The notes under the pieces were generated by a model. It was not told the DNA's origin. It saw nothing but the letters and a program-made list of their open reading frames with translations, and did no database searches. 64,000 nucleotides of DNA, from the NCBI GenBank assembly GCA_006218035.1, contig VBWC01000002.1:1-64000 (forward strand), in the 5' to 3' direction. Every line of letters starts with the position of its first letter. Within the stretch, counting starts at the first letter, position 1. Source of the stretch: Gammaproteobacteria bacterium (GTDB lineage: Bacteria; Pseudomonadota; Gammaproteobacteria; VBWC01). The position numbers and the translations under genes were made by a program. This document shows positions 1-64,000 of the stretch, piece after piece.

Positions 1-411
1 CTCCAGGTTGGCGTTTTCATTGTGCGGATCGTTGACCGGTTGGCCGTTGTCGGGGTCGGGGTCGGTAATATCGTCTTCCCGGATCGCTCCGGTCATGAGC
101 CAGCCTTCAATGGAGAGCGAGAACCGAACGTCAACATCCTCCTTAATTATTTTTTCTTCAAAAACATTTTGTTTTCTCGTGATGCTGGTTTCAAAAACCC
201 CGTTCATTGAGTCGATATCGTAATAACCTTCTCCAAAAGGCTTTTCCCCGTTTTCTATTCCTAGCATTTCTTGCATACCGGTATCGGCCAGCACACTCCG
301 CTGATAAGCCTTGTAGGTCAGCATGCCGTGCGTGACCAGCTCGTATGCAGCAACATATGCTGGCATAACAGAAAGGGATACGATGATAATTGCTCTTTGA
401 AACTCGTTCAT
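1..411 (-). CDS. Secreted zinc-phospholipase C-like protein, N-terminal part (runs off left edge)
   Basis: This gene is absent from the ORF track because its stop lies outside the window. Reading the minus strand from the ATG at 411 gives 137 open codons to base 1. A short basic start and a hydrophobic run (AIIIVSLSVMPAYVAAY) form a likely signal peptide. The mature start ELVTHGMLTYKAYQ and the later motif WLMTGAIREDD followed by a DPDPDNG-type loop resemble the N-terminus of bacterial zinc-dependent phospholipase C/P1-nuclease-like proteins, where the first His binds zinc. It follows the lipoprotein gene with a 26-base gap, so it is probably the third gene of one transcript. The family call rests on the N-terminus only; the catalytic core is not in the window. 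Confidence 0.5.
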   Translation of the reverse strand, partial: MNEFQRAIIIVSLSVMPAYVAAYELVTHGMLTYKAYQRSVLADTGMQEMLGIENGEKPFGEGYYDIDSMNGVFETSITRKQNVFEEKIIKEDVDVRFSLSIEGWLMTGAIREDDITDPDPDNGQPVNDPHNENANLE

Positions 412-437
412 TATTAACCTAGAAACCGCTTAACCAA

Positions 438-1007
438 TCACTGACTGATTGCACCCGGTTCATTTTCCAAACGTTCCTTTCGATAAAGAAACGGCCATCC
501 TATTTCAGGATTATATTTTCCTCCCGCCAACATTACGGATTCGTCGTAGAGCGCTGTAGCTAACTGCAAGAGGTGTTTCTCGCGCGCATCATTACCTCGG
601 CAGGATGATCCACGAAGAACCCCTTTCATATACTCAACCCGTTCCTGAAGACTTTCTTTTGATGCATTCATATAGAGCCCATCATCAGCCTGCTTCGCTG
701 GCAAATAACCCGGCTTGTACACCGTAATACTCCGCCATTGACCAGAAACCCCCGGCTTCTCGAAAAGCCACATCGGGATACGGAAGCGGCCCTTCTCGTC
801 TGTCGTTGCCATGTCGATGTAGATACACACCGTCTGGCTTTCGGCAATGCTGACCGACGATGAGCCGGACCACTTGGCGACGACATAGGCTCCCTCGATC
901 GGTTGTTTCGTCTCGGCATCCAGCACTACGCCACTTACCGGTCCACCGACCATGCCGCAGGCCACCAGCACGGGCAGAATGACGATCATTACCATCCATT
1001 TACTCAT
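438..1007 (-). CDS. Lipoprotein with carboxypeptidase-regulatory-like fold
   Basis: This is a 189-residue protein with a lipoprotein signal peptide: a hydrophobic stretch MVMIVILPVL followed by the lipobox LVAC, with Cys17 as the probable acylated residue. Residues about 22-110 contain GPVSGVVLDAETKQPIEGAYV and then TTDEKGRFRIP, the usual pattern of a CarboxypepD_reg-like beta-sandwich, where a default value is given and later refined. The C-terminal 80 residues are mostly helical and not recognised. The start follows the stop of the large Ig/PKD protein by 15 bases, so the two are very likely co-transcribed. The role is unknown; a structural or binding part at the inner face of the outer membrane is an inference. 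Confidence 0.6.
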   Translation of the reverse strand: MSKWMVMIVILPVLVACGMVGGPVSGVVLDAETKQPIEGAYVVAKWSGSSSVSIAESQTVCIYIDMATTDEKGRFRIPMWLFEKPGVSGQWRSITVYKPGYLPAKQADDGLYMNASKESLQERVEYMKGVLRGSSCRGNDAREKHLLQLATALYDESVMLAGGKYNPEIGWPFLYRKERLENEPGAISQ

Positions 1008-1022
1008 TCGATCTACTTCCCT

Positions 1023-2813
1023 TTACATGCCGGATATACGCCAGACGCCGTCATCGCCCCGGAGAAACTCCAGAAAATAGGCCCGCTGCACTCCGTCGTG
1101 GTCCTGAACGATGGTGTACTGGGCGAACTCCGGAAAGATGGCTCCGTCCACGATAGTGCCGAGCTGATCGACAACCGTCGACAGGCTCGGCGCGAGGTCT
1201 TCGAAGACACGCCGGTATTTTTGGCGGACATCGTCATTCAACGCATTCACCGCGCCATCGATTGCGCCGATACGCAAACGCTCCCGCATCCCGTTATAGA
1301 TACTGCGCAGCATCGCGTCCATGTTTTGCACCGAACCGGCGACGATGGCATGGGTCGATGTGTGCTGCGTTCCGGCGGCATCGGTGACTACGACGGATGC
1401 GGCGTAAACTCCCTCCGCCGCATAGATATGGGTAATCGGGGCAGCGCCGTCCGTGCTTGAGTAGTCGACACTGCCATTATTGTCGAAATCGATCGCAATC
1501 GTTTGTATACCCCCGCCAGCGGTATCGGTGACAACGAATGAGACGTCAAGCGGTGCGATCCCGCAGGCGGGTGCTACTTCTGCTTTGATCGCGGCCTCTG
1601 CGGTGCTGGTCACCTGTATGGATTCGGCTACGGTGACGCCATCAGCGATTGTTCCGGTCACCGCTATCGCACCCTGCCCCGCCGTTAACGGCACGTTGTT
1701 GGCATAGTAGTTTGTCCCGACGATGCAAGCGGTAACGCCATTTACGCTGATGCCGACATTCGGCCTGCCGTTGAAGGTACCACTGACGCTGACGAGGTCA
1801 CTGTTCAGCGTGTCACCGTTTAGCGGGCTGGTAACACTCAGCCCAAGAATATTTCCGACCGGCTTGCTGATGGCATCGGAGGCGCCGTTGCCGGTGTCGG
1901 TCGCGGTGATGCCTAACGCCTGACTGTCCTGCGCGGCAATAGTGGCGCTGAAGCTGCCGTCGGCACTGGCGGTGACCGTGATGGTGGCGCCGGTGTCGAA
2001 GTTGGTGATGGTGACCTGTGCGCCCGCCGGTACGCTGCCGGCCTGTCCGGTGACGGAGACCTGGCCATTGACGACGGGGCCGATGCTGATCAGCGTGGCG
2101 TTGATGGTGACCGTGGCAGGTTCGTAGGTGATGCTAAGGCCTTGCTGGGTGGTGGCGCCGGTGACGCTGGTGGCGGTGAGCTGGTAGGCGTTCGGTCCGG
2201 GTTGCAGGGTCGTGGTGGCGCTGAAGCTGCGGTCCGGGTTGAGCCCGAGCGGCGCGCTGTTGATGGTGAGCGCGGCGCGGATGTTGAGGCTGCCGGTGAT
2301 GGTCAGGTCCGGTTGGTCGGTAATCAGTCCGTCGGCCGGTGACAACAGGGTGATTTGCGGCCGGATGCCGGTAGGTCCGGGCGAACGGTTATACAGCGAA
2401 TACAGGATGCCGAGGTCGCCGAAGTTGACGTAGCCGTCGCCGTTGAGGTCGTTGACCGGCGATGTGCCGTAAAACGCGCCGTACAGCAGGCTGCGGTCGC
2501 GGGCATCGACGATGCCGTCGTTGTTGAGGTCGGGGTCGCAGGCGTTGCCTATACCGTCGTCGTCGCTGTCGCGCTGGTCGGGGTTGGCTATCTGAACGCA
2601 GTTGTCGGCGGTGTCGGGGATGCCGTCGCTGTCCTGGCCGGCGTATACGGGTTTCGCGAATGACGCGATGAAGGTGATGGCGAAGATGAGCGAGAGGACC
2701 AGACTTGCGGTCTCAATACCACAGGCAGCGCGGACATCGCCATGACGTGCCGCGTTGCCACGCGCGATACGCGCGCGACCGTCGCTGTGCCCTGATCTGT
2801 ATGTGACGCCCAC
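1023..2813 (-). CDS. Large secreted protein with Tsp3/dockerin-type calcium repeats, Ig-like and PKD domains
   Basis: The ORF is open from 2900, but the GTG at 2813 has the best ribosome site (GGGGAAGG, 8 bases upstream), giving 596 residues. A hydrophobic segment ending FAKPVYA precedes AGQDSDGIPDTADNC, so it is probably exported. Next come thrombospondin-3-like acidic repeats (DSDDDGIGNACDPD) and two dockerin-like motifs (DLNNDGIVDARD, DLNGDGYVNFGD), both calcium-binding types. These are followed by several Ig-like beta domains and a PKD-like domain (VDYSSTDGAAPITHIYAAEG). The last 100 residues form a separate helical and beta domain ending FLRGDDGVWRISGM. The stretch before the hydrophobic segment is unusually long (about 35 residues or more), so an upstream frameshift or wrong start is possible. 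It leads a likely three-gene operon of exported proteins. Confidence 0.6.
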   Translation of the reverse strand: MGVTYRSGHSDGRARIARGNAARHGDVRAACGIETASLVLSLIFAITFIASFAKPVYAGQDSDGIPDTADNCVQIANPDQRDSDDDGIGNACDPDLNNDGIVDARDRSLLYGAFYGTSPVNDLNGDGYVNFGDLGILYSLYNRSPGPTGIRPQITLLSPADGLITDQPDLTITGSLNIRAALTINSAPLGLNPDRSFSATTTLQPGPNAYQLTATSVTGATTQQGLSITYEPATVTINATLISIGPVVNGQVSVTGQAGSVPAGAQVTITNFDTGATITVTASADGSFSATIAAQDSQALGITATDTGNGASDAISKPVGNILGLSVTSPLNGDTLNSDLVSVSGTFNGRPNVGISVNGVTACIVGTNYYANNVPLTAGQGAIAVTGTIADGVTVAESIQVTSTAEAAIKAEVAPACGIAPLDVSFVVTDTAGGGIQTIAIDFDNNGSVDYSSTDGAAPITHIYAAEGVYAASVVVTDAAGTQHTSTHAIVAGSVQNMDAMLRSIYNGMRERLRIGAIDGAVNALNDDVRQKYRRVFEDLAPSLSTVVDQLGTIVDGAIFPEFAQYTIVQDHDGVQRAYFLEFLRGDDGVWRISGM

Positions 2814-3209
2814 CGGTCGCGCCTTCCCCAAGTTCATGTCCGCGAAGTCTGCGCACGCGCCGCAGTACGTTGAACCAATATCCAGACGCGCCCTGCCCAC
2901 CGGAGCTTTTTCAGCCCGTTATTCTTTTCTCAGAAGCAAGCAGGTACAGCGTTACAGCATACAGAACGTTACTGTTACAGCGAGAGAGTGTTCCGGGTTC
3001 TTGTTGACCATGGGCAAGAGGTATTTTCGTCAAAATTTCCGACATGCCAATTTCCGATCATCAATCACCGTACCGATGTCGTCATGCGCGCTATTACAGT
3101 GCCACAGGCGAACCGGTGCGGCGCGCTGATGGATACTCAAGCGAAGGGGCTCAACCGATACATCACCATCGCCACTTCGGTGATATTCCGGTCGGCGCTA
3201 TGTCATCGG
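2814..3209. other. Intergenic region upstream of the Ig/PKD protein
   Basis: About 400 bases lie between the likely start of the Ig/PKD protein and the end of cysC. Reading frames here are short and lack recognisable domains. Its leftmost 90 bases are open in frame with the Ig/PKD gene. No riboswitch, tRNA or clear terminator was recognised. It probably holds the promoter of the three-gene exported-protein operon. Confidence 0.4.
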
Positions 3210-3824
3210 CTACGGGCGCACGATCTGGTGTAGTTGCAGATAGCCAACCACCTGATTCGCACAGACGCTTAAATCGACGGTGCCGGTATCGATGCTCAGT
3301 TCGGCCTGCTCGGGCGCTTCGTACGGTGACGAGATGCCGGTGAATTCCTTGATGACGCCGGCGCGGGCCTTTTTATACATGCCCTTCGGATCACGCTGCT
3401 CGCAGATATCCAGCGATGCGTCGCAGAAGACTTCGATAAAGTCGCCCGGCGTAACGAGACCACGAACGCGATCGCGGTCGGTACGAAACGGCGAGATGAA
3501 CGCGGTCAGCACGATCACGCCGGCCTCGACGAACAACTTGGCGACTTCGCCGATGCGGCGTATGTTTTCGACGCGGTCGTCGTCGGAGAAACCGAGGTCA
3601 CCGTTCAGGCCGTGACGGATGTTGTCGCCATCAAGCACGATGGTGCTGCAACCTTTTTTATGCAGAATATCCTCGACGGCATGCGACAACGTCGACTTGC
3701 CGGAACCCGACAGTCCGGTGAACCAGATGATTGCACCCTTGTGCTTGTGCATCGCCTCGCGCTCGGCACGTGTGATGGTGGATTCGTGCCAGACGACGTT
3801 GGTGCTCTTGCTCGATTTGCTCAT
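3210..3824 (-). CDS. cysC: Adenylyl-sulfate kinase (APS kinase)
   Basis: This enzyme phosphorylates adenosine 5'-phosphosulfate at the 3' position with ATP to make PAPS, in sulfate assimilation or for sulfotransferases. The 204-residue protein is full length for the family. The P-loop GLSGSGKST is at about 37-45, the DGDNIRHGL APS-binding motif at 65-73, and the FISPFR motif near 113; the lid-region sequence KKARAGVIKEFTGISSPYE follows. The cysN/cysD sulfurylase genes are not beside it, so it stands alone here. A lone cysC beside surface-protein genes could supply PAPS for sulfation, but nothing in the sequence decides between that and ordinary sulfur assimilation. Confidence 0.95.
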   Translation of the reverse strand: MSKSSKSTNVVWHESTITRAEREAMHKHKGAIIWFTGLSGSGKSTLSHAVEDILHKKGCSTIVLDGDNIRHGLNGDLGFSDDDRVENIRRIGEVAKLFVEAGVIVLTAFISPFRTDRDRVRGLVTPGDFIEVFCDASLDICEQRDPKGMYKKARAGVIKEFTGISSPYEAPEQAELSIDTGTVDLSVCANQVVGYLQLHQIVRP

Positions 3825-4369
<545 letters not shown>

Positions 4370-4438
4370 TGTGTCTGGTGTGATATCGCGCGTCGCATCG
4401 GACGCGCGAAAAACAAGTATACGGATATATTGTTCGCG

Positions 4439-4807
4439 CTATTCCTTGAGAATGTCGCGTATTTCCTCGAGTTCCTTGCACAGCTGGCGGACGATCTGTT
4501 TCCGCTGGCTGATGTCTGTCTTCGCCTCGGTGCCGGAAAGTTTCTGCCGCGCGCCGGTAATCGTGAAGCCCTGCTCGTAGAGCAGGTCACGTATCTGCCG
4601 AATCAATACGACATCCTGCCGCTGGTAGTAGCGACGGTTGCCACGCCGTTTGACGGGTTTCAGTTGCGGGAATTCCTGTTCCCAGTACCGCAGCACATGC
4701 GGTTTTACTTCACAGAGTTCGCCAACTTCGCCTATCGTCAAATAGCGCTTGTTCGGTATCGCGGCGTATTCGTTAAGTCTCGTTCGGTCCACTATAGGCC
4801 TCGACAC
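4439..4807 (-). CDS. MerR-family transcriptional regulator downstream of ihfA
   Basis: The 122-residue protein has an N-terminal MerR winged helix ([27 protein letters not shown], about 20-46) followed by [20 protein letters not shown] and a short C-terminal coiled helix. There is no long effector domain and no obvious metal-binding cysteine cluster, as in the small MerR-like gene conserved beside ihfA in many gammaproteobacteria. Its ATG lies 35 bases inside ihfA, so translation is probably coupled. Targets and signal are unknown. Confidence 0.85.
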
Positions 4808-5075
4808 GGGCTTTGAGCTTCTGACCGGGATGGAATGTCACCACCCGGCGAGCGGTAATTGGAATCTCTTCCCCTGTTTTAGGATTCCGCCCGGGCCGTT
4901 GTCGCTTGGTTCTCAGATTGAAGTTACCGAAACCCGATAACTTGACCTGCCCCCCCGCTTCCAGGGCGGCACGGATTTCTTCGAAGAATATCTCGACAAA
5001 ATCCTTGGCCTCCCGTTTGTTCAGTCCCAAATCCTGAAAAAGCCGTTCTGCTAATTCTGCTTTGGTTAGCGCCAT
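4773..5075 (-). CDS. ihfA: Integration host factor subunit alpha
   Basis: IHF-alpha is the HU-family subunit that, with IHF-beta, binds and sharply bends DNA at specific sites, acting in recombination, replication and transcription. The 100-residue length is typical. [13 protein letters not shown] begins the helical dimerisation part, and the arm motif [24 protein letters not shown] carries the minor-groove-intercalating proline region. The position directly after pheT (3-base gap) is the classic gammaproteobacterial arrangement and identifies it as ihfA rather than ihfB or hup. Confidence 0.95.
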
Positions 5076-5078
5076 AGA

Positions 5079-7469
5079 CTAATCTCTCAATTTAGCATTA
5101 TGTTTTCCAGAAACCGCCGCAACTACCTGCTCCATAAGGGAATCAACCTCTCGGTCCGTAAGAGTGCGCGAAAATTCCTGTACCGTCAAGCCGAAGGCAA
5201 GACTTTTTTTCCCCGAATCAAGACCTTTCATATGAAATACGTCAAATAACTGTAAGTCAACGAGCGCGTCTCCGGCGACGTTGGCAATGGTATCCCGCAA
5301 CGCACCGGCCTCGGTACGTCCATCCACGATGAAGGCCAGGTCCCGCCGGATCGCCGGGAATTTCGACAACTCCGCGAACCGGGCGGCAGACTCGCAACGA
5401 AGGGCCGCGGCAGCAATCTCGAACAGCACCACGCGCCCGACCAGACCAAGTTTCCGCGCTATCGCCGGATGCACGTCGCCTATCCAGCCGACCGCGCCGT
5501 CGATCGCCGACACCACGCGTGCCGCGCGTCCCGGTTGCAACGCCGGATGCTCCGCCGTTTCGAAACGGAAATCCCCCGGTCGACCACTGAGTGCCAGCAA
5601 GGCCTCCATATCTCCCTTCGCGTCATAAAAGTCTACGTCGGGATTTGCATTGCGGTCCATACCCCATTGTTCCGGGTAACGGCTCCCGGCTACCACACCA
5701 GATACATATTTTTCTTCTTTGACTTCATTGTCTTGAAGGCTGTACTTCAGACCGATTTCGAAAAAGCGCATGCGACTCTGCTGACGGTTTTGATTATAGA
5801 TCAGCGCCTGCAGCAGACCCGGCCAGAGGCTGGCGCGCATCTCGGACATGTCATCGGATATCGGATTCGCCAGCGCGATGGTGCGGGCGCCGGCGGTGAA
5901 ACTGGCTTGCAGTTGTGCGTTGACGAAGCTATAGGTGATCGCCTCAAAGTAGCCGCGGTCCACGAGTATCTGCCTGATCGCCGCGGGCCGCCGCGCCTCT
6001 TCCGGGCGCGGCACGAGCGTCAACTTGCCCGTTAGCGGCGTCTTCGGCAGTTCGTTGTAGCCGTAGATACGCGCCACCTCTTCAATCAGGTCGGCCTCAA
6101 TCGCGATATCGAATCGAAAACCGGGCGGCGTCACCTTCCACTGCGCTCCCTCCTCGCGCACGTCCATACCAAGGCGTCGCAGAATATCCGTCACCTCGTC
6201 GGCCGGTATGGACATCCCGAGCAACTGCTCAAGGCGGCTCGCTCGCAACGTTACCGCGCGCCGCGCCGGCAGCTCACTGTCGATGACCACTTCGATCACC
6301 GGCCCCGCCTGGCCGCCGACGATGTCGAGCAACAGCGCCGTCGCGCGTTCTATCGCGGTACGGGCGAGCCCGGGGTCGACACCGCGCTCGAAGCGATGCG
6401 ATGAATCCGTGTGCAGGCCGTGCTTGCGGGCGCGCCCGGCAATGACGTCTGGCGAAAAGAATGCGCTTTCGAGAAATATATTGGCGGTGTTATCGCTGAC
6501 GGCAGAGGCCTGGCCACCCATGATGCCGGCAAGCGCCTGCGCCTGTTGGCGATCTGCAATCACCAGCGCGTTGTCATCGAGCGTAATCGTCTGACCGTCG
6601 AGCAACGTCAGCGTTTCGCTCGCACGTGCGTAGCGGATACGGATACCGCCATCGAGCCGATCCAGGTCAAACGCATGCATCGGCTGACCGAGTTCCAGCA
6701 GTACATAGTTGGTAACGTCGACCACGGCGCTGATACTGCGCACGCCGCTGCGTCGCAAGCGCTCGCGCAGCCACATCGGCGTGCCTGCCTGCGCGTTGAT
6801 CCCCTTAATGACACGGCCGACGTAACGCGGACAGGCCTGCGGCGCATCGATGTCGACAACAACACTGTCCTTGATCGTCGCCACGACCGGCGCCATCTCC
6901 GGCGAGGCGACCGCCAGCTTGTTGAGCACACCGACCTCGCGCGCGATGCCGGCCACGCTCAGGCAATCGGCGCGGTTTGGCGTCAGATCAACCTCTATGC
7001 AGTGATCGTCCAGACGTAAATAGCCGGTTAACGAGACGCCCGGCACGGCGTCGTCGGGCAGTTCCAGCAGGCCGTCGGATGAGTCGGCAAGACCGAGTTC
7101 CACGGCGGAACACAGCATGCCGCTCGATTCGACGCCGCGCAGTTTGGCCTTCTTGATCGCCATGCCATTCGGCAGACGCGCACCGGTCAATGCCGCCGGC
7201 ACGAGAATTCCGGCACGCACGTTCGCCGCACCGCAAACGATCTGCAACGGTTCCGGCGCGCCGACATCGACGCGGCATACGGTCAGCTTGTCGGCGTCGG
7301 GATGCCGGTCGACCGACACCACCCGGCCCACCACTACGCCGTCCGATGATGCAGCGGCCGGTTCCACACTATCCACCTCGAGACCGGCCATCGTCAGCTG
7401 GGCCACCAGCTGTTCGATGGTAATTCCAGGATCGACCCATTCGCGCAACCAGGCTACACTGAATTTCAT
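5079..7469 (-). CDS. pheT: Phenylalanine-tRNA ligase beta subunit
   Basis: PheT is the large subunit of the alpha2-beta2 enzyme that charges tRNA-Phe, and it carries the editing site for mischarged Tyr-tRNA. The 796 residues match the usual length. An N-terminal tRNA-binding (EMAP-like) domain (VVVGRVVSVDRHPDADKLTV, about 46-65) is followed by the B3/B4 editing region, the B5 domain, a catalytic-like core (RFFEIGLKY) and the C-terminal ferredoxin-fold anticodon-binding domain (FPAIRRDLAFIVD onward). It starts 11 bases after the pheS stop, so the two subunits are made together. Confidence 0.97.
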   Translation of the reverse strand: MKFSVAWLREWVDPGITIEQLVAQLTMAGLEVDSVEPAAASSDGVVVGRVVSVDRHPDADKLTVCRVDVGAPEPLQIVCGAANVRAGILVPAALTGARLPNGMAIKKAKLRGVESSGMLCSAVELGLADSSDGLLELPDDAVPGVSLTGYLRLDDHCIEVDLTPNRADCLSVAGIAREVGVLNKLAVASPEMAPVVATIKDSVVVDIDAPQACPRYVGRVIKGINAQAGTPMWLRERLRRSGVRSISAVVDVTNYVLLELGQPMHAFDLDRLDGGIRIRYARASETLTLLDGQTITLDDNALVIADRQQAQALAGIMGGQASAVSDNTANIFLESAFFSPDVIAGRARKHGLHTDSSHRFERGVDPGLARTAIERATALLLDIVGGQAGPVIEVVIDSELPARRAVTLRASRLEQLLGMSIPADEVTDILRRLGMDVREEGAQWKVTPPGFRFDIAIEADLIEEVARIYGYNELPKTPLTGKLTLVPRPEEARRPAAIRQILVDRGYFEAITYSFVNAQLQASFTAGARTIALANPISDDMSEMRASLWPGLLQALIYNQNRQQSRMRFFEIGLKYSLQDNEVKEEKYVSGVVAGSRYPEQWGMDRNANPDVDFYDAKGDMEALLALSGRPGDFRFETAEHPALQPGRAARVVSAIDGAVGWIGDVHPAIARKLGLVGRVVLFEIAAAALRCESAARFAELSKFPAIRRDLAFIVDGRTEAGALRDTIANVAGDALVDLQLFDVFHMKGLDSGKKSLAFGLTVQEFSRTLTDREVDSLMEQVVAAVSGKHNAKLRD

Positions 7470-7480
7470 CGTGATATCCG

Positions 7481-8680
<1,200 letters not shown>

Positions 8681-8767
8681 TCAGCTACTCCATGAACCCG
8701 GAATACCTGCCGGCACCCTGTCGTTACTGCTTACCCTCGTAACCTTTCCCTTGTTGTTGTCATAAAC

Positions 8768-8803
8768 AAGAAGGGGAAAGACCTCGCAGCCTTCCCCCTT
8801 CTT
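8768..8803 (-). terminator. Strong hairpin downstream of rplT (terminator or attenuator)
   Basis: On the minus strand AAGAAGGGG pairs with CCCCTTCTT, and the stem extends inward through GAAGGC/GTCTTT with two G-U wobbles. It lies 25 bases after the rplT stop. The tail (GTTTATGAC) lacks a clean U tract, so factor-independent termination may be weak, and the structure could instead protect or process the mRNA between ribosomal and pheST parts. Confidence 0.5.
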
Positions 8804-8828
8804 TGCAGCATTACTACACAGATAATGC

Positions 8829-9188
8829 TTACGCGGCCAGGCAGGTCTTCGCTCTTTCAGCCAATGCCGCAAAACTGCTCTTGTCATGCACCGCGATGTC
8901 GGCGAGTACCTTGCGATCGATCTCAATCGCAGCCTTAGTGAGGCCGTTGATCAACCGGCTGTACGACAGACCGCATTCGCGCGCCGCCGCATTGATACGT
9001 ACAACCCACAATGCACGGAACTGGCGCTTTTTCTGCCGCCGGTCGCGATAGGCATACTGGCCGGCTTTGATGACCGCCTGATTGGCGGCACGGAACACAT
9101 TTTTGCGCCGCGCCATATACCCCTTCGCCTGGACAAGAACTTTCTTGTGGCGGGCTCGGGCGGTTACCCCACGCTTTACTCTAGACAT
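8829..9188 (-). CDS. rplT: 50S ribosomal protein bL20
   Basis: bL20 binds 23S rRNA early in 50S assembly, and in enteric bacteria it also represses rpmI-rplT translation. The 119-residue length is standard. The very basic N-terminus ([18 protein letters not shown], then [29 protein letters not shown]) and the globular C-terminus ([27 protein letters not shown]) are diagnostic. It lies 10 bases after rpmI in the conserved thrS-infC-rpmI-rplT order. Confidence 0.98.
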
Positions 9189-9198
9189 GCTGCAATCC

Positions 9199-9396
9199 TC
9201 AACTATACGGCAACAGACGACGCACGCCGGCGACGTCCGATTCGTTAACCATCATTCCACCGCGCAAATGACGCTTACGTTTGGCGCTCTTTTTCGTCAG
9301 AATGTGCCTCTTGAACGACTGGCCGCGCTTGAATCCGCCCGAACCGGTTCGCTTGAAGCGTTTCGCGGCACCACTGTTTGTCTTTAACTTCGGCAT
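9199..9396 (-). CDS. rpmI: 50S ribosomal protein bL35
   Basis: bL35 is a small basic 50S protein. The 65 residues begin [21 protein letters not shown] and contain the family signature [16 protein letters not shown]. The gene is 27 bases after the infC stop and 10 bases before rplT, and in related bacteria this region is translationally controlled by bL20. Confidence 0.98.
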
Positions 9397-9423
9397 TTAA
9401 AAAACTCCGGCTCCAATTCCAAC

Positions 9424-9945
9424 TTAATGTTTCTTCCTGGGCGACACCACCATCACCATCTGACGACCTTCCAGTCGCGGCGACTGCTCGACGATGCCAT
9501 GCTCCGTAAGATCCTGTTCGACACGCTTCAGCAGCTTGAGACCCAGCTCCTGATGCGCCATCTCGCGACCGCGAAAGCGTAACGTCACCTTGGCCTTGTC
9601 GCCCTCTTCCAGAAAACGTATCAACGCACGCAGCTTGACCTGGTAATCGCCGATATCCGTACCCGGCCGGAACTTGATTTCCTTTACCTGGGTCGTTTTC
9701 TGTCTTTTCCTGGCCGCGTGCCGCTTCTTGTTTTCCGCAAAGATAAATTTGCCGTAATCCATGATTCGGCAAACCGGCGGGTCGGCATTAGGAACTATTT
9801 CGACAAGATCAAGTTCGGCTTCCACCGCGCTTTTTTGCGCATCGACTACCGAAACAACTCCGACTTGTCCACCTTCTGCATCAATGAGCCGCACCATAGG
9901 CGACGTGATCTGCTCATTCAAGCGAGTGCGTTTATCAGCTGTAAT
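9424..9945 (-). CDS. infC: Translation initiation factor IF-3, with ATT start codon
   Basis: IF-3 binds the 30S subunit, prevents premature 50S joining and rejects non-standard start codons. The ORF track starts at a TTG (MNEQ), but the family sequence continues upstream as [11 protein letters not shown] to an ATT at 9945. Seven bases before that ATT is a good ribosome site, AAGGAG. This gives 173 residues. ATT and similar rare starts are a known feature of infC, through which IF-3 limits its own synthesis. The N-domain has [20 protein letters not shown], and the C-domain ends [20 protein letters not shown]. The start overlaps the last 11 bases of thrS. Confidence 0.95.
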
Positions 9946-11875
9946 TACTACTCTCCTTATCTATCACGCGGCTGCGACTCGCTATGTCGGCTGACAGGTG
10001 TTTTTGAAAGGCTTCCAGTGACATGCCTCCTAGGTCTTCGCCTGTACGCGTACGCACGGCCACGGTTCGTTCGTTCATTTCGCGATCCCCGATAATCAAC
10101 TGATACGGGACGCGACTCAGCGTGTGCTCGCGGATTTTAAAGCTGATCTTTTCATTTCTCAAGTCCGATTTGACCCTGAACCTCTGTTTTCTCAGGATTT
10201 CTTCAACCTCGGCGACGTATCCGGCCTGTTTGTCGGTAATATTCATCACGACCACCTGCAGCGGCGCCAGCCAGATCGGCAGCGAACCACCTGAATCCTC
10301 AATCAAAATACCGATAAACCGCTCCATCGACCCGAGTATGGCGCGGTGCAGCATCACCGGCACCTGCTTGCTGCCGTCCTCGGCGATAAAGTGGGCGCCC
10401 AACCGGCCCGGCATCGAAAAATCGACCTGCATCGTACCGCACTGCCAGATCCGCCCCAGGCAGTCCTTCAGCGAAAACTCGATCTTCGGCCCGTAGAACG
10501 CGCCCTCGCCCGGCTGCAGATCCCAGTCCAGATTCTTGTCGTTCAAGGCCTTTTCGAGCGCATGCTCGGCCTTGTCCCACGCACTGTCATCGCCGACGCG
10601 GTTTTCCGGCCGGGTCGACAACTTGATGATAATCTCGTTGAAGCCGAAGTCCGCGTACACCGTGAACAACAGATCGATAAACGCCGACACCTCGGCCTGG
10701 ATCTGCTTCTCGCTGCAAAATATATGGGCGTCGTCCTGCACGAAGTTGCGCAACCGCATCAGGCCGTGCAAGGTGCCAGACGGTTCGTTGCGATGGCACG
10801 AACCGAATTCCGCCAGGCGCAGCGGCAGGTCACGGTAACTGGTCACGCCCTGGTTGAAGATCTGCACATGGCACGGACAGTTCATCGGCTTGATCGCGTA
10901 CTCGCGGTTTTCCGAGCTGGTCGTGAACATGTCGGCGTGGAATTTTTCCCAGTGGCCGGATTTCTCCCACAGGCTGCGGTCCACCACCTGCGGCGTGCGC
11001 ACTTCCTGATAGCCGTGCTCAGCCAGCACCGAGCGGATGTAATTTTCGATTTCGCGGTAGACGGTCCAGCCGTTCGCGTGCCAGAAGATCATGCCCGGCG
11101 CTTCCGGCTGTATATGGAACAGGTCGAGGCGCTTGGCGAGTTTTCGGTGATCGCGCTTTTCGGCTTCCTCGATACGATGCAGATAGGCATTCAACGCCTT
11201 TTTATCCGGCCACGCGGTACCGTAGATACGCTGCAACATCTCGTTGCGCGAATCACCGCGCCAGTAGGCACCGGCCAGCTTGGTCAACTTGAACGCCTTG
11301 AGTTTGCCGGTGTTGGGCACATGCGGCCCACGGCACAGGTCGACGAAGTCATCCTGTCCGTAGAGCGATATCGGGTCGTGCGCCGGGATTTCCTCGATGA
11401 TGCGGGCCTTATAGTCTTCGCCGATACCCGCGAAATAATCGATCGCCTCTGCCCGCGATTTCACCGACCGGGCCACCGGTAAATCCTGCGCCGCCAGTTC
11501 GTTCATGCGCTGCTCGATCTTTTCGAGATCGTCCGGCGTAAAGCCGCGCGGATAGGCGAAGTCGTAATAAAAGCCGTCCTCGATGACCGGACCGATCGTC
11601 ACCTGCGCGTCGGGAAACAATTGCTTGACCGCGTGCGCGAGCAGATGCGCGGTCGAATGGCGGATGATTTCCAGGCCTTCGGGATCGCGCTCGGTGATAA
11701 TCGACAGGCGCGCGTCAGCGTCGATGACATGAGACATATCGACCACCTTGCCGTCGACCTTACCGGCCAGCGCGGCCTTGGCAAGACCCGCGCCGATCGA
11801 GGCCGCGACCTCCTGCACCGTGGGGGGATGATCGAATGTTCGCTGACTGTTGTCCGGCAGCGTGATGACCGGCAT
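9935..11875 (-). CDS. thrS: Threonine-tRNA ligase
   Basis: ThrS charges tRNA-Thr and edits mischarged serine. The ATG at 11875 ([14 protein letters not shown]) is the family start, giving 646 residues; the extra 42 codons in the ORF track read through a tRNA remnant and a terminator. Domains in order are TGS (about 1-62), the SAD editing domain with the [11 protein letters not shown] zinc/editing motif (about 75-85), the class II core with motif 2 ([20 protein letters not shown]) and the C-terminal anticodon-binding domain ([12 protein letters not shown] onward). It overlaps infC by 11 bases. No promoter is obvious between the upstream terminator and the start. Confidence 0.97.
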
Positions 11876-11918
11876 ATTCGCGTATCCAGTGTGTTGCCGG
11901 AGAGCCGTCCGGTGAACC

Positions 11919-11946
11919 AAAAAAAGCACCGCTGTCGAGGCGGTGC
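11919..11946 (-). terminator. Intrinsic terminator between tRNA-Val remnant and thrS
   Basis: On the minus strand GCACCGC pairs with GCGGTGC around the loop CTCGACA and is followed directly by seven T residues. It stands about 10 bases past the CCA of the tRNA-Val remnant and 44 bases before the thrS start. It is best explained as the terminator of the former tRNA gene, but it now lies in the probable thrS leader. Confidence 0.8.
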
Positions 11947-11956
11947 CGGTTAAATC

Positions 11957-12018
11957 TGGTAGGCGCGATTGGACTCGAACCAACGACCCCCACCATGTCA
12001 AGGTGGTGCTCTAACAGG
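11957..12018 (-). pseudogene. tRNA-Val(GAC) remnant, 5' part missing
   Basis: The minus strand from about 12018 reads GTTAGAGCACC, then the anticodon arm CACCTTGACATGGTG (loop TTGACAT, anticodon GAC). The T arm is CGTTGGTTCGAGTCCAATCG, and the end is CGCGCCTACCA. These parts match a bacterial tRNA-Val(GAC). A 5' acceptor strand complementary to CGCGCCT (AGGCGCG) and the first half of the D arm are absent; TGCTTTCGCACCT stands in their place. About 60 of 77 bases remain, so it is not expected to fold as a full tRNA. The encoded CCA and a following terminator are kept. Confidence 0.8.
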
Positions 12019-12065
12019 TGCGAAAGCATACAGGAATGCCCTTCCCGGTGACAAGGGGACGCCGG

Positions 12066-14105
<2,040 letters not shown>

Positions 14106-14219
14106 ACTCTTTCGGATACCTACGGATTTCAACTATTATAGCGTCGTCATACCGACTGAGTTTGTCACAAATACGCAATCAGGAATTCGTTCACCTACAC
14201 CGGACCGTCGACCAAGTAC

Positions 14220-15407
14220 ATGACCATTCAAGTTTCCAAGCGCGCACTAAGCATCAAACCGTCACCGACCCTGGCTGTCACGGCTCGGGCGAAAGAACTC
14301 AAGGCGGCCGGCAAGGATATCATCGGCCTCGGCGCCGGCGAACCCGATTTCGATACACCGGAGCACATCAAGAAGGCCGCGATCGACGCGATAAAAAAAG
14401 GCTTCACCAAGTACACCGCTGCCGAAGGCACGCCCGAATTGAAGCAGGCGATTATCGCCAAGTTCCAGCGCGACAATGCCCTCGCCTACAAGGCTGACCA
14501 GATTCTGGTTTCCTGCGGCGCCAAACACAGCCTCTATAATCTTGCCCAGGCGCTGCTCAACCCAGGCGACGAGGTGATCATTCCGGCGCCCTACTGGGTC
14601 TCGTACCCGGATATTGCACTGCTGGCCGGCGCGGTGCCGGTCATCGTCTCGGCGGGACTGGATCAGGGTTTCAAGATCTCCGCGAAACAGCTCGAATCGG
14701 CCATTACATCGATGACACGGCTGGTGGTCATCAACAGCCCGTCCAATCCGACCGGTGTTGGCTACACGCGCAAGGAGCTGTCGGCACTCGCGAACGTGCT
14801 GAAGAATCATCCGAAGATTACCATCGTCAGCGATGATATCTACGAACACATCTGGTGGGCCGACGATCCGTTCTGCAACATCCTCAACGTGTGTCCGGAA
14901 CTCTATAACCGTACGCTCGTCGTCAACGGCGTGTCGAAGTCGTACTCGATGACCGGCTGGCGCATCGGCTATACGGCGGGACCGGCAAACGTCATCAAGG
15001 CCATGGCCAACATCCAGTCGCAGAGCACGTCGAATCCGACGTCGATCGCGCAGGTCGCGGCACAGGCGGCGCTTGAAGGCGATCAGGGCTGCATTCAGGA
15101 GATGGTCGTCGCGTTCAAGAAACGCCATGATTTCGTGGTGGCAGCGCTGAACGACATCGACGGCGTCGAATGTCTCGAGTCCCAGGGCGCATTCTACAGT
15201 TTTCCGAACATGCGCGAGGTCATCAAGAAACTTGACGGCGTGCATAACGACCTGGAGCTCGCGGAGTACCTGATCAATGAAGCCAACGTCGCGCTGGTTC
15301 CCGGCTCGGCGTTCGGCGCCCCGGGGTATATGCGCCTGTCGTTCGCGACGGATATGAAGACGCTGGAAAAGGCCATGCAGCGCCTGAAAAAAGCGCTGAC
15401 CGTGTAA
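14220..15407 (+). CDS. aspC: Class I pyridoxal-phosphate aminotransferase (aspartate aminotransferase type)
   Basis: This is a 395-residue fold-type I aminotransferase of the Ib subgroup. It probably moves the amino group between aspartate and 2-oxoglutarate, with prephenate or aromatic substrates as alternatives. GLGAGEPDFDTP opens the substrate-binding region, SCGAKHSLYN and NSPSNPTG are cofactor-site motifs, SDDIYEHIWW holds the PLP-contacting Asp and Tyr, VNGVSKSYSMTGWRIGY carries the Schiff-base lysine, and RLSFATD holds the arginine that binds the substrate carboxylate. Divergent pairing with uvrB is common in gammaproteobacteria. The tRNA-Asn gene follows on the same strand. Confidence 0.85.
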   Translation: MTIQVSKRALSIKPSPTLAVTARAKELKAAGKDIIGLGAGEPDFDTPEHIKKAAIDAIKKGFTKYTAAEGTPELKQAIIAKFQRDNALAYKADQILVSCGAKHSLYNLAQALLNPGDEVIIPAPYWVSYPDIALLAGAVPVIVSAGLDQGFKISAKQLESAITSMTRLVVINSPSNPTGVGYTRKELSALANVLKNHPKITIVSDDIYEHIWWADDPFCNILNVCPELYNRTLVVNGVSKSYSMTGWRIGYTAGPANVIKAMANIQSQSTSNPTSIAQVAAQAALEGDQGCIQEMVVAFKKRHDFVVAALNDIDGVECLESQGAFYSFPNMREVIKKLDGVHNDLELAEYLINEANVALVPGSAFGAPGYMRLSFATDMKTLEKAMQRLKKALTV

Positions 15408-15515
15408 GGATCCCTGCCGCATAACACGAGCGCGCGGCAGCGGCCGGCGATTTGGCCATTTCTATTGACCCGCCGGGATGCCATCCGTACCATACGCACC
15501 TTCGATGTTTCCGGA

Positions 15516-15591
15516 TCCCCGGTAGCTCAGTCGGTAGAGCAGGTGACTGTTAATCATCTGGTCGGCGGTTCGAGTCCGTCCCGGGGAGCCA
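15516..15591 (+). tRNA. tRNA-Asn (anticodon GTT)
   Basis: This 76-base tRNA starts TCCCCGGTAGCTCAGTCGG and ends CCGGGGAGCCA. The acceptor arms TCCCCGG and CCGGGGA pair fully and CCA is encoded. The anticodon loop CTGTTAA gives anticodon GTT. The T arm is CGGCGGTTCGAGTCCGTC. A small inverted repeat followed by Ts (aacttattaagttttct) lies about 13 bases downstream and may terminate it. Confidence 0.98.
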
Positions 15592-15903
15592 TCTAAAACA
15601 ATAACTTATTAAGTTTTCTGATCAACGAATATCTGCTAATAGAGCAATAACCTCGGCCATAAAAATTCGCATTTCGACTGCTTATCCCTGTGGACTCCAA
15701 ATCGGCTCGCCAACTCTGACTTCTCGCATAGCCGTGAATTATGTGCTTGCGCATAGTCCATGACCTTTTTATACCCGGCGCGGCATAATCGCTAGTTAAC
15801 GGTGACGTTGTAACGTGTTCTGCTTACATCACGTTTAAACCAGTATCATGTTGGTATAACATTTTTCTTCCCGTGTTCAGCACCTAAAAAAGCAGGGTGT
15901 TCT
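15592..15903. other. Intergenic region between tRNA-Asn and the FRG genes
   Basis: These 312 bases contain no gene and look more AT-rich than the flanking core genes. A weak inverted repeat with a short T run follows the tRNA. The rest presumably contains the FRG promoter. No integrase fragment or copy of the tRNA 3' end was seen here. Confidence 0.4.
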
Positions 15904-16785
15904 GTGGCAACCGAAAATATCTCTACCGTCGAAATGACGTTGAAGGGCTTTCTGCAGTGGGCTCTGATAGAGCTAGGAGATCGGGCACCATATATGTTCA
16001 GAGGGGAGTCGGCTCTCTTCGACACGCCGCTAACGCCTACCTTGAACCGCTATTTTACGGGCGCGGAATCGGTCTCAAGTAAAGATCTACTGTTTTATGA
16101 GAACGGTCTATGGGATGAGTTTCGATCGAAGGCGTATAACTACGTCGAACAACCGTTGTTGCCGCCATGGGATCGCCAGAGCGAGTGGTGGTGGCTAATG
16201 CACCATTACGGAGTACCGACGCGTTTACTATCGTGGTCACGGTCACCGCTGGTCGCAGCGTACTTCGCCTGTTCTCAGGATATGGAGGTAAACGGATGTG
16301 TGTGGTTCGTGGACTCGATCGAAATAGATAAACAAACGCAAGCGAAATACAAGATTGGTCTTCAGCCGGATATGGCACAACTCCAGATCGGGCCTAACGA
16401 AGACTCGCTATGGCAGCGCAATGCTGCGCTCTTGAGGGAGGACGCACCGTCAGCAGTAGTTATAGGTGCCACACTTCAGGAGACCAGCAGGATCGCGGCA
16501 CAGCAAACGAAATTCACTTTGTGCATGAACGTCGCGACGTCCCAGTTCGATATTCTACGGGACGAATTGCCGGAGCTCAGCGCTGGCGGATCACCGAGTT
16601 TTGGAAAAATTATTATTAAGGCGGATGAAAAGCCCGTCTACTTCGAAAAACTTCAGGCACTTAACGCCAATGCACATGCGCTGTTTCCCGGGGAGGACGG
16701 ACTCGGTCGCGCCGGGACTGATTGGTTACTGAAAACAGTCTACGCACGGCGCAGTGGCCGTCCCACATTCACGGCGATCAGATGA
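15904..16785 (+). CDS. FRG-domain protein 1
   Basis: This 293-residue protein starts at a GTG preceded by GCAGGG. It carries the FRG domain, named for its Phe-Arg-Gly motif: YMFRGES at 30-36 and HYGVPTRLLSWSRSPLVAAYFAC at 101-123. The FRG domain occurs in many uncharacterised bacterial proteins, often in mobile or defence-associated islands, and its biochemical activity is not established as far as I know. There is no signal peptide or membrane segment, so it is probably cytoplasmic. It overlaps the next gene by 4 bases (ATGA) and resembles it along its length, including a shared C-terminal FPG-x-DGLG motif. The position just after a tRNA and the local base composition suggest acquired DNA. 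Confidence 0.85.
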   Translation: MATENISTVEMTLKGFLQWALIELGDRAPYMFRGESALFDTPLTPTLNRYFTGAESVSSKDLLFYENGLWDEFRSKAYNYVEQPLLPPWDRQSEWWWLMHHYGVPTRLLSWSRSPLVAAYFACSQDMEVNGCVWFVDSIEIDKQTQAKYKIGLQPDMAQLQIGPNEDSLWQRNAALLREDAPSAVVIGATLQETSRIAAQQTKFTLCMNVATSQFDILRDELPELSAGGSPSFGKIIIKADEKPVYFEKLQALNANAHALFPGEDGLGRAGTDWLLKTVYARRSGRPTFTAIR

Positions 16786-17603
16786 GCATTCACGAACGCG
16801 AAGTGAAATGGCATAACTTCGTCGGATTAGTTTCGGAGTTCGGCTTGCAGTATCCATATATCTATAGGGGGGAGGCGGAAACGTGGGAGCACCCTCTTGA
16901 TACATCTCTCCACCGGCGTATTAGAGCCTTGGCGGATAACCACCAGAAAAAGATTGAATACCGGACTGAATTCGAACTCCTCCGTGACGAAGCGGCGGTT
17001 CAGCGAATATTCATGTCTGGGGCATACCAGCATCTACGTTCGGAGGTCTTACCGATTAATGGCAACCGGTTCGACTGGTGGTGTCTGATGCAGCATTATG
17101 GCGCCCCAACCCGGCTTCTGGACTGGACGTGGTCTCCACTTGTTGCCGCGTACTTCGCGTGCATCGACAAGCGCGAGCAAGATGGCAGCATATGGTTTTT
17201 GTATATTCCCAACTTGAGCAAAAGGATGCTTAGGATCGACGACACCAGACCGCCCGCATCCGATAGGGAATTCGAAGAGTACTATCTCCGGCCGGATGCG
17301 CCTCAACTTGTACTGCCAGCAGCGCCATTCAAGCGCACGGATCGCATGATTGCCCAGCAAACGGTAATGAGCGTGAGTCGAAGCGTGAAAGCGTCTCAAT
17401 ATTTAATACTGAAAGATACCTTTGCGGATCAGAATGATTCACTGGGCTTTGGTAGGATGATAATCAAAGCAGCAGACAAGGCACAGTTCATCGCAAGGCT
17501 AGCGCGGCTAAACGTGACAGGGAACGTGTTGTTTCCTGGTATCGATGGTTTAGGCAAACATGTGGGCCAGCTATTGTCGGACAATATCCTCGGTTTGCAC
17601 TGA
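16782..17603 (+). CDS. FRG-domain protein 2 (tandem paralog)
   Basis: The track starts this ORF at 16722, but the ATG at 16782 overlaps the previous stop (ATGA) and gives 273 residues beginning MSIHEREVKW. It has the same layout as its neighbour: YIYRGEAETW at 26-35, HYGAPTRLLDWTWSPLVAAYFAC, and near the C-terminus LFPGIDGLGKHVGQLL. A tandem duplication followed by divergence is the simplest origin. Keeping two divergent copies in one translationally coupled unit suggests that they act together, for example as a hetero-oligomer, but this is inference. Confidence 0.85.
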   Translation: MSIHEREVKWHNFVGLVSEFGLQYPYIYRGEAETWEHPLDTSLHRRIRALADNHQKKIEYRTEFELLRDEAAVQRIFMSGAYQHLRSEVLPINGNRFDWWCLMQHYGAPTRLLDWTWSPLVAAYFACIDKREQDGSIWFLYIPNLSKRMLRIDDTRPPASDREFEEYYLRPDAPQLVLPAAPFKRTDRMIAQQTVMSVSRSVKASQYLILKDTFADQNDSLGFGRMIIKAADKAQFIARLARLNVTGNVLFPGIDGLGKHVGQLLSDNILGLH

Positions 17604-17832
17604 GGCAGGAATAAAGAAGGTCAAGGCCCATTTTGCCTATCAGATTGACTCCTTCCGTGTGCCGTCGAAACGCATCGGAACCCCCGCTCCTAACGCTTTC
17701 TGCATCAGCCGGAGCAGCAGAACATTCACATCATCAATGCCTCCGTGTGGGCCGAGACCGCAAAAGCGCGGGAAAGCTGTCTTAATTTCGCCAGTTCTAT
17801 TAACGCGTTGACCATCGACTATACTAATCAGC

Positions 17833-18243
17833 ATGTCTCACCACCCTACCCGCCGCACCCTGCTCAAGGTCTTCGCCGCCATTGTGGTACAGGGACTCAG
17901 CTGGGCGGCCGTTCCAGCGTCGGCGTACGCGCGCGTGCGCGACTTGTCCGCTGTCGATCCGCTGGAACATACGCTGCGGACGCTGTTCCCTGACAAAGAT
18001 ACCGCGAGTGCCATGGCGCGTCGTTATCGTGAGCATTATCCAGCGATGGCGGCCAACGCCCTGCCGAACGTACGCCGCTTGCTGGCGCCTTATTTTGGCG
18101 AGCCAACGCTGATCGCGGGCGCGATCAAACAGCAGCGATCAATCGACTTCGCGCAAGGCAACAGCGTGATTATCAACGGCTGGGTAGTCGCCCGCTGCGA
18201 GGCGGATCTTTGTTCAGCGGCGTTGCAGTTTTTGGATGTTTGA
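17833..18243 (+). CDS. Small Tat-signal protein paired with GMC oxidoreductase
   Basis: This 136-residue protein has an N-terminal RRTLLKVFAAIVVQGLSWAAVPASAYA segment. The twin arginine followed by a moderately hydrophobic run and AxA suggests export by the Tat pathway. The rest is mostly helical and ends CEADLCSAALQFLDV; no catalytic motif was seen. It lies 6 bases upstream of the GMC oxidoreductase. Small Tat-signal subunits are known to partner GMC enzymes, as in the gamma subunits of membrane gluconate and sorbitol dehydrogenases, and may carry the partner across the membrane. That role here is inferred from position and signal only. Confidence 0.6.
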   Translation: MSHHPTRRTLLKVFAAIVVQGLSWAAVPASAYARVRDLSAVDPLEHTLRTLFPDKDTASAMARRYREHYPAMAANALPNVRRLLAPYFGEPTLIAGAIKQQRSIDFAQGNSVIINGWVVARCEADLCSAALQFLDV

Positions 18244-18249
18244 TCGTCG

Positions 18250-19815
18250 ATGCTAGCTGACCTGCGCGGGATTCAGACCAAACAGATTGACGCCGACCTG
18301 TGCATTATCGGCGCAGGCGCGGCAGGCATGACGCTGGCGCGCGCGTTCATCGGGTCCGGTGTCCGCGTCTGTCTGCTCGAAAGCGGCGGCTTCGAACATG
18401 AAGAAGCGACGCAGGCACTCTACGATGGCGAAGACACCGGTTATCGCCAGCTCTATGATGTCGGCAAATCGCGCCTGCGGTTTTTCGGCGGCACCACTAA
18501 CCACTGGGTCGGGCACTGTGCGCCGTTGACCGAGATAGACTTTGAAACACGTCCGTGGGTGCCGTATAGCGGATGGCCGATTAACAAGGCGGCGCTGGAT
18601 CCGTACTACGCGCCGGCGCAGGCATTGTGCGAACTCGGTACAGACAGCTTCGACCTCGCCTCGTTTTCGGACATACGCCCCGACCTGCCGCCGTTCGATA
18701 CCGCTAAATTCTCACCCCGCGTCTGGCACCTCAGTCCACCGACCCGCTTCGGACAAAGATATCGCGATGCGCTGGTCAACGCCGCCAATATCGCCATTTA
18801 TCTGCATGCCAATGTCACCGAGCTGGAGACCAACCGGGATGTGTCACAGGTAGTCGGCGCCGGCGTGAAGACGCTGGACGGCCAGCAAACCAGAGTGGTT
18901 GCGCGTTACTTTGTACTGGCCTGCGGCGGCATCGAAAACGCCCGGATATTGTTGCTGTCGAACCGTTCGGCGCCCCGGGGGCTCGGCAACGACCATGACC
19001 TGGTCGGCCGGTTTTATATCGATCAGTTGCGCTGCGAGGAAGCGGCGTTCGTCGCGGCCGAGGACAATCGCCTGTTCGACACCATGGTCGGCGGTTTCCG
19101 GAAAAACGGTCTTGGTTTCGAGGCGATGCTCAGCCCGTCCGGAGCCACGCAAGAGCGCCATGAAACATTGAACTGGGTCGCCGAGTTCGAGACCATGCGG
19201 GCAACAAGCGACTGGGCGCTGTCGATGTACCACCTGAAGAATTTACTGCAAACGGGCCGGTGGCCCGCCGACCTCGGTCACGACATCTGGTCGGTGATCA
19301 CCCATCTCGACGCGGTCGGCAAGGACATATACCAACGCCAGACCGCGCGACCGTTGAGCATTCTGGCCCGGTGCGAGGTCGCGCCTGACCCGGAGAGCCG
19401 CATCACCCTGACAACGGAACGTGACGCGCTCGGACAAAACAAGGTGCGTCGCCACTTGCGGGTGACGCTACGCGAAAAACATACGCTGCGCAGCGCGATG
19501 CGTTCGATAGGCGAAGAGCTGGGCCGCATCGGCGCCGGTCGTGTCCGGCTGGCGGACTGGTTGCTGGCCGACAACGACGAGTGGCCCCGCCCGGAACAGC
19601 AGTACGCCGGTGTACATCACATCGGCACCACCCGTATGGCGGCTGATCCGGCACACGGCGTCGTTGACCGCGACTGTCGTGTGCACGGCATCGCGAATCT
19701 CTACGTCGGCGGCAGCTCGGTCTTCCCTACCGCCGGGTACGCGCATCCAACGCTGTCGATCGTTGCCATGGCGCTGCGCCTCGCAGACCACCTGAAGCAG
19801 CGCCTGCCGCGCTAG
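18250..19815 (+). CDS. GMC-family FAD-dependent oxidoreductase
   Basis: The 521-residue flavoenzyme belongs to the glucose-methanol-choline family and probably oxidises an alcohol or sugar. The FAD-binding motif CIIGAGAAGMTLARAF is at about 18-33, a second FAD region (FFGGTTNHWVGHC) near 79-91, and a nucleotide-site segment (CGGIENARILL) near 225. The C-terminal domain has GVHHIGTTRMAADPAHGVVD and GGSSVFPTAGYAHPTLSIVA; the two histidine regions correspond to the catalytic His-His or His-Asn pair. It has no signal peptide of its own, so if exported it may travel with the upstream Tat protein. Substrate and electron acceptor are not evident. Confidence 0.85.
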   Translation: MLADLRGIQTKQIDADLCIIGAGAAGMTLARAFIGSGVRVCLLESGGFEHEEATQALYDGEDTGYRQLYDVGKSRLRFFGGTTNHWVGHCAPLTEIDFETRPWVPYSGWPINKAALDPYYAPAQALCELGTDSFDLASFSDIRPDLPPFDTAKFSPRVWHLSPPTRFGQRYRDALVNAANIAIYLHANVTELETNRDVSQVVGAGVKTLDGQQTRVVARYFVLACGGIENARILLLSNRSAPRGLGNDHDLVGRFYIDQLRCEEAAFVAAEDNRLFDTMVGGFRKNGLGFEAMLSPSGATQERHETLNWVAEFETMRATSDWALSMYHLKNLLQTGRWPADLGHDIWSVITHLDAVGKDIYQRQTARPLSILARCEVAPDPESRITLTTERDALGQNKVRRHLRVTLREKHTLRSAMRSIGEELGRIGAGRVRLADWLLADNDEWPRPEQQYAGVHHIGTTRMAADPAHGVVDRDCRVHGIANLYVGGSSVFPTAGYAHPTLSIVAMALRLADHLKQRLPR

Positions 19816-19838
19816 CGCACGCTACGCGTGACCTTCAC

Positions 19839-20939
19839 TTACGAAATTGCACGCTGAAACTCGACGCGGCCTTTAAGGTCGTCGGGTATTTTCACCTGAT
19901 CGGGCACGGCCTCGAACGTATGGAACACCAGCCGGGTGATACCGGGAAGATAGAAGTGCTGATACTGCTTGCGGACCCATTCTTCACCCGGCGCATCGGC
20001 GGCGTCGGTAAACACCGCGGCAAGTAATTCGCCCCCGCTGTCATACAAGAACGGGTTATTCACCAAGAATGATCTCGCCCCGGCAGTGGCGTGTAACAAA
20101 CGAATATAAAAGCCGCTGCTTCGATCGCCGAGTACGCCCATGCCCCATTTCTTCTTGTACTGCAGCACGCCATCCTTGAGAAAGGCACGCGTCGCACCCA
20201 GATGCACCTTGTCATACCCTCGCTCGGACAAATACAGATAGCGGTAATAATAAAGCGCGGCCAGCGCGCCGGCCTTAACATGGTCATAGTTTCCGTTCAC
20301 GACGCCGCTGCACCAGAATCTCGCACCGTCGCGTTCATAAACGATGATTTCACCGGCGATAACGTCGCCATCCCGTTTAACCAGCAGCAAGTCACTACGC
20401 TCAGATGCGCTCATCACGGTATCCAGCGAGTGCGGAACCGCTTCATCGCCGTGGGCCTGCAGGGTATAGGGCAGATACATGCGATGGTAGAAGTCCAGAA
20501 ACAGATCCTTACGCCGGGTTACTTCATACGTAAGCCCGCTTTTGCGGATGCGGCGCAAATCGCTTTTCAAGCGTTCACTTACCTTCATGAGGCGGGATAT
20601 ATCGTCGAACGAGGTCTCCCCGTCTATCCAGACCGGCACATAGTAGCCACACGCCCCGCTCCACGCCTGCAACCGTCTATTGATTTCCATGATCAACACG
20701 TCACCCCGGTCGTGGCGCGCCCGACGGATTTTCCTGACATCCCAAAGCCATTTCTTTCCAAGATAGATCTCGGTGAAATTTTCGGCAAACGCCATATTGG
20801 CGATGTAGTTTTTGTTCTTTTCACAGCCGGCATACACAATGCTCAGGCTGGCGCCTGAATCCCGCTCATTACCGGTCAACGACCACAGACCGAAACGATA
20901 GTCGCGAGCAAATTCGCGCAAAGCGGTCACTATGCCCAT
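19839..20939 (-). CDS. GNAT/FemAB-like acyltransferase
   Basis: The ATG at 20939 is preceded by an AGGA element and gives 366 residues; the ATG at 20996 lacks one. The middle and C-terminal part fits a GNAT fold of the FemAB-like group: RLKSDLRRIRKSGLTYEV, FYHRMYLPYTLQAHG, LLLVKRDGDVIAGEIIVYERDG, then YYYRYLYLSERGYDKVHLGATRAFLKDGVLQYKKKWGMGV. This type transfers acyl or aminoacyl groups, often onto cell-envelope sugars or peptides. It has no signal peptide. It converges with the GMC oxidoreductase gene, with 23 bases between the stops. The substrate is unknown. Confidence 0.65.
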   Translation of the reverse strand: MGIVTALREFARDYRFGLWSLTGNERDSGASLSIVYAGCEKNKNYIANMAFAENFTEIYLGKKWLWDVRKIRRARHDRGDVLIMEINRRLQAWSGACGYYVPVWIDGETSFDDISRLMKVSERLKSDLRRIRKSGLTYEVTRRKDLFLDFYHRMYLPYTLQAHGDEAVPHSLDTVMSASERSDLLLVKRDGDVIAGEIIVYERDGARFWCSGVVNGNYDHVKAGALAALYYYRYLYLSERGYDKVHLGATRAFLKDGVLQYKKKWGMGVLGDRSSGFYIRLLHATAGARSFLVNNPFLYDSGGELLAAVFTDAADAPGEEWVRKQYQHFYLPGITRLVFHTFEAVPDQVKIPDDLKGRVEFQRAIS

Positions 20940-21225
20940 AGTAAATGCGGTTCCTGTGTGGAGAGTGTCGGGAAGACCGTGCGCGACCTTGGCCATCGCT
21001 CGATATCCGACTTCGCGGCCAGGTCATCGTTACCGGCTAGACCGCATCGAAATCGGGTAACAACAGTATATCGAACGCGCCTGGTTTTTCGTATGGTCAC
21101 TGGATTCGCATTCGGACGAGATCCGCTTCGTCACAGGAGGAAAGCCGCGGAACTACCCTGCCATGCGATCCGGCCAGGGTATATTTTGAATCAGGATCTT
21201 TGCGCTGGCCGATAACGATCCGGGA

Positions 21226-21534
21226 TCAAACCGATTCGATCAGGCGCGCCAGATTCCGGAACGGATAAAGGCGTAACTCCTCAATAAACATGAAACCGGT
21301 TCCATTCTGGTGATGTATCACGGTCGCCAGTACGCGACGCCGTTCCCGGCTATCCTCGACCAGCAAATTGAATTCAATCTCGACCAGCGCGTTCTTCGGC
21401 AGATCCTCCTGGGTCTCGATCAACATGCCGTCCAGACTGATATTCCGCGCACGGCAATCTGGCAAGTTACGGGCGCGGCAGCGCAGTGCTACCGTGAAAT
21501 TCACTTGATGACGAACATTCTGGCGATGCTCCAT
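21226..21534 (-). CDS. PilZ-domain protein
   Basis: The ATG at 21534 has a ribosome site (AAGG) six bases away and gives 102 residues (MEHRQNVRHQVNF). The track start at 21573 is a TTG. The sequence has the PilZ signature: an N-terminal RhxxR element (RQNVRHQVNF), then CRARNISLDGMLIET, which fits the D/N-x-S-x-x-G part of the c-di-GMP-binding barrel, and a final strand GTGFMFIEEL. It is a single-domain protein and a likely c-di-GMP receptor, or a non-binding adaptor. A decayed bacteriohemerythrin gene lies just upstream on the same strand. Confidence 0.75.
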   Translation of the reverse strand: MEHRQNVRHQVNFTVALRCRARNLPDCRARNISLDGMLIETQEDLPKNALVEIEFNLLVEDSRERRRVLATVIHHQNGTGFMFIEELRLYPFRNLARLIESV

Positions 21535-21668
21535 GGCTGCCTTAACGTCCCGAACAAGCCCAAACTTTAACAATACCTGTCGCGCAAACCCGCGCCGTTA
21601 TCCCGTCTCATGATATCGACCGCCGCTTAATACCCGCCACGCCGATATCGGCCCGGCGACGGACGCGG

Positions 21669-22085
21669 TCACGATGCGCCGCGTTTTCCAGGAAATGGCA
21701 CATAGGCCTGGTCGATTTTCGGAATATGATTCGTTAACCCGTGCTTCAGAAAAACGATCATATCCACAGGCACCCGCCTGCCGGGCCCGATACTGTTCCG
21801 GCAACTCGGTTACCTGCACCGAGAAGTTAGCGTGCTCGGCGATATGGCCTTCCGACCCCGGATATCCGCGCCGATTCAGCATACCTTTCTCAACGCGAAA
21901 ATGGTTGTCGGCGGAGTCCATCAATCCGTCGCGAACCTCGCCGATGACCTACGGATCGGGTTCCGGTTGCGACGCTTCGTCATACCATCGGTTGGTTGCG
22001 TCCACCAGCGAGCGGTGCTGGATGTCGATGGTTCGAAAACCGGTGAGAAACGCGTCCGTCCAGGCATGAATGCCATGATGGTCAT
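21669..22085 (-). pseudogene. Bacteriohemerythrin pseudogene (frameshifts and internal stop)
   Basis: Translating the minus strand and joining frames recovers a bacteriohemerythrin, an oxygen-binding di-iron four-helix protein. The pieces are WTDAFLTGFRTIDIQHRSLV, then after an in-frame TAG VIGEVRDGLMDSADNHFRVEKG, then GSEGHIAEHANFSVQV, and in another frame FLKHGLTNHIPKIDQAYVPF. All iron-ligand motifs can be found: the His of IQHR, HxxxE in HFRVE, HxxxH in HIAEH and HxxxxD in HIPKID. Lesions are a frame change just after the ATG at 22085 (MTIMAFM-), the TAG codon and a frame change before FLKHG. Three lesions make sequencing error alone unlikely. The ORF track shows only fragments. Confidence 0.8.
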
Positions 22086-22326
22086 CTCCGCTCACCGTTT
22101 ACACCGGATTTTTTCGCGCCAATCCGGCCCCGCTATCGCCAAACCGTGTTTCCTTCTACCCTATCATGGTTTTCCAGTCCTTAGGACATCGACCGGGGCA
22201 GCACCCGGGCTGCCGATATTTTCCTGCCGAATATCTGCAGGGATCACTTGTCATTAGCGATATATAGGTTTGTTTACTATAATTTTCGCACTTGCAAACA
22301 AGCCAAATAATTTTCTGAACGCCGCC

Positions 22327-22875
22327 ATGCCCCGCAAGCCACCCGTATCCGACCTCGACGCACAGTTGTTCCGCGACGCCGTCGCCGACGTCCGTCCACT
22401 GCCGGCCGCGGCTGAAGACCAGACCCAGCGCAGTAAACGACCGGCACCGCGACCACAGAAACGGCGCGATGAACGCCCGATGGCATCCACGCCGTCCAAC
22501 GAGATGCGCGAGGTCACGCCGGTCGGCGCGGAAGAATCCCTGGACTTCGTTCGACCCGGGCTGCAGCACAGCCTGTTACGACGGCTGCGGCGCGGCCAGA
22601 TTGCGCTCGAAGGCAGACTCGACCTGCATGGCATGAGCGCGAATGAAGCCGGCCTGGCGCTCGACCGGTTTCTTGAACGCAGCACCGCTGATCGCCGCCG
22701 CTACGTGCTCGTGGTTCACGGCAAGGGACACCGGTCCGCCACCGCCTACCCGGTATTGAAATCCCAGGTGAACGGCTGGTTGCGGCAACGCCCGGATGTG
22801 CTTGCGTTCTGCTCGGCGCTGCCCGCGGACGGCGGCGCCGGCGCTGTTTACATCCTGCTGAAAACAAGGCGGTAG
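22327..22875 (+). CDS. Smr (MutS2 C-terminal) domain protein
   Basis: The ATG at 22327 (MPRKPPVSDLDAQLF) gives 182 residues; the earlier track start has no family support. After a charged, disordered N-terminal half comes the Smr domain: GRLDLHGMSANEAGLALDRFL, then LVVHGKGHRS, and a final strand GAVYILLKTRR. LDLHG and HGKG are the hallmark motifs of this nuclease-like fold. It resembles the stand-alone SmrA/SmrB proteins of gammaproteobacteria; SmrB cleaves mRNA at collided ribosomes and SmrA is less defined. Which one this is cannot be settled here. A TATAAT box at 22278-22283 may be its -10 element. Confidence 0.85.
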   Translation: MPRKPPVSDLDAQLFRDAVADVRPLPAAAEDQTQRSKRPAPRPQKRRDERPMASTPSNEMREVTPVGAEESLDFVRPGLQHSLLRRLRRGQIALEGRLDLHGMSANEAGLALDRFLERSTADRRRYVLVVHGKGHRSATAYPVLKSQVNGWLRQRPDVLAFCSALPADGGAGAVYILLKTRR

Positions 22876-22960
22876 TTTGCTGCTCAATATGCCAAAATGC
22901 GCCTTTTCCATCGCCCGCTAAAATGCGATAAATCGTCTTATACCAGCTGGATCCTGCATC

Positions 22961-25900
22961 ATGCCCGACACGGCTGTCACTGCCGACGCTTCCGAACCGC
23001 GCGCAAGCCCGCTGGCGCCGCCATTACCGTCTGAGCCGGGCGACCGCATCGCCTGGGGCCGGCTTTACGGCAGCAGCGACGGACTTGTCGTCGCGATGGC
23101 GGCGCACCGGCACCACGCGCCGGTGGTGCTGATCACGGCCGATGCCCGTACGTCTGCGCGTGTGACGCAGGAGATCGAGTTTTTCAATCCGGATCCGCAG
23201 AATCTGCCGCTGCTGACTTTTCCGGATTGGGAGACATTGCCGTACGACGCGTTTTCGCCCCACCAGGACATCGTCTCGGAACGGCTGGCGTCGTTATACC
23301 GCCTGCCACGGCTGACCCACGGCATGCTCGTGGTATCCGTCACGACCGCGATGCACCGGTTGCTACCGCACGACTATCTGGACCGGTCGAGCCTGATGCT
23401 CGACGTTGGCGAGAAACTTGATCCCACGGCCATGCGCGACCGCTTCACCACGTGCGGTTACCGTTGCGTCTCGCAAGTGATGGAACACGGCGAGTTTGCC
23501 GTGCGCGGCAATCTTGTCGATCTGTTCCCGATGGGCAGCGACATCCCCTACCGCATCGACCTGTTCGATGACGAGGTCGAGAGTATTCGTGCCTTCGACC
23601 CCGAGACACAGCGATCCATGGCCAGCGTAGCTTCCGTGCGCCTGCTGCCGGCACGCGAGTTCCCGCTCGACGAAGCGGCCGTCGCCCGCTTCCGCGAACA
23701 CTATCGCGCGACCTTCGAGGGTGATCCGCAGCGCAGCATAATCTATCGGGACGTCAGCAACGGTATTGCGCCGGCAGGTATCGAATACTACCTGCCGTTG
23801 TTCTTCGACAACACCGCAACGCTGTTTGATTATCTGCCCCGGAACACCCTGTTCATCATCAGCGACGGGGCCAGGGAGGCGGCCGATCAGTTCTGGCGCG
23901 ATGCCGTGGAACGATACGAGCAACATCGCCTCGATCCCGAGCGCCCGCCGTTGCCGCCGCAACAGATTTACCTGCAGTCACCCGAATTCTTCCAGTTGGC
24001 CGGCACGCTGCCGCGCGTCGCCCTCGGTCACTTTGAGCTGGAGAAACGTGCCGGCTTTTACAACATGGCGACCCGGGCTGTGCCGACCCTGACGATCCAG
24101 CACCGGGCCGCAGAACCGGCCGCGGCTCTGACGACGTTTCTAAAGAATTTTGACGGACGCGTGCTGTTTGCCGCTGAAAGCGCCGGCCGGCGCGAAACTC
24201 TGCTGGAACTGCTCCGTCAGTACCGCGTGCATCCCGCGCCGTTTGAGCGCTGGCAGGCATTTTTGGATAGCTCCGCACCGGTCGGCATCACAGTGGCTGC
24301 GCTGGAGAACGGGTTGATGCTCGAGGACCCGTCCATCGCCGTCATTGCCGAAGTGCAGCTGTTCGGCGAGCAGGCCATGCAGCGCCGCCGCCGCAAGGCA
24401 CGTACCCGCGATTCCGACGCCGTGGTACGCAACCTGACCGAGCTGGAGATCGGCGCGCCGGTCGTACATGAAGACTATGGCGTGGGCCGTTACCAGGGGT
24501 TGCAGATACTCGACGTCGGTGGATCAACGACGGAGTTTCTGACGCTTACTTACGCCGATGGCGACAAACTCTACGTACCGGTCGCGTCGCTGCATCTGAT
24601 CAGCCGTTACACCGGCGCGTCTCCCGAGCACGCGCCGTTGCACAGGCTCGGTGGCGAGCAGTGGCAACGCGCCAAGCGGCGCGCTGCCGAACGCGTCCGC
24701 GATGTCGCCGCCGAGTTGCTGGATATCTACGCCCGACGCGCCGCACGCAGCGGCCATGCGTTTCCGGTGGCCGACGACGAATACGCCGGCTTCTCAGCCA
24801 CTTTCCCGTTCGAGGAAACGCCGGACCAGCAGTCGGCGATCGATGCGGTACTGGCCGACATGAGACGCGAACAACCCATGGACCGTTTGGTGTGCGGCGA
24901 CGTCGGCTTCGGCAAGACCGAAGTGGCGATGCGCGCGGCATTCGTCGCGACCCAGGGGGGCAAGCAGGTCGCGGTCCTCGTGCCGACCACGCTGCTCGCG
25001 CAACAGCATTTCCAGAATTTCCAGGATCGATTCGCCGACTGGCCGGTACGCATCGATCTGTTATCGCGATTCCGCAGCCGCAAGGAACAGGCGGCGGTGT
25101 TGCAGGAGCTTGAGGACGGCAGGCTCGATATCGTCATCGGCACGCATAAGCTCCTGCAGGAAAACGTCCGGTTTGCCCGGCTGGGTCTGGTGATACTCGA
25201 CGAAGAGCATCGCTTCGGTGTCCGGCAGAAAGAGCGCATGAAGGCGCTGCGTTCGGAGGTGGATGTGCTGACACTGACCGCGACGCCCATTCCGCGCACA
25301 CTTAATATGGCGTTATCCGGCATCCGTGATCTGTCGATCATCGCGACGCCGCCGGCGCACCGTCTTGCTATCAAGACATTTGTCAGCGAATGGAACGATC
25401 CGCTGATCCGCGAGGCCATTCTGCGTGAAATACGCCGCGGCGGGCAGGTGTATTTTCTGCACAATCAGGTCGAATCGATCGAGAACACGGCTCGCAAACT
25501 CGCCCAGCTGGTGCCGGAGGTCGAGATACGGGTGGCGCACGGCCAGATGCGCGAGCGTGACCTTGAACGCGTCATGCTGGACTTCTACCACCAGCGTTTC
25601 AATGTGCTGGTATGCAGCACGATCATCGAAAGCGGCATCGACATCCCGACGGCGAATACCATCATCATCAACCGCGCCGATCGGCTCGGACTGGCGCAGC
25701 TGTATCAGCTACGCGGGCGCGTCGGGCGTTCGCACCATCGCGCCTACGCCTATCTGCTGGTGCCGCCGCGCAACGCGATGACGGCGGACGCGATCAAGCG
25801 CCTGGAGGCCATCGAGTCGCTGGAAGAGCTCGGTGCCGGATTCATGCTGGCGACGCACGATCTTGAAATCCGCGGTGCTGGCGAATTGCTTGGCGATGAA

Positions 25901-26449
25901 CAGAGCGGCCAGATGCACGAGATCGGCTTTACGCTCTATACCCAATTGCTGGAACGGGCCGTGGCGGCGCTGAAATCGGGGCAGCAGCCGGACCTCGACA
26001 AGCCGCTGGCGCATGGCGCCGAGGTCGACCTGGGTATTCCAGCGCTGATTACCGCGGATTATCTGCCGGATGTTCATAGCCGGCTGGTGATGTACAAACG
26101 CATCGCGAACGCCGCATCAGTCGAGGAGTTGCGAGACCTGCAGGTCGAAATGATTGATCGCTTCGGTCTGCTGCCGGAGGCCACCAGGAACCTGTTCGCG
26201 ATCACCGAGCTGAAAGTGCAGGCGCAACCACTGGGGATACGCAAGATAGAAGCGGGGAATGACGGCGGCAGAATTATTTTCGATGAGCAGCCACGGATTG
26301 ACGCCGCGAAAATCATCCAGCTGGTGCAGAAACAACCGCAGGTCTATCGGCTGCAGGGGCAGGAAAAACTGCGTTTCAGCATGAAACTCCCGGCGGGTGC
26401 GCAACGGGTTCAGGCGGTCGCCAGGGTGCTGGACGCGATAACGCCCTGA
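22961..26449 (+). CDS. mfd: Transcription-repair coupling factor
   Basis: Mfd is the ATP-driven translocase that removes RNA polymerase stalled at lesions and recruits UvrA. The 1162-residue length is standard. An N-terminal UvrB-like module (about 20-350, with LPYDAFSPHQDIVSERL and MEHGEFAVRGNLVDLFP) is followed by the RNA-polymerase-interaction domain (HEDYGVGRYQGL near 506 onward). The RecG-like helicase core has Walker A GDVGFGKTEVA near 645, a DEEH box near 746, TATPIPRTLNMAL and QLRGRVGRSHHRAYAYLL. The C-terminal TRCF autoinhibitory domain closes the protein. It converges with the chemoreceptor gene, with only 14 bases between the stops. Confidence 0.98.
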   Translation: MPDTAVTADASEPRASPLAPPLPSEPGDRIAWGRLYGSSDGLVVAMAAHRHHAPVVLITADARTSARVTQEIEFFNPDPQNLPLLTFPDWETLPYDAFSPHQDIVSERLASLYRLPRLTHGMLVVSVTTAMHRLLPHDYLDRSSLMLDVGEKLDPTAMRDRFTTCGYRCVSQVMEHGEFAVRGNLVDLFPMGSDIPYRIDLFDDEVESIRAFDPETQRSMASVASVRLLPAREFPLDEAAVARFREHYRATFEGDPQRSIIYRDVSNGIAPAGIEYYLPLFFDNTATLFDYLPRNTLFIISDGAREAADQFWRDAVERYEQHRLDPERPPLPPQQIYLQSPEFFQLAGTLPRVALGHFELEKRAGFYNMATRAVPTLTIQHRAAEPAAALTTFLKNFDGRVLFAAESAGRRETLLELLRQYRVHPAPFERWQAFLDSSAPVGITVAALENGLMLEDPSIAVIAEVQLFGEQAMQRRRRKARTRDSDAVVRNLTELEIGAPVVHEDYGVGRYQGLQILDVGGSTTEFLTLTYADGDKLYVPVASLHLISRYTGASPEHAPLHRLGGEQWQRAKRRAAERVRDVAAELLDIYARRAARSGHAFPVADDEYAGFSATFPFEETPDQQSAIDAVLADMRREQPMDRLVCGDVGFGKTEVAMRAAFVATQGGKQVAVLVPTTLLAQQHFQNFQDRFADWPVRIDLLSRFRSRKEQAAVLQELEDGRLDIVIGTHKLLQENVRFARLGLVILDEEHRFGVRQKERMKALRSEVDVLTLTATPIPRTLNMALSGIRDLSIIATPPAHRLAIKTFVSEWNDPLIREAILREIRRGGQVYFLHNQVESIENTARKLAQLVPEVEIRVAHGQMRERDLERVMLDFYHQRFNVLVCSTIIESGIDIPTANTIIINRADRLGLAQLYQLRGRVGRSHHRAYAYLLVPPRNAMTADAIKRLEAIESLEELGAGFMLATHDLEIRGAGELLGDEQSGQMHEIGFTLYTQLLERAVAALKSGQQPDLDKPLAHGAEVDLGIPALITADYLPDVHSRLVMYKRIANAASVEELRDLQVEMIDRFGLLPEATRNLFAITELKVQAQPLGIRKIEAGNDGGRIIFDEQPRIDAAKIIQLVQKQPQVYRLQGQEKLRFSMKLPAGAQRVQAVARVLDAITP

Positions 26450-26463
26450 TCTGTTCTGACGAG

Positions 26464-28038
26464 TCAGGTCCGGAACTGAACGACCAGGCGCTGCAAGCGT
26501 GCCGCCAGCTCCTGAACCCGGTCGCAGGCTCTTTCGGTCTGTTCGGCCCCTTCGGACGTTTCCTCGGCATCCTGGTGCACGGCGTGTATCGACTTGTTTA
26601 TTTCTTCCACGACCGAGGTCTGTTCCTCCGCAGCCGTAGCGATCTGGTCCGTCATCGACCGTATTGTGGTAATCATCTCCATGATGTTTTCCAACGAGCT
26701 GCCGGCATCGGCTGCATGCTCGACGCTCTCTTTTGCCTTCATCTGACTCAACTGCATGGTCTGTGCCGCGCGGGAGGCGTCCTGCTGCAGCGATTCAATG
26801 ATTTCCTTTATTTCCGCGGTCGATTGCTGCGTACGATGCGACAGATTACGCACCTCATCGGCAACCACGGCGAAACCGCGGCCCTGCTCTCCGGCCCGTG
26901 CCGCCTCGATCGCTGCGTTCAATGCCAGCAGATTGGTCTGGTCGGCGATGCCGCGAATCACATCAAGCACCTTGCCGATGTCACCGCTGCGCGTCTCGAC
27001 CGTCTTGATCGTGCCCGCCAGCCGCTCGATTTCCTCGGCGAGTCCGTCGATCTTGTTGACGGTCTCCATGACAATGACCTTGCCCGTTTGTGCCGTCGTT
27101 TCGGCAATGATCGCTGCCTGCGCGGTCTCGATGGTGTTTCTGGCGACCTCCTGTACAGTAGATGACATCTGGTTCATCGCGGCAGCTGCCTGTTCGGCAT
27201 GCGCCTGATTCTGGCCCATCACGATACTGGCTTGTCCGGCGATGCTCGTCATGCGTGCCGAGGCGTCCGCAAGTTCGCTTGACGCGTCGGCAACGCGACC
27301 AAGCGCGGTGCGGATGCGCGCTTTAAGAAGCTTTACAACGACGCGCAGTTGCACGACGTCGTCATGCTCGCCGCCGAATATTCTGTTTGATAGCGCGTTA
27401 TCCATGACGTTACGGGTTTCGCGGGCCAGGCGCGCCATCGGTTTGGCGAGAACGTGACTGGCGATGAACGACAGCACGATGGCGCAAAATGCTGCCGCGA
27501 CGCCGGCACCAAATCCGGCATTGGCATACCATGCCAGCATCAACAGCGGCGGCATCGCAACGAGGAGCATGCTCAAGCCTATTTTTGAGCGCAGGCTGGA
27601 ATCGCTGTAGCTTGGAATCCGCGGTCCCGACCCGTGTAGCCGTGCGTATACCGCCTCGGTACGTCTGATGTCGTCCCGATCCGCTGGCGTCCGGACCGAC
27701 TGGTAACCGACTACCTGCTGCCTGTCGTCATACAGCGGACAGACATACGCCTCTACCCAGTAGTGATCGCCGCTCTTGCAGCGGTTCTTGATAACCCCCA
27801 GCCATTGGCGCCCTGCGATAAGGTTACCCCAGAAATCGGCGTACACCCCCGGCGGAACATCCGGGTGACGAACGATATTATGACTCTGACCGAGCAGTTC
27901 ATCGCGCGAAAACCCGGACACGCTCACAAAGTCGTCGTTGACGTAGGTCACGACGCCCTTCAGATCCGTCGCCGAGATCAGGACCTTGCCACGATCCAGA
28001 TGCTGCTCGACACCGGTCACCGGCTGGTTGTTTTTCAT
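26464..28038 (-). CDS. Aer-like PAS-domain methyl-accepting chemotaxis protein
   Basis: The 524-residue receptor has an N-terminal PAS domain (about 18-120: [57 protein letters not shown]). This arrangement is typical of Aer-type energy or redox sensors and FAD-binding PAS domains. Two close transmembrane segments follow at about 153-200 with no periplasmic domain between them. The cytoplasmic signalling domain contains the conserved hairpin tip ([39 protein letters not shown]), which binds CheA and CheW. No other chemotaxis genes are in the window. Confidence 0.9.
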
Positions 28039-28164
28039 GACAAATACGCGACGTGGCGCGCTGGTCTAATCCGATTGAGTAAATTTTAGAAATCCCTGCC
28101 CCAGGGACGACCCCTCCCAGTTATCGGTAGATCGACATGAAACCTTGATAGCCGGAGGGTCGTT

Positions 28165-28210
28165 GGGAAAATAGCCCGGACAGTGGCTACATCGGCACCA
28201 CGGACCGGGC
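28165..28210 (-). terminator. Possible terminator after def
   Basis: On the minus strand, just past the def stop, GCCCGG pairs with CCGGGC and an inner GTGG pairs with CCAC across a small internal loop. The hairpin is followed by TATTTTCCC. The stem is good but the T run is short. Confidence 0.4.
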
Positions 28211-28212
28211 GC

Positions 28213-28755
28213 CTAACTCTCGGGAAAGGAGTCCGGTTTGCCGGATTCCGCCAGTTCGTCGTCGAAACCGAACATGCGCATATCCCGGATACGCTGCGGA
28301 TAGAGGATACCATCAAGATGGTCGCATTCATGCTGTACGACGCGCGCGTGAAATCCGTCGACTTTCCGGTCAATGACGTTCCCGTGCTGATCCCTGCCGC
28401 GGTACCGGATCACCCGATATCGGGGAACGAGACCCCGCATGCCGGGAACGCTCAGACACCCTTCCCAGCCTTCCTCGAGGCCGTCGTCGAACACGGTAAT
28501 TTCCGGATTGATCAACACGGTGGTCGGCACCGGTTCGACATCCGGGTAACGCGGATTGGCGTCAACACCGAATATGACGACACGCAGCCCGACTCCGATC
28601 TGCGGAGCGGCCAGCCCGGCCCCGTTGGCTGCCGCCATCGTATCGAACATATCGCTAATCAGGGCGTCGAGCGCCGGGGTATTAAACTCCGTCACCGGGA
28701 CAGCGGTGTCCAGCAACGTCTGTTCACCGATACGCAGAATCTTTTTAATGGCCAT
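28213..28755 (-). CDS. def: Peptide deformylase
   Basis: This metalloenzyme removes the formyl group from nascent N-terminal formyl-methionine. The three family motifs are present: GAGLAAPQ (45-52), EGCLS and HECDH, whose Cys and two His bind the metal, with the catalytic Glu inside HECDH. The 180 residues make it a normal-length type I enzyme. It is not next to fmt; it sits divergent from csiV with about 85 bases between starts. It may therefore be a second def copy in the genome, which this window cannot show. Confidence 0.95.
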   Translation of the reverse strand: MAIKKILRIGEQTLLDTAVPVTEFNTPALDALISDMFDTMAAANGAGLAAPQIGVGLRVVIFGVDANPRYPDVEPVPTTVLINPEITVFDDGLEEGWEGCLSVPGMRGLVPRYRVIRYRGRDQHGNVIDRKVDGFHARVVQHECDHLDGILYPQRIRDMRMFGFDDELAESGKPDSFPES

Positions 28756-28839
28756 AGGTCAAGACTTGGCTACAATAGTGGCTGCCCGGCAGGACAATAC
28801 GGGTTTCAGGAACATTACCGAACACGCTATTTTAAAATA

Positions 28840-29739
28840 ATGATACACATTCTGACCGTTTTCCTGCTCGCCTGGTTCACCGGCAGCGCCTATGCAGCCG
28901 AAGGCATCCAGTGGTTCGAAGTCGAGCTGATTGTATTTAAATACACGTCCGCCGAGAATACTGCCAGCGAACGATGGCCGGCCGATCCTGGAACACCCTC
29001 GCTGCAAGACGCGGTCATTCTACGGCCGCCCAGCACGCTGTCACTCAAGAGCGGCGCGGATGGCAAGCCGGAGCTGGCAGCGGTCAATCCCGCCATCGCA
29101 CATCGTTTCGTCCCGCTGTCGGCGCCCGGGGTTCCCGTGGCAGCGCCCGCCGCCGGAGCCATCGGCCAGGGCCCGACAAGGTCCGGCATCGTCAAGGTCC
29201 AGATCTATCCCGAGCCGTTCGAATTGATCGACGAAAAGTCGCTGCGTTTGGCGGGCGCATTACGCTCATTACGCCGATCGACTGCCTATGAGCCGTTACT
29301 GCACGTCGGCTGGGTCCAGCCCGGAACGGTCAAGAATGGCAGCGTGTACATTAGTGCCGGAACCGCCGGGAATAAAACGCTGGAAGGAATCGTACAAGTC
29401 AATCTGAGCCGCTACCTGCACCTTGCGGTCGATCTGGTTCTGCGTGAAGCCGATCTCCGTCCTGCTTCGATGGCGCCGGCGGCGGCTGCCGGCATAGAAC
29501 AAGCCCTAAACCCCGTGACCACGTTCCGGCTAACGGAATCGCGCCGCATGCGCAGTCAGGAACTGCATTATTTTGATCACCCGAAATTCGGGGTCATCGC
29601 GCAGATAACGCCGTACGAACCACCGGTCATCGAGATGTCGGTGCCTGCACCAACCCCGCGCCCCGATACGCTGCCCGGCGGCGCATCACCGACAGTTCCG
29701 GATTCGTCCAAAGCGGTAGCGCCGCCACCAAGACCCTGA
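28840..29739 (+). CDS. csiV: CsiV-family periplasmic protein
   Basis: The track ORF is over-extended; the ATG at 28840 starts a signal peptide (MIHILTVFLLAWFTGSAYA) and gives 299 residues. The N-terminal GIQWFEVELIVFKY and the later LHVGWVQPG, GIVQVNLSRYLHLAVDLVL and MRSQELHYFDHPKFGVIAQITPYEPP are typical of the CsiV family. CsiV is a gammaproteobacterial periplasmic peptidoglycan-binding protein first described in Vibrio as an activator of the PBP1A cofactor system. The C-terminus is proline-rich and probably flexible. Location close to mfd is conserved in related genomes. Confidence 0.85.
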   Translation: MIHILTVFLLAWFTGSAYAAEGIQWFEVELIVFKYTSAENTASERWPADPGTPSLQDAVILRPPSTLSLKSGADGKPELAAVNPAIAHRFVPLSAPGVPVAAPAAGAIGQGPTRSGIVKVQIYPEPFELIDEKSLRLAGALRSLRRSTAYEPLLHVGWVQPGTVKNGSVYISAGTAGNKTLEGIVQVNLSRYLHLAVDLVLREADLRPASMAPAAAAGIEQALNPVTTFRLTESRRMRSQELHYFDHPKFGVIAQITPYEPPVIEMSVPAPTPRPDTLPGGASPTVPDSSKAVAPPPRP

Positions 29740-29762
29740 GCGGTACCCGGCCAACGGCCCGA

Positions 29763-30503
29763 TCAGAGCAGCGGCACAAGATGTTCCAGCAATGTGCGCA
29801 CATTTTCCATCCCGCTCTTGAGGTGCTGCTCGATCTCGCGCATGGTGATCACGCCATCGCCTCTGCCGGCAGCCATGTTCGCGATAACGGCACAGGTCGC
29901 GTAGGATAAATCCAGCTCCCGTGCCAGCACCGCTTCGGGCATGCCTGTCATACCGACGATGGTGCAGCCGTCGCTCTCCAAACGGTTGATCTCGGCCGCC
30001 GTCTCCAGTCGCGGGCCTTGAGTCGCACCGTAGGTTCCTTCCTCGGCGATATCGAGCCGTGCAGCCTTCGCGGCCTTGATAATCAGGTCGCGCAGATCGT
30101 TACTGTACGGATAGGTAAAATCGACATGGGTAACATGGGTGAGGCCGTCTTCGAAAAAGGTGTTCGCGCGTGACCACGTGTAGTCGATAATCTGGTCGGG
30201 GACCACCAGCCGCCCGGGCACCATGTCGGTACGAATGCCGCCGACGGCGGCAACAGCGATCACCTTTGTCACGCCCGTTTCTTTCAGCGCGCTGATATTC
30301 GCCCGGTAATTGATGCGATGCGGCGGTATGTTGTGCCCGGAACCGTGACGCGGCAGGAACACGACCTCCTTGCCTCCCAGCTCACCGTAGGTAAGTGGGC
30401 CGGACGGTTCGCCATAGGGCGTATGCACGACCTCACGCCGGACGATGTGGAGATTATGCAGCGAGGTGAGCCCCGTTCCACCGATAATGGCAAGTTCAGG
30501 CAT
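29763..30503 (-). CDS. S-methyl-5'-thioinosine phosphorylase (MTAP/PNP family)
   Basis: The 246-residue enzyme belongs to the methylthioadenosine/purine nucleoside phosphorylase family: AIIGGTGL near the start, FLPRHGSGHNIPPHRINYRAN, AAVGGI, then GTYGATQGPRLET and VGMTGMPEAVLARE. At the purine-binding loop it reads ANMAAGRG, where adenine-specific MTAPs have an Asp-x-Asp pattern (TDYD). That loop and the short length match the Pseudomonas methylthioinosine phosphorylase. It would split methylthioinosine into hypoxanthine and methylthioribose-1-phosphate. The partner hpt, which recovers hypoxanthine, overlaps it by 8 bases upstream, supporting the inosine over the adenosine substrate. Confidence 0.85.
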   Translation of the reverse strand: MPELAIIGGTGLTSLHNLHIVRREVVHTPYGEPSGPLTYGELGGKEVVFLPRHGSGHNIPPHRINYRANISALKETGVTKVIAVAAVGGIRTDMVPGRLVVPDQIIDYTWSRANTFFEDGLTHVTHVDFTYPYSNDLRDLIIKAAKAARLDIAEEGTYGATQGPRLETAAEINRLESDGCTIVGMTGMPEAVLARELDLSYATCAVIANMAAGRGDGVITMREIEQHLKSGMENVRTLLEHLVPLL

Positions 30504-31047
30504 GTTCTTTTACCGCGAATATTCCGTTGGCATTGCGCAAATATCCCTTGTAGTCCATTCCGTAACCGAACACGTAGCGATCCTCGACATCAAGCCCGAC
30601 GAAATCGGCTTCCATCCCGTTCTTTCTTTCGTGCAACTTGTTGACGAGTACCGCGATATAAACGGCGATCGCGCCGGCGGCCAGGCACTCGTCGCGGATC
30701 GTCTTGAGCGTCACGCCTTCGTCGAGAATGTCATCGATCAGGAGAACGACACGTTCCTTGACCGGTGTCGTCGGCCGCGCGATCCAGCGAACTTCACCGC
30801 CGCTGGTATCACCGCCATAACGCGTCGCATGGATATAGTCGATGTGCAATGGAAAATCGAGACGCGGCAACAGCATGCCCATCGGCACCATGCCGCCGGT
30901 CAGCACACACAGCAGTAACGGATTGGTTCCCGCAAGCTTGCCGGATATCGCGGTCCCAAGACTATCCAGCGCGGTTTCCACCTGTGAAGCGCTATACAAA
31001 CAATCGGCTTCCGCGTGAACGGCCAGTGCCTGCTCAGGGGTCATCAT
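30496..31047 (-). CDS. hpt: Hypoxanthine-guanine phosphoribosyltransferase
   Basis: This enzyme converts hypoxanthine (or guanine) and PRPP to IMP (or GMP). The ATG at 31047 (MMTPEQALAVHAEAD) replaces the TTG used by the track and gives 183 residues. The PRPP-binding motif is VVLLIDDILDEGVTL; LLCVLTGGMVPMG forms the pyrophosphate loop, and the base-binding region reads FVGLDVEDRYVFGYGMDY. It lies upstream of and overlaps the methylthioinosine phosphorylase, so one transcript would release and then recover hypoxanthine. Confidence 0.92.
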   Translation of the reverse strand: MMTPEQALAVHAEADCLYSASQVETALDSLGTAISGKLAGTNPLLLCVLTGGMVPMGMLLPRLDFPLHIDYIHATRYGGDTSGGEVRWIARPTTPVKERVVLLIDDILDEGVTLKTIRDECLAAGAIAVYIAVLVNKLHERKNGMEADFVGLDVEDRYVFGYGMDYKGYLRNANGIFAVKEHA

Positions 31048-31132
31048 AGACAATCCGGTAGTCGCAAACTCGTTATGGTTCTTGATCCGGATTATAGGAG
31101 GGATGGGCGGGATTCACCACCCTTGCGCGAGG

Positions 31133-33838
31133 TCAATGTACGAACATCTCGCGGCGCGCGCGATACACACCAAATATCCCGACGAGCAGCGCCAGCAACC
31201 AATCGAACGCTCCACCGCCGCCACCGCCACCGCCGCTCGGCGCGGGCGCGGCATCGTCATCGATGATTGTTACGGTGGCACTGCCGGACGAACCGATTAG
31301 ATAACCTGACTGGCTGGTGAGCGTCAGCGTCACGGTTTCATCGCCCTCGACGGCACTGTCGTTAACCGGCTTGATTGCGATCACGACGTTGCTGCTGCCG
31401 GCCGGGATAATCACGCTGCTGCCACTAATCGCCGTGTAGTCGCTAACCGGTGTCGCCGTGCCTCCCACCGAGAAAAACACCGCCAGCGGGTTCGTCTTCA
31501 GACCGGTCCGGCTGACGGTAAAAAAGCCCTGGGTCCCATCGGATTCCCTGGCGTTCACACTACTCGCCGTCACCGTGACGGTCGGCACCAGCGGCACCTC
31601 GTCATCGAAGATCGTGACGGTGGCACTGCCCGGAGTACCTGCCGCATATCCGGTACCCGGCAACAGCGTAACCGTGACCGTTTCATCACCTTCAAGGAGA
31701 TTGTCATCCACCGGCGTTATCGTCATGGTCACCGTCTGGTTGCCGATAATCACCGTCGCCGGCGAGGCCAGCAGCGGCGCGTAATCGCTGCCGGCGTGAT
31801 TGGCCGTACCGGTGACGCTAAAGCTTATATCGGTATTGGCCGTTGCAACTCCGTTTAGACTGATGGTAAATGTACCAGGGTCCCGACCAAGTTCGGCGGC
31901 GTTCTCGTCGGTCGCGATGATTGTCGCGATATACTTGTCATCGTCGTTATTCGTCACAGTAATATCCGCGACATCGACTCCGATGTAATTTGCATCGCTG
32001 CCGGCGTCTATCGCGGTAACGATCGTAACAACCTTGTTTCCGTCGGCGACGCTATCGTCCACGGCTGTCAGCGCGATGTCCTGCGGCGTATTCCAGTTCG
32101 CATTAGTAAACGTCAATTGCGCCGTGGTGCCACCATTGACTTTCACCTCGGCGGGATCACTTGAGGTGAAGTTGATAATAACGGGACTCGTCGGCTGCGT
32201 ATGCAGCACCGCCCCGACATTGACCGTTGTAACGGTGTCGGCTTCGGACAATACGATACCGGAGGTGGGAATCACCGTAACCGCATGCGGATTCCCGGTC
32301 CCATGCCGCACGATCACATCGGAAACGATCGGGCTATTACCGCTGTTGGGTGCCAGCGTCACCTTGTAGGCCAGCGTTTGATCGTCGCCACCCTGCTGTA
32401 GTTGAGTCGGCATCGAGGTACAGGCCACCCAGATCCCCCGTTTAAAACATCCGCCGCCATGTGTATTCGCGGAATCCCAGAATTTTGCCGAATCAAATCC
32501 TGGTCCGACAAACGAACTATCATCGATACCACCGGGCGTGGTCGCCGTCGCGAGCCGCATCTTGACGTTTGCGCCAGCGGGTAAAGATGAATCTTCGGTC
32601 CAATACACCGCGTCGATATGGCTGGCCGCGTTGTTCGTGTCGAACCGCGACGACTGCAACGGTCGCTCGGTGTTGTCCGGATCATCCCGGTAGTTAACTT
32701 GCAGGCTATTCAGCGTTGGCGCCCCGCCCAACGGGGCGACTATTTCCGTCTTGTATTGAAAATATCTTTTCACCCCGAGGCTCGCGAGACTTGCCGGGCT
32801 CGCCGCGAATATTTGCGTCCACGCCGTCCAGCTACCCGGCGATGCCGTCGGGCTGGGCTGGCTGCCGGCGCGGACAAATATATGTACGTTGCTGCTCGAC
32901 GGCGTTGTGCGGTCGAAATCCAGCGTGGTCAATTCCCGCGCCTTGGTTAAATCCAGAATTTTGGAAAGATAGGTACCGCTGGAAAATCCGGCCTTGAGCC
33001 CGACGCTGCCACCGGTGACTTCAACACCGGTACCGCTGGGAAAATTGACGTAGCCGACGGTGACATCATCCAGCGTCGGCGATACGGCCGCATTGTTGGT
33101 CGCAAACCGTGCCTCGTACTGCACGTACCGTCGCTCAAGGAACGAACCTATCGTAAATCCGTTGGCGAGCTCCTGCCACGCCGTCCATGTGCCGTCGGGG
33201 GGCGTGGTGTTGCCGGCCCGCAGGTATATTGTGGCGGTGAACTGTCCGGGATCGCCGTCCGCACTGATCGTCGTGCCCGACGGCACCGTGGCGGAGAACA
33301 GCACGTTTTTCAGGCCGTAATGCGCATCCGGCAGGTAGGTATCAATCAGCGTCGACGTATACGTACCGCTGACTTGTCCGGACGCCAGCCGGATACTACC
33401 ACCGGAAACAACGACGTTCGTCAATACCGGCGTCACCCCGCTAACAGTCGTCGTGAAATCGGCATCACTGGTACGAGTGACGAAATCCTGCGCGAAAGCG
33501 AAATCGCTATCCAACGTATGCAGGATGGAAATGATCGGTCCGACGGCGAGCAGATCGGCACCCCCGTTGACCGCCGAGAGAAGATTGTCCTTAAGCTTCC
33601 ATTTGTTCCAGCCGGTGCTGTTCGCCGGCGCCAGGGCCGGCGAGTCGGTATTTCCGCCACCCCAGTTGGTTTGATTGAAACTGGATGCTCCGTCCGCGAA
33701 CAACAACGACGGCATCGCGGTAAAAACTACCAGCCCAAGGAAGATAGAACGCAGATCGATACGAAAACGCAGCCACTCACGTTGCAGCATCACGGCGGCT
33801 GGACGGTGCTCAAATTTACCGATTACGTCATCGTTCAC
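31133..33838 (-). CDS. Calx-beta surface protein with GlyGly-CTERM-like sorting signal
   Basis: This 901-residue exported protein has a signal peptide (SIFLGLVVFTAMPSLLFA); the start may be the GTG at 33838 or the ATG at 33790. The N-terminal 450 residues contain repeated beta modules (STLIDTYLPDAHYGLKNVLFSAT, WTAWQELANGF, WTAWTQIFA). At least two Calx-beta calcium-binding repeats follow at about 640-860, each ending in SATVTIFDDE or SATVTIIDDD. The C-terminus has the three parts of a sorting signal: a run of glycines, a hydrophobic helix (FDWLLALLVGIFGVY) and a basic end (RARREM). This fits GlyGly-CTERM, which is processed by rhombosortase. It is probably surface-anchored or exported by type II secretion. 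Confidence 0.8.
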   Translation of the reverse strand: MNDDVIGKFEHRPAAVMLQREWLRFRIDLRSIFLGLVVFTAMPSLLFADGASSFNQTNWGGGNTDSPALAPANSTGWNKWKLKDNLLSAVNGGADLLAVGPIISILHTLDSDFAFAQDFVTRTSDADFTTTVSGVTPVLTNVVVSGGSIRLASGQVSGTYTSTLIDTYLPDAHYGLKNVLFSATVPSGTTISADGDPGQFTATIYLRAGNTTPPDGTWTAWQELANGFTIGSFLERRYVQYEARFATNNAAVSPTLDDVTVGYVNFPSGTGVEVTGGSVGLKAGFSSGTYLSKILDLTKARELTTLDFDRTTPSSSNVHIFVRAGSQPSPTASPGSWTAWTQIFAASPASLASLGVKRYFQYKTEIVAPLGGAPTLNSLQVNYRDDPDNTERPLQSSRFDTNNAASHIDAVYWTEDSSLPAGANVKMRLATATTPGGIDDSSFVGPGFDSAKFWDSANTHGGGCFKRGIWVACTSMPTQLQQGGDDQTLAYKVTLAPNSGNSPIVSDVIVRHGTGNPHAVTVIPTSGIVLSEADTVTTVNVGAVLHTQPTSPVIINFTSSDPAEVKVNGGTTAQLTFTNANWNTPQDIALTAVDDSVADGNKVVTIVTAIDAGSDANYIGVDVADITVTNNDDDKYIATIIATDENAAELGRDPGTFTISLNGVATANTDISFSVTGTANHAGSDYAPLLASPATVIIGNQTVTMTITPVDDNLLEGDETVTVTLLPGTGYAAGTPGSATVTIFDDEVPLVPTVTVTASSVNARESDGTQGFFTVSRTGLKTNPLAVFFSVGGTATPVSDYTAISGSSVIIPAGSSNVVIAIKPVNDSAVEGDETVTLTLTSQSGYLIGSSGSATVTIIDDDAAPAPSGGGGGGGGAFDWLLALLVGIFGVYRARREMFVH

Positions 33839-34271
33839 AGGCAGTAATCCGGGTTTTTCTGGCCGACGTGCCGAAAATCCCTGTCAGTGTCTGGCAAACA
33901 TGAACCGTTTCGAGATTCGACCGAAAGATCCGGTTTTCGGCAGGCAGTAATAGTCGGTCGGCTACTGCAGGTTGGTAAAGTTTACAGTTTCCCCTTGTAT
34001 TATCGGCAAATTTTTCAATTACCTTAGGGAGCTGTAAATCGTTTTAGCCTCTAAAACAGCGAGTTATATCGGGACTCCTTTCGCCGATCGGCAGCATTAT
34101 CTACTCGCTGTCCACCTTTAATCTAAATACAGCAACAACGGTGCTACCCGATTTTTAGCGGCTAATTATAAACGGTTTTACCGCGCTTCACCATGACGGA
34201 TACACGAAACTCCGCCGCATAATGACCCGATACGTACCCGTTTCCGACACTGAACCATCTGCTCCAACCCG
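33839..34271. other. Intergenic region upstream of the Calx-beta gene
   Basis: This 433-base stretch is notably AT-rich and has no convincing gene. An 11-base direct repeat CAGGCAGTAAT occurs at 33838-33848 and 33941-33951. No tRNA, riboswitch or clear terminator was recognised. It should contain the promoter of the Calx-beta gene and the end of the peroxidase transcript. Confidence 0.4.
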
Positions 34272-35312
34272 CTACTCGACCGCCGCTTCAGACGGTAACC
34301 CGGGCGGCGCGATCCGCGGAAACCGGCCACCGAGACTTTGCAGGAAGGCGACTATGTCTTTCACGTCGGCGGCGGCGACTTCCTTGTTCAGCTGTGTTTT
34401 GGCCATGACGCGCACGGCTTCATCCAGCGTCGCCACCGAGCCGTTATGGAAATACGGCGCGGTAACCGCAATATTCCGCAACGTCGGTACCCGCCACATG
34501 TACCGGTGGCCTTCGACACCGGTGACATGGAAGCGCCCCGCATCGTCCAGCAAACGGTACTGCTGGTCATAGCGACTACCGAGATAGTTCGGAAACAACT
34601 CCCAGAACCCCTCGCCCATTTCAAGCTGCAAACCGGGCTGCGGACCGGCCAGATTTACCCAGAAATGGCAGGCCGCGCAGCCGGTTTCGATGAAGGTGGC
34701 AAAGCCGCGTTGCTGCTGCTCGGTCAACGCGCGCTTTTTGCCACGGAGATAGCGGTCGAAGGCGCTGTCGGGCGTGATGAGCGTACGCTCGAAGTCGGCG
34801 ATTGCTCGCGCGATGTTTTGCGATGTAACGGCATTGGCGCCGCCGAACACCTGATCGAACTGCTGCCGGTAGCCGTCGATTGCGGCGATGCGTTGCTCCA
34901 GCATCGCGGCGTCCTTCAGCCCCATGATGTCCGCATCCAGCACATGCGTCTGCACCTGATCCTCGAGGCTGGGCGAACGGCCGTCCTGATACAGCGCGCC
35001 GTAAAAGGCGGCGTTCCACAGCGTCGGTGTCGAGCGCTGGCCGTGGCGTCCATGCACTCCTACCGACACCTGCCTGCCGTCGTCGCCGCCCGACATCAGA
35101 TCGTGGCAGGAATTACACGACACCGAGCGGTCATCCGACAATCGGCGATCGAAGAACAACTGTTTACCCAGCGCTATCTTGGCTTTGGCCGGCAGGTTAT
35201 CCGCCGGATATGGCGGCTGCCTCGGCAGCGGCTGGAACGCGTCGAATGCCGCTACCGGCGGAATACATAACAATGCGAACACAATACTGGCAATGCGGCC
35301 TGATACCGTCAT
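34272..35312 (-). CDS. Di-haem cytochrome c peroxidase / MauG-family protein
   Basis: This 346-residue exported protein has a signal peptide (IASIVFALLCIPPVAA). Two CxxCH haem c sites are visible, CNSCH at 66-70 and CAACH near 214. Family motifs include LGKQLFFDRRLSDDRSVSC, RSTPTLWNAAFYGALYQDGR and FHVTGVEGHRYMWRVPTLRNI, as in bacterial cytochrome c peroxidases and MauG relatives. It would reduce hydrogen peroxide in the periplasm or oxidise a protein substrate. The gene follows nagZ by 29 bases and is the last of a long co-directional run, an unusual neighbourhood for this family. Confidence 0.88.
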   Translation of the reverse strand: MTVSGRIASIVFALLCIPPVAAFDAFQPLPRQPPYPADNLPAKAKIALGKQLFFDRRLSDDRSVSCNSCHDLMSGGDDGRQVSVGVHGRHGQRSTPTLWNAAFYGALYQDGRSPSLEDQVQTHVLDADIMGLKDAAMLEQRIAAIDGYRQQFDQVFGGANAVTSQNIARAIADFERTLITPDSAFDRYLRGKKRALTEQQQRGFATFIETGCAACHFWVNLAGPQPGLQLEMGEGFWELFPNYLGSRYDQQYRLLDDAGRFHVTGVEGHRYMWRVPTLRNIAVTAPYFHNGSVATLDEAVRVMAKTQLNKEVAAADVKDIVAFLQSLGGRFPRIAPPGLPSEAAVE

Positions 35313-35341
35313 GAGTTTCTATCATTCTCCATCGGTTTGTT

Positions 35342-36385
35342 TCAAATTAATGCGAGGGTTTCCGGCGGCGCGTAAGCCAACACCGCGCGTGATGCCTGCA
35401 GCCATCGCGGGTCTTTGCCTAGCTGGCCGCGGTCGATCGAGTGGCGTCCGTGCATCCTTGCCAGGCGAATCGCTGCGACCGGATCGCTGGTGTGGCGCAG
35501 ATCGTCCAGCATGCCCGGAAGCAGCTCGATCTGGTGGCACACCAACACCATGTCACAGCCGGCATCCAGTGCCGCCTGCGCACGATCGACGACGTTACCG
35601 ATGACACTGGCGCCTGTCATTGTCAGGTCATCAGAAAAAATCGCCCCCTGAAAACCGATGCGGTCGCGCAGCACGGTTCGCAGCCAGAAGGGCGAGAATC
35701 CCGCAGGATGCGGGTCGATATTCGAGTAGACCACATGGGCAATCATGAGCGCCGGCAATCCGTAATGAATCATGCGCTCGAAGGGCAGCAGATCCTCGAA
35801 TTCGAGGTCCGCGTAACTGCGTTCGTCCGTGGCGACAGCGGTATGGGTGTCCGCCGCGACAAAACCGTGCCCGGGAAAGTGCTTGCCGGTCGCCGACATG
35901 CCGGCCGCCGTCATACCGTTCATGTACGCGTGGGCAAGCTCCGCGACAATCTGCGGATCGCGGTGGAATGCGCGGTCCCCGATGACCCGGCTGCGGCCGG
36001 TATCCAGATCGAGCACTGGCGCGAAACTGATATCGACACCGACGGATCGGAGCTCTGTCGCCATCAGCCAGCCCGTGGTTTCGGCCAGTGCCTTCGCTCG
36101 CCGGGGATCCTGATCGTGGATGTGACCCAGCTCGCGCACGGCCGGCAACAAGGTGAAACCCTTGCGCAGCCGCTGCACCCGGCCGCCTTCCTGATCAACC
36201 GCCACCAGCAAATGCGGCTCGCGCAGCGCATGAACGCTGCGAACCAGCGCGGTGACCTGCTCCGGTGACTCGATATTGTGACTGAACAGGATGACACCGC
36301 CGATCAGCGGATGGCGCAGATATTCTTGTTCAACCGGTGTCAATTCGCAGCCCGACAGGCCGACCATCAGCGGTCCCAGCGACAT
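35342..36385 (-). CDS. nagZ: Beta-N-acetylglucosaminidase NagZ
   Basis: NagZ is the cytoplasmic GH3 enzyme that removes GlcNAc from anhydro-muropeptides during peptidoglycan recycling. The 347-residue protein has the NagZ signatures LLVAVDQEGGRVQRL, the loop KHFPGHGFVAADTHTA holding the Asp-His pair (around 165-180), and FSDDLTM with the nucleophile aspartate (near 250). There is no signal peptide. It starts 33 bases after the second permease gene, so it appears to be in the same transcription unit as a peptide transporter and an L,D-transpeptidase. Confidence 0.96.
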   Translation of the reverse strand: MSLGPLMVGLSGCELTPVEQEYLRHPLIGGVILFSHNIESPEQVTALVRSVHALREPHLLVAVDQEGGRVQRLRKGFTLLPAVRELGHIHDQDPRRAKALAETTGWLMATELRSVGVDISFAPVLDLDTGRSRVIGDRAFHRDPQIVAELAHAYMNGMTAAGMSATGKHFPGHGFVAADTHTAVATDERSYADLEFEDLLPFERMIHYGLPALMIAHVVYSNIDPHPAGFSPFWLRTVLRDRIGFQGAIFSDDLTMTGASVIGNVVDRAQAALDAGCDMVLVCHQIELLPGMLDDLRHTSDPVAAIRLARMHGRHSIDRGQLGKDPRWLQASRAVLAYAPPETLALI

Positions 36386-36418
36386 CGTGTTTCGTTATCC
36401 TCCCGACAACACAGCTAT

Positions 36419-37228
36419 TCAAACTTGCCTGTCACGCGCGGCAGCCCGTACGTCCAGCCGGTCACGCAGTCGATCACCGAGCAGATTGACCGACAGCACA
36501 ACCAGCATCAGCGCCACCCCGGGTACCAGCACGATATGAGGCGCTACCAGCATGTAGCGGGTACCGTCGCGAATCATACTGCCCCAAGAGGCATCCGGTG
36601 GCTGGATGCCCAGACCAAGAAACGACAGCCCGGCCTCGCCGATAATAACACCGGCGACCGCGAAGCTCGCCTCGACGATCAGCGGCGCCAGGATCAGCGG
36701 TATCAGATGTCGGAGGATGATCCGCGCCTGGCCGGTACCCAGCGCCACGGCGGCCTGGACATGTTCGCGGTGCTTGATCGACAGCACCTGCGCGCGCGCC
36801 AGCCGGGCAAAGCCCACCCAGCCGACCGTGCTCAATGCGATGACGACGTTATCGATGCCGGGCCCCATCAGGCCGGCCATCGCAATCGCCAGCAGAATTC
36901 CGGGAAACGCGAGAAAGATATCGATGACTCTGACCGTCACGTGGTCACACCAGCCGCCCAGATAACCGCTTGCCGCACCGATCACGGTACCGAACAGCAA
37001 CGAGACGGACACCACCCAGAGGGCCACAAAGAACGACGTTTGCGCACCGGCCACCACACGGTCCCCCAACGGTCTGCCCAGATCGTCATAGCCGAACCAG
37101 GACCCGTCGCCCGGCGGGGCGATGATCTTGTCGAGCTGAATATAATCCGGCTGCAAGGCAAAGAACGGTCCGGCGATCGCCATGACAAACCAGATCAGCA
37201 TTATCGCCGCCGGTAGCCAGAAACGCAT
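36419..37228 (-). CDS. Peptide ABC transporter permease, DppC/OppC type
   Basis: The ATG at 37228 (MRFWLPAAIMLIWFVM) overlaps the stop of the preceding permease by one base (TAATG), giving 269 residues; the longer track start lies inside that gene. It has an N-terminal transmembrane segment and five more, and the EAA loop QAAVALGTGQARIILRHLIPLILAPLIVEAS that contacts the ATPase. GLSFLGLGIQPPDASWGSMI is typical of DppC-like permeases. It would pair with the DppB-like permease to import peptides. No ATPase gene is next to it. Confidence 0.9.
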   Translation of the reverse strand: MRFWLPAAIMLIWFVMAIAGPFFALQPDYIQLDKIIAPPGDGSWFGYDDLGRPLGDRVVAGAQTSFFVALWVVSVSLLFGTVIGAASGYLGGWCDHVTVRVIDIFLAFPGILLAIAMAGLMGPGIDNVVIALSTVGWVGFARLARAQVLSIKHREHVQAAVALGTGQARIILRHLIPLILAPLIVEASFAVAGVIIGEAGLSFLGLGIQPPDASWGSMIRDGTRYMLVAPHIVLVPGVALMLVVLSVNLLGDRLRDRLDVRAAARDRQV

Positions 37229-38157
37229 TATCCGCCCTCCTGCAAACGTATGCGCGGATCCACCCACGCATACACCAGGTCGGTCATGGTATTGACGAGG
37301 ACATAGGTGAAACTGATCAGCAACACGGCGGCCTGCACCAATGGATAATCGCGCCGCTGTATCGCATCGATCGTCACCTGCCCGACCCCGGGCCAGCTGA
37401 ACACGATTTCCGTCACCACGGCCCCGGCCAGCAACACGCCCAGCTGCAATCCCAGCAGCGTGATAATGGGCAACAACGCGTTACGCAATGCGTGTACGCC
37501 AATCACCCGTCGTTCGTCCAGCCCCTTCGCCCGTGCGGTACGAATAAAGTCCTCACCGAGCACCTCCAGCAGTGTCGCGCGTATCATGCGGGCCAGTATC
37601 GCCGCCATTGCCGTCCCGAGCGTTAGTGCGGGCAGCACCAGTGACGCCAGCCCTTCCCGCCCGCTCACCGGCAACCAGCCGAGCCACAGCGAGAACAGCA
37701 GGATCAACATCGGGCCGAGCCAGAAATTCGGTATCGAAACGCCCAGCAGCGATACCCCCATTGACGTGGAATCCCACAGCGTGTCCTTGCGCATCGCCGC
37801 GAGTATCCCGAGCGGAAACGCGACGGCGACGGCGACGGCGAGCGCCGCCACCGCCAGCTCGGCAGTCGCCGGAATGCGTTCCAGCAGAATGTCGACCACC
37901 GGTTGACGGGAATGCAGCGAAATCCCCAGATCAAGACGCAGCAGCCCGTCGAAAAAATTCACCAGCTGCGTCAGCAGCGGCAGATCAAGCCCCAGGGCAT
38001 GCCGCAACGCTTCGCGATCGGCCAGTTGCGCCGATTCCCCGAGCATGACCTCGATCGGGTCGCCCGGCACCAGATGGATTAAAAAGAAGACGAGACAGGA
38101 CACACCCAGCATCACCAGCAGCGCACTGATCAATCGGGATATCACTATATTTAACAT
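37228..38157 (-). CDS. Peptide ABC transporter permease, DppB/OppB type
   Basis: The 309-residue inner-membrane protein has about six transmembrane segments. Its start, ISRLISALLVMLGVSCLVFFLIHLVPGDPIEVMLG, is the classic DppB-like N-terminus. The EAA loop is DFIRTARAKGLDERRVIGVHALRNALLPIITLLG, and VEIVFSWPGVGQ-like text (TEIVFSWPGVGQVTIDAI) follows. It would form the channel with the DppC-like partner. It begins 51 bases after the L,D-transpeptidase stop. Confidence 0.92.
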   Translation of the reverse strand: MLNIVISRLISALLVMLGVSCLVFFLIHLVPGDPIEVMLGESAQLADREALRHALGLDLPLLTQLVNFFDGLLRLDLGISLHSRQPVVDILLERIPATAELAVAALAVAVAVAFPLGILAAMRKDTLWDSTSMGVSLLGVSIPNFWLGPMLILLFSLWLGWLPVSGREGLASLVLPALTLGTAMAAILARMIRATLLEVLGEDFIRTARAKGLDERRVIGVHALRNALLPIITLLGLQLGVLLAGAVVTEIVFSWPGVGQVTIDAIQRRDYPLVQAAVLLISFTYVLVNTMTDLVYAWVDPRIRLQEGG

Positions 38158-38208
38158 AATAATCGCTATTCTTCGGTTATCTGGCGCCTGGCAACCGGGA
38201 CGAGTCCG

Positions 38209-38703
38209 TCACGGCCTGATCAGCACACGCGTTCCGGCCTTGACCCGATCAAACAGCGCGATGACGTCCGCGTTGTGCATCCGCACACAGCCATGCGACG
38301 CGGGCACGCCCATCCGCGTGGCATCCGGGCTGCCGTGAATATAAATATAACGCCGCATCGTATCGACATCGCCAAGGCGGTTTCTGCCGGGCTCCAGCCC
38401 GCTCAACCACAGTATCCGGGTCAGTATCCAGTCGCGTCCGGGAAAGCGCGCACCGAGTTCCGCAGTGTAAATCTCGCCGGTCGGGCGTCGCCCGGCAAAC
38501 ACCGTGTCAACCGGGCTTCCGGCACCGATGCGCGCGCGGATAACGTGCCAGCCGCGCGGCGTGCACTCGCTGCCATTACGTTCGCCGGCACCGTTGCGTG
38601 CAGTCGACACCGCCGCGGTAAACACCACCTTTGCGTTATCGAGCAATTGCAGGCGTTGGCTCGCCAGTTCGATGTCGATATACGGGTCGCTCCGACGGGT
38701 CAT
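38209..38703 (-). CDS. L,D-transpeptidase (YkuD fold)
   Basis: This 164-residue protein holds a YkuD-type L,D-transpeptidase domain. The catalytic motif is HGSPDATRMGVPASHGCVRM, with the nucleophile Cys and its His near residues 140-145. Such enzymes make 3-3 cross-links in peptidoglycan or attach lipoproteins to it. Unlike most, it has no visible signal peptide (it starts MTRRSDPYIDIELASQRL), as in some short YkuD proteins, so its location is uncertain. Its start overlaps the end of the peptide-binding-protein gene by 4 bases. Confidence 0.88.
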   Translation of the reverse strand: MTRRSDPYIDIELASQRLQLLDNAKVVFTAAVSTARNGAGERNGSECTPRGWHVIRARIGAGSPVDTVFAGRRPTGEIYTAELGARFPGRDWILTRILWLSGLEPGRNRLGDVDTMRRYIYIHGSPDATRMGVPASHGCVRMHNADVIALFDRVKAGTRVLIRP

Positions 38704-40199
38704 CGCGTCAGTTTCACCCTTTCCAGGCCGTCATAGTTACCATCCGCCGCGAGGCGGTAACCGGTCACCTGACGGCGCGTCACGACGATATGATCCTCAT
38801 ACCATAATGGAACATAGGGCAGCCGCTGGTACAAGAGTTCCTGGAGTTTGCGGTAGTCCGCCGCCTGACTCGCCGTATCGGCGGCGGTTTCAGCCGCTTC
38901 GATCAAGCCGTCCACGCCTGCGTCCGCCAGATGCCCCCGGTTGGCACCACCAGGCGGCACCGACTGTGAATGAAATACATAGCGAAAGATATCCGGTGTC
39001 TTGATGCCGACCCAGCTCAGACTGTACATCTGGAACCGGCCTGACTTGATGTCACCGTAAAACGTCCCCCAATCGTAGCTGCGCAACGCCACCCGGATAC
39101 CGGCATCGGCGAGCTGGCTCTGGATAATCGTCGCCAGACGGATACGAAACGGGTCACTGGACGTTTTGTACGTCAGCGCCAGCGGCCGCTCGTTACCATA
39201 CCCGGCATCATGCAGCAGTCTTCGCGATAACGCCGGGTCATAGGCATAACCTAGCAGTCCGGGATGGCCCGCCCAATGATCCGGCACCAGTAACGCGCTG
39301 GCAGGCCGGGCGGCATCGCCCAGCACATAGGTGATGATTGCCTGCCGATCCAGCGCATGGGCGATCGCCTGACGCACCTCGAGACGACCGACATCCGGAT
39401 CCTGCAGGTTAAAACCCAGATAGCTGAAGCTGGCACCGTTGCCACGCACAACGGTCACATCGTCCTGTTGCGCCAGGTACCGGACCAACTCTGGCGGCAG
39501 GTCGTTCTGAATAACATCGAGCTCACCGCGCAGCAGTTTGAGTACGCGTACCGTCGGATCTGGCACATAGAGAAAACGAAACGCCTGCCCGTCACGCACG
39601 CGCTGCAGCGTCAGGCGCCCCTCCTCCGGCCAGTCCACAAATCTGAACGGACCGCTACCCACCGGCTGTTTGTTGAACGCGTGGCCAGCGACGATCAGGT
39701 TCGCCGGCACGATACCGATCACCAGCTGCCCCGGAAAAATCAGATCGGGCTCGCTGAGAAAAAAATCCACCGTGTCATCATCCACCACCGCGACACGCTC
39801 GACCGTGCCCAGCGTGCCGCGATGTGGCGATGCGTTGTGCTCATCCAGCACGTAATCGTAGGTTGCCTTGACATCCGCCGCGGTAAGGTGCGCGCCATTG
39901 TGAAAATCCCTGCCATGTTCCTGCAAGTGGAAGCGATAGTGGCGATCGGCGAGTTTTTCCCAACTGGCCAGTGCCGGAATCGGCTGATAGACGTCGTCAA
40001 AGTCCACCAGATGACGGTAGATAAGCCGGTTAAGGCGGGCCGATACGGCGTCAGTAGCAAAGCGGGGATCGAGCGTGACCGGCCGGGCGGCCAGCCCGAA
40101 ATTCACGATCCCGTCAGGCGGGGGGGCGCATCCAGCGACGAGCGACAGCAGCAACGCGATGGCGAGAATTTTCACGGGGCGGCCGGCACAATAAGACAT
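38700..40199 (-). CDS. Peptide-binding lipoprotein of ABC transporter (SBP family 5)
   Basis: This 499-residue extracellular solute-binding protein of the DppA/OppA family has a lipoprotein signal (ILAIALLLSLVAGC). Domains fit SBP_bac_5: FGLAARPVTLDPRFATD, FHLQEHGRDFHNGAHLTAADVKATYDY, VGSGPFRFVDW and RQAIAHALDRQAIITYVLG. It would capture a peptide for the DppB/DppC-like permeases. Being first of the run, it is followed by the L,D-transpeptidase with a 4-base overlap. Given the transpeptidase and nagZ in the same run, a murein-derived peptide is a reasonable guess for its ligand. Confidence 0.9.
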   Translation of the reverse strand: MSYCAGRPVKILAIALLLSLVAGCAPPPDGIVNFGLAARPVTLDPRFATDAVSARLNRLIYRHLVDFDDVYQPIPALASWEKLADRHYRFHLQEHGRDFHNGAHLTAADVKATYDYVLDEHNASPHRGTLGTVERVAVVDDDTVDFFLSEPDLIFPGQLVIGIVPANLIVAGHAFNKQPVGSGPFRFVDWPEEGRLTLQRVRDGQAFRFLYVPDPTVRVLKLLRGELDVIQNDLPPELVRYLAQQDDVTVVRGNGASFSYLGFNLQDPDVGRLEVRQAIAHALDRQAIITYVLGDAARPASALLVPDHWAGHPGLLGYAYDPALSRRLLHDAGYGNERPLALTYKTSSDPFRIRLATIIQSQLADAGIRVALRSYDWGTFYGDIKSGRFQMYSLSWVGIKTPDIFRYVFHSQSVPPGGANRGHLADAGVDGLIEAAETAADTASQAADYRKLQELLYQRLPYVPLWYEDHIVVTRRQVTGYRLAADGNYDGLERVKLTR

Positions 40200-40273
40200 C
40201 CAACAATGAGGTCGTCGTCACCCGCTTCATTCGGCATGGTTTTCTTTCGTGGTCATGACAACGACACCGCCTA

Positions 40274-40753
40274 TCAACGTTTCCCGCCCCAGCTCCGGTA
40301 CGGATGCCTGACCAGACACACGTTATAGTAACGCGGGTCATCGGATACTTCATCTCCGGCCCAGGCCGGTTTCTGAAAGGCCTCGTTCTGCTCGGTCAGT
40401 TCGATTTCCGCGACGATCAGGCCGGCGTTCTCCCCGGAAAAAACATCCACATCCCAGACGTGTTCGCCGTGCGTAACATGGTAACGAACCTTCTCGACCA
40501 GCGGCCGGTCGCACAAGGTCGCCAGCAATTCGTTGGCGTCCTCGACGGGTATGTTGTAATCAAACTCGGCGCGAGTGACACCGAGCGTCGCGCTCTTGAT
40601 ATTCAGCGAGGCCTCATCGCCGGCGACGCGCACCCGTACCGAACTCTTCTCGCTGCCAAGTAAATACCCTTGCCGCATTGCAATGCCGTCACCGGCGCGC
40701 TGCTTCCAGGCATCGCTGACCACCAGAAACTTGCGCTCGATTTCGGTTGCCAT
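40274..40753 (-). CDS. CYTH-domain protein (triphosphate tunnel enzyme)
   Basis: The 159-residue protein is a single CYTH domain. It starts with the signature EIERKFLV (ExExK), followed by RQGYLLGSEKSSVRVRVAGDEASLNIKS and DVDVFSGENAGLIVAEIELTEQ, which supply the charged residues lining the triphosphate tunnel. Small bacterial CYTH proteins of this type are mostly inorganic triphosphatases; a few are class IV adenylate cyclases. There is no extra CHAD domain. It starts 3 bases after rlmD, so the two are co-translated. Confidence 0.88.
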   Translation of the reverse strand: MATEIERKFLVVSDAWKQRAGDGIAMRQGYLLGSEKSSVRVRVAGDEASLNIKSATLGVTRAEFDYNIPVEDANELLATLCDRPLVEKVRYHVTHGEHVWDVDVFSGENAGLIVAEIELTEQNEAFQKPAWAGDEVSDDPRYYNVCLVRHPYRSWGGKR

Positions 40754-40756
40754 CGG

Positions 40757-42094
40757 TTACCGCCGCTCAAACAAGGCCATCGATTCCACGTGCGACGTAT
40801 GCGGAAACATGTCCATGACGCCGGCGCTGATCAACCGGTAACCCTGATTCGCTACCAGCTCGCCGGCATCGCGCGCCAGCGTCGCGGTGTCACACGACAC
40901 ATAGACGATACGCGAGGGGCTGATCGCTGACATACCTGACACGACCTCCCAGGCCCCCGAGCGCGGCGGATCGAGCAGCACCTTGTCGGGCGACAGCCCC
41001 TGAAAGCGTTTCATGACGCCGTCGACCGCCAGGTTCTCCGTCAGGAAGCCTGCGTTGGTAATTTCGTTCTCGCGGGCATTGTCGCGCGCTTTCTGCACCA
41101 GACGCGCGTCGCCCTCGACGCCGGTTACCCGCCCGGTGGTCCGCGCCAACGGCAACGAAAAATTTCCTATGCCGCAAAACAGATCGAGCACATGCTCATG
41201 AGCCCCGGGCGCAAGCAGTTCGACCGCTCGCGCAATCATACGGTGATTGATGTCGGCATTGACCTGCGTGAAATCGCTCGGCTCGAAGCGCATCGCCAAC
41301 CCGTACTCCTCCAGCCGGTAGACCAGCGACGAATCCTCCGGCCATAGTGGTTTGATGGTGTCAACGCCGCCGGATTGCAGGTAGATATGAAACTGATGTT
41401 GCTTGCCGAACTCGACGAGTTTGGCGGTGTCCGCCGCGTCAAGTGCGACCAGGTGGCGCACCACGATCGCCGCGGCGTTGTCGGCCACGGCCACTTCCAG
41501 TTGCGCGACTTGATCGTAAGCCTTGAGGGACGCAACCAGTTCCCGCAACTCAACGATACGCTCGCCGATACGCGGATCGAGCACCGGGCACCGCTCGATC
41601 TCGGTAATGAAGGAATTGCGCTTTTCCCGGAAACCAACAAGCAGCGCGTTTTTTTTACGGACGAAGCGCACGCCGAGTCGCGCCTTGCGCCGATAGCCCC
41701 AGGCAGGCCCGGTTATCGGCGCCAGCACTTGATCGGGAATTACGTGACCGATGCGGTCGAGGTTATCGAGCAAGGTCTGCTGTTTGTGCGCGACCTGTCC
41801 CTGGCTACTCAGGTGCTGCAGACTGCAACCGCCACACCGCTCAAAATATTCGCACCCGGGCACAACGCGATCCACGGAGGCGCGGACGATCTCCACTACC
41901 CGTCCTTCATCGTAACGCCGACTGCGCGCACGATACTCAACCAACACCTGCTCACCGGGCAGCGCACCATCGATGAACAGTGTCTTGCCATCGACCTGAG
42001 CGACGCCCCGGCCGTCATGGGCAAGCGACCGCACCTCGGTAACAACCGGTTCCGGCAGGGGTCGTTTGCGGCTGCGCGCGGCGGTCACCGGCAT
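40757..42094 (-). CDS. rlmD: 23S rRNA (uracil-1939-C5)-methyltransferase
   Basis: RlmD methylates U1939 of 23S rRNA with SAM and carries a [4Fe-4S] cluster. Starting at 42094 (MPVTAARSRKRPLPEP) it has 445 residues; an ATG at 42130 has a better ribosome site (GGAG) but would overlap the upstream gene by 25 bases. An N-terminal TRAM domain (about 12-70) leads to the cluster motif PGCEYFERCGGCSLQHL. The SAM site is VLDLFCGIGNFSLPLA, DPPRSG follows, and the catalytic Cys is in YVSCDTATLARD. It follows the exonuclease gene. In many gammaproteobacteria relA comes after rlmD; here the CYTH gene does. Confidence 0.95.
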   Translation of the reverse strand: MPVTAARSRKRPLPEPVVTEVRSLAHDGRGVAQVDGKTLFIDGALPGEQVLVEYRARSRRYDEGRVVEIVRASVDRVVPGCEYFERCGGCSLQHLSSQGQVAHKQQTLLDNLDRIGHVIPDQVLAPITGPAWGYRRKARLGVRFVRKKNALLVGFREKRNSFITEIERCPVLDPRIGERIVELRELVASLKAYDQVAQLEVAVADNAAAIVVRHLVALDAADTAKLVEFGKQHQFHIYLQSGGVDTIKPLWPEDSSLVYRLEEYGLAMRFEPSDFTQVNADINHRMIARAVELLAPGAHEHVLDLFCGIGNFSLPLARTTGRVTGVEGDARLVQKARDNARENEITNAGFLTENLAVDGVMKRFQGLSPDKVLLDPPRSGAWEVVSGMSAISPSRIVYVSCDTATLARDAGELVANQGYRLISAGVMDMFPHTSHVESMALFERR

Positions 42095-42105
42095 CCGGAG
42101 GTGAT

Positions 42106-42891
42106 CTAGCCCAGTCTGCCGTGATCCCATGCCCGTAAAAACTCCGTAAAATGGGGTTGAGCCAACTTTTCCAGTTCTTCCCGAACCACGCCACATTCCT
42201 TTTGATACTGATCGGCTGTCAACTGATCACGGATCAATTGATAGCGAAGGTAGATCAGGTAGGTATTCAATACGTCGACTTCGCAATAACTGCGTATGTC
42301 GTTAATCTTTCCTTGCTGATAGCTGTCCCAGACATGCGCGCCGCCAATACCGATCTTGCCGGGAAACCCCAGCAAGATAGCGATTTCGTTCAGTGGCGCA
42401 CTGGCCCGCCCCTGATAGCCAGCCAGCACGTCCATTAAATCGGTGTGACGCGCATGATACCGATTGAGGTAGTTGTTCCAGCGGAAATCCTTATCGTCAT
42501 CGCCGGTATCCCAGTAGCGCCGCCCGGCCACGCCATGCAACAGCGCGCGATAGTGCATGACCGGCAGGTCGAAAGACGCGCCGTTCCATGACACCAGCGT
42601 TGGCAAAAACCGGTCGATACCATCGAAAAAGCGTTGTATCAGCTCCCGCTCGTCGGACTCGGGCTCGCCCAGCGACCAGACCTTGAACGCGTCGCGCGAC
42701 CGTAACACCGCCGAGATGGCCACGATACGATGCAAATGGGGTTTAAGAAACTCGGACTCACCGGTTTCCTGACGCCGCCGGTGGTACATGACGTTGGCGA
42801 CATCGGCGTCGCTGAGCCCGTCGAGATCGTACAGGCGACGGCCTGTCGCCACGTCCGGCACGGTTTCAATATCAAACACCAGAACATTCAT
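42106..42891 (-). CDS. Predicted 3'-5' exonuclease, PolB-like
   Basis: The ATG at 42891 (MNVLVFDIETVPD) gives 261 residues; the track start is a GTG eight codons upstream. It has DnaQ/DEDD-fold exonuclease motifs: exoI FDIETVPD, exoII LVSWNGASFDLPVMHYRAL, and exoIII YCEVDVLNTYLIYLRYQL. The whole fits the family of predicted 3'-5' exonucleases related to DNA polymerase B proofreading domains. It sits between cysM and rlmD, co-directional. Its biological role is not known. Confidence 0.88.
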   Translation of the reverse strand: MNVLVFDIETVPDVATGRRLYDLDGLSDADVANVMYHRRRQETGESEFLKPHLHRIVAISAVLRSRDAFKVWSLGEPESDERELIQRFFDGIDRFLPTLVSWNGASFDLPVMHYRALLHGVAGRRYWDTGDDDKDFRWNNYLNRYHARHTDLMDVLAGYQGRASAPLNEIAILLGFPGKIGIGGAHVWDSYQQGKINDIRSYCEVDVLNTYLIYLRYQLIRDQLTADQYQKECGVVREELEKLAQPHFTEFLRAWDHGRLG

Positions 42892-42945
42892 ACCCTGCAC
42901 CGTAACGTTTGACACGAACCCGGCGTCGAGATGCCGGGCCCGACG

Positions 42946-43872
42946 CTATGCCGGAAAAACACCGGTGGACAGATAGCGATCGCCGCGATCGCAGACTATC
43001 GTGACGATGACCGCGTGCTCGACCTCGCGTGACAGGCGCAGTGCAGCACTGATCGCGCCGCCCGATGAGATGCCGGCGAATATACCCTCTTTTGCAGCGA
43101 GCGCCCGCGTCGTCTCCACTGCCTCGTCCTCACTGACGTCGATGATCCGGTCGACATGCGACGCGTCATATATACGCGGCAGATAGGCCTTCGGCCAACG
43201 GCGGATACCGGGGATGCAGGCCCCCTCGATCGGTTGCACACCGACAATCTGAATCGCGGAATTTTTCTCTTTCAGATAGCGGGACACCCCCATGATCGTT
43301 CCGGTGGTGCCCATCGAACTGACGAAGTGGGTGATCTTGCCGCGGGTGTCGCGCCATATCTCGGGTCCGGTGCTCTCGTAGTGCGCCCGCGGATTGTCCT
43401 GATTCGAGAACTGGTCCAGCACCTTGCCCTTGCCCTCCGCCGCCATCGCCCTGGCAAGGTCGATCGCGGCCTCCATGCTGCCTTCTTTCGGCGTCAGGAT
43501 TATTTCGGCGCCGAATGCCTTCATCACCGCGCGCCGCTCGATGCTCATATGTTCCGGCATCACGAGAATCATCCGGTAACCCTTTACCGCCGCAGCCATA
43601 GCCAGCGCGATGCCGGTATTCCCGCTGGTCGGCTCAATCAAGGTATCGCCGGGGGTAATGTCACCGCGTGCCTCGGCGTGCCGGATCATGCTGAGCGCCG
43701 GTCGGTCCTTGACCGAGCCGGCCGGGTTATTGCCTTCCAGCTTCGCCATGATGATGTTAGACGTCTGACCGGGCAGGCGCTGCAACCTGACCAGCGGCGT
43801 ATTACCGACAAAGCTTTCCAGCGTCGGAAACTCGCCGCTCAACGATATTGTGTTCTGGGAGTTCAATCGCAC
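42946..43872 (-). CDS. cysM: Cysteine synthase B
   Basis: CysM is a PLP enzyme joining O-acetylserine with sulfide, or with thiosulfate to form S-sulfocysteine. The 308-residue sequence has VGNTPLVRLQRL, the PLP lysine in NPAGSVKDRPALSMI, the substrate loop EPTSGNTGIALAM, and the phosphate-binding loop SSMGTTGTIMG. GISSGGA precedes the C-terminal end VTIVCDRGDRYLSTGVF, and the CDRG Asp/Arg signature fits CysM rather than CysK. The pairing of cysM and rlmD in a conserved neighbourhood supports this. Confidence 0.95.
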   Translation of the reverse strand: MRLNSQNTISLSGEFPTLESFVGNTPLVRLQRLPGQTSNIIMAKLEGNNPAGSVKDRPALSMIRHAEARGDITPGDTLIEPTSGNTGIALAMAAAVKGYRMILVMPEHMSIERRAVMKAFGAEIILTPKEGSMEAAIDLARAMAAEGKGKVLDQFSNQDNPRAHYESTGPEIWRDTRGKITHFVSSMGTTGTIMGVSRYLKEKNSAIQIVGVQPIEGACIPGIRRWPKAYLPRIYDASHVDRIIDVSEDEAVETTRALAAKEGIFAGISSGGAISAALRLSREVEHAVIVTIVCDRGDRYLSTGVFPA

Positions 43873-44013
43873 GGCTTTCTGGTACTGTTCACGTTAATGG
43901 CGCCTGACCGCCGCAACGACGATCAAAACGGCATTCTACCGCAGCGGATGCGGCTTTAATACCTGACCATGCCGCGATTTCCCGCCGTCGATGCGCGACT
44001 TGCGGCGGCGATA

Positions 44014-44943
44014 TCAACCAGAGGCTCGAGACTTGTCCGGTGCGGGCACCGCTGCCGCGGTGTCTGTGATAGGGAGCAAGCTGCCGAGATAACGACGAAA
44101 CCCGTCCTTTAACACCGGATGCTGCAGCGCATACTCGACGGTAGCCTTGAGATAACCCAGTTTGTCGCCGCAGTCGTAACGCTTGCCGTGGAACCGGTAG
44201 GCATAGACCTTTTCTTCCGCTAACAAACGCGCGATGGCATCGGTCAGCTGGATCTCGCCACCGGCTCCGCGCCTGGTGTGTTCCAGCATCTGAAATATCC
44301 TTGGCGTCAGGATATAACGCCCCACCACACCAAGATCGGACGGGGCATCGCTCGGCCGTGGTTTCTCAACGATACTATCCATCTCATAAAGACGCTCGCT
44401 GATCTCGCGTGCTTTCACAATGCCATATTTATCGGTCTCGTCCGGCGACACTTGTTCGACGCCTAGCACACTGCATCCGCGCTGATCGTAAATCTCGACC
44501 ATTTGCCGCAGGCAACTGCGGCCGCCGCCGTCGATCAGATCGTCGGCAAGGATCACCGCGAACGGATCCTCCCCGACCACATCGCGGGCACACCCGACCG
44601 CGTGTCCAAGACCGAGCGCCTCCGGCTGTCGCACGTAAACACACGAAACACCTTTTGGCACGACGCCGCGCAGGATTTCGAGCAGATCGTACTTGCCGCG
44701 CTTTTCCAGCTCCGCTTCCATTTCGTAGTTCTTGTCGAAATGATCCTCGATAGCACGCTTGCTGCTGCTGGTGACAAAAATCAGCTCGGTAATACCCGCG
44801 GCAATCGCTTCCTCGGCGGCGTACTGAATCAACGGCTTGTCCACGATCGGCAACATTTCCTTCGGATTGGCCTTGGTTGCCGGCAGAAACCGCGTACCCA
44901 TACCGGCTACCGGAAAAACCGCTTTCTTGAGTTTCCGTGTCAT
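44014..44943 (-). CDS. galU: UTP-glucose-1-phosphate uridylyltransferase
   Basis: GalU makes UDP-glucose from UTP and glucose-1-phosphate. The 309-residue protein has the nucleotide-binding start AVFPVAGMGTRFLPATKANPKEMLPI, RQPEALGLGHAVGCA, FAVILADDLIDGG and FHGKRYDCGDKLGYLKA. It overlaps the epimerase/dehydratase gene upstream by 4 bases (ATGA), so it is translated with the O-antigen operon. Confidence 0.96.
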   Translation of the reverse strand: MTRKLKKAVFPVAGMGTRFLPATKANPKEMLPIVDKPLIQYAAEEAIAAGITELIFVTSSSKRAIEDHFDKNYEMEAELEKRGKYDLLEILRGVVPKGVSCVYVRQPEALGLGHAVGCARDVVGEDPFAVILADDLIDGGGRSCLRQMVEIYDQRGCSVLGVEQVSPDETDKYGIVKAREISERLYEMDSIVEKPRPSDAPSDLGVVGRYILTPRIFQMLEHTRRGAGGEIQLTDAIARLLAEEKVYAYRFHGKRYDCGDKLGYLKATVEYALQHPVLKDGFRRYLGSLLPITDTAAAVPAPDKSRASG

Positions 44944-46820
44944 GCCTGCACCATCCCCTGCGGCCTTTGCAGCGGGATTACATTATCCGCTTCCCGCATC
45001 CCGGTCTGACCCATTTCTGGCACCATCTCCTTTAACAGCGTTCTTACCGCTTCCTCGTTGAATACACGGCACGCCTTCTCCACCTTGGCGAGCGCTTCGT
45101 TCAGCAATTTCCAGTCCGTCTCCCGCGAATGTGCAAGAAGAATTTTTTCGTGCGACGTCGCCGAAAAACTTTCCTGCGCATAGAAAAGCTCCTCATATAA
45201 TTTCTCGCCGGGGCGTAGCCCGGTATAGACAATAGCAATGTCCTCCCCGGGAACCTTGCCCGACAGGCGGATCATCTGCTCTGCGAGATAGCGGATCTTG
45301 ACGGACTCACCCATGTTCAACACGAAGATTTCGCCGCCCTTGCCCATGACGCTCGCCTGCAGAATCAGCTGCGACGCTTCGGCTATCGTCATAAAGTAGC
45401 GTGTTACTTCCGGATGCGTAACCGTTACCGGGCCACCGGCTTCGATTTGTTTCTGAAACAGCGGGACGACACTGCCCGTCGAACCCAGCACGTTACCGAA
45501 ACGGACAGTGATAAATCGCGTTTCCGAACGCCTGCTCAAGGTCTGACAAAAGATTTCCGCAACCCGCTTGGTGGCGCCCATTACGTTCGCCGGATTAACC
45601 GCCTTGTCGGTTGACACCATGACAAACGTGCTGCAACCAAACTTGTCCGCAGCGAGCGCGAGCACCCTGGTACCGAGAATATTATTACGTACCGCCTCCC
45701 GCGCCTGTTCCTCGAGCATCGGAACATGCTTGTAAGCGGCCGCGTGGAAAACCATTGACGGGCCGAACTCGCGGAAAATGCGCTCTACGGTCGCAGGATC
45801 GCATATATCGCCCAGCCGCGCGTGCAACGTCATGCCACGGTACCGCCCCCTGAGTTCGGCTTCAATTGCATAAAGGGCATATTCGCTCTGTTCCAGTACG
45901 ATCAGCGCCTGCGGCGCAAGTTTCGCGATCTGCCGGCACAACTCCGACCCGATCGAGCCGCCACCACCGCTTACGAGCACAATCTTGCCCGCTAGACCAC
46001 GACTGATCCGGTTCCAGTCCAGCGTCACCGGCTCCCTGCCCAGAAGATCCTCAATCGCGACCTCGCGCAGCGCCTTGACCACCGGACCTCCGGATACCAA
46101 GTCCTGAAGCTTGGGCAGGGTACGAAAAGGAATACCAGTTTTTTCGCATAACTCTACTACGCGCTGCATCTGGGCATTTGTCGCCGACGGCAGCGCAATA
46201 ACAATAATATCGATTCCTAAATTTTCCCGGACTTTGGATAGTTGATCGATTGCGGCAAGAACAGGGATACCATGGACTTTAGCGCCATGCAGTTTCTTAT
46301 CATCGTCCAGGAATCCGACCACGTCGCATTCGGCATCCCGGCGCATTTCCCGTGCAAGCATCTCGCCGGCCCTGCCGGCTCCGAGAATCAATACCCGGTC
46401 GCAACCTGTGACCCTGCTCAAATTAAGACCGTGATCCTGCCATACCCTGTAAATGAGGCGCGGAGCACCCAGCAGGAAAATAAGATATATCGGATACAAC
46501 ACCAGGCTTGCACGTGGAACGCCTTCAAGCCTGTTGAAGAGAAACAACGCCAAACTAACGGCCAATGCCCCGATCGCCGCTGCGCGTATGATATTCCATA
46601 AATCCGGTATGCTCGCGAACCGCCAAACTCCTCTGTACAAGCGCGTCCACCATAGGATCAACCCTTGGATCGTCGCGACCAACAACAGCATCGGGCCAAT
46701 ACCATCCCAGGCGGACAGGATAGAAAAATTGTGGCGAGACAAGAGGGCCAGCAGAAACGCCAACCCGACCATAATCAAATCATGTGAAATAATTGCGAAT
46801 CGGCGATTAAATACGATCAT
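44940..46820 (-). CDS. wbpM: WbpM-like UDP-GlcNAc 4,6-dehydratase (membrane)
   Basis: The ATG at 46820 (MIVFNRRFAIISHDL) has a ribosome site (GGA) and gives 626 residues. Four to five transmembrane helices (about 8-130) come first, as in WbpM/PglF/CapD proteins. A first Rossmann domain follows (RVLILGAGRAGEMLAREM), then the catalytic SDR domain with VLVSGGGGSIGSELCRQI, FHAAAYKHVPMLE and the active-site text VSTDKAVNPANVMGATKR. It turns UDP-GlcNAc into UDP-4-keto-6-deoxy-hexosamine, the substrate of the WbpV-like reductase. Its end overlaps galU. Confidence 0.9.
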   Translation of the reverse strand: MIVFNRRFAIISHDLIMVGLAFLLALLSRHNFSILSAWDGIGPMLLLVATIQGLILWWTRLYRGVWRFASIPDLWNIIRAAAIGALAVSLALFLFNRLEGVPRASLVLYPIYLIFLLGAPRLIYRVWQDHGLNLSRVTGCDRVLILGAGRAGEMLAREMRRDAECDVVGFLDDDKKLHGAKVHGIPVLAAIDQLSKVRENLGIDIIVIALPSATNAQMQRVVELCEKTGIPFRTLPKLQDLVSGGPVVKALREVAIEDLLGREPVTLDWNRISRGLAGKIVLVSGGGGSIGSELCRQIAKLAPQALIVLEQSEYALYAIEAELRGRYRGMTLHARLGDICDPATVERIFREFGPSMVFHAAAYKHVPMLEEQAREAVRNNILGTRVLALAADKFGCSTFVMVSTDKAVNPANVMGATKRVAEIFCQTLSRRSETRFITVRFGNVLGSTGSVVPLFQKQIEAGGPVTVTHPEVTRYFMTIAEASQLILQASVMGKGGEIFVLNMGESVKIRYLAEQMIRLSGKVPGEDIAIVYTGLRPGEKLYEELFYAQESFSATSHEKILLAHSRETDWKLLNEALAKVEKACRVFNEEAVRTLLKEMVPEMGQTGMREADNVIPLQRPQGMVQA

Positions 46821-47066
46821 TGTTGTTATTCCGTCAACCGATTTTCTACTAATAGCAGTCTCTTCGCAGCGGTTCTTGCTCCCTCGCGGACCGATGTCCA
46901 ACGCAATAAATCCCGCCTCTGGACTAATCGCGCCCCAGGGTGCCTAAGTGAAGAATGATACTCCGTTTGTACAGGGGTACGCTACTTTTACTTAGAAAAC
47001 CGTGGCTTCCATGCTTTCTACAGGCGTTCTGCTGAAAGATCTCCTGCGCCACAGCTATTCCGACAT

Positions 47067-48185
47067 TCAGTCGCAAGGCGGGGTTTTCCTGTTCCGCCTG
47101 GTTTCTTTGATCTTGTTAACTCCGCTGCCGACCACGCCTCTTGTGTCGTATCCAGGCATCTTGCCGATCATTGTAATAATTACCGCATATGCAAGCCCCC
47201 ATGTGAGCAATAGCAGCCATTGATTTAGATAATTTTCATTCAATATCGCAATCGCGGACACGCCGCATAACGTCATTATGAGATACTCCCACAACACCGT
47301 TTTTCGATGCCCCCACCCGGCCTGAACCAGGCGCTGATAATAGTGCGACTTATGCGCCTCCCATATTCTTTCACCTCGCCACAATCGTTTTAATAGCGTT
47401 ATTGTCGCGTCGACTATAAAGGGGGAAAACACCAGTACTGCTATCCAGATGGGAAATATGCCGTCTCTGTGCGCCCAGAGGGAAAACGATGCGACAACAA
47501 AACCCATTGTCGACGCCCCGACATCACCCATAAATATCTTAGCGGGCGGAAAATTGAATAACAGAAAGCCAAGTACCGACCCGGCAACAATCAGATTGAG
47601 AGTCGCAAATTGTAACGCGCCGCCTTGCCATCCCAGCAATGCATAGGTACCAAATCCGATAACTGCCATTCCACCCGAAAACCCATCCATTCCATCCATA
47701 AAATTATAGAGATTGACCATCCATATCACATACAAAACCGTAAATCCCACGCTAACGAGAAACGGCCACTGCCAATACCACCCGGGCAGCTCGATGGATA
47801 TTATCCTGAATCCCTCTACTATCAATAATGCAGCCGCACAACCATGCACCACGAAACGCACCATGACACTAAGCGTAAATCGATCATCCAAAAAAGAAAC
47901 TAGCGCGATAATCGCCGCGCCGAGAGCGATCGATATCATGTGTGCCTCTTCCTCGAACAAGTAAACTGAAATTGGAACTACCACGATAATTGCCATACAA
48001 ATGGCTATCCCGCCAATTCGCGAAACGGGGAACGCATGTAGGGAACGCGCGTTCGGGACGTCCAATATTTGGTATCTAAAGCCTGGGAGGGAGAAAATAC
48101 GCGTTAACAACATCGATATCGTAAACGCGAGCAAGGCCAATGCTCCGGGTGCTACATAAATTTTATACTCTTCTAACATCACCAC
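47067..48185 (-). CDS. wbpL: WbpL/WecA-like undecaprenyl-phosphate sugar-1-phosphate transferase
   Basis: This 372-residue polytopic membrane protein belongs to the MraY/WecA superfamily. Motifs include the LDVPNARSLHAFPVSRIGG early loop, MVNLYNFMDGMDGFSGG with the metal-binding Asp residues, NFPPAKIFMGDVGASTMGF, and KRLWRGERIWEAHKSHYYQRLV, whose His is catalytically important. In Pseudomonas O-antigen loci the WbpL protein starts chains by moving FucNAc- or QuiNAc-1-phosphate onto undecaprenyl phosphate. Position between wbpV-like and wbpM-like genes supports this reading. Confidence 0.85.
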   Translation of the reverse strand: MVMLEEYKIYVAPGALALLAFTISMLLTRIFSLPGFRYQILDVPNARSLHAFPVSRIGGIAICMAIIVVVPISVYLFEEEAHMISIALGAAIIALVSFLDDRFTLSVMVRFVVHGCAAALLIVEGFRIISIELPGWYWQWPFLVSVGFTVLYVIWMVNLYNFMDGMDGFSGGMAVIGFGTYALLGWQGGALQFATLNLIVAGSVLGFLLFNFPPAKIFMGDVGASTMGFVVASFSLWAHRDGIFPIWIAVLVFSPFIVDATITLLKRLWRGERIWEAHKSHYYQRLVQAGWGHRKTVLWEYLIMTLCGVSAIAILNENYLNQWLLLLTWGLAYAVIITMIGKMPGYDTRGVVGSGVNKIKETRRNRKTPPCD

Positions 48186-48250
48186 ATTGAACCCGCCTCT
48201 TGCGTCCGTCTGAGCCCATTATTATTATCCAAATAAATCTCTTTAACGGA

Positions 48251-49216
48251 TTACCGCTGCGAGCGGCGTTCCTGATAAGACCGAGCCATTATTTTTACTC
48301 CGTCAACGAGATTACGAGGAGGCGTCCAGCCCAACAAGCGTCGGGCCTTGCTGGAATCGACCTGCAAGGAGTCCGCAAGGCGGCGTATTAGGTCACCTTT
48401 CCCGAACAAACCCGCCGCGATTGTTAACAAACGGGGCGGAACCGGGAAAAGTCTTGCCTTGCGATCCAGCGCATCTGCGATCACTCTAATCAGCTCCGGC
48501 GTTGATATATCCTCTCCATCCGACGCAAGGAAAACCTCTCCGTTGGCATTTGGATTCCCGATGCACGCGCCAATCAGATCAGAGAGATTTTCTACCCCCA
48601 ACAGACTGCGTCGATTGTCGATCATCCCTAACGGCAACGGGACACCACTTTCGATCAAACGAATCAGCGTTAACAGATTACCCTTTACAAATGGTCCGTA
48701 CACCAATGGCGGCCTGATAATAACGACTTCCAGACCCGTTCTTTTACTTGCCTCTATCAGCTCCTGCTCGGCCTCCCATTTCGATATCGCATAAGGATCA
48801 ACCGGATCTACGCTATCTATTTCCGTAAAGGGACTTTTGTCAGTTCGCTCGCCATTAACCTTTATCGTGCTGATGTATATGAAACGTCGAACTTCGCCCT
48901 TTACAGCTTGATCCACCAATCGGCTGGTAGCCAATACGTTGCTTTTTCGATATTCGACCAGCGGATCTACCACGGTATCATTCATTACATGGACCCGCGC
49001 CGCCAAATGCACTATTGTGTCAATACCTTTAACTGCATTTGACCAATCCGCGTCCTCCATCGCACCAACTTCAAGATATTCCACTCGCTCATGGGCATGC
49101 ATTGACGGCATGGTTTTCCTTATGCCGCCGCGGACACCATGCCCCCTATTTGCGAGATAGGGACAAAGCACGTTTCCTACAAAACCGTTTGCCCCGGTCA
49201 CCAGCACTTGAGCCAT
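48251..49216 (-). CDS. wbpV: WbpV/WbpK-like NAD-dependent sugar 4-reductase
   Basis: The ATG at 49216 (MAQVLVTGANGFVGN) gives 321 residues; the track start is an upstream GTG. It is an extended SDR with GANGFVGN for cofactor binding, VHLAARVHVMND, the catalytic YxxxK in DPYAISKWEAEQ, and IIRPPLVYGP. It fits the reductases that act on the WbpM product to give UDP-QuiNAc or UDP-FucNAc; which epimer is formed cannot be read from sequence. It lies between fnlC-like and wbpL-like genes. Confidence 0.8.
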   Translation of the reverse strand: MAQVLVTGANGFVGNVLCPYLANRGHGVRGGIRKTMPSMHAHERVEYLEVGAMEDADWSNAVKGIDTIVHLAARVHVMNDTVVDPLVEYRKSNVLATSRLVDQAVKGEVRRFIYISTIKVNGERTDKSPFTEIDSVDPVDPYAISKWEAEQELIEASKRTGLEVVIIRPPLVYGPFVKGNLLTLIRLIESGVPLPLGMIDNRRSLLGVENLSDLIGACIGNPNANGEVFLASDGEDISTPELIRVIADALDRKARLFPVPPRLLTIAAGLFGKGDLIRRLADSLQVDSSKARRLLGWTPPRNLVDGVKIMARSYQERRSQR

Positions 49217-49268
49217 ATCATAATCCCGCTCAATCCTCACTAAACGATTCTCGTCAACTGCGGAGTCC

Positions 49269-50402
49269 TTACCCGGGCCGACCCCAAACCCTTCTATTAA
49301 CGTAATCCGTATAGCTCATTATCGCGCACAGTACTTTTTCCGATACGTTAGATACATCATAATCGCGGACTACTTTGGTTGACCTCTCACTCCCGCGACG
49401 CCGGTTTTCCAATACCTTCAACGCCTGCAGCACCCTTTCCAGAGACAGGCCAGTCATCATCACCGCCCCTTCCTCCATTCCTTCCGGTCGTTCATGCGCC
49501 TGTCTAATATTAAGCGCGGGAAAATCGAGAATCGACGATTCCTCGGTGATAGTTCCGCTATCTGAAAGCACCGCAAACGCGTTCTTTTGCAGATTTATAT
49601 AATCTGTAAATGCGAGTGGCTTCAGCAATTCTACTGAGGGGCTGAATGCGGCCTTTATATGCTTAAGTCGCTTATCGGTGCGAGGATGCGTGGAGACGAT
49701 AATTCGCTTTTTGTACAGCTCCGATAACGAATTTAACAGCGCTACCATGCTATTCAGATTTGCATCGGAGTCGACATTCTCCTCCCTGTGGAAGCTCACA
49801 ACAAAATATTCGCCGCGCGCGAGCTTATGCCGGGACATGACGGTCGATTTTTCAATCGCATGCTCATAATGTTTGAGCACCTCGCACATGGGGCTACCGG
49901 TCTTTATTATCCGGTCCGGCGGTATTCCCTCCCTTAACAAATATTCCCTTGCGATGTCGCTATAAGGCAAATTGATATCGCTTATATGATCGACAATTTT
50001 TCTATTTGACTCCTCCGGCACTCGCTGATCGAAACATCGATTACCCGCTTCCATGTGAAATATCGGAATCTTTCTCTTCTTTGCCGCAATTGCCGCCAAA
50101 CAACTGTTTGTATCGCCGAGGACAAGAAAAGCATCGGGTTGTTCTTTCTCCAGAACCAAATCGACCGAGCTGATTATTTTACCGATTGTTTCAGCGACTC
50201 TGCCGGCTACCGCCTCCAGATAATAATCCGGCTTCTCGATATCAAGGTCCTGAAAAAATATTTCATTTAATTCGTAATCGTAATTCTGACCTGTGTGAAC
50301 CAGAATATGATTCGTATTGCGGTCAAGACAGGCGATTACTCTCGATAGCCTGATCAGCTCCGGACGCGTGCCCACGACGGTAACTATTTTCAGATTTTTC
50401 AT
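49269..50402 (-). CDS. fnlC: UDP-GlcNAc 2-epimerase family, UDP-L-FucNAc pathway (CapG/FnlC)
   Basis: The ATG at 50402, preceded by AAGGAAGAA, gives 377 residues ([19 protein letters not shown]). This is the UDP-GlcNAc 2-epimerase fold with [61 protein letters not shown] and [19 protein letters not shown]. Among its relatives, the motif [16 protein letters not shown] and the genetic link to fnlA and fnlB identify the last enzyme of UDP-N-acetyl-L-fucosamine synthesis, not the ManNAc-forming WecB. It starts 7 bases after the fnlB stop. Confidence 0.9.
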
Positions 50403-50409
50403 TTCTTCC

Positions 50410-51519
50410 TTATACCAGCTCGGCGATGGTATCCGGGCTCGCTGGATCAAATATCTCGTTCGACCAGAAAAGCGTTATCATTTCAGTTTTCCCGACATTA
50501 CATATACTATGCGTGTGCAAGGTAGGCATATCGATGAATTGTGGATGCGCTCCGTCTACCGCGAATTCGTGTACCTTGTCATCGAACAGTCGTCTTATCC
50601 GTATCAGCCCGGTACCGCCCAGAACAAGAAATCGTTCCACCTTCCTGTAGTGGTAGTGATTACCTCTGGTAATACCCGGTTTGGTAATAGATATAAAACA
50701 CTGCCCGCCACTGCCTGCCTTGACAGCCTCAAACAATCCACCGCGATCATCGTTAAACTGCCGCAGTTTCACCGGGTAAAAGTCAGGAAACAGATACGAC
50801 CGGTAGGTGTTGAAAAAAAACAGGTCTATTTTATTACTAACATCAGGCAGCAACTGACTTCTGTACAATTCATCGAACTCTTGTAATTTCTTTAATAGGC
50901 TGCTTACTTTTATACGCAACCCGGTTATGCGGATATCCTCATTTTTTCTGTCGAAGAGCAGCCCGGTTATCACGTCCGCCACCTGTTGCGCGTGCACCAG
51001 CTCCAGCTCGCCGTCGTGCAATATCTCTGGCGCCTGTCCGACCGCCAACTGATAGCAAAATGTCGATACGACCGAGTTATAAAAGGGTTTCCCGCCTTCG
51101 CCGAATACGTGCGGCAATATTAAACCGGTATAACTGGTCCGATTGTCGTCCGCCCATTGTCGAAGTCTCCTGCCGCATTCCCGCTTCGAACGACCATATG
51201 CCGTATCGCGGTCGACATGCGTCGATGACGAGAAAATGATATAGGGCCGCTTATCCGAACGTTCGCACGCGGAAATCAATTTCTCCACAAGCTCGTTGTT
51301 TACTGATTCGACCTCGCCATCGTCACCGCGGTTCATTCCCGCCAGATGAACAACGACATCCGAATCCGCCACAAAGGCATCCAGCTTTGGCTCGCTGGCG
51401 AACGTCTCTCGATTTGCACCAGCCACGGTAACTTGCGGCCGCGCATGCAAAACAGCATGCAACTGCGAGCCTATCATCCCGTCTATGCCGGTAATACCAA
51501 CTTTCAGTCTATCTTTCAC
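50410..51519 (-). CDS. fnlB: UDP-L-FucNAc synthesis protein CapF/FnlB (epimerase-reductase with cupin)
   Basis: The 369-residue protein has an N-terminal SDR domain ([45 protein letters not shown] with YxxxK) that does the NADPH-dependent C4 reduction. A C-terminal cupin domain (about 250-369: [46 protein letters not shown]) binds zinc and does the C3 epimerisation. This two-domain architecture is diagnostic for CapF/FnlB/WbjC. It is the second of three consecutive steps encoded in order fnlA-fnlB-fnlC. Confidence 0.93.
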
Positions 51520-51537
51520 GGGTCGTGTCGAGTGACA

Positions 51538-52599
51538 TCAAACCAGTTCGCGGGTAACGTCGGGAAGCGAGCGGAGCAGCTCCTCAATTTCGCGCTCGCT
51601 CAAACGGTAGGTATTGTGTGACGTATAGTCGTCGAGATTCGCTTCCTCCTTATCGCCCTCCGTAAAATATTTATTGTAGTTCAGGTCTCTGTCATCCATC
51701 CTTACTCGGTAATAGTTATCCAGATCTTCGGCCTTGGCCAGTTCTTCACAGGTCGCCAGCGTCTCGTAAATTTTTTCGCCGTGACGCATCCCGATAATCT
51801 TTATTGGGCTGTCCGAATTGAATATTTTTTTTAACGCATTTGCCAAATCAATGACGGTACACGCCGGGGCCTTCTTTATAAAGATGTCCCCCTGGCTCGC
51901 ATTATTAAATGCATACACCACTAATTCTATGGCATCGCGGAGCGGCAATAGAAAACGGGTCATTTCCGGCACTGTCACCGTAATCGGCCGATTGGACTTG
52001 ATTTGCTTGATGAACAGCGGAATCACCGAACCCCTCGAACACATGACGTTTCCGTAACGAACGCTCGTAACCACAGTCTCCGTCTCGCTAATGTTTCTGG
52101 CGGCGGCCTGCACAACTTTCTCCATTAGCGCCTTTGTCATCCCCATCGCATTTACAGGATAAACTGCCTTGTCAGTACTCAGGCTGACGATCTTCGATAC
52201 CCGATGATCAATAGCAGCCTCCAGCAAATTATAACTGCCGACAATATTGGTCATTACCGCCTGCATCGGGAAGAACTCGCACGATGGCACCTGCTTAAGG
52301 GCCGCAGCGTGGAATATGTAGTCAACGCCTTTTACAGCCTTATCGAGGCTGTCTCGACTTCGCACGTCGCCTATATAAAATTTTACTTTTGAATTATCGA
52401 GATCAAGGCGCATTTGTTCCTGTTTTAACTCATCGCGGCTGAATATTCTCACCTCCCTGAACCCGCTATCCTTCTCCAAAAGATAGTCAAGGAACGCGTG
52501 ACCGAATGATCCCGTCCCCCCTGTAATCAAAATAGTCTTGCCAGAGAAATCCTTCACGTCGGCCCTATCTGCCTGGCTAGTATTATTGTTTCTGGACAC
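51538..52599 (-). CDS. fnlA: UDP-GlcNAc 4,6-dehydratase/5-epimerase CapE/FnlA
   Basis: The 353-residue SDR begins the UDP-L-FucNAc pathway. GKTILITGGTGSFGHAF is the cofactor motif, FHAAALKQVPSCEFFP and LSTDKAVYPVNAMGMTKALMEK form the active-site region of inverting UDP-GlcNAc dehydratases, and QRGDIFIKKAP-like text (ASQGDIFIKKAPACTVIDLANAL) follows. It starts at a GTG with a ribosome site (AAGGAATTGAG), overlapping the upstream transferase by 17 bases. It has no membrane segments, unlike the WbpM-type enzyme of the same locus. Confidence 0.93.
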   Translation of the reverse strand: MSRNNNTSQADRADVKDFSGKTILITGGTGSFGHAFLDYLLEKDSGFREVRIFSRDELKQEQMRLDLDNSKVKFYIGDVRSRDSLDKAVKGVDYIFHAAALKQVPSCEFFPMQAVMTNIVGSYNLLEAAIDHRVSKIVSLSTDKAVYPVNAMGMTKALMEKVVQAAARNISETETVVTSVRYGNVMCSRGSVIPLFIKQIKSNRPITVTVPEMTRFLLPLRDAIELVVYAFNNASQGDIFIKKAPACTVIDLANALKKIFNSDSPIKIIGMRHGEKIYETLATCEELAKAEDLDNYYRVRMDDRDLNYNKYFTEGDKEEANLDDYTSHNTYRLSEREIEELLRSLPDVTRELV

Positions 52600-53806
52600 T
52601 GCTCAATTCCTTCATCCAAGTCTCTAGTTGTTTGAATAATACTTCCCGGCTGAAATACATTTCACAATACTGCTTGCCTTTTCTCCCCATTTCTTCCCGT
52701 TCTTCCCGCGTCTTTTCATACATGGCTATTATCGCCTGCGCAAGCGCATCGGCATTTTCCGCCGGACAGGAGATACCGGCCCCCGACTCGGACACTATAC
52801 GCGCCCCCTCGCCATCGAGCATCGCCACTATGGGCCGCCCGCTGGCAAGATACGACTGTACTTTTCCCGGAATTGTCATTGCCAATATCGGAGCCCGCTT
52901 CAGGCTCACAAGCATTACATCAGCAGCCGCATAAAAGGCGGGCATTTTTTCTACCGGATGACGGCCCAGCAAGTGTACCGTTTTCTCCATCTCTCGGATC
53001 GCGACCTGCTCCCTGACCCATTCCAGCCGTCTCCCATCCCCAACGATCAACCAGTGAATATCGTGTTTATTTCTTAGCAGATCCGCAACATCCAATATAG
53101 TATCGAAATCCTGTGCCACACCGATATTGCCGGCAAACATTACGCGGAATCCAGAGGGCAGATCCATACCCTCGAGCTCCGCATTTCCCGTCTGGTACAC
53201 ATCCTCTGCCCAGCTGGGAAAATATTTGACCCTTTCTTGCGCCGCGCCATACTCCATGACGTGTGACAGGAATCCCCGCGATTGCACCAGTATCAGGTCG
53301 CAATGCCGATAGATAAAACGAACAAGTCTACCCACCATCGATATTATTGACCGATTTTTCACGGGACCTGCTTCCATCAAGCTATCGGGCCACAAGTCCA
53401 GCACCCAGAACGCTATGGGGGCTTTCTTCAATTTCTTTATAAAGATTGCCGGTATTCCTACCGTAATAGGCGACACTTCAAAAACAAATATTACATCGAA
53501 TTTGCCGCGCAGCCTGAACAACGCTGTCCCACACGACAACAAGGCAAACGACAGGTAATTAAGCATCAGCCGGATTGCGCCGGCGCGGCCGCGCGGCACA
53601 AGCGGCGCTCGAATTATCTCAATGCCACAGTAGGTTTGCCGCCGGTTTCGAAAGTAACCATAGCCTGGATAGAACTTTCCATCGGGATAGTTAGGAATGC
53701 CGGTTAGCACCGTGACTTGATGCCCATTATTTTTCAAGCCCTGAGCGAGGTCATTGATACGGAAATTTTCCGGCCAGAAATACTGTGTGACTATGAGTAT
53801 ATTCAA
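52583..53806 (-). CDS. GT4 glycosyltransferase, WbuB-like (probable L-FucNAc transferase)
   Basis: The 407-residue GT-B protein starts MNILIVTQYFWPENFRINDLA, typical of the WbuB/WcaI group. AFWVLDLWPDSLMEAG marks the domain junction, FRVMFAGNIGVAQDFDTILDVADLL opens the C-terminal nucleotide-sugar domain, and the EX7E-like region is LASGRPIVAMLDGEGARIVSESGAG. WbuB-type transferases are usually encoded beside fnlA-fnlB-fnlC and add L-FucNAc; the 17-base overlap with fnlA supports this. No membrane anchor was seen. Confidence 0.82.
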   Translation of the reverse strand: MNILIVTQYFWPENFRINDLAQGLKNNGHQVTVLTGIPNYPDGKFYPGYGYFRNRRQTYCGIEIIRAPLVPRGRAGAIRLMLNYLSFALLSCGTALFRLRGKFDVIFVFEVSPITVGIPAIFIKKLKKAPIAFWVLDLWPDSLMEAGPVKNRSIISMVGRLVRFIYRHCDLILVQSRGFLSHVMEYGAAQERVKYFPSWAEDVYQTGNAELEGMDLPSGFRVMFAGNIGVAQDFDTILDVADLLRNKHDIHWLIVGDGRRLEWVREQVAIREMEKTVHLLGRHPVEKMPAFYAAADVMLVSLKRAPILAMTIPGKVQSYLASGRPIVAMLDGEGARIVSESGAGISCPAENADALAQAIIAMYEKTREEREEMGRKGKQYCEMYFSREVLFKQLETWMKELSSVQKQ

Positions 53807-54945
53807 AATTTATTACTCACACGGCCGGCTATAAATGCAAGCGTTTCATTCGCACAACGTTCCCACGAATAATCCTGTGCACGGCCATGCGATTCGCCAG
53901 CCAGTCGGTAGCGAAGGTCCGGGTCGTCAAGCAATTTCTCTATCGCCGCCGCGATTTCGATGGGCTGTTCCGGATCAAAATATGCCCCCGCGGCACCTAG
54001 CACTTCGCTCATCGGCCCCCTATCTGAACAGACCACCGGGAGACCCGAGGCCATCCCTTCGAGCAATATATTGGGAAGGTTCTCGCAGCTCGACGCAAAC
54101 AGACACATGTCTGCGCTTGCGTATAATGTATGCAATGTATTGTGAGGTATTTCTCCCCGGTAACGGACGTATTGCTGGTTCGGGTCATGCCGCTCTATCG
54201 CCGATTGCAGCAGACGCATCGCTACAGCAGTACCCGGACCGACCAGATCGAGCGCCACGGGATATCCGGCGCTTCTCAGGCGAGCAACGCCCTCTACGAC
54301 GTGCCATTGATGTTTGTATAAATCGATTATGGAAACATACAAGATACGATACGGTCGGTCTACGGAATAATCCCGGATCGATAATTGTTTGCGTGGCGGT
54401 CCCGAGAACCGGTTGTCTATGCCATGCGGGATGATGGCTGTCCTGGCCTTTGTTGCCCTGATAATCCCCATGACTTGCTGTTTCGCGTAGTTCGTCAGGA
54501 AAATAAGGCCATCGGCATTCCGAAATGTCAGCGTCTGAGTCCAGCGAAGCAGCAGGAGCCTTATGGTTGCCCACGATAGCCCATACCGTTTCAGCTCGAC
54601 CCATTCGAACGGCAACATGTTCCGGCTCATCGAGACTATCGGGTGGAAATCGCCGGAATAGGACCCCCCCGGAACAAACAGTGCATCACAACCGGACTCC
54701 CGGGCCAGCCTGGAAAGTCGGTATTTCTGCCAGAAGACCCTGTGTAACAGGCTCTTGTCCAGGACGGCCTGGCGACTTTTGATCATCCACGGACGATCCT
54801 CAATGCGACTCAGAGTTGCGGTTCCGCTCCAGACTATCACTTTCGAAAAGCCATGGTCTGACGGCTTCGCCGCTCGCAGTACTTCTACAAGATGAGTAAC
54901 GCCGCCCCCCGCCCGTAGATTGGACGCGTCAATACCCAGTATCAT
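53803..54945 (-). CDS. GT4 glycosyltransferase
   Basis: The 380-residue GT-B glycosyltransferase has an N-terminal GIDASNLRAGGGVTHLVEVL acceptor loop and a GT4 C-terminal domain (PYRILYVSIIDLYKHQWHVVEGVARL, then ASSCENLPNILLEGMASGLPVVCSDRGPMSEVLG with the EX7E motif). Substrate and linkage are unknown. It overlaps the WbuB-like gene by 4 bases and the methyltransferase gene by one base (TGATG), so all three are translated together. Confidence 0.85.
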   Translation of the reverse strand: MILGIDASNLRAGGGVTHLVEVLRAAKPSDHGFSKVIVWSGTATLSRIEDRPWMIKSRQAVLDKSLLHRVFWQKYRLSRLARESGCDALFVPGGSYSGDFHPIVSMSRNMLPFEWVELKRYGLSWATIRLLLLRWTQTLTFRNADGLIFLTNYAKQQVMGIIRATKARTAIIPHGIDNRFSGPPRKQLSIRDYSVDRPYRILYVSIIDLYKHQWHVVEGVARLRSAGYPVALDLVGPGTAVAMRLLQSAIERHDPNQQYVRYRGEIPHNTLHTLYASADMCLFASSCENLPNILLEGMASGLPVVCSDRGPMSEVLGAAGAYFDPEQPIEIAAAIEKLLDDPDLRYRLAGESHGRAQDYSWERCANETLAFIAGRVSNKF

Positions 54946-55928
54946 CAGGGTCGACGACCCGTGCCAACAAGGTGACTTTCGTGAAACACCTTAACTCCCA
55001 CAAGCCCTGCGTCTGCCATCCAACCTCTCACCGTTTCCGATGATTGAGGGTTATCGTATGCTGGCGCCAGCATGTCGAAAGTATCCAGTACCGCCCACTC
55101 TTTCAGTTGCTGTTCGCTAAGAGGAAATACACCCGTGTAATCTGCTATCGGTATTAAACGCTTGAGAAAGCGACCGATCACTGGAACTCGCCCCAGCAAC
55201 CGGCTCACTGGCAATAGTACCGGCACCACACTCTCAACCACCTTAAACAGTTGCTGTTGTTGCATGCGCCTGGTGATTGGTCGAACGACATATTTTGCAT
55301 GAAGCATTGTCCTGATTCTTTTCCAGTAAAAATCCACGCATATCCGACCATCTGCCGCAAGCATCGGCGGCAGCGCCGCAAACGCCTTCGCAACGTCAGG
55401 CGTGTGCTGCAGGACACCGAGCGAGTATACGAACGGGAAAAATCCGCTGCTGAACGGCAGCGCATATATGTCGCCCTGTACTACATGAAGATTTGGATGC
55501 TGCCCCAGATTGGCGTAGCACGCGTCAACAGCACTGGAGTAATCCAATGCGCAGACTTTTGCGCCCGCTTGCAGGGCTATCTCCGCAAACCGTCCCGCTC
55601 CGCACCCGACGTCCAGCACCCATTTACCGGCAATATCCTGCGGGCGCCACCCGGTCGCCTTCCAGAAACGATCAGCTGATATCGTCTGGCCGGAATAACT
55701 GTCCAGCTGTGTCTGGCGAAACCGGTTCCACTGCATTCCAAAATTATCCGCGTAATTCGCTTCCGGCACGAAACGCGGCACAAATTCCCGAATCGGATAC
55801 CTGTTTCCGCTTTTTTCCGAACGAAGCCACCCGGAGTAAACGCGATCGCCCCGGTATTGCGGCTCGATAAGCGCTAGCGCCTCCCCAGTGTTTGGACAGC
55901 GCAGAATATCAAGCAATTCTAGATGCAC
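54945..55928 (-). CDS. SAM-dependent methyltransferase with Trm112-like N-terminus
   Basis: The 327-residue protein has an N-terminal segment LELLDILRCPNTGEALALI that resembles Trm112-like zinc or structural modules, with only partial cysteines. The class I SAM-binding core follows: GKWVLDVGCGAGRFAEIALQAGAKVCALDYS, then NLHVVQGDIYALPFSSGFF and VYSLGVLQHTPDVAKAF. Similar proteins modify sugars or lipid-linked glycans, but the acceptor is unknown. Position in the glycosyltransferase run suggests a polysaccharide O-methylation. Confidence 0.8.
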   Translation of the reverse strand: MHLELLDILRCPNTGEALALIEPQYRGDRVYSGWLRSEKSGNRYPIREFVPRFVPEANYADNFGMQWNRFRQTQLDSYSGQTISADRFWKATGWRPQDIAGKWVLDVGCGAGRFAEIALQAGAKVCALDYSSAVDACYANLGQHPNLHVVQGDIYALPFSSGFFPFVYSLGVLQHTPDVAKAFAALPPMLAADGRICVDFYWKRIRTMLHAKYVVRPITRRMQQQQLFKVVESVVPVLLPVSRLLGRVPVIGRFLKRLIPIADYTGVFPLSEQQLKEWAVLDTFDMLAPAYDNPQSSETVRGWMADAGLVGVKVFHESHLVGTGRRP

Positions 55929-56034
55929 GGTACATAAGCCATGTAGTTGTTATCGCCCCAATGACATATATCGAGCAGGAAGCTTCGGCGGCGCGCAAAA
56001 CGAGTGATCCTTGCCAAAATACCTGGGAATCAGT

Positions 56035-57219
56035 CTAGTTTACCGTGGGTCGATTCTCAATATCTCCGGAGATATTCTGATAAACCAACGCTGCGAATAA
56101 ATGAAGGGCAGCATTGTTAAAGTGCATGTCGTCGTATCCCATTCGTTCGGTGTAGTCGAATTTGCTATCCGGAAAATATTCTTCAGCGACGCGGATTGAC
56201 TCTTTACCCCATTCATTGGGCATTTTGTTCTGCATCTCGACTATTGTCGTCCCCTCCAGTCTTTTCGAGCTTCGGATTTTGCCAATCGCATCGAAGGTCA
56301 ACTCATCTATCAACTCCGCGAACGGGTTTCGCGATTCATATCCATGAGGATAGCGAAATAATTTTTGAGTTATCAAAATAAACTTGATGTGACGAGCCTC
56401 GCACAAGGTTTTCATGTTAAATATATTATCAATCAATGCATCTACGGCCTGCGCGTACCCAATATCATATCCTCTATAGGTTGGAGGTTCTGGCCAAGGT
56501 ATTGGCTGCTTCATGGTCAAATAAGACAGATCCGCCTTCTTCAGGTACCCGTTCAGCGCGTTCTTGTATTTGTACCGATTTACCAACTCCAATATAAAAG
56601 GGTAGCCGACCGGTTCGTATACCGGTTTCGTTTCACCGGAACCTTCTTTTATCCTATAGGGGATCCGCATGTGACTATAATCCCGTTTGAAATCGGGATA
56701 GAACGACAGCCAGAAAATATCGTTGATAGGCAAATAGGCAACAACCATATCCGGTTCATACGAAAACCCCGAGATCACCAAATCGATAACGTTCTCCTGC
56801 GACGTATATCCACCGGCACTGGCACTAATAGCCTTGTATTCACGTCTTTCCGGCGTTGTCGAACGCTTGTTAAGTAACTCTACTGTGTAGAACGGCCATG
56901 GCTGGAAGGTAGTCGATCCTCCCAGAAACAGTATCCTGTATTCTCCGCTCTTTTTTTTAATCCGGGAAATTCCTTGATCCTGGGGTAGCACTAAATGACC
57001 ATACTCATTTGCCATCGCGATACCATCGTAGAATTTCTCTCCCGGTTTGTTCATGTAGCTCTTGTAAGGATGCTCAATTATCTGCATCTTCTCTTTTAAA
57101 CCTTCCCGAATATCCGGCACTACATAAAAATACCGCAGGTACACACCTATCAAGCCATCGATCGCCAATAGTGTAAGACCTAACGTGATACCCGATAATA
57201 TTACGTGCCTTTTGGTCAT
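56035..57219 (-). CDS. Membrane-anchored SGNH/GDSL hydrolase-like protein 1
   Basis: The 394-residue protein has one N-terminal transmembrane helix (HVILSGITLGLTLLAIDGLIGVYL) and a periplasmic SGNH-like domain. YRILFLGGSTTFQPWPFYTVELL gives the nucleophile-region GGS, followed by SASAGGYTSQENVIDLV and YLPINDIFW (block III-like). A C-terminal DDMHFNNAALHLFA supplies the DxxH-type Asp-His pair. Such enzymes add or remove acyl groups on polysaccharides. The Ser is in GGST, not a classical GDS, as in many AlgX/SGNH relatives. Confidence 0.72.
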   Translation of the reverse strand: MTKRHVILSGITLGLTLLAIDGLIGVYLRYFYVVPDIREGLKEKMQIIEHPYKSYMNKPGEKFYDGIAMANEYGHLVLPQDQGISRIKKKSGEYRILFLGGSTTFQPWPFYTVELLNKRSTTPERREYKAISASAGGYTSQENVIDLVISGFSYEPDMVVAYLPINDIFWLSFYPDFKRDYSHMRIPYRIKEGSGETKPVYEPVGYPFILELVNRYKYKNALNGYLKKADLSYLTMKQPIPWPEPPTYRGYDIGYAQAVDALIDNIFNMKTLCEARHIKFILITQKLFRYPHGYESRNPFAELIDELTFDAIGKIRSSKRLEGTTIVEMQNKMPNEWGKESIRVAEEYFPDSKFDYTERMGYDDMHFNNAALHLFAALVYQNISGDIENRPTVN

Positions 57220-57344
57220 CAGGTTATTCTCAATGATTTTAAAACGCAGTTACTCTTCATGTTCGTTAAACACCCGTTTTTCCGACCCTGAATACATAAC
57301 GATTTGCATATACGTCTGATAACATTTCGGGTGACAATACATCC

Positions 57345-58427
57345 TTATCCCGCCGGCGACGTTCCCGCCCTGCCTGACACAAACACAACAACGCGTTGTA
57401 CCAGGAAATTAAGTACAAATAGCGAAAGATCCACTACAACTTTGATCATTACGACGTGCTTGGGCGCTATTTCTGAAAAATAGTCAACGAGGAACGCGGA
57501 GAGCGAAACAATAAATATCGCCAATATTACATATTGCGTCATCTCCCTCGAGGTGTGACGTCTATCTACGGAACGAAACACTGCGTATTTATTAATGAAA
57601 AAGTTCGTGGTGCCGGACACCAGTCGTGCGCAATAACTACTAATGATAATGTCGTTAAATATTGTGCGGAATATTACGAAAAATACTATATCAACCGCAA
57701 AGGATACTGCTGAAGATAACGTGTAGCGCACAAATACACTGTAAACCCGAATCGAATCCAGAACGGGGTTAAAATGAGAAGAGGCATTATCATCTATATA
57801 TATTGTTGATATCGGAACTTCCAAAAGTTCCGCCCCCCATTTATTTGCGTTCAGAAGTACTTCCAACTCGTACTCATAACGGTTAGTAGAAAGCGCCACT
57901 AAATCATTCAGGAAACGTACTGGAACACCCCTCAATCCCGTTTGGGTATCCTGCAGCCGCTTACCCGTAAACAGGCGAAAGACCCGTTTAGTCAATTCGT
58001 TTCCAAAACGACTTCGCCATGGCACGTTATCACCAAATGACCGGACCCCCAGCACCATGGCGTCTCCTCGCGATGCCGATAACTGAGCAACCATTACAAT
58101 ATCGCCAATCGCATGCTGACCGTCTGCATCTGCGGTAACCACAGCCCTGACGGACGCATCATTCAGATCAAGTATATGTTGGAATCCGCGTTTTAATGCG
58201 GCTCCTTTCCCTGAATTTACCGGAACGTCTATTACGCTCACGGCTTCAGTATTCCTGATTTTCGCAAATATCGAAGCGCAACGCGTGCTTGAACCGTCAT
58301 TGACAATAACTATATATTTGAATCCCTCTTCCGACAGGGACTCGACCAATGTAATCAAGCTATCGCCAGGATTGTATGCCGGAATAACTACCGCCACGCC
58401 GGGTGTTGAGTTTCTAGATCCCGACAT
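57345..58427 (-). CDS. GT2 glycosyltransferase fused to GtrA-like membrane domain
   Basis: This 360-residue protein joins two parts. Residues about 8-235 form a DPM1/GtrB-like GT2 enzyme (VAVVIPAYNPGDSLITLVESL, DGSSTRC, GKGAALKRGF, TADADGQH, and the KRLQDTQTGLRG loop). Residues about 235-350 form a four-helix GtrA-like module (RYTLSSAVSFAVDIVFFVIF, RLVSGTTNFFINKYAVFRS, then two more helices). In GtrABC systems these are separate proteins, with GtrB loading a sugar onto bactoprenol and GtrA flipping it. The fusion implies both steps in one chain. Confidence 0.85.
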   Translation of the reverse strand: MSGSRNSTPGVAVVIPAYNPGDSLITLVESLSEEGFKYIVIVNDGSSTRCASIFAKIRNTEAVSVIDVPVNSGKGAALKRGFQHILDLNDASVRAVVTADADGQHAIGDIVMVAQLSASRGDAMVLGVRSFGDNVPWRSRFGNELTKRVFRLFTGKRLQDTQTGLRGVPVRFLNDLVALSTNRYEYELEVLLNANKWGAELLEVPISTIYIDDNASSHFNPVLDSIRVYSVFVRYTLSSAVSFAVDIVFFVIFRTIFNDIIISSYCARLVSGTTNFFINKYAVFRSVDRRHTSREMTQYVILAIFIVSLSAFLVDYFSEIAPKHVVMIKVVVDLSLFVLNFLVQRVVVFVSGRAGTSPAG

Positions 58428-58520
58428 TATTTATCAATACAACGAACATTGTATTTGCCCCCAACATTCCATTGCCGTTCCAGCGTATGATTATGACTGA
58501 TTGCAGATCGACACACATAC

Positions 58521-60977
58521 TCACTCCACCGACAACTTGCAGAGTCTCGTTACCTCGGCCCCCTTGATAACGCACATATTCCTTGACCATGACATTCCAC
58601 ACGAGGCCGCATACAACTCTCTATTCTTCGGAACCACGGTAGCAATTAGTCTTGGCAGAGTAACATTCTCGGAAAAAACGCTTAGTTTAAACCGATTTTC
58701 GAGCTCGCCAACCTCCATACTTGCCGGCCAACCTGTTTCTTTAATTACTCTCTTACCCGACTGATACTGGATCTCCGCGCTATTGATTGCCGATAAAATC
58801 AACGAATAATTCTGCCTCACATCATCGTCAACAAATACTTCAATTGAAGAATCGTTCTTGCTGCCCATCTCCCACCAATCCGCCTCCCCTCCCATCAAAT
58901 CTATAGTGCTCAAGAAATTGCCGTTTATCGGCGACCTGAAATTGTTTTGATGGTACTTGATATCAGGACAGTCAACCAGAATCCTCCCGTTGGTGGGATT
59001 CTTGAGACAAAGTGCCGGCAACTCATAAGCTCGCTGGACATCGCCCAACTTTTCCTGTTCTGCCAGTGCAGTCGTCGCATTCAGACACCTCATGTCGATC
59101 GCGGACGAATGTGCTTCGGGCAATAAGTCATACATTCGATCACTAAATGCCAGACCTATCCCGTCCAGCCGCAGACTGTCGGGCACCCATTTCTTTGGAT
59201 GGAACGCGATAAAGTCCGCGTCCGGGGGCAGTTCACCAAACCGGTATTTCTCCGAACTTCTAAACCTCCCATCGAAGCGCTCGAACGGAACCGGTATATA
59301 TATTTCTAATTCCGGATACCTCTGTTTCAATGAAAAATACAGCTCGGAAACTCCAACTTCCTCTGTTACGCTCCGCGAATACGCCGTCGTAATTTCGCCT
59401 GGTGATATGCTTAGAAACTTGACATTATTTATAAAGTCGAAATTATCGTGTTCTTCTTCTTTATTGTCACCATACATGCCGACCAATCCGAGAACCAGGA
59501 AACAAATAAAGAAACTTCTGGAATAATAGGAGCTATCCGCCTTGCCGAATATCCCGTATGCCCCCAGTAGCAACGCAAACAGCAGTACGCCATCAAGGTT
59601 ATAAAACCCATAAAACAGATATTTCCACCAAAGAAAAATACCGGCCCACACAGGAATACTAAATATCGGAAATATTACCGTTACATAAATTAGGAAAATC
59701 AATATGACGTAAATTGCTATGTCGGACTTAAATTCCTGATAGAGCACGACGAATCTGTAATCGAGGAACAGCAGTTTCGGGCTTATGTAGATGTTACCCG
59801 GCATACCCTTTGAGCTTAGCTGTTCGCTATAAAATAAATTTTTGTCCGATTCCCGGCGCAGGTAGGTTTGATTCTCCTGCTCTGTTCCAGGCTTCCAGGA
59901 TTCCTTCACCTCAAATACCTGTTGTTTTTTTGCTTCGAGATTCTGTTGGGCCGCACCTCCCAAGCCGGTCAGTGTAACGTTAAGCTCGTGGTTATCTCTC
60001 GTGCTTTCTTGTCCTCTGTCCTTATAGTGGTCAATGGCATACGGTGCGATCGCCAACACTACTGCCAAAGCGACCATCGCACTGCACCGCCACCCGTTCT
60101 TTACCGATTGCCATAGTAATACGACGCTCAAGGTCAAAAAAAACGGCAATGCCAATGCCTTGATATTCGCAAGTCCGAATACGTATAAGAATGTCGCTAC
60201 CGGCTGACTTTGCAAACGATAGATATTCATCGCCATACCAAAAGCCATCATTCCGGTTATGGTATCCGGCAAGCCGGATGATAGTTTGTCTACAAATCCC
60301 AATACGACGACGGACAATACAAATGACGACATTCCGATGATGTAAAAAATCGCATATCGCTTGTTATACGGCCTGTTGGCCCACGCAAGATTTGCGACAC
60401 GTAGTACCGAAAACGACAAGTACTGAACCATAATTAATTTGTATACGAGAGTCGCCGGCGATAAGATGCTTGTCGTGTCGAACAGTCTCATTAACATAGA
60501 CATCAGTATCGGCATGTTTTGCGGGTACGAAAACTTATACTCCGCTAACGTATCCCTGCTGGCCCAATGAGACGCCCAGGTACCCCATGAAAAGAAGGCA
60601 TCACCTCTCAATTCAAGGTTTATATGGCCCGCCATGCCTGCTGCAAGAGCACTAAGCAGTCCGACACATAAAACGAGATAATTACGCTGAAGGTATATTG
60701 CCGCGCTCCCGGTAAAACTTGCTTTTTCCGGCATGTATAACGCGTGGTAGCGAACGATAGCGAGCCTCGTCAACGGGAGCAAATAAATAACCAGCCCTGC
60801 CCATCCTCGACTGTTGTAAGGCGACATCCCCAGAAGATAGAACACCAATATTCCGTAAGATAACCCCACCTCGAAATTTGCGATAAAGTTCCCGGGCTTG
60901 TACTCCGACCATTGAGTCAAACATCGCCCCACCCTCTCGGCCATAATAATTATCAGGATGCTACTAATCAGCAACAT
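58521..60977 (-). CDS. Large polytopic membrane protein, possible GT-C glycosyltransferase
   Basis: I do not recognise this 818-residue protein as a named family. The N-terminal 500 residues contain about 12 hydrophobic segments; an early loop, GHINLELRGDAFFSWGTWASHWASRDTL, has acidic and aromatic residues placed as in GT-C enzymes that use lipid-linked sugars. A soluble, probably periplasmic C-terminal part of about 300 residues follows (for example YPELEIYIPVPFERFDGRF). Position in an O-antigen locus allows a GT-C transferase or an unusual polymerase. Codon use looks more AT-rich than that of the housekeeping genes. Confidence 0.6.
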   Translation of the reverse strand: MLLISSILIIIMAERVGRCLTQWSEYKPGNFIANFEVGLSYGILVFYLLGMSPYNSRGWAGLVIYLLPLTRLAIVRYHALYMPEKASFTGSAAIYLQRNYLVLCVGLLSALAAGMAGHINLELRGDAFFSWGTWASHWASRDTLAEYKFSYPQNMPILMSMLMRLFDTTSILSPATLVYKLIMVQYLSFSVLRVANLAWANRPYNKRYAIFYIIGMSSFVLSVVVLGFVDKLSSGLPDTITGMMAFGMAMNIYRLQSQPVATFLYVFGLANIKALALPFFLTLSVVLLWQSVKNGWRCSAMVALAVVLAIAPYAIDHYKDRGQESTRDNHELNVTLTGLGGAAQQNLEAKKQQVFEVKESWKPGTEQENQTYLRRESDKNLFYSEQLSSKGMPGNIYISPKLLFLDYRFVVLYQEFKSDIAIYVILIFLIYVTVIFPIFSIPVWAGIFLWWKYLFYGFYNLDGVLLFALLLGAYGIFGKADSSYYSRSFFICFLVLGLVGMYGDNKEEEHDNFDFINNVKFLSISPGEITTAYSRSVTEEVGVSELYFSLKQRYPELEIYIPVPFERFDGRFRSSEKYRFGELPPDADFIAFHPKKWVPDSLRLDGIGLAFSDRMYDLLPEAHSSAIDMRCLNATTALAEQEKLGDVQRAYELPALCLKNPTNGRILVDCPDIKYHQNNFRSPINGNFLSTIDLMGGEADWWEMGSKNDSSIEVFVDDDVRQNYSLILSAINSAEIQYQSGKRVIKETGWPASMEVGELENRFKLSVFSENVTLPRLIATVVPKNRELYAASCGMSWSRNMCVIKGAEVTRLCKLSVE

Positions 60978-61122
60978 AAGATTATTTTTGTTCGCGAATA
61001 TTTATTAAGATTCATAACGTTTTTTATTTAATGAGAGCGCGCCACTACCCTGACACCCGCCGTTATCATGAGACTATCGCTATTTCGGCAGACATCACTA
61101 TTGGTCATTTCCAACACGGGCT

Positions 61123-62397
61123 TTACCTGTTTCCGCGTAGCCTTTCCTTAATAACCCTGTATAGTTCGTCTGCGGCCAATTGATGCCCGGCCGCCGTCCA
61201 ATGGTTGTCATAAGGATAGTACTGTCCATTCCTGCCTTTAAATGAATCCTGTAAATCAATAACGTCATAATTGAGTTCAGCAAGTTTACTCTTGAATCTT
61301 TGATGCACCCCATCAAGCTCCATTACCCTTCCCGGCACTTCAGGCCATCCGTAGAAATCCTTATAAGTATTTTCTGCCACGTCTGCGGTCACGGTATAAA
61401 TATCGGGGATCAGCATTACTACGAGCGGGATCGCCCTCTCGGTCAGCGCGGTATTAAGCTGGCCAACTATCGAGACGATCGAATCTATATCCTGGACAGA
61501 ATAGTAAGGAACGGCGACTGCGGGTACCGTCTGTTTACCGCCCTTGAGTAGTTCCAGGGACTGTAGCAGCGTTCCCGGGTTCAATTTCCCGCTGAAAGAC
61601 GCATCGATAAACTCACGATTAAGGCGTGATAACGCTGTTTCAAATGTGGCCTCGTCCAAGCCCGACTTTCGTAAATAAAAATCTCTTTCGATAGATTCAG
61701 CAAAAAAATGGTCCCAGAATCGTTTGCTAACGGGGTACTCATAAAGATATTTGGTCGACGAAAGCGGATTTCTAGGCTTGTCTGCACGTTGCCGTATTAA
61801 TGACTGAAGATGCGAAAAGCCCAGAAATCTTGAGTCTTGCCACGAATAGTCCGGCAGCCTTTCTACCGGCTTGAACCAGGCGTATGGCAAGTTCTGAATT
61901 GCTGCTTGCTGAAAATCATTACCGAAAAATATCGCGACAACGACTAATTCAGGATTAAAACTGAGACCTATATCGTACAGATTCGCCAGATACGAAATCG
62001 GATTGGTAGCAATCTGACCGAGGTTCACAACCGTATATGTCTTATTGCTGTCGCCGCTGCTATTTATCTTGTTCTCAAAAACATTGGAAAAGCGATCTTT
62101 TTCGTCCACCCCCATGCCTTCAGCGAAACTATCGCCCAGAACCAGTATTTTGGATGAATCCCGTTTGTTTAACTCATACAGGTCGGGCCCCCGAAAACCA
62201 CTCTGGTTATAGCAGTGAGTTGTTCTGTATTCCAACTGATCCAGTTCGAGGCATTGTGAAGCGCTCGATAAATCTATCGGCCTGAATCCGGACAGCGGCT
62301 TTACCAAATGATGCGTGACTTGCAGATACCCCTCTGCTGCGGATAGAGCTGCGACTATAGATCCGCACACTAACAGCAACGGAATCGAATATTTCAT
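61123..62397 (-). CDS. Membrane-anchored SGNH/GDSL hydrolase-like protein 2
   Basis: The 424-residue protein has an N-terminal anchor or signal (YSIPLLLVCGSIVAALSAAEGYL). The SGNH blocks are clear: ILVLGDSFAEGMGVDEKDRFSN with GDS, TYTVVNLGQIATNPI with Gly, VVVAIFFGNDFQQAA with the Asn, and YPYDNHWTAAGHQLAAD with the Asp-His pair. This AlgX/SGNH-like type acetylates or deacetylates polysaccharides or acts as an esterase. It is a second, different copy from the one at 56035, and shares the locus. Confidence 0.8.
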   Translation of the reverse strand: MKYSIPLLLVCGSIVAALSAAEGYLQVTHHLVKPLSGFRPIDLSSASQCLELDQLEYRTTHCYNQSGFRGPDLYELNKRDSSKILVLGDSFAEGMGVDEKDRFSNVFENKINSSGDSNKTYTVVNLGQIATNPISYLANLYDIGLSFNPELVVVAIFFGNDFQQAAIQNLPYAWFKPVERLPDYSWQDSRFLGFSHLQSLIRQRADKPRNPLSSTKYLYEYPVSKRFWDHFFAESIERDFYLRKSGLDEATFETALSRLNREFIDASFSGKLNPGTLLQSLELLKGGKQTVPAVAVPYYSVQDIDSIVSIVGQLNTALTERAIPLVVMLIPDIYTVTADVAENTYKDFYGWPEVPGRVMELDGVHQRFKSKLAELNYDVIDLQDSFKGRNGQYYPYDNHWTAAGHQLAADELYRVIKERLRGNR

Positions 62398-62560
62398 CCC
62401 AAAACGACCAGTAAGGTTTTCCGGAAAATCACAAGTTGATTTGCCTGATCGACACTATCAAGCACCTGTGTATTCCCGGGTGTGGAGCCGTAAATAACTT
62501 TGCGATATTTCGTTCTTTATGTTTCGTACTTCGGCGCATATTCCTTGGCCTAATCAGATT

Positions 62561-64000
62561 CTATATGGAAATGCGATACTCCCGCCGCCATAACTCGAAT
62601 AGTACCAGCGCGTACAGACGCTCACTGTTTGCCCTTCCCTTCGCTTGTCCAGCCAGCAAGCTTTCTACTGTCTTGCGATCGAATACAGTCGAACCAGGAT
62701 CGAGGAGAATCTCTTTGAAATAGTCCTTCCATACGCCTGTAGACAGCCATGACGCCAGCGGGATTGAAAATCCCTGTTTACGCGCCTGGTCAAATTCCGG
62801 CGGCAACAGGCGACCGGCAAGTTTTTTCAGCAATATCTTGCGTAGATACGCCGTGGTCTTGAGAGACGATGGTACCTTGCCGAATGCAAATTCAATTAGA
62901 CGATAATCCAGAAAAGGTGCGCGTACTTCAAGAGAAGTCAACATGCTCGCCCGATCCACTTTGACCAATATGTCTTCGGCAAGGTAGTTATCGAAATCCA
63001 TGCGCGTCGCCCGCTGCAGCAAGTCGTTGCTCACGGGAATGCGCTTCCGGCGTATCTCTTCGGCCATCAGCGCCCAGTCTTTTCGTCCGGCCATTAACCG
63101 CCGTCTGGTGCTACGATCGTAATAGGACGCGATTAGTGGTAAACCGGACTGAAGATCGAAGTCGAGGCCCTGTAACCAGTTGCGGCCCTTGAAGCCGACC
63201 GGTAGTAACCATTCGGCTCCGGTAGCAGCATACCGCCTGAGCCATCCCGGAACGTGCCGCAATTTCTGTTGTAACCAGAGCAGCCGGTCATAATGGCGAT
63301 ATCCGCCGAATAACTCATCACCGCCATCGCCACCCAAAGCCACCGTGCAATGCTGACGAATCATTCGACTCACAAGGAAGGTAGGGATCATCGAAGAATC
63401 TACCATGGGCTCGTCGAATTGTCTGGCGAGCAGAGGCAATAAATCGACATTCGCCTTGCCGCCGTCGAGTTCGACGTGCTCTGTTCCAAAATGCCTGGCG
63501 ATCAGTCGGGCATGTTCCGTTTCGTCATATTGCCCGGCACCCGGGAAACGTACGGTAAAAGTCTTTACCTTGCGGGTGTTTCTGACAGCCATGGCAGTTA
63601 TCAGACTTGAATCCAGACCGCCGCTTAGCAAAACGCCCACCGGTACATCAGCCACTAATTGCTTGCTTACGGAATCTGAAAGCAGACGCTCGAGTTCATC
63701 CAGCAGCGCCACGTCATCCTGCCCGGAAGCTTCCTGAGTATTCAGGGCCGGCAAACTCCAGAAGCGCCACAAACGTGTGTCGCCTTGTCGCAGATTGAAT
63801 AGCATAGCGTGGGCAGGCGGCAATTTTCTGACGTCCCGCAATATGCACCTTTCACCAGGCACGTATCCCATTGCCAGGAAGCAATCCAATGCCTCGCGGT
63901 CTATTACCCGCGGCAGCGACGGATCTGCCATCAGCCCTTTTAACTCGGAGGAGAAGCGCAATACGCCGTTGGCCAACGTGTAGAACAGGGGCTTTTCGCC
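62561..64000 (-). CDS. asnB: Asparagine synthetase (glutamine-hydrolysing), partial at right edge
   Basis: The reading frame runs past 63976 to base 64000 (GEKPLFYTLANGVLRFSS) and continues beyond the window, so the N-terminal glutaminase domain is mostly missing. What is seen is the C-terminal synthetase domain: the ATP-pyrophosphatase loop VPVGVLLSGGLDSSLITAM, then FPGAGQYDETEHARLIARHFGTEH, ALGGDGGDELFGGYRHYDR and VDRASMLTSLEVRAPFLDYRLIEF. Enzymes of this group make asparagine or amidate sugar carboxyls; in polysaccharide loci the second is common. Which applies here is not decidable. Confidence 0.9.
   Translation of the reverse strand, partial: GEKPLFYTLANGVLRFSSELKGLMADPSLPRVIDREALDCFLAMGYVPGERCILRDVRKLPPAHAMLFNLRQGDTRLWRFWSLPALNTQEASGQDDVALLDELERLLSDSVSKQLVADVPVGVLLSGGLDSSLITAMAVRNTRKVKTFTVRFPGAGQYDETEHARLIARHFGTEHVELDGGKANVDLLPLLARQFDEPMVDSSMIPTFLVSRMIRQHCTVALGGDGGDELFGGYRHYDRLLWLQQKLRHVPGWLRRYAATGAEWLLPVGFKGRNWLQGLDFDLQSGLPLIASYYDRSTRRRLMAGRKDWALMAEEIRRKRIPVSNDLLQRATRMDFDNYLAEDILVKVDRASMLTSLEVRAPFLDYRLIEFAFGKVPSSLKTTAYLRKILLKKLAGRLLPPEFDQARKQGFSIPLASWLSTGVWKDYFKEILLDPGSTVFDRKTVESLLAGQAKGRANSERLYALVLFELWRREYRISI

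What the first reader, a model, noticed from the sequence alone, without database searches (positions are those of the whole stretch)
15516..17603. Tandem, translationally coupled FRG-domain genes inserted beside tRNA-Asn
Two divergent paralogs with intact FRG signatures overlap by an ATGA junction just after a tRNA gene, in sequence more AT-rich than the core. FRG proteins are frequent in defence and mobile islands but their activity is not settled. A co-translated pair with no other partner could be a self-contained two-component system, and is the best candidate here for something undescribed.
Basis: partly seen in the sequence, partly recalled or inferred. Interest (0 to 1): 0.7.

Follow-up and report, generated by a model that had tools for sequence, protein, structure and literature searches.

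The report
Tandem FRG defence-gene pair at tRNA-Asn
A small piece of foreign-looking DNA beside a tRNA gene carries two overlapping copies of a gene family linked to bacterial defence against viruses, one copy canonical and one altered in its signature motif; such side-by-side pairs proved rare, but the family itself is already a known defence candidate.

Summary
Two FRG-domain genes (A 15904-16785, B 16782-17603, + strand) overlap by ATGA downstream of tRNA-Asn. They lie in a 2.24-kb low-GC segment absent from the only other genome held of the order, where 196 unrelated bp sit between 94-95% identical flanks. Both pass Pfam FRG and match PADLOC candidate PDC-S15. They are each other's closest relatives (tree support 100/99): an old tandem duplication from an unsampled lineage. 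One correction: gene A is not signature-intact. It has H and S where the family has Q and D (D in 55/56 unbiased homologues); gene B keeps both. Surveys found 88 other FRG matches in 74 genomes, none adjacent; plasmids and viral contigs gave no pair either. FRG genes elsewhere sit beside restriction and mobility genes; matched control stretches do not. Predicted structures (pLDDT 84 and 89) give only weak fold hits, but the best are ADP-ribosyltransferases, agreeing with a published assignment. Best reading: a mobile anti-phage locus in which B is the presumed NAD-using effector and A a diverged partner. Activity, heteromer and defence are inferred, not shown. A new variant of a known kind.

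The parts
15516..15591 (+). tRNA-Asn (GTT); its 3' end plus one T is the left limit of sequence shared with the congener
   Evidence: ARAGORN; Rfam; alignment with L029
15593..17832 (.). 2240-bp variable segment holding only the two FRG genes; replaced by 196 unrelated bp in the congener; GC 50.6%
   Evidence: no other copy in either genome
15904..16785 (+). Gene A: FRG protein, 293 aa, GTG start; diverged copy
   Evidence: PF08867 67.4 bits; PDC-S15 1.5e-28; model pLDDT 83.7, pTM 0.84
16000..16002 (+). Gene A R33 of the (F/Y)RG motif, invariant in the family
16201..16236 (+). Gene A hallmark stretch HHYGVPTRLLSW: H100 and S110 where the family has Q and D
16782..16785 (+). ATGA overlap of A stop and B start (expected translational coupling)
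   Evidence: sequence
16782..17603 (+). Gene B: FRG protein, 273 aa, ATG start; keeps the hallmark Q and D; departs at T194 (family G) and M196 (family F)
   Evidence: PF08867 75.1 bits; PDC-S15 1.4e-32; model pLDDT 89.0, pTM 0.88
16866..16868 (+). Gene B R29 of YRG, invariant
17091..17126 (+). Gene B hallmark stretch QHYGAPTRLLDW with Q104 and D114
17355..17357 (+). Gene B Q192 (AQQ motif before a predicted strand), invariant

Best explanation
A horizontally acquired two-gene anti-phage locus. An FRG gene was duplicated in tandem in a lineage not sampled here, the copies diverged to 35% identity while staying open and co-translated, and the block came to lie behind tRNA-Asn in this genome. 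FRG proteins resemble the ADP-ribosyltransferase (ART) superfamily. Gene B, canonical at the hallmark residues, is taken to be the active NAD-consuming effector that halts or kills an infected cell. Gene A, predicted to fold alike but lacking two near-invariant motif residues, is taken to be a regulatory partner (inhibitor or sensor half of a heteromer) made in fixed ratio through ATGA coupling. Shown: the genes, overlap, site, duplication, motif loss in A, and the family's neighbourhood bias. Inferred: ART activity, NAD as substrate, defence role, interaction of A with B.
For: Gene family and pair. Non-core composition. Congener lacks it between 94-95% identical flanks. Sister genes, 100/99; 135 bits to each other against at most 63 to any other FRG then in hand. 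Gene A departs at Q104 and D114 (B numbering), D being 55/56 and Q 50/56 in homologues found with Pfam's model; B keeps both. Defence context of the family: neighbours of 20 FRG genes match 88 PADLOC models against 2 for control stretches on the same contigs; at least 6 of the 20 loci carry such a gene: type I methyltransferases (L170, and L183 as its 54% identical homologue), a type IV-type HNH nuclease (L171), GmrSD/NsnA-like genes next to FRG (L172, L174), an LmuA-like gene (L167); integrases and resolvases are near too. FRG genes are common in viral contigs (220 stretches) and occur on plasmids. ART resemblance: all top six PDB fold hits of A and several of the best of B are ARTs, individually not significant; published assignment of Frg to the ART superfamily with a suggested NADase role (PMC9503650).
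Against: No fold hit reaches E 0.001, and profile comparison with the RES family of ARTs was negative (E 0.29). I found no experiment in the held literature showing activity or defence for an FRG protein. The segment has no integrase, no att-like repeat and no other defence gene. With a single pair known, co-evolution of A and B cannot be tested. Gene A might simply be a decaying copy.
Confidence: 0.45

Rival explanations
1. Two independent enzymes: both FRG proteins are active, with different triggers or targets; the pair is a plain tandem duplication with no heteromer.
For: Both reading frames are open, fold well and keep R, G, R, H, T, R and the final Q. FRG genes elsewhere are not paired with a second FRG gene, so the unit needs no such partner.
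Against: Gene A has lost D and Q that nearly all homologues keep; the only other D-less homologue seen (L007) also has H at the Q position, hinting at a linked change. ATGA coupling suggests fixed-ratio production.
Confidence: 0.25
2. Toxin and antitoxin: A is a catalytically dead FRG that binds and silences B; loss of A frees B. A sub-case of the best explanation without phage sensing.
For: A comes first and is the degenerate one. No separate antitoxin or HTH gene is present in the segment.
Against: No paralogue-type antitoxin is known to me for this family, and other FRG genes stand without such a partner.
Confidence: 0.15
3. Gene A is a decaying duplicate, B the only functional gene; the pair means nothing beyond an ordinary single-gene FRG locus.
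For: Departed motif residues and a longer branch (1.03 against 0.81).
Against: The frame of 293 codons is intact at 35% identity to B, which a decaying copy would hardly keep; all eight invariant positions of the alignment are kept.
Confidence: 0.1
4. Not defence: an RNA- or nucleotide-processing enzyme pair (as the KptA branch of ARTs is) or another cellular function.
For: The ART superfamily includes RNA 2'-phosphotransferases (general knowledge); APE0204 (1wfx), which I recall as one of these, is a weak fold hit of A.
Against: Patchy occurrence (46/399 and 33/369 genomes), absence in the congener and enrichment of restriction genes beside FRG genes.
Confidence: 0.05

Closest known systems
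PADLOC PDC-S15 (candidate phage-defence FRG proteins)
   Same: Both proteins match its models (best PDLC04938, 1.5e-28 and 1.4e-32; B over nearly its full length).
   Different: As I recall the naming, S marks single-gene candidates; here two coupled copies, one departed at the motif. PDC-S15 is itself only a candidate.
Frg clade of the ART superfamily (Iyer et al. 2022, PMC9503650)
   Same: Same domain; predicted structures draw ART structures as best, though weak, hits.
   Different: The cited role (NADase effector) is a prediction; no tandem pair is described in the passages read.
phrog_4962 (phage proteins of unknown function)
   Same: Both proteins match its C-terminal part (3.9e-22, 5.6e-30).
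   Different: phrog_4962 is longer (467 positions), with an extra N-terminal part absent here.
RES/Xre and DarT/DarG toxin-antitoxin systems (from general knowledge)
   Same: ART-superfamily toxin encoded with a partner gene.
   Different: There the partner is unrelated to the toxin (HTH or macrodomain); here the partner is a paralogue. The RES profile does not match FRG.
FRG protein of IMG/VR contig 3300005804_000109 (L060)
   Same: Nearest relative of the pair in the tree (98/85), 30% identical to B.
   Different: Single FRG gene with canonical Q and D; followed by an unrelated 235-aa gene.

Membership tests
FRG domain family (PF08867) | Match above the curated cut-off of 25 bits | tested here: met
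   67.4 bits (A), 75.1 bits (B)
FRG domain family (PF08867) | N-terminal (F/Y)RG motif | tested here: met
   FRG at A 32-34, YRG at B 28-30; R and G invariant
FRG domain family (PF08867) | Second motif QHxGxPTRLLDW | tested here: inconclusive
   Met in B; A has H for Q and S for D
PADLOC PDC-S15 | Model match | tested here: met
PADLOC PDC-S15 | Phage protection | not testable with these tools
   needs plaque assays; no report found for the family in the held literature
ART superfamily | ART fold | tested here: inconclusive
   best fold hits are ARTs but none reaches E 0.001; RES profile comparison negative
ART superfamily | NAD binding or cleavage | not testable with these tools
   no biochemical data
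Two-component FRG system | Recurrent adjacency of two FRG genes in other genomes | tested here: not met
   0 adjacent pairs among 88 other matches in 74 genomes, among viral loci or plasmid records
Integrase-borne tRNA island | Integrase gene and repeated tRNA end | tested here: not met
   no second tRNA end in the window; the segment holds only the two FRG genes

The most novel reading that the evidence does not exclude
A heteromeric FRG system: a pseudoenzyme-like FRG paralogue senses phage or restrains its canonical twin, a two-gene ART-type defence unit not described before.
Probability: 0.22. Interest if true: 0.6.

Novelty: new variant of a known kind. Interest (0 to 1): 0.4.

Why it matters
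FRG genes occur in about one in ten of the genomes sampled, are listed as phage-defence candidates and have no shown activity that I could find. A natural pair with one motif-intact and one motif-altered member points to residues that may matter (R, H, D, final Q) and gives a compact test case for whether FRG proteins are ART-type effectors and how they are held in check.

Tried and rejected
Close relatives of the pair: none in genome contigs, viral contigs, plasmids or phages beyond about 30% full-length identity. Att repeats of the tRNA end: none. Remnant genes in the spacers: no match for the 3' spacer as DNA or for its reverse-strand ORF in plasmids, no RNA family but the tRNA. A solved FRG structure by sequence: none for B. 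FRG against RES by profile: negative (one search was a failed first attempt on a wrong ORF); KptA could not be tested (one sequence only). Read-through from the tRNA: the congener has a possible hairpin with six T after the tRNA and the window has no terminator-like site there, but the scan does not count the hairpin, so this stays a hint.

Full report
Observation. The pair is real and at the stated place. tRNA-Asn (GTT) is at 15516-15591. Gene A runs GTG 15904 to TGA 16785, gene B ATG 16782 to TGA 17603, sharing ATGA. Both pass Pfam FRG far above its cut-off, and only these two FRG matches exist in the 3.01-Mb genome. A longer TTG start for B (16722) exists; I take the ATG because it gives the overlap and a short N-terminus like that of many homologues.

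The site. Only two genomes are held for the order to which this genome belongs. In the other (same genus; aspC 97% identical) the same region is present: window 11865-15592 aligns at 93.7% and 17833-31396 at 95.1%, but window 15593-17832 (2240 bp) corresponds to 196 bp of unrelated sequence. The left limit is the 3' end of the tRNA plus one base; the right limit is the ATG of the next gene (17833). No copy of the segment is found elsewhere in either genome. There is no second tRNA end and no integrase, so it does not look like a standard integrase island. With two genomes, gain here and loss there cannot be told apart by the site alone. Composition favours gain: insert GC 50.6% against about 60% in the flanks, GC3 58% against 65-81% in six neighbouring genes, and no 2240-bp window in about the first 45 kb is as AT-rich. 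The far end of the window (46-63 kb) is AT-rich too, so composition by itself is not proof.

Origin of the pair. A and B are 35% identical over 255 aa and score 135 bits against each other, against at most 63 bits for any other FRG protein in hand at that point. In a tree of 80 FRG proteins they are sisters with 100/99 support; next comes a single FRG protein of a viral contig (L060; 98/85). So the pair is a tandem duplication that has stayed together long enough to diverge strongly, in a lineage I could not sample.

Rarity. FRG matches occur in 46 of 399 genomes of the phylum and 33 of 369 of the class. Leaving out this genome and counting shared ones once, that is 88 matches in 74 genomes; none are adjacent, the closest on one contig being about 6 kb apart (G046:C100). 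FRG loci from viral contigs (80 from the main scan) hold no second FRG gene, and each plasmid record found has one place only.

Motif asymmetry. In homologues collected with Pfam's model and mostly not by the motif, R29, G30, R45 and Q192 (B numbering) are invariant, H105 is 55/56, D114 55/56 and Q104 50/56. B keeps all of these. A keeps the rest but has H100 for Q and S110 for D. The single other homologue without D (L007) also has H at the Q position. The second set, found by a motif pattern that does not include D, shows D in 50/50.

Structure. With an alignment of 52 sequences, AlphaFold2 gives confident monomers: B pLDDT 89.0, pTM 0.88; A 83.7, 0.84, A being uncertain at 154-165 and at both ends. 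Fold search of the PDB gives no hit at E 0.001, but A's first six hits are all ADP-ribosyltransferases with others following, and B's best hit and several of its next are ARTs; that these entries are ARTs is general knowledge. The best viral hit is an ART-PolyVal-like protein. TM-scores are low (about 0.2). A profile test against the RES family was negative. Iyer and colleagues (PMC9503650, read) place Frg in the ART superfamily and suggest a NADase role; their source paper is not held. I take ART membership as likely, not shown here.

Neighbourhood of the family. For 20 FRG genes on long contigs I compared ORFs within 4 kb with ORFs of matched stretches 150 kb away on the same contigs. The 112 FRG neighbours match 88 PADLOC models at E 1e-15; the 117 control ORFs match two models, one protein each. 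Many of the 88 are overlapping restriction-modification models that hit the same protein, so the count of genes is far smaller: at least 6 of 20 loci carry such a gene (L167, L170, L171, L172, L174; L183 by homology of its gene to L170's methyltransferase). Two loci (L172, L174) have a GmrSD/NsnA-like gene directly next to FRG. Integrases and resolvases also occur. This supports a defence and mobile-element setting for the family; it is not evidence on this pair itself.

Reading. The likeliest account is a mobile anti-phage locus with B as the canonical, presumably NAD-consuming effector and A as a diverged partner kept in fixed ratio by coupling. The defence setting is supported for the family, the ART nature is supported weakly here and by a published statement, the asymmetry is shown, and the cooperation of A and B is inferred from coupling and motif loss only. 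Rivals are two independent enzymes, toxin and paralogue inhibitor, a decaying copy, and a non-defence role.

Verdict. Real, correctly located, horizontally variable, rare in arrangement, in a family already listed as a defence candidate: a new variant of a known kind.

Noticed in passing
L172:4446-6276 and L174:5697-7671: In two different genomes an FRG gene is directly followed by a GmrSD_N/NsnA-like gene (42% identical to each other), a possible FRG plus nuclease unit.
   Followed up: partly
G000:C62:744-1172, C62:7247-7702, C53:15988-16413: The window's own genome has three RES-domain (ART-superfamily) matches; the congener G001 has none at E 1e-10.
   Followed up: no
L007: An FRG protein that, like gene A, has H and a non-acidic residue at the usual Q and D positions.
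   Followed up: no
G046:C100 and C153: One genome with four FRG matches, three on one contig at 6 and 17 kb spacing.
   Followed up: no
window 46000-63000: A long stretch with GC 42-56%, mostly near or below 51%, against about 60% before it; possible island.
   Followed up: no
window 15593-15903 against L029 3752-3830: The congener has a possible hairpin with six T after tRNA-Asn; the window has none there, so the FRG genes might be read through from the tRNA promoter.
   Followed up: partly
L152, L145, L149: FRG matches inside long open frames (951, 566 and 501 codons), so fusions of FRG to other domains may exist.
   Followed up: no
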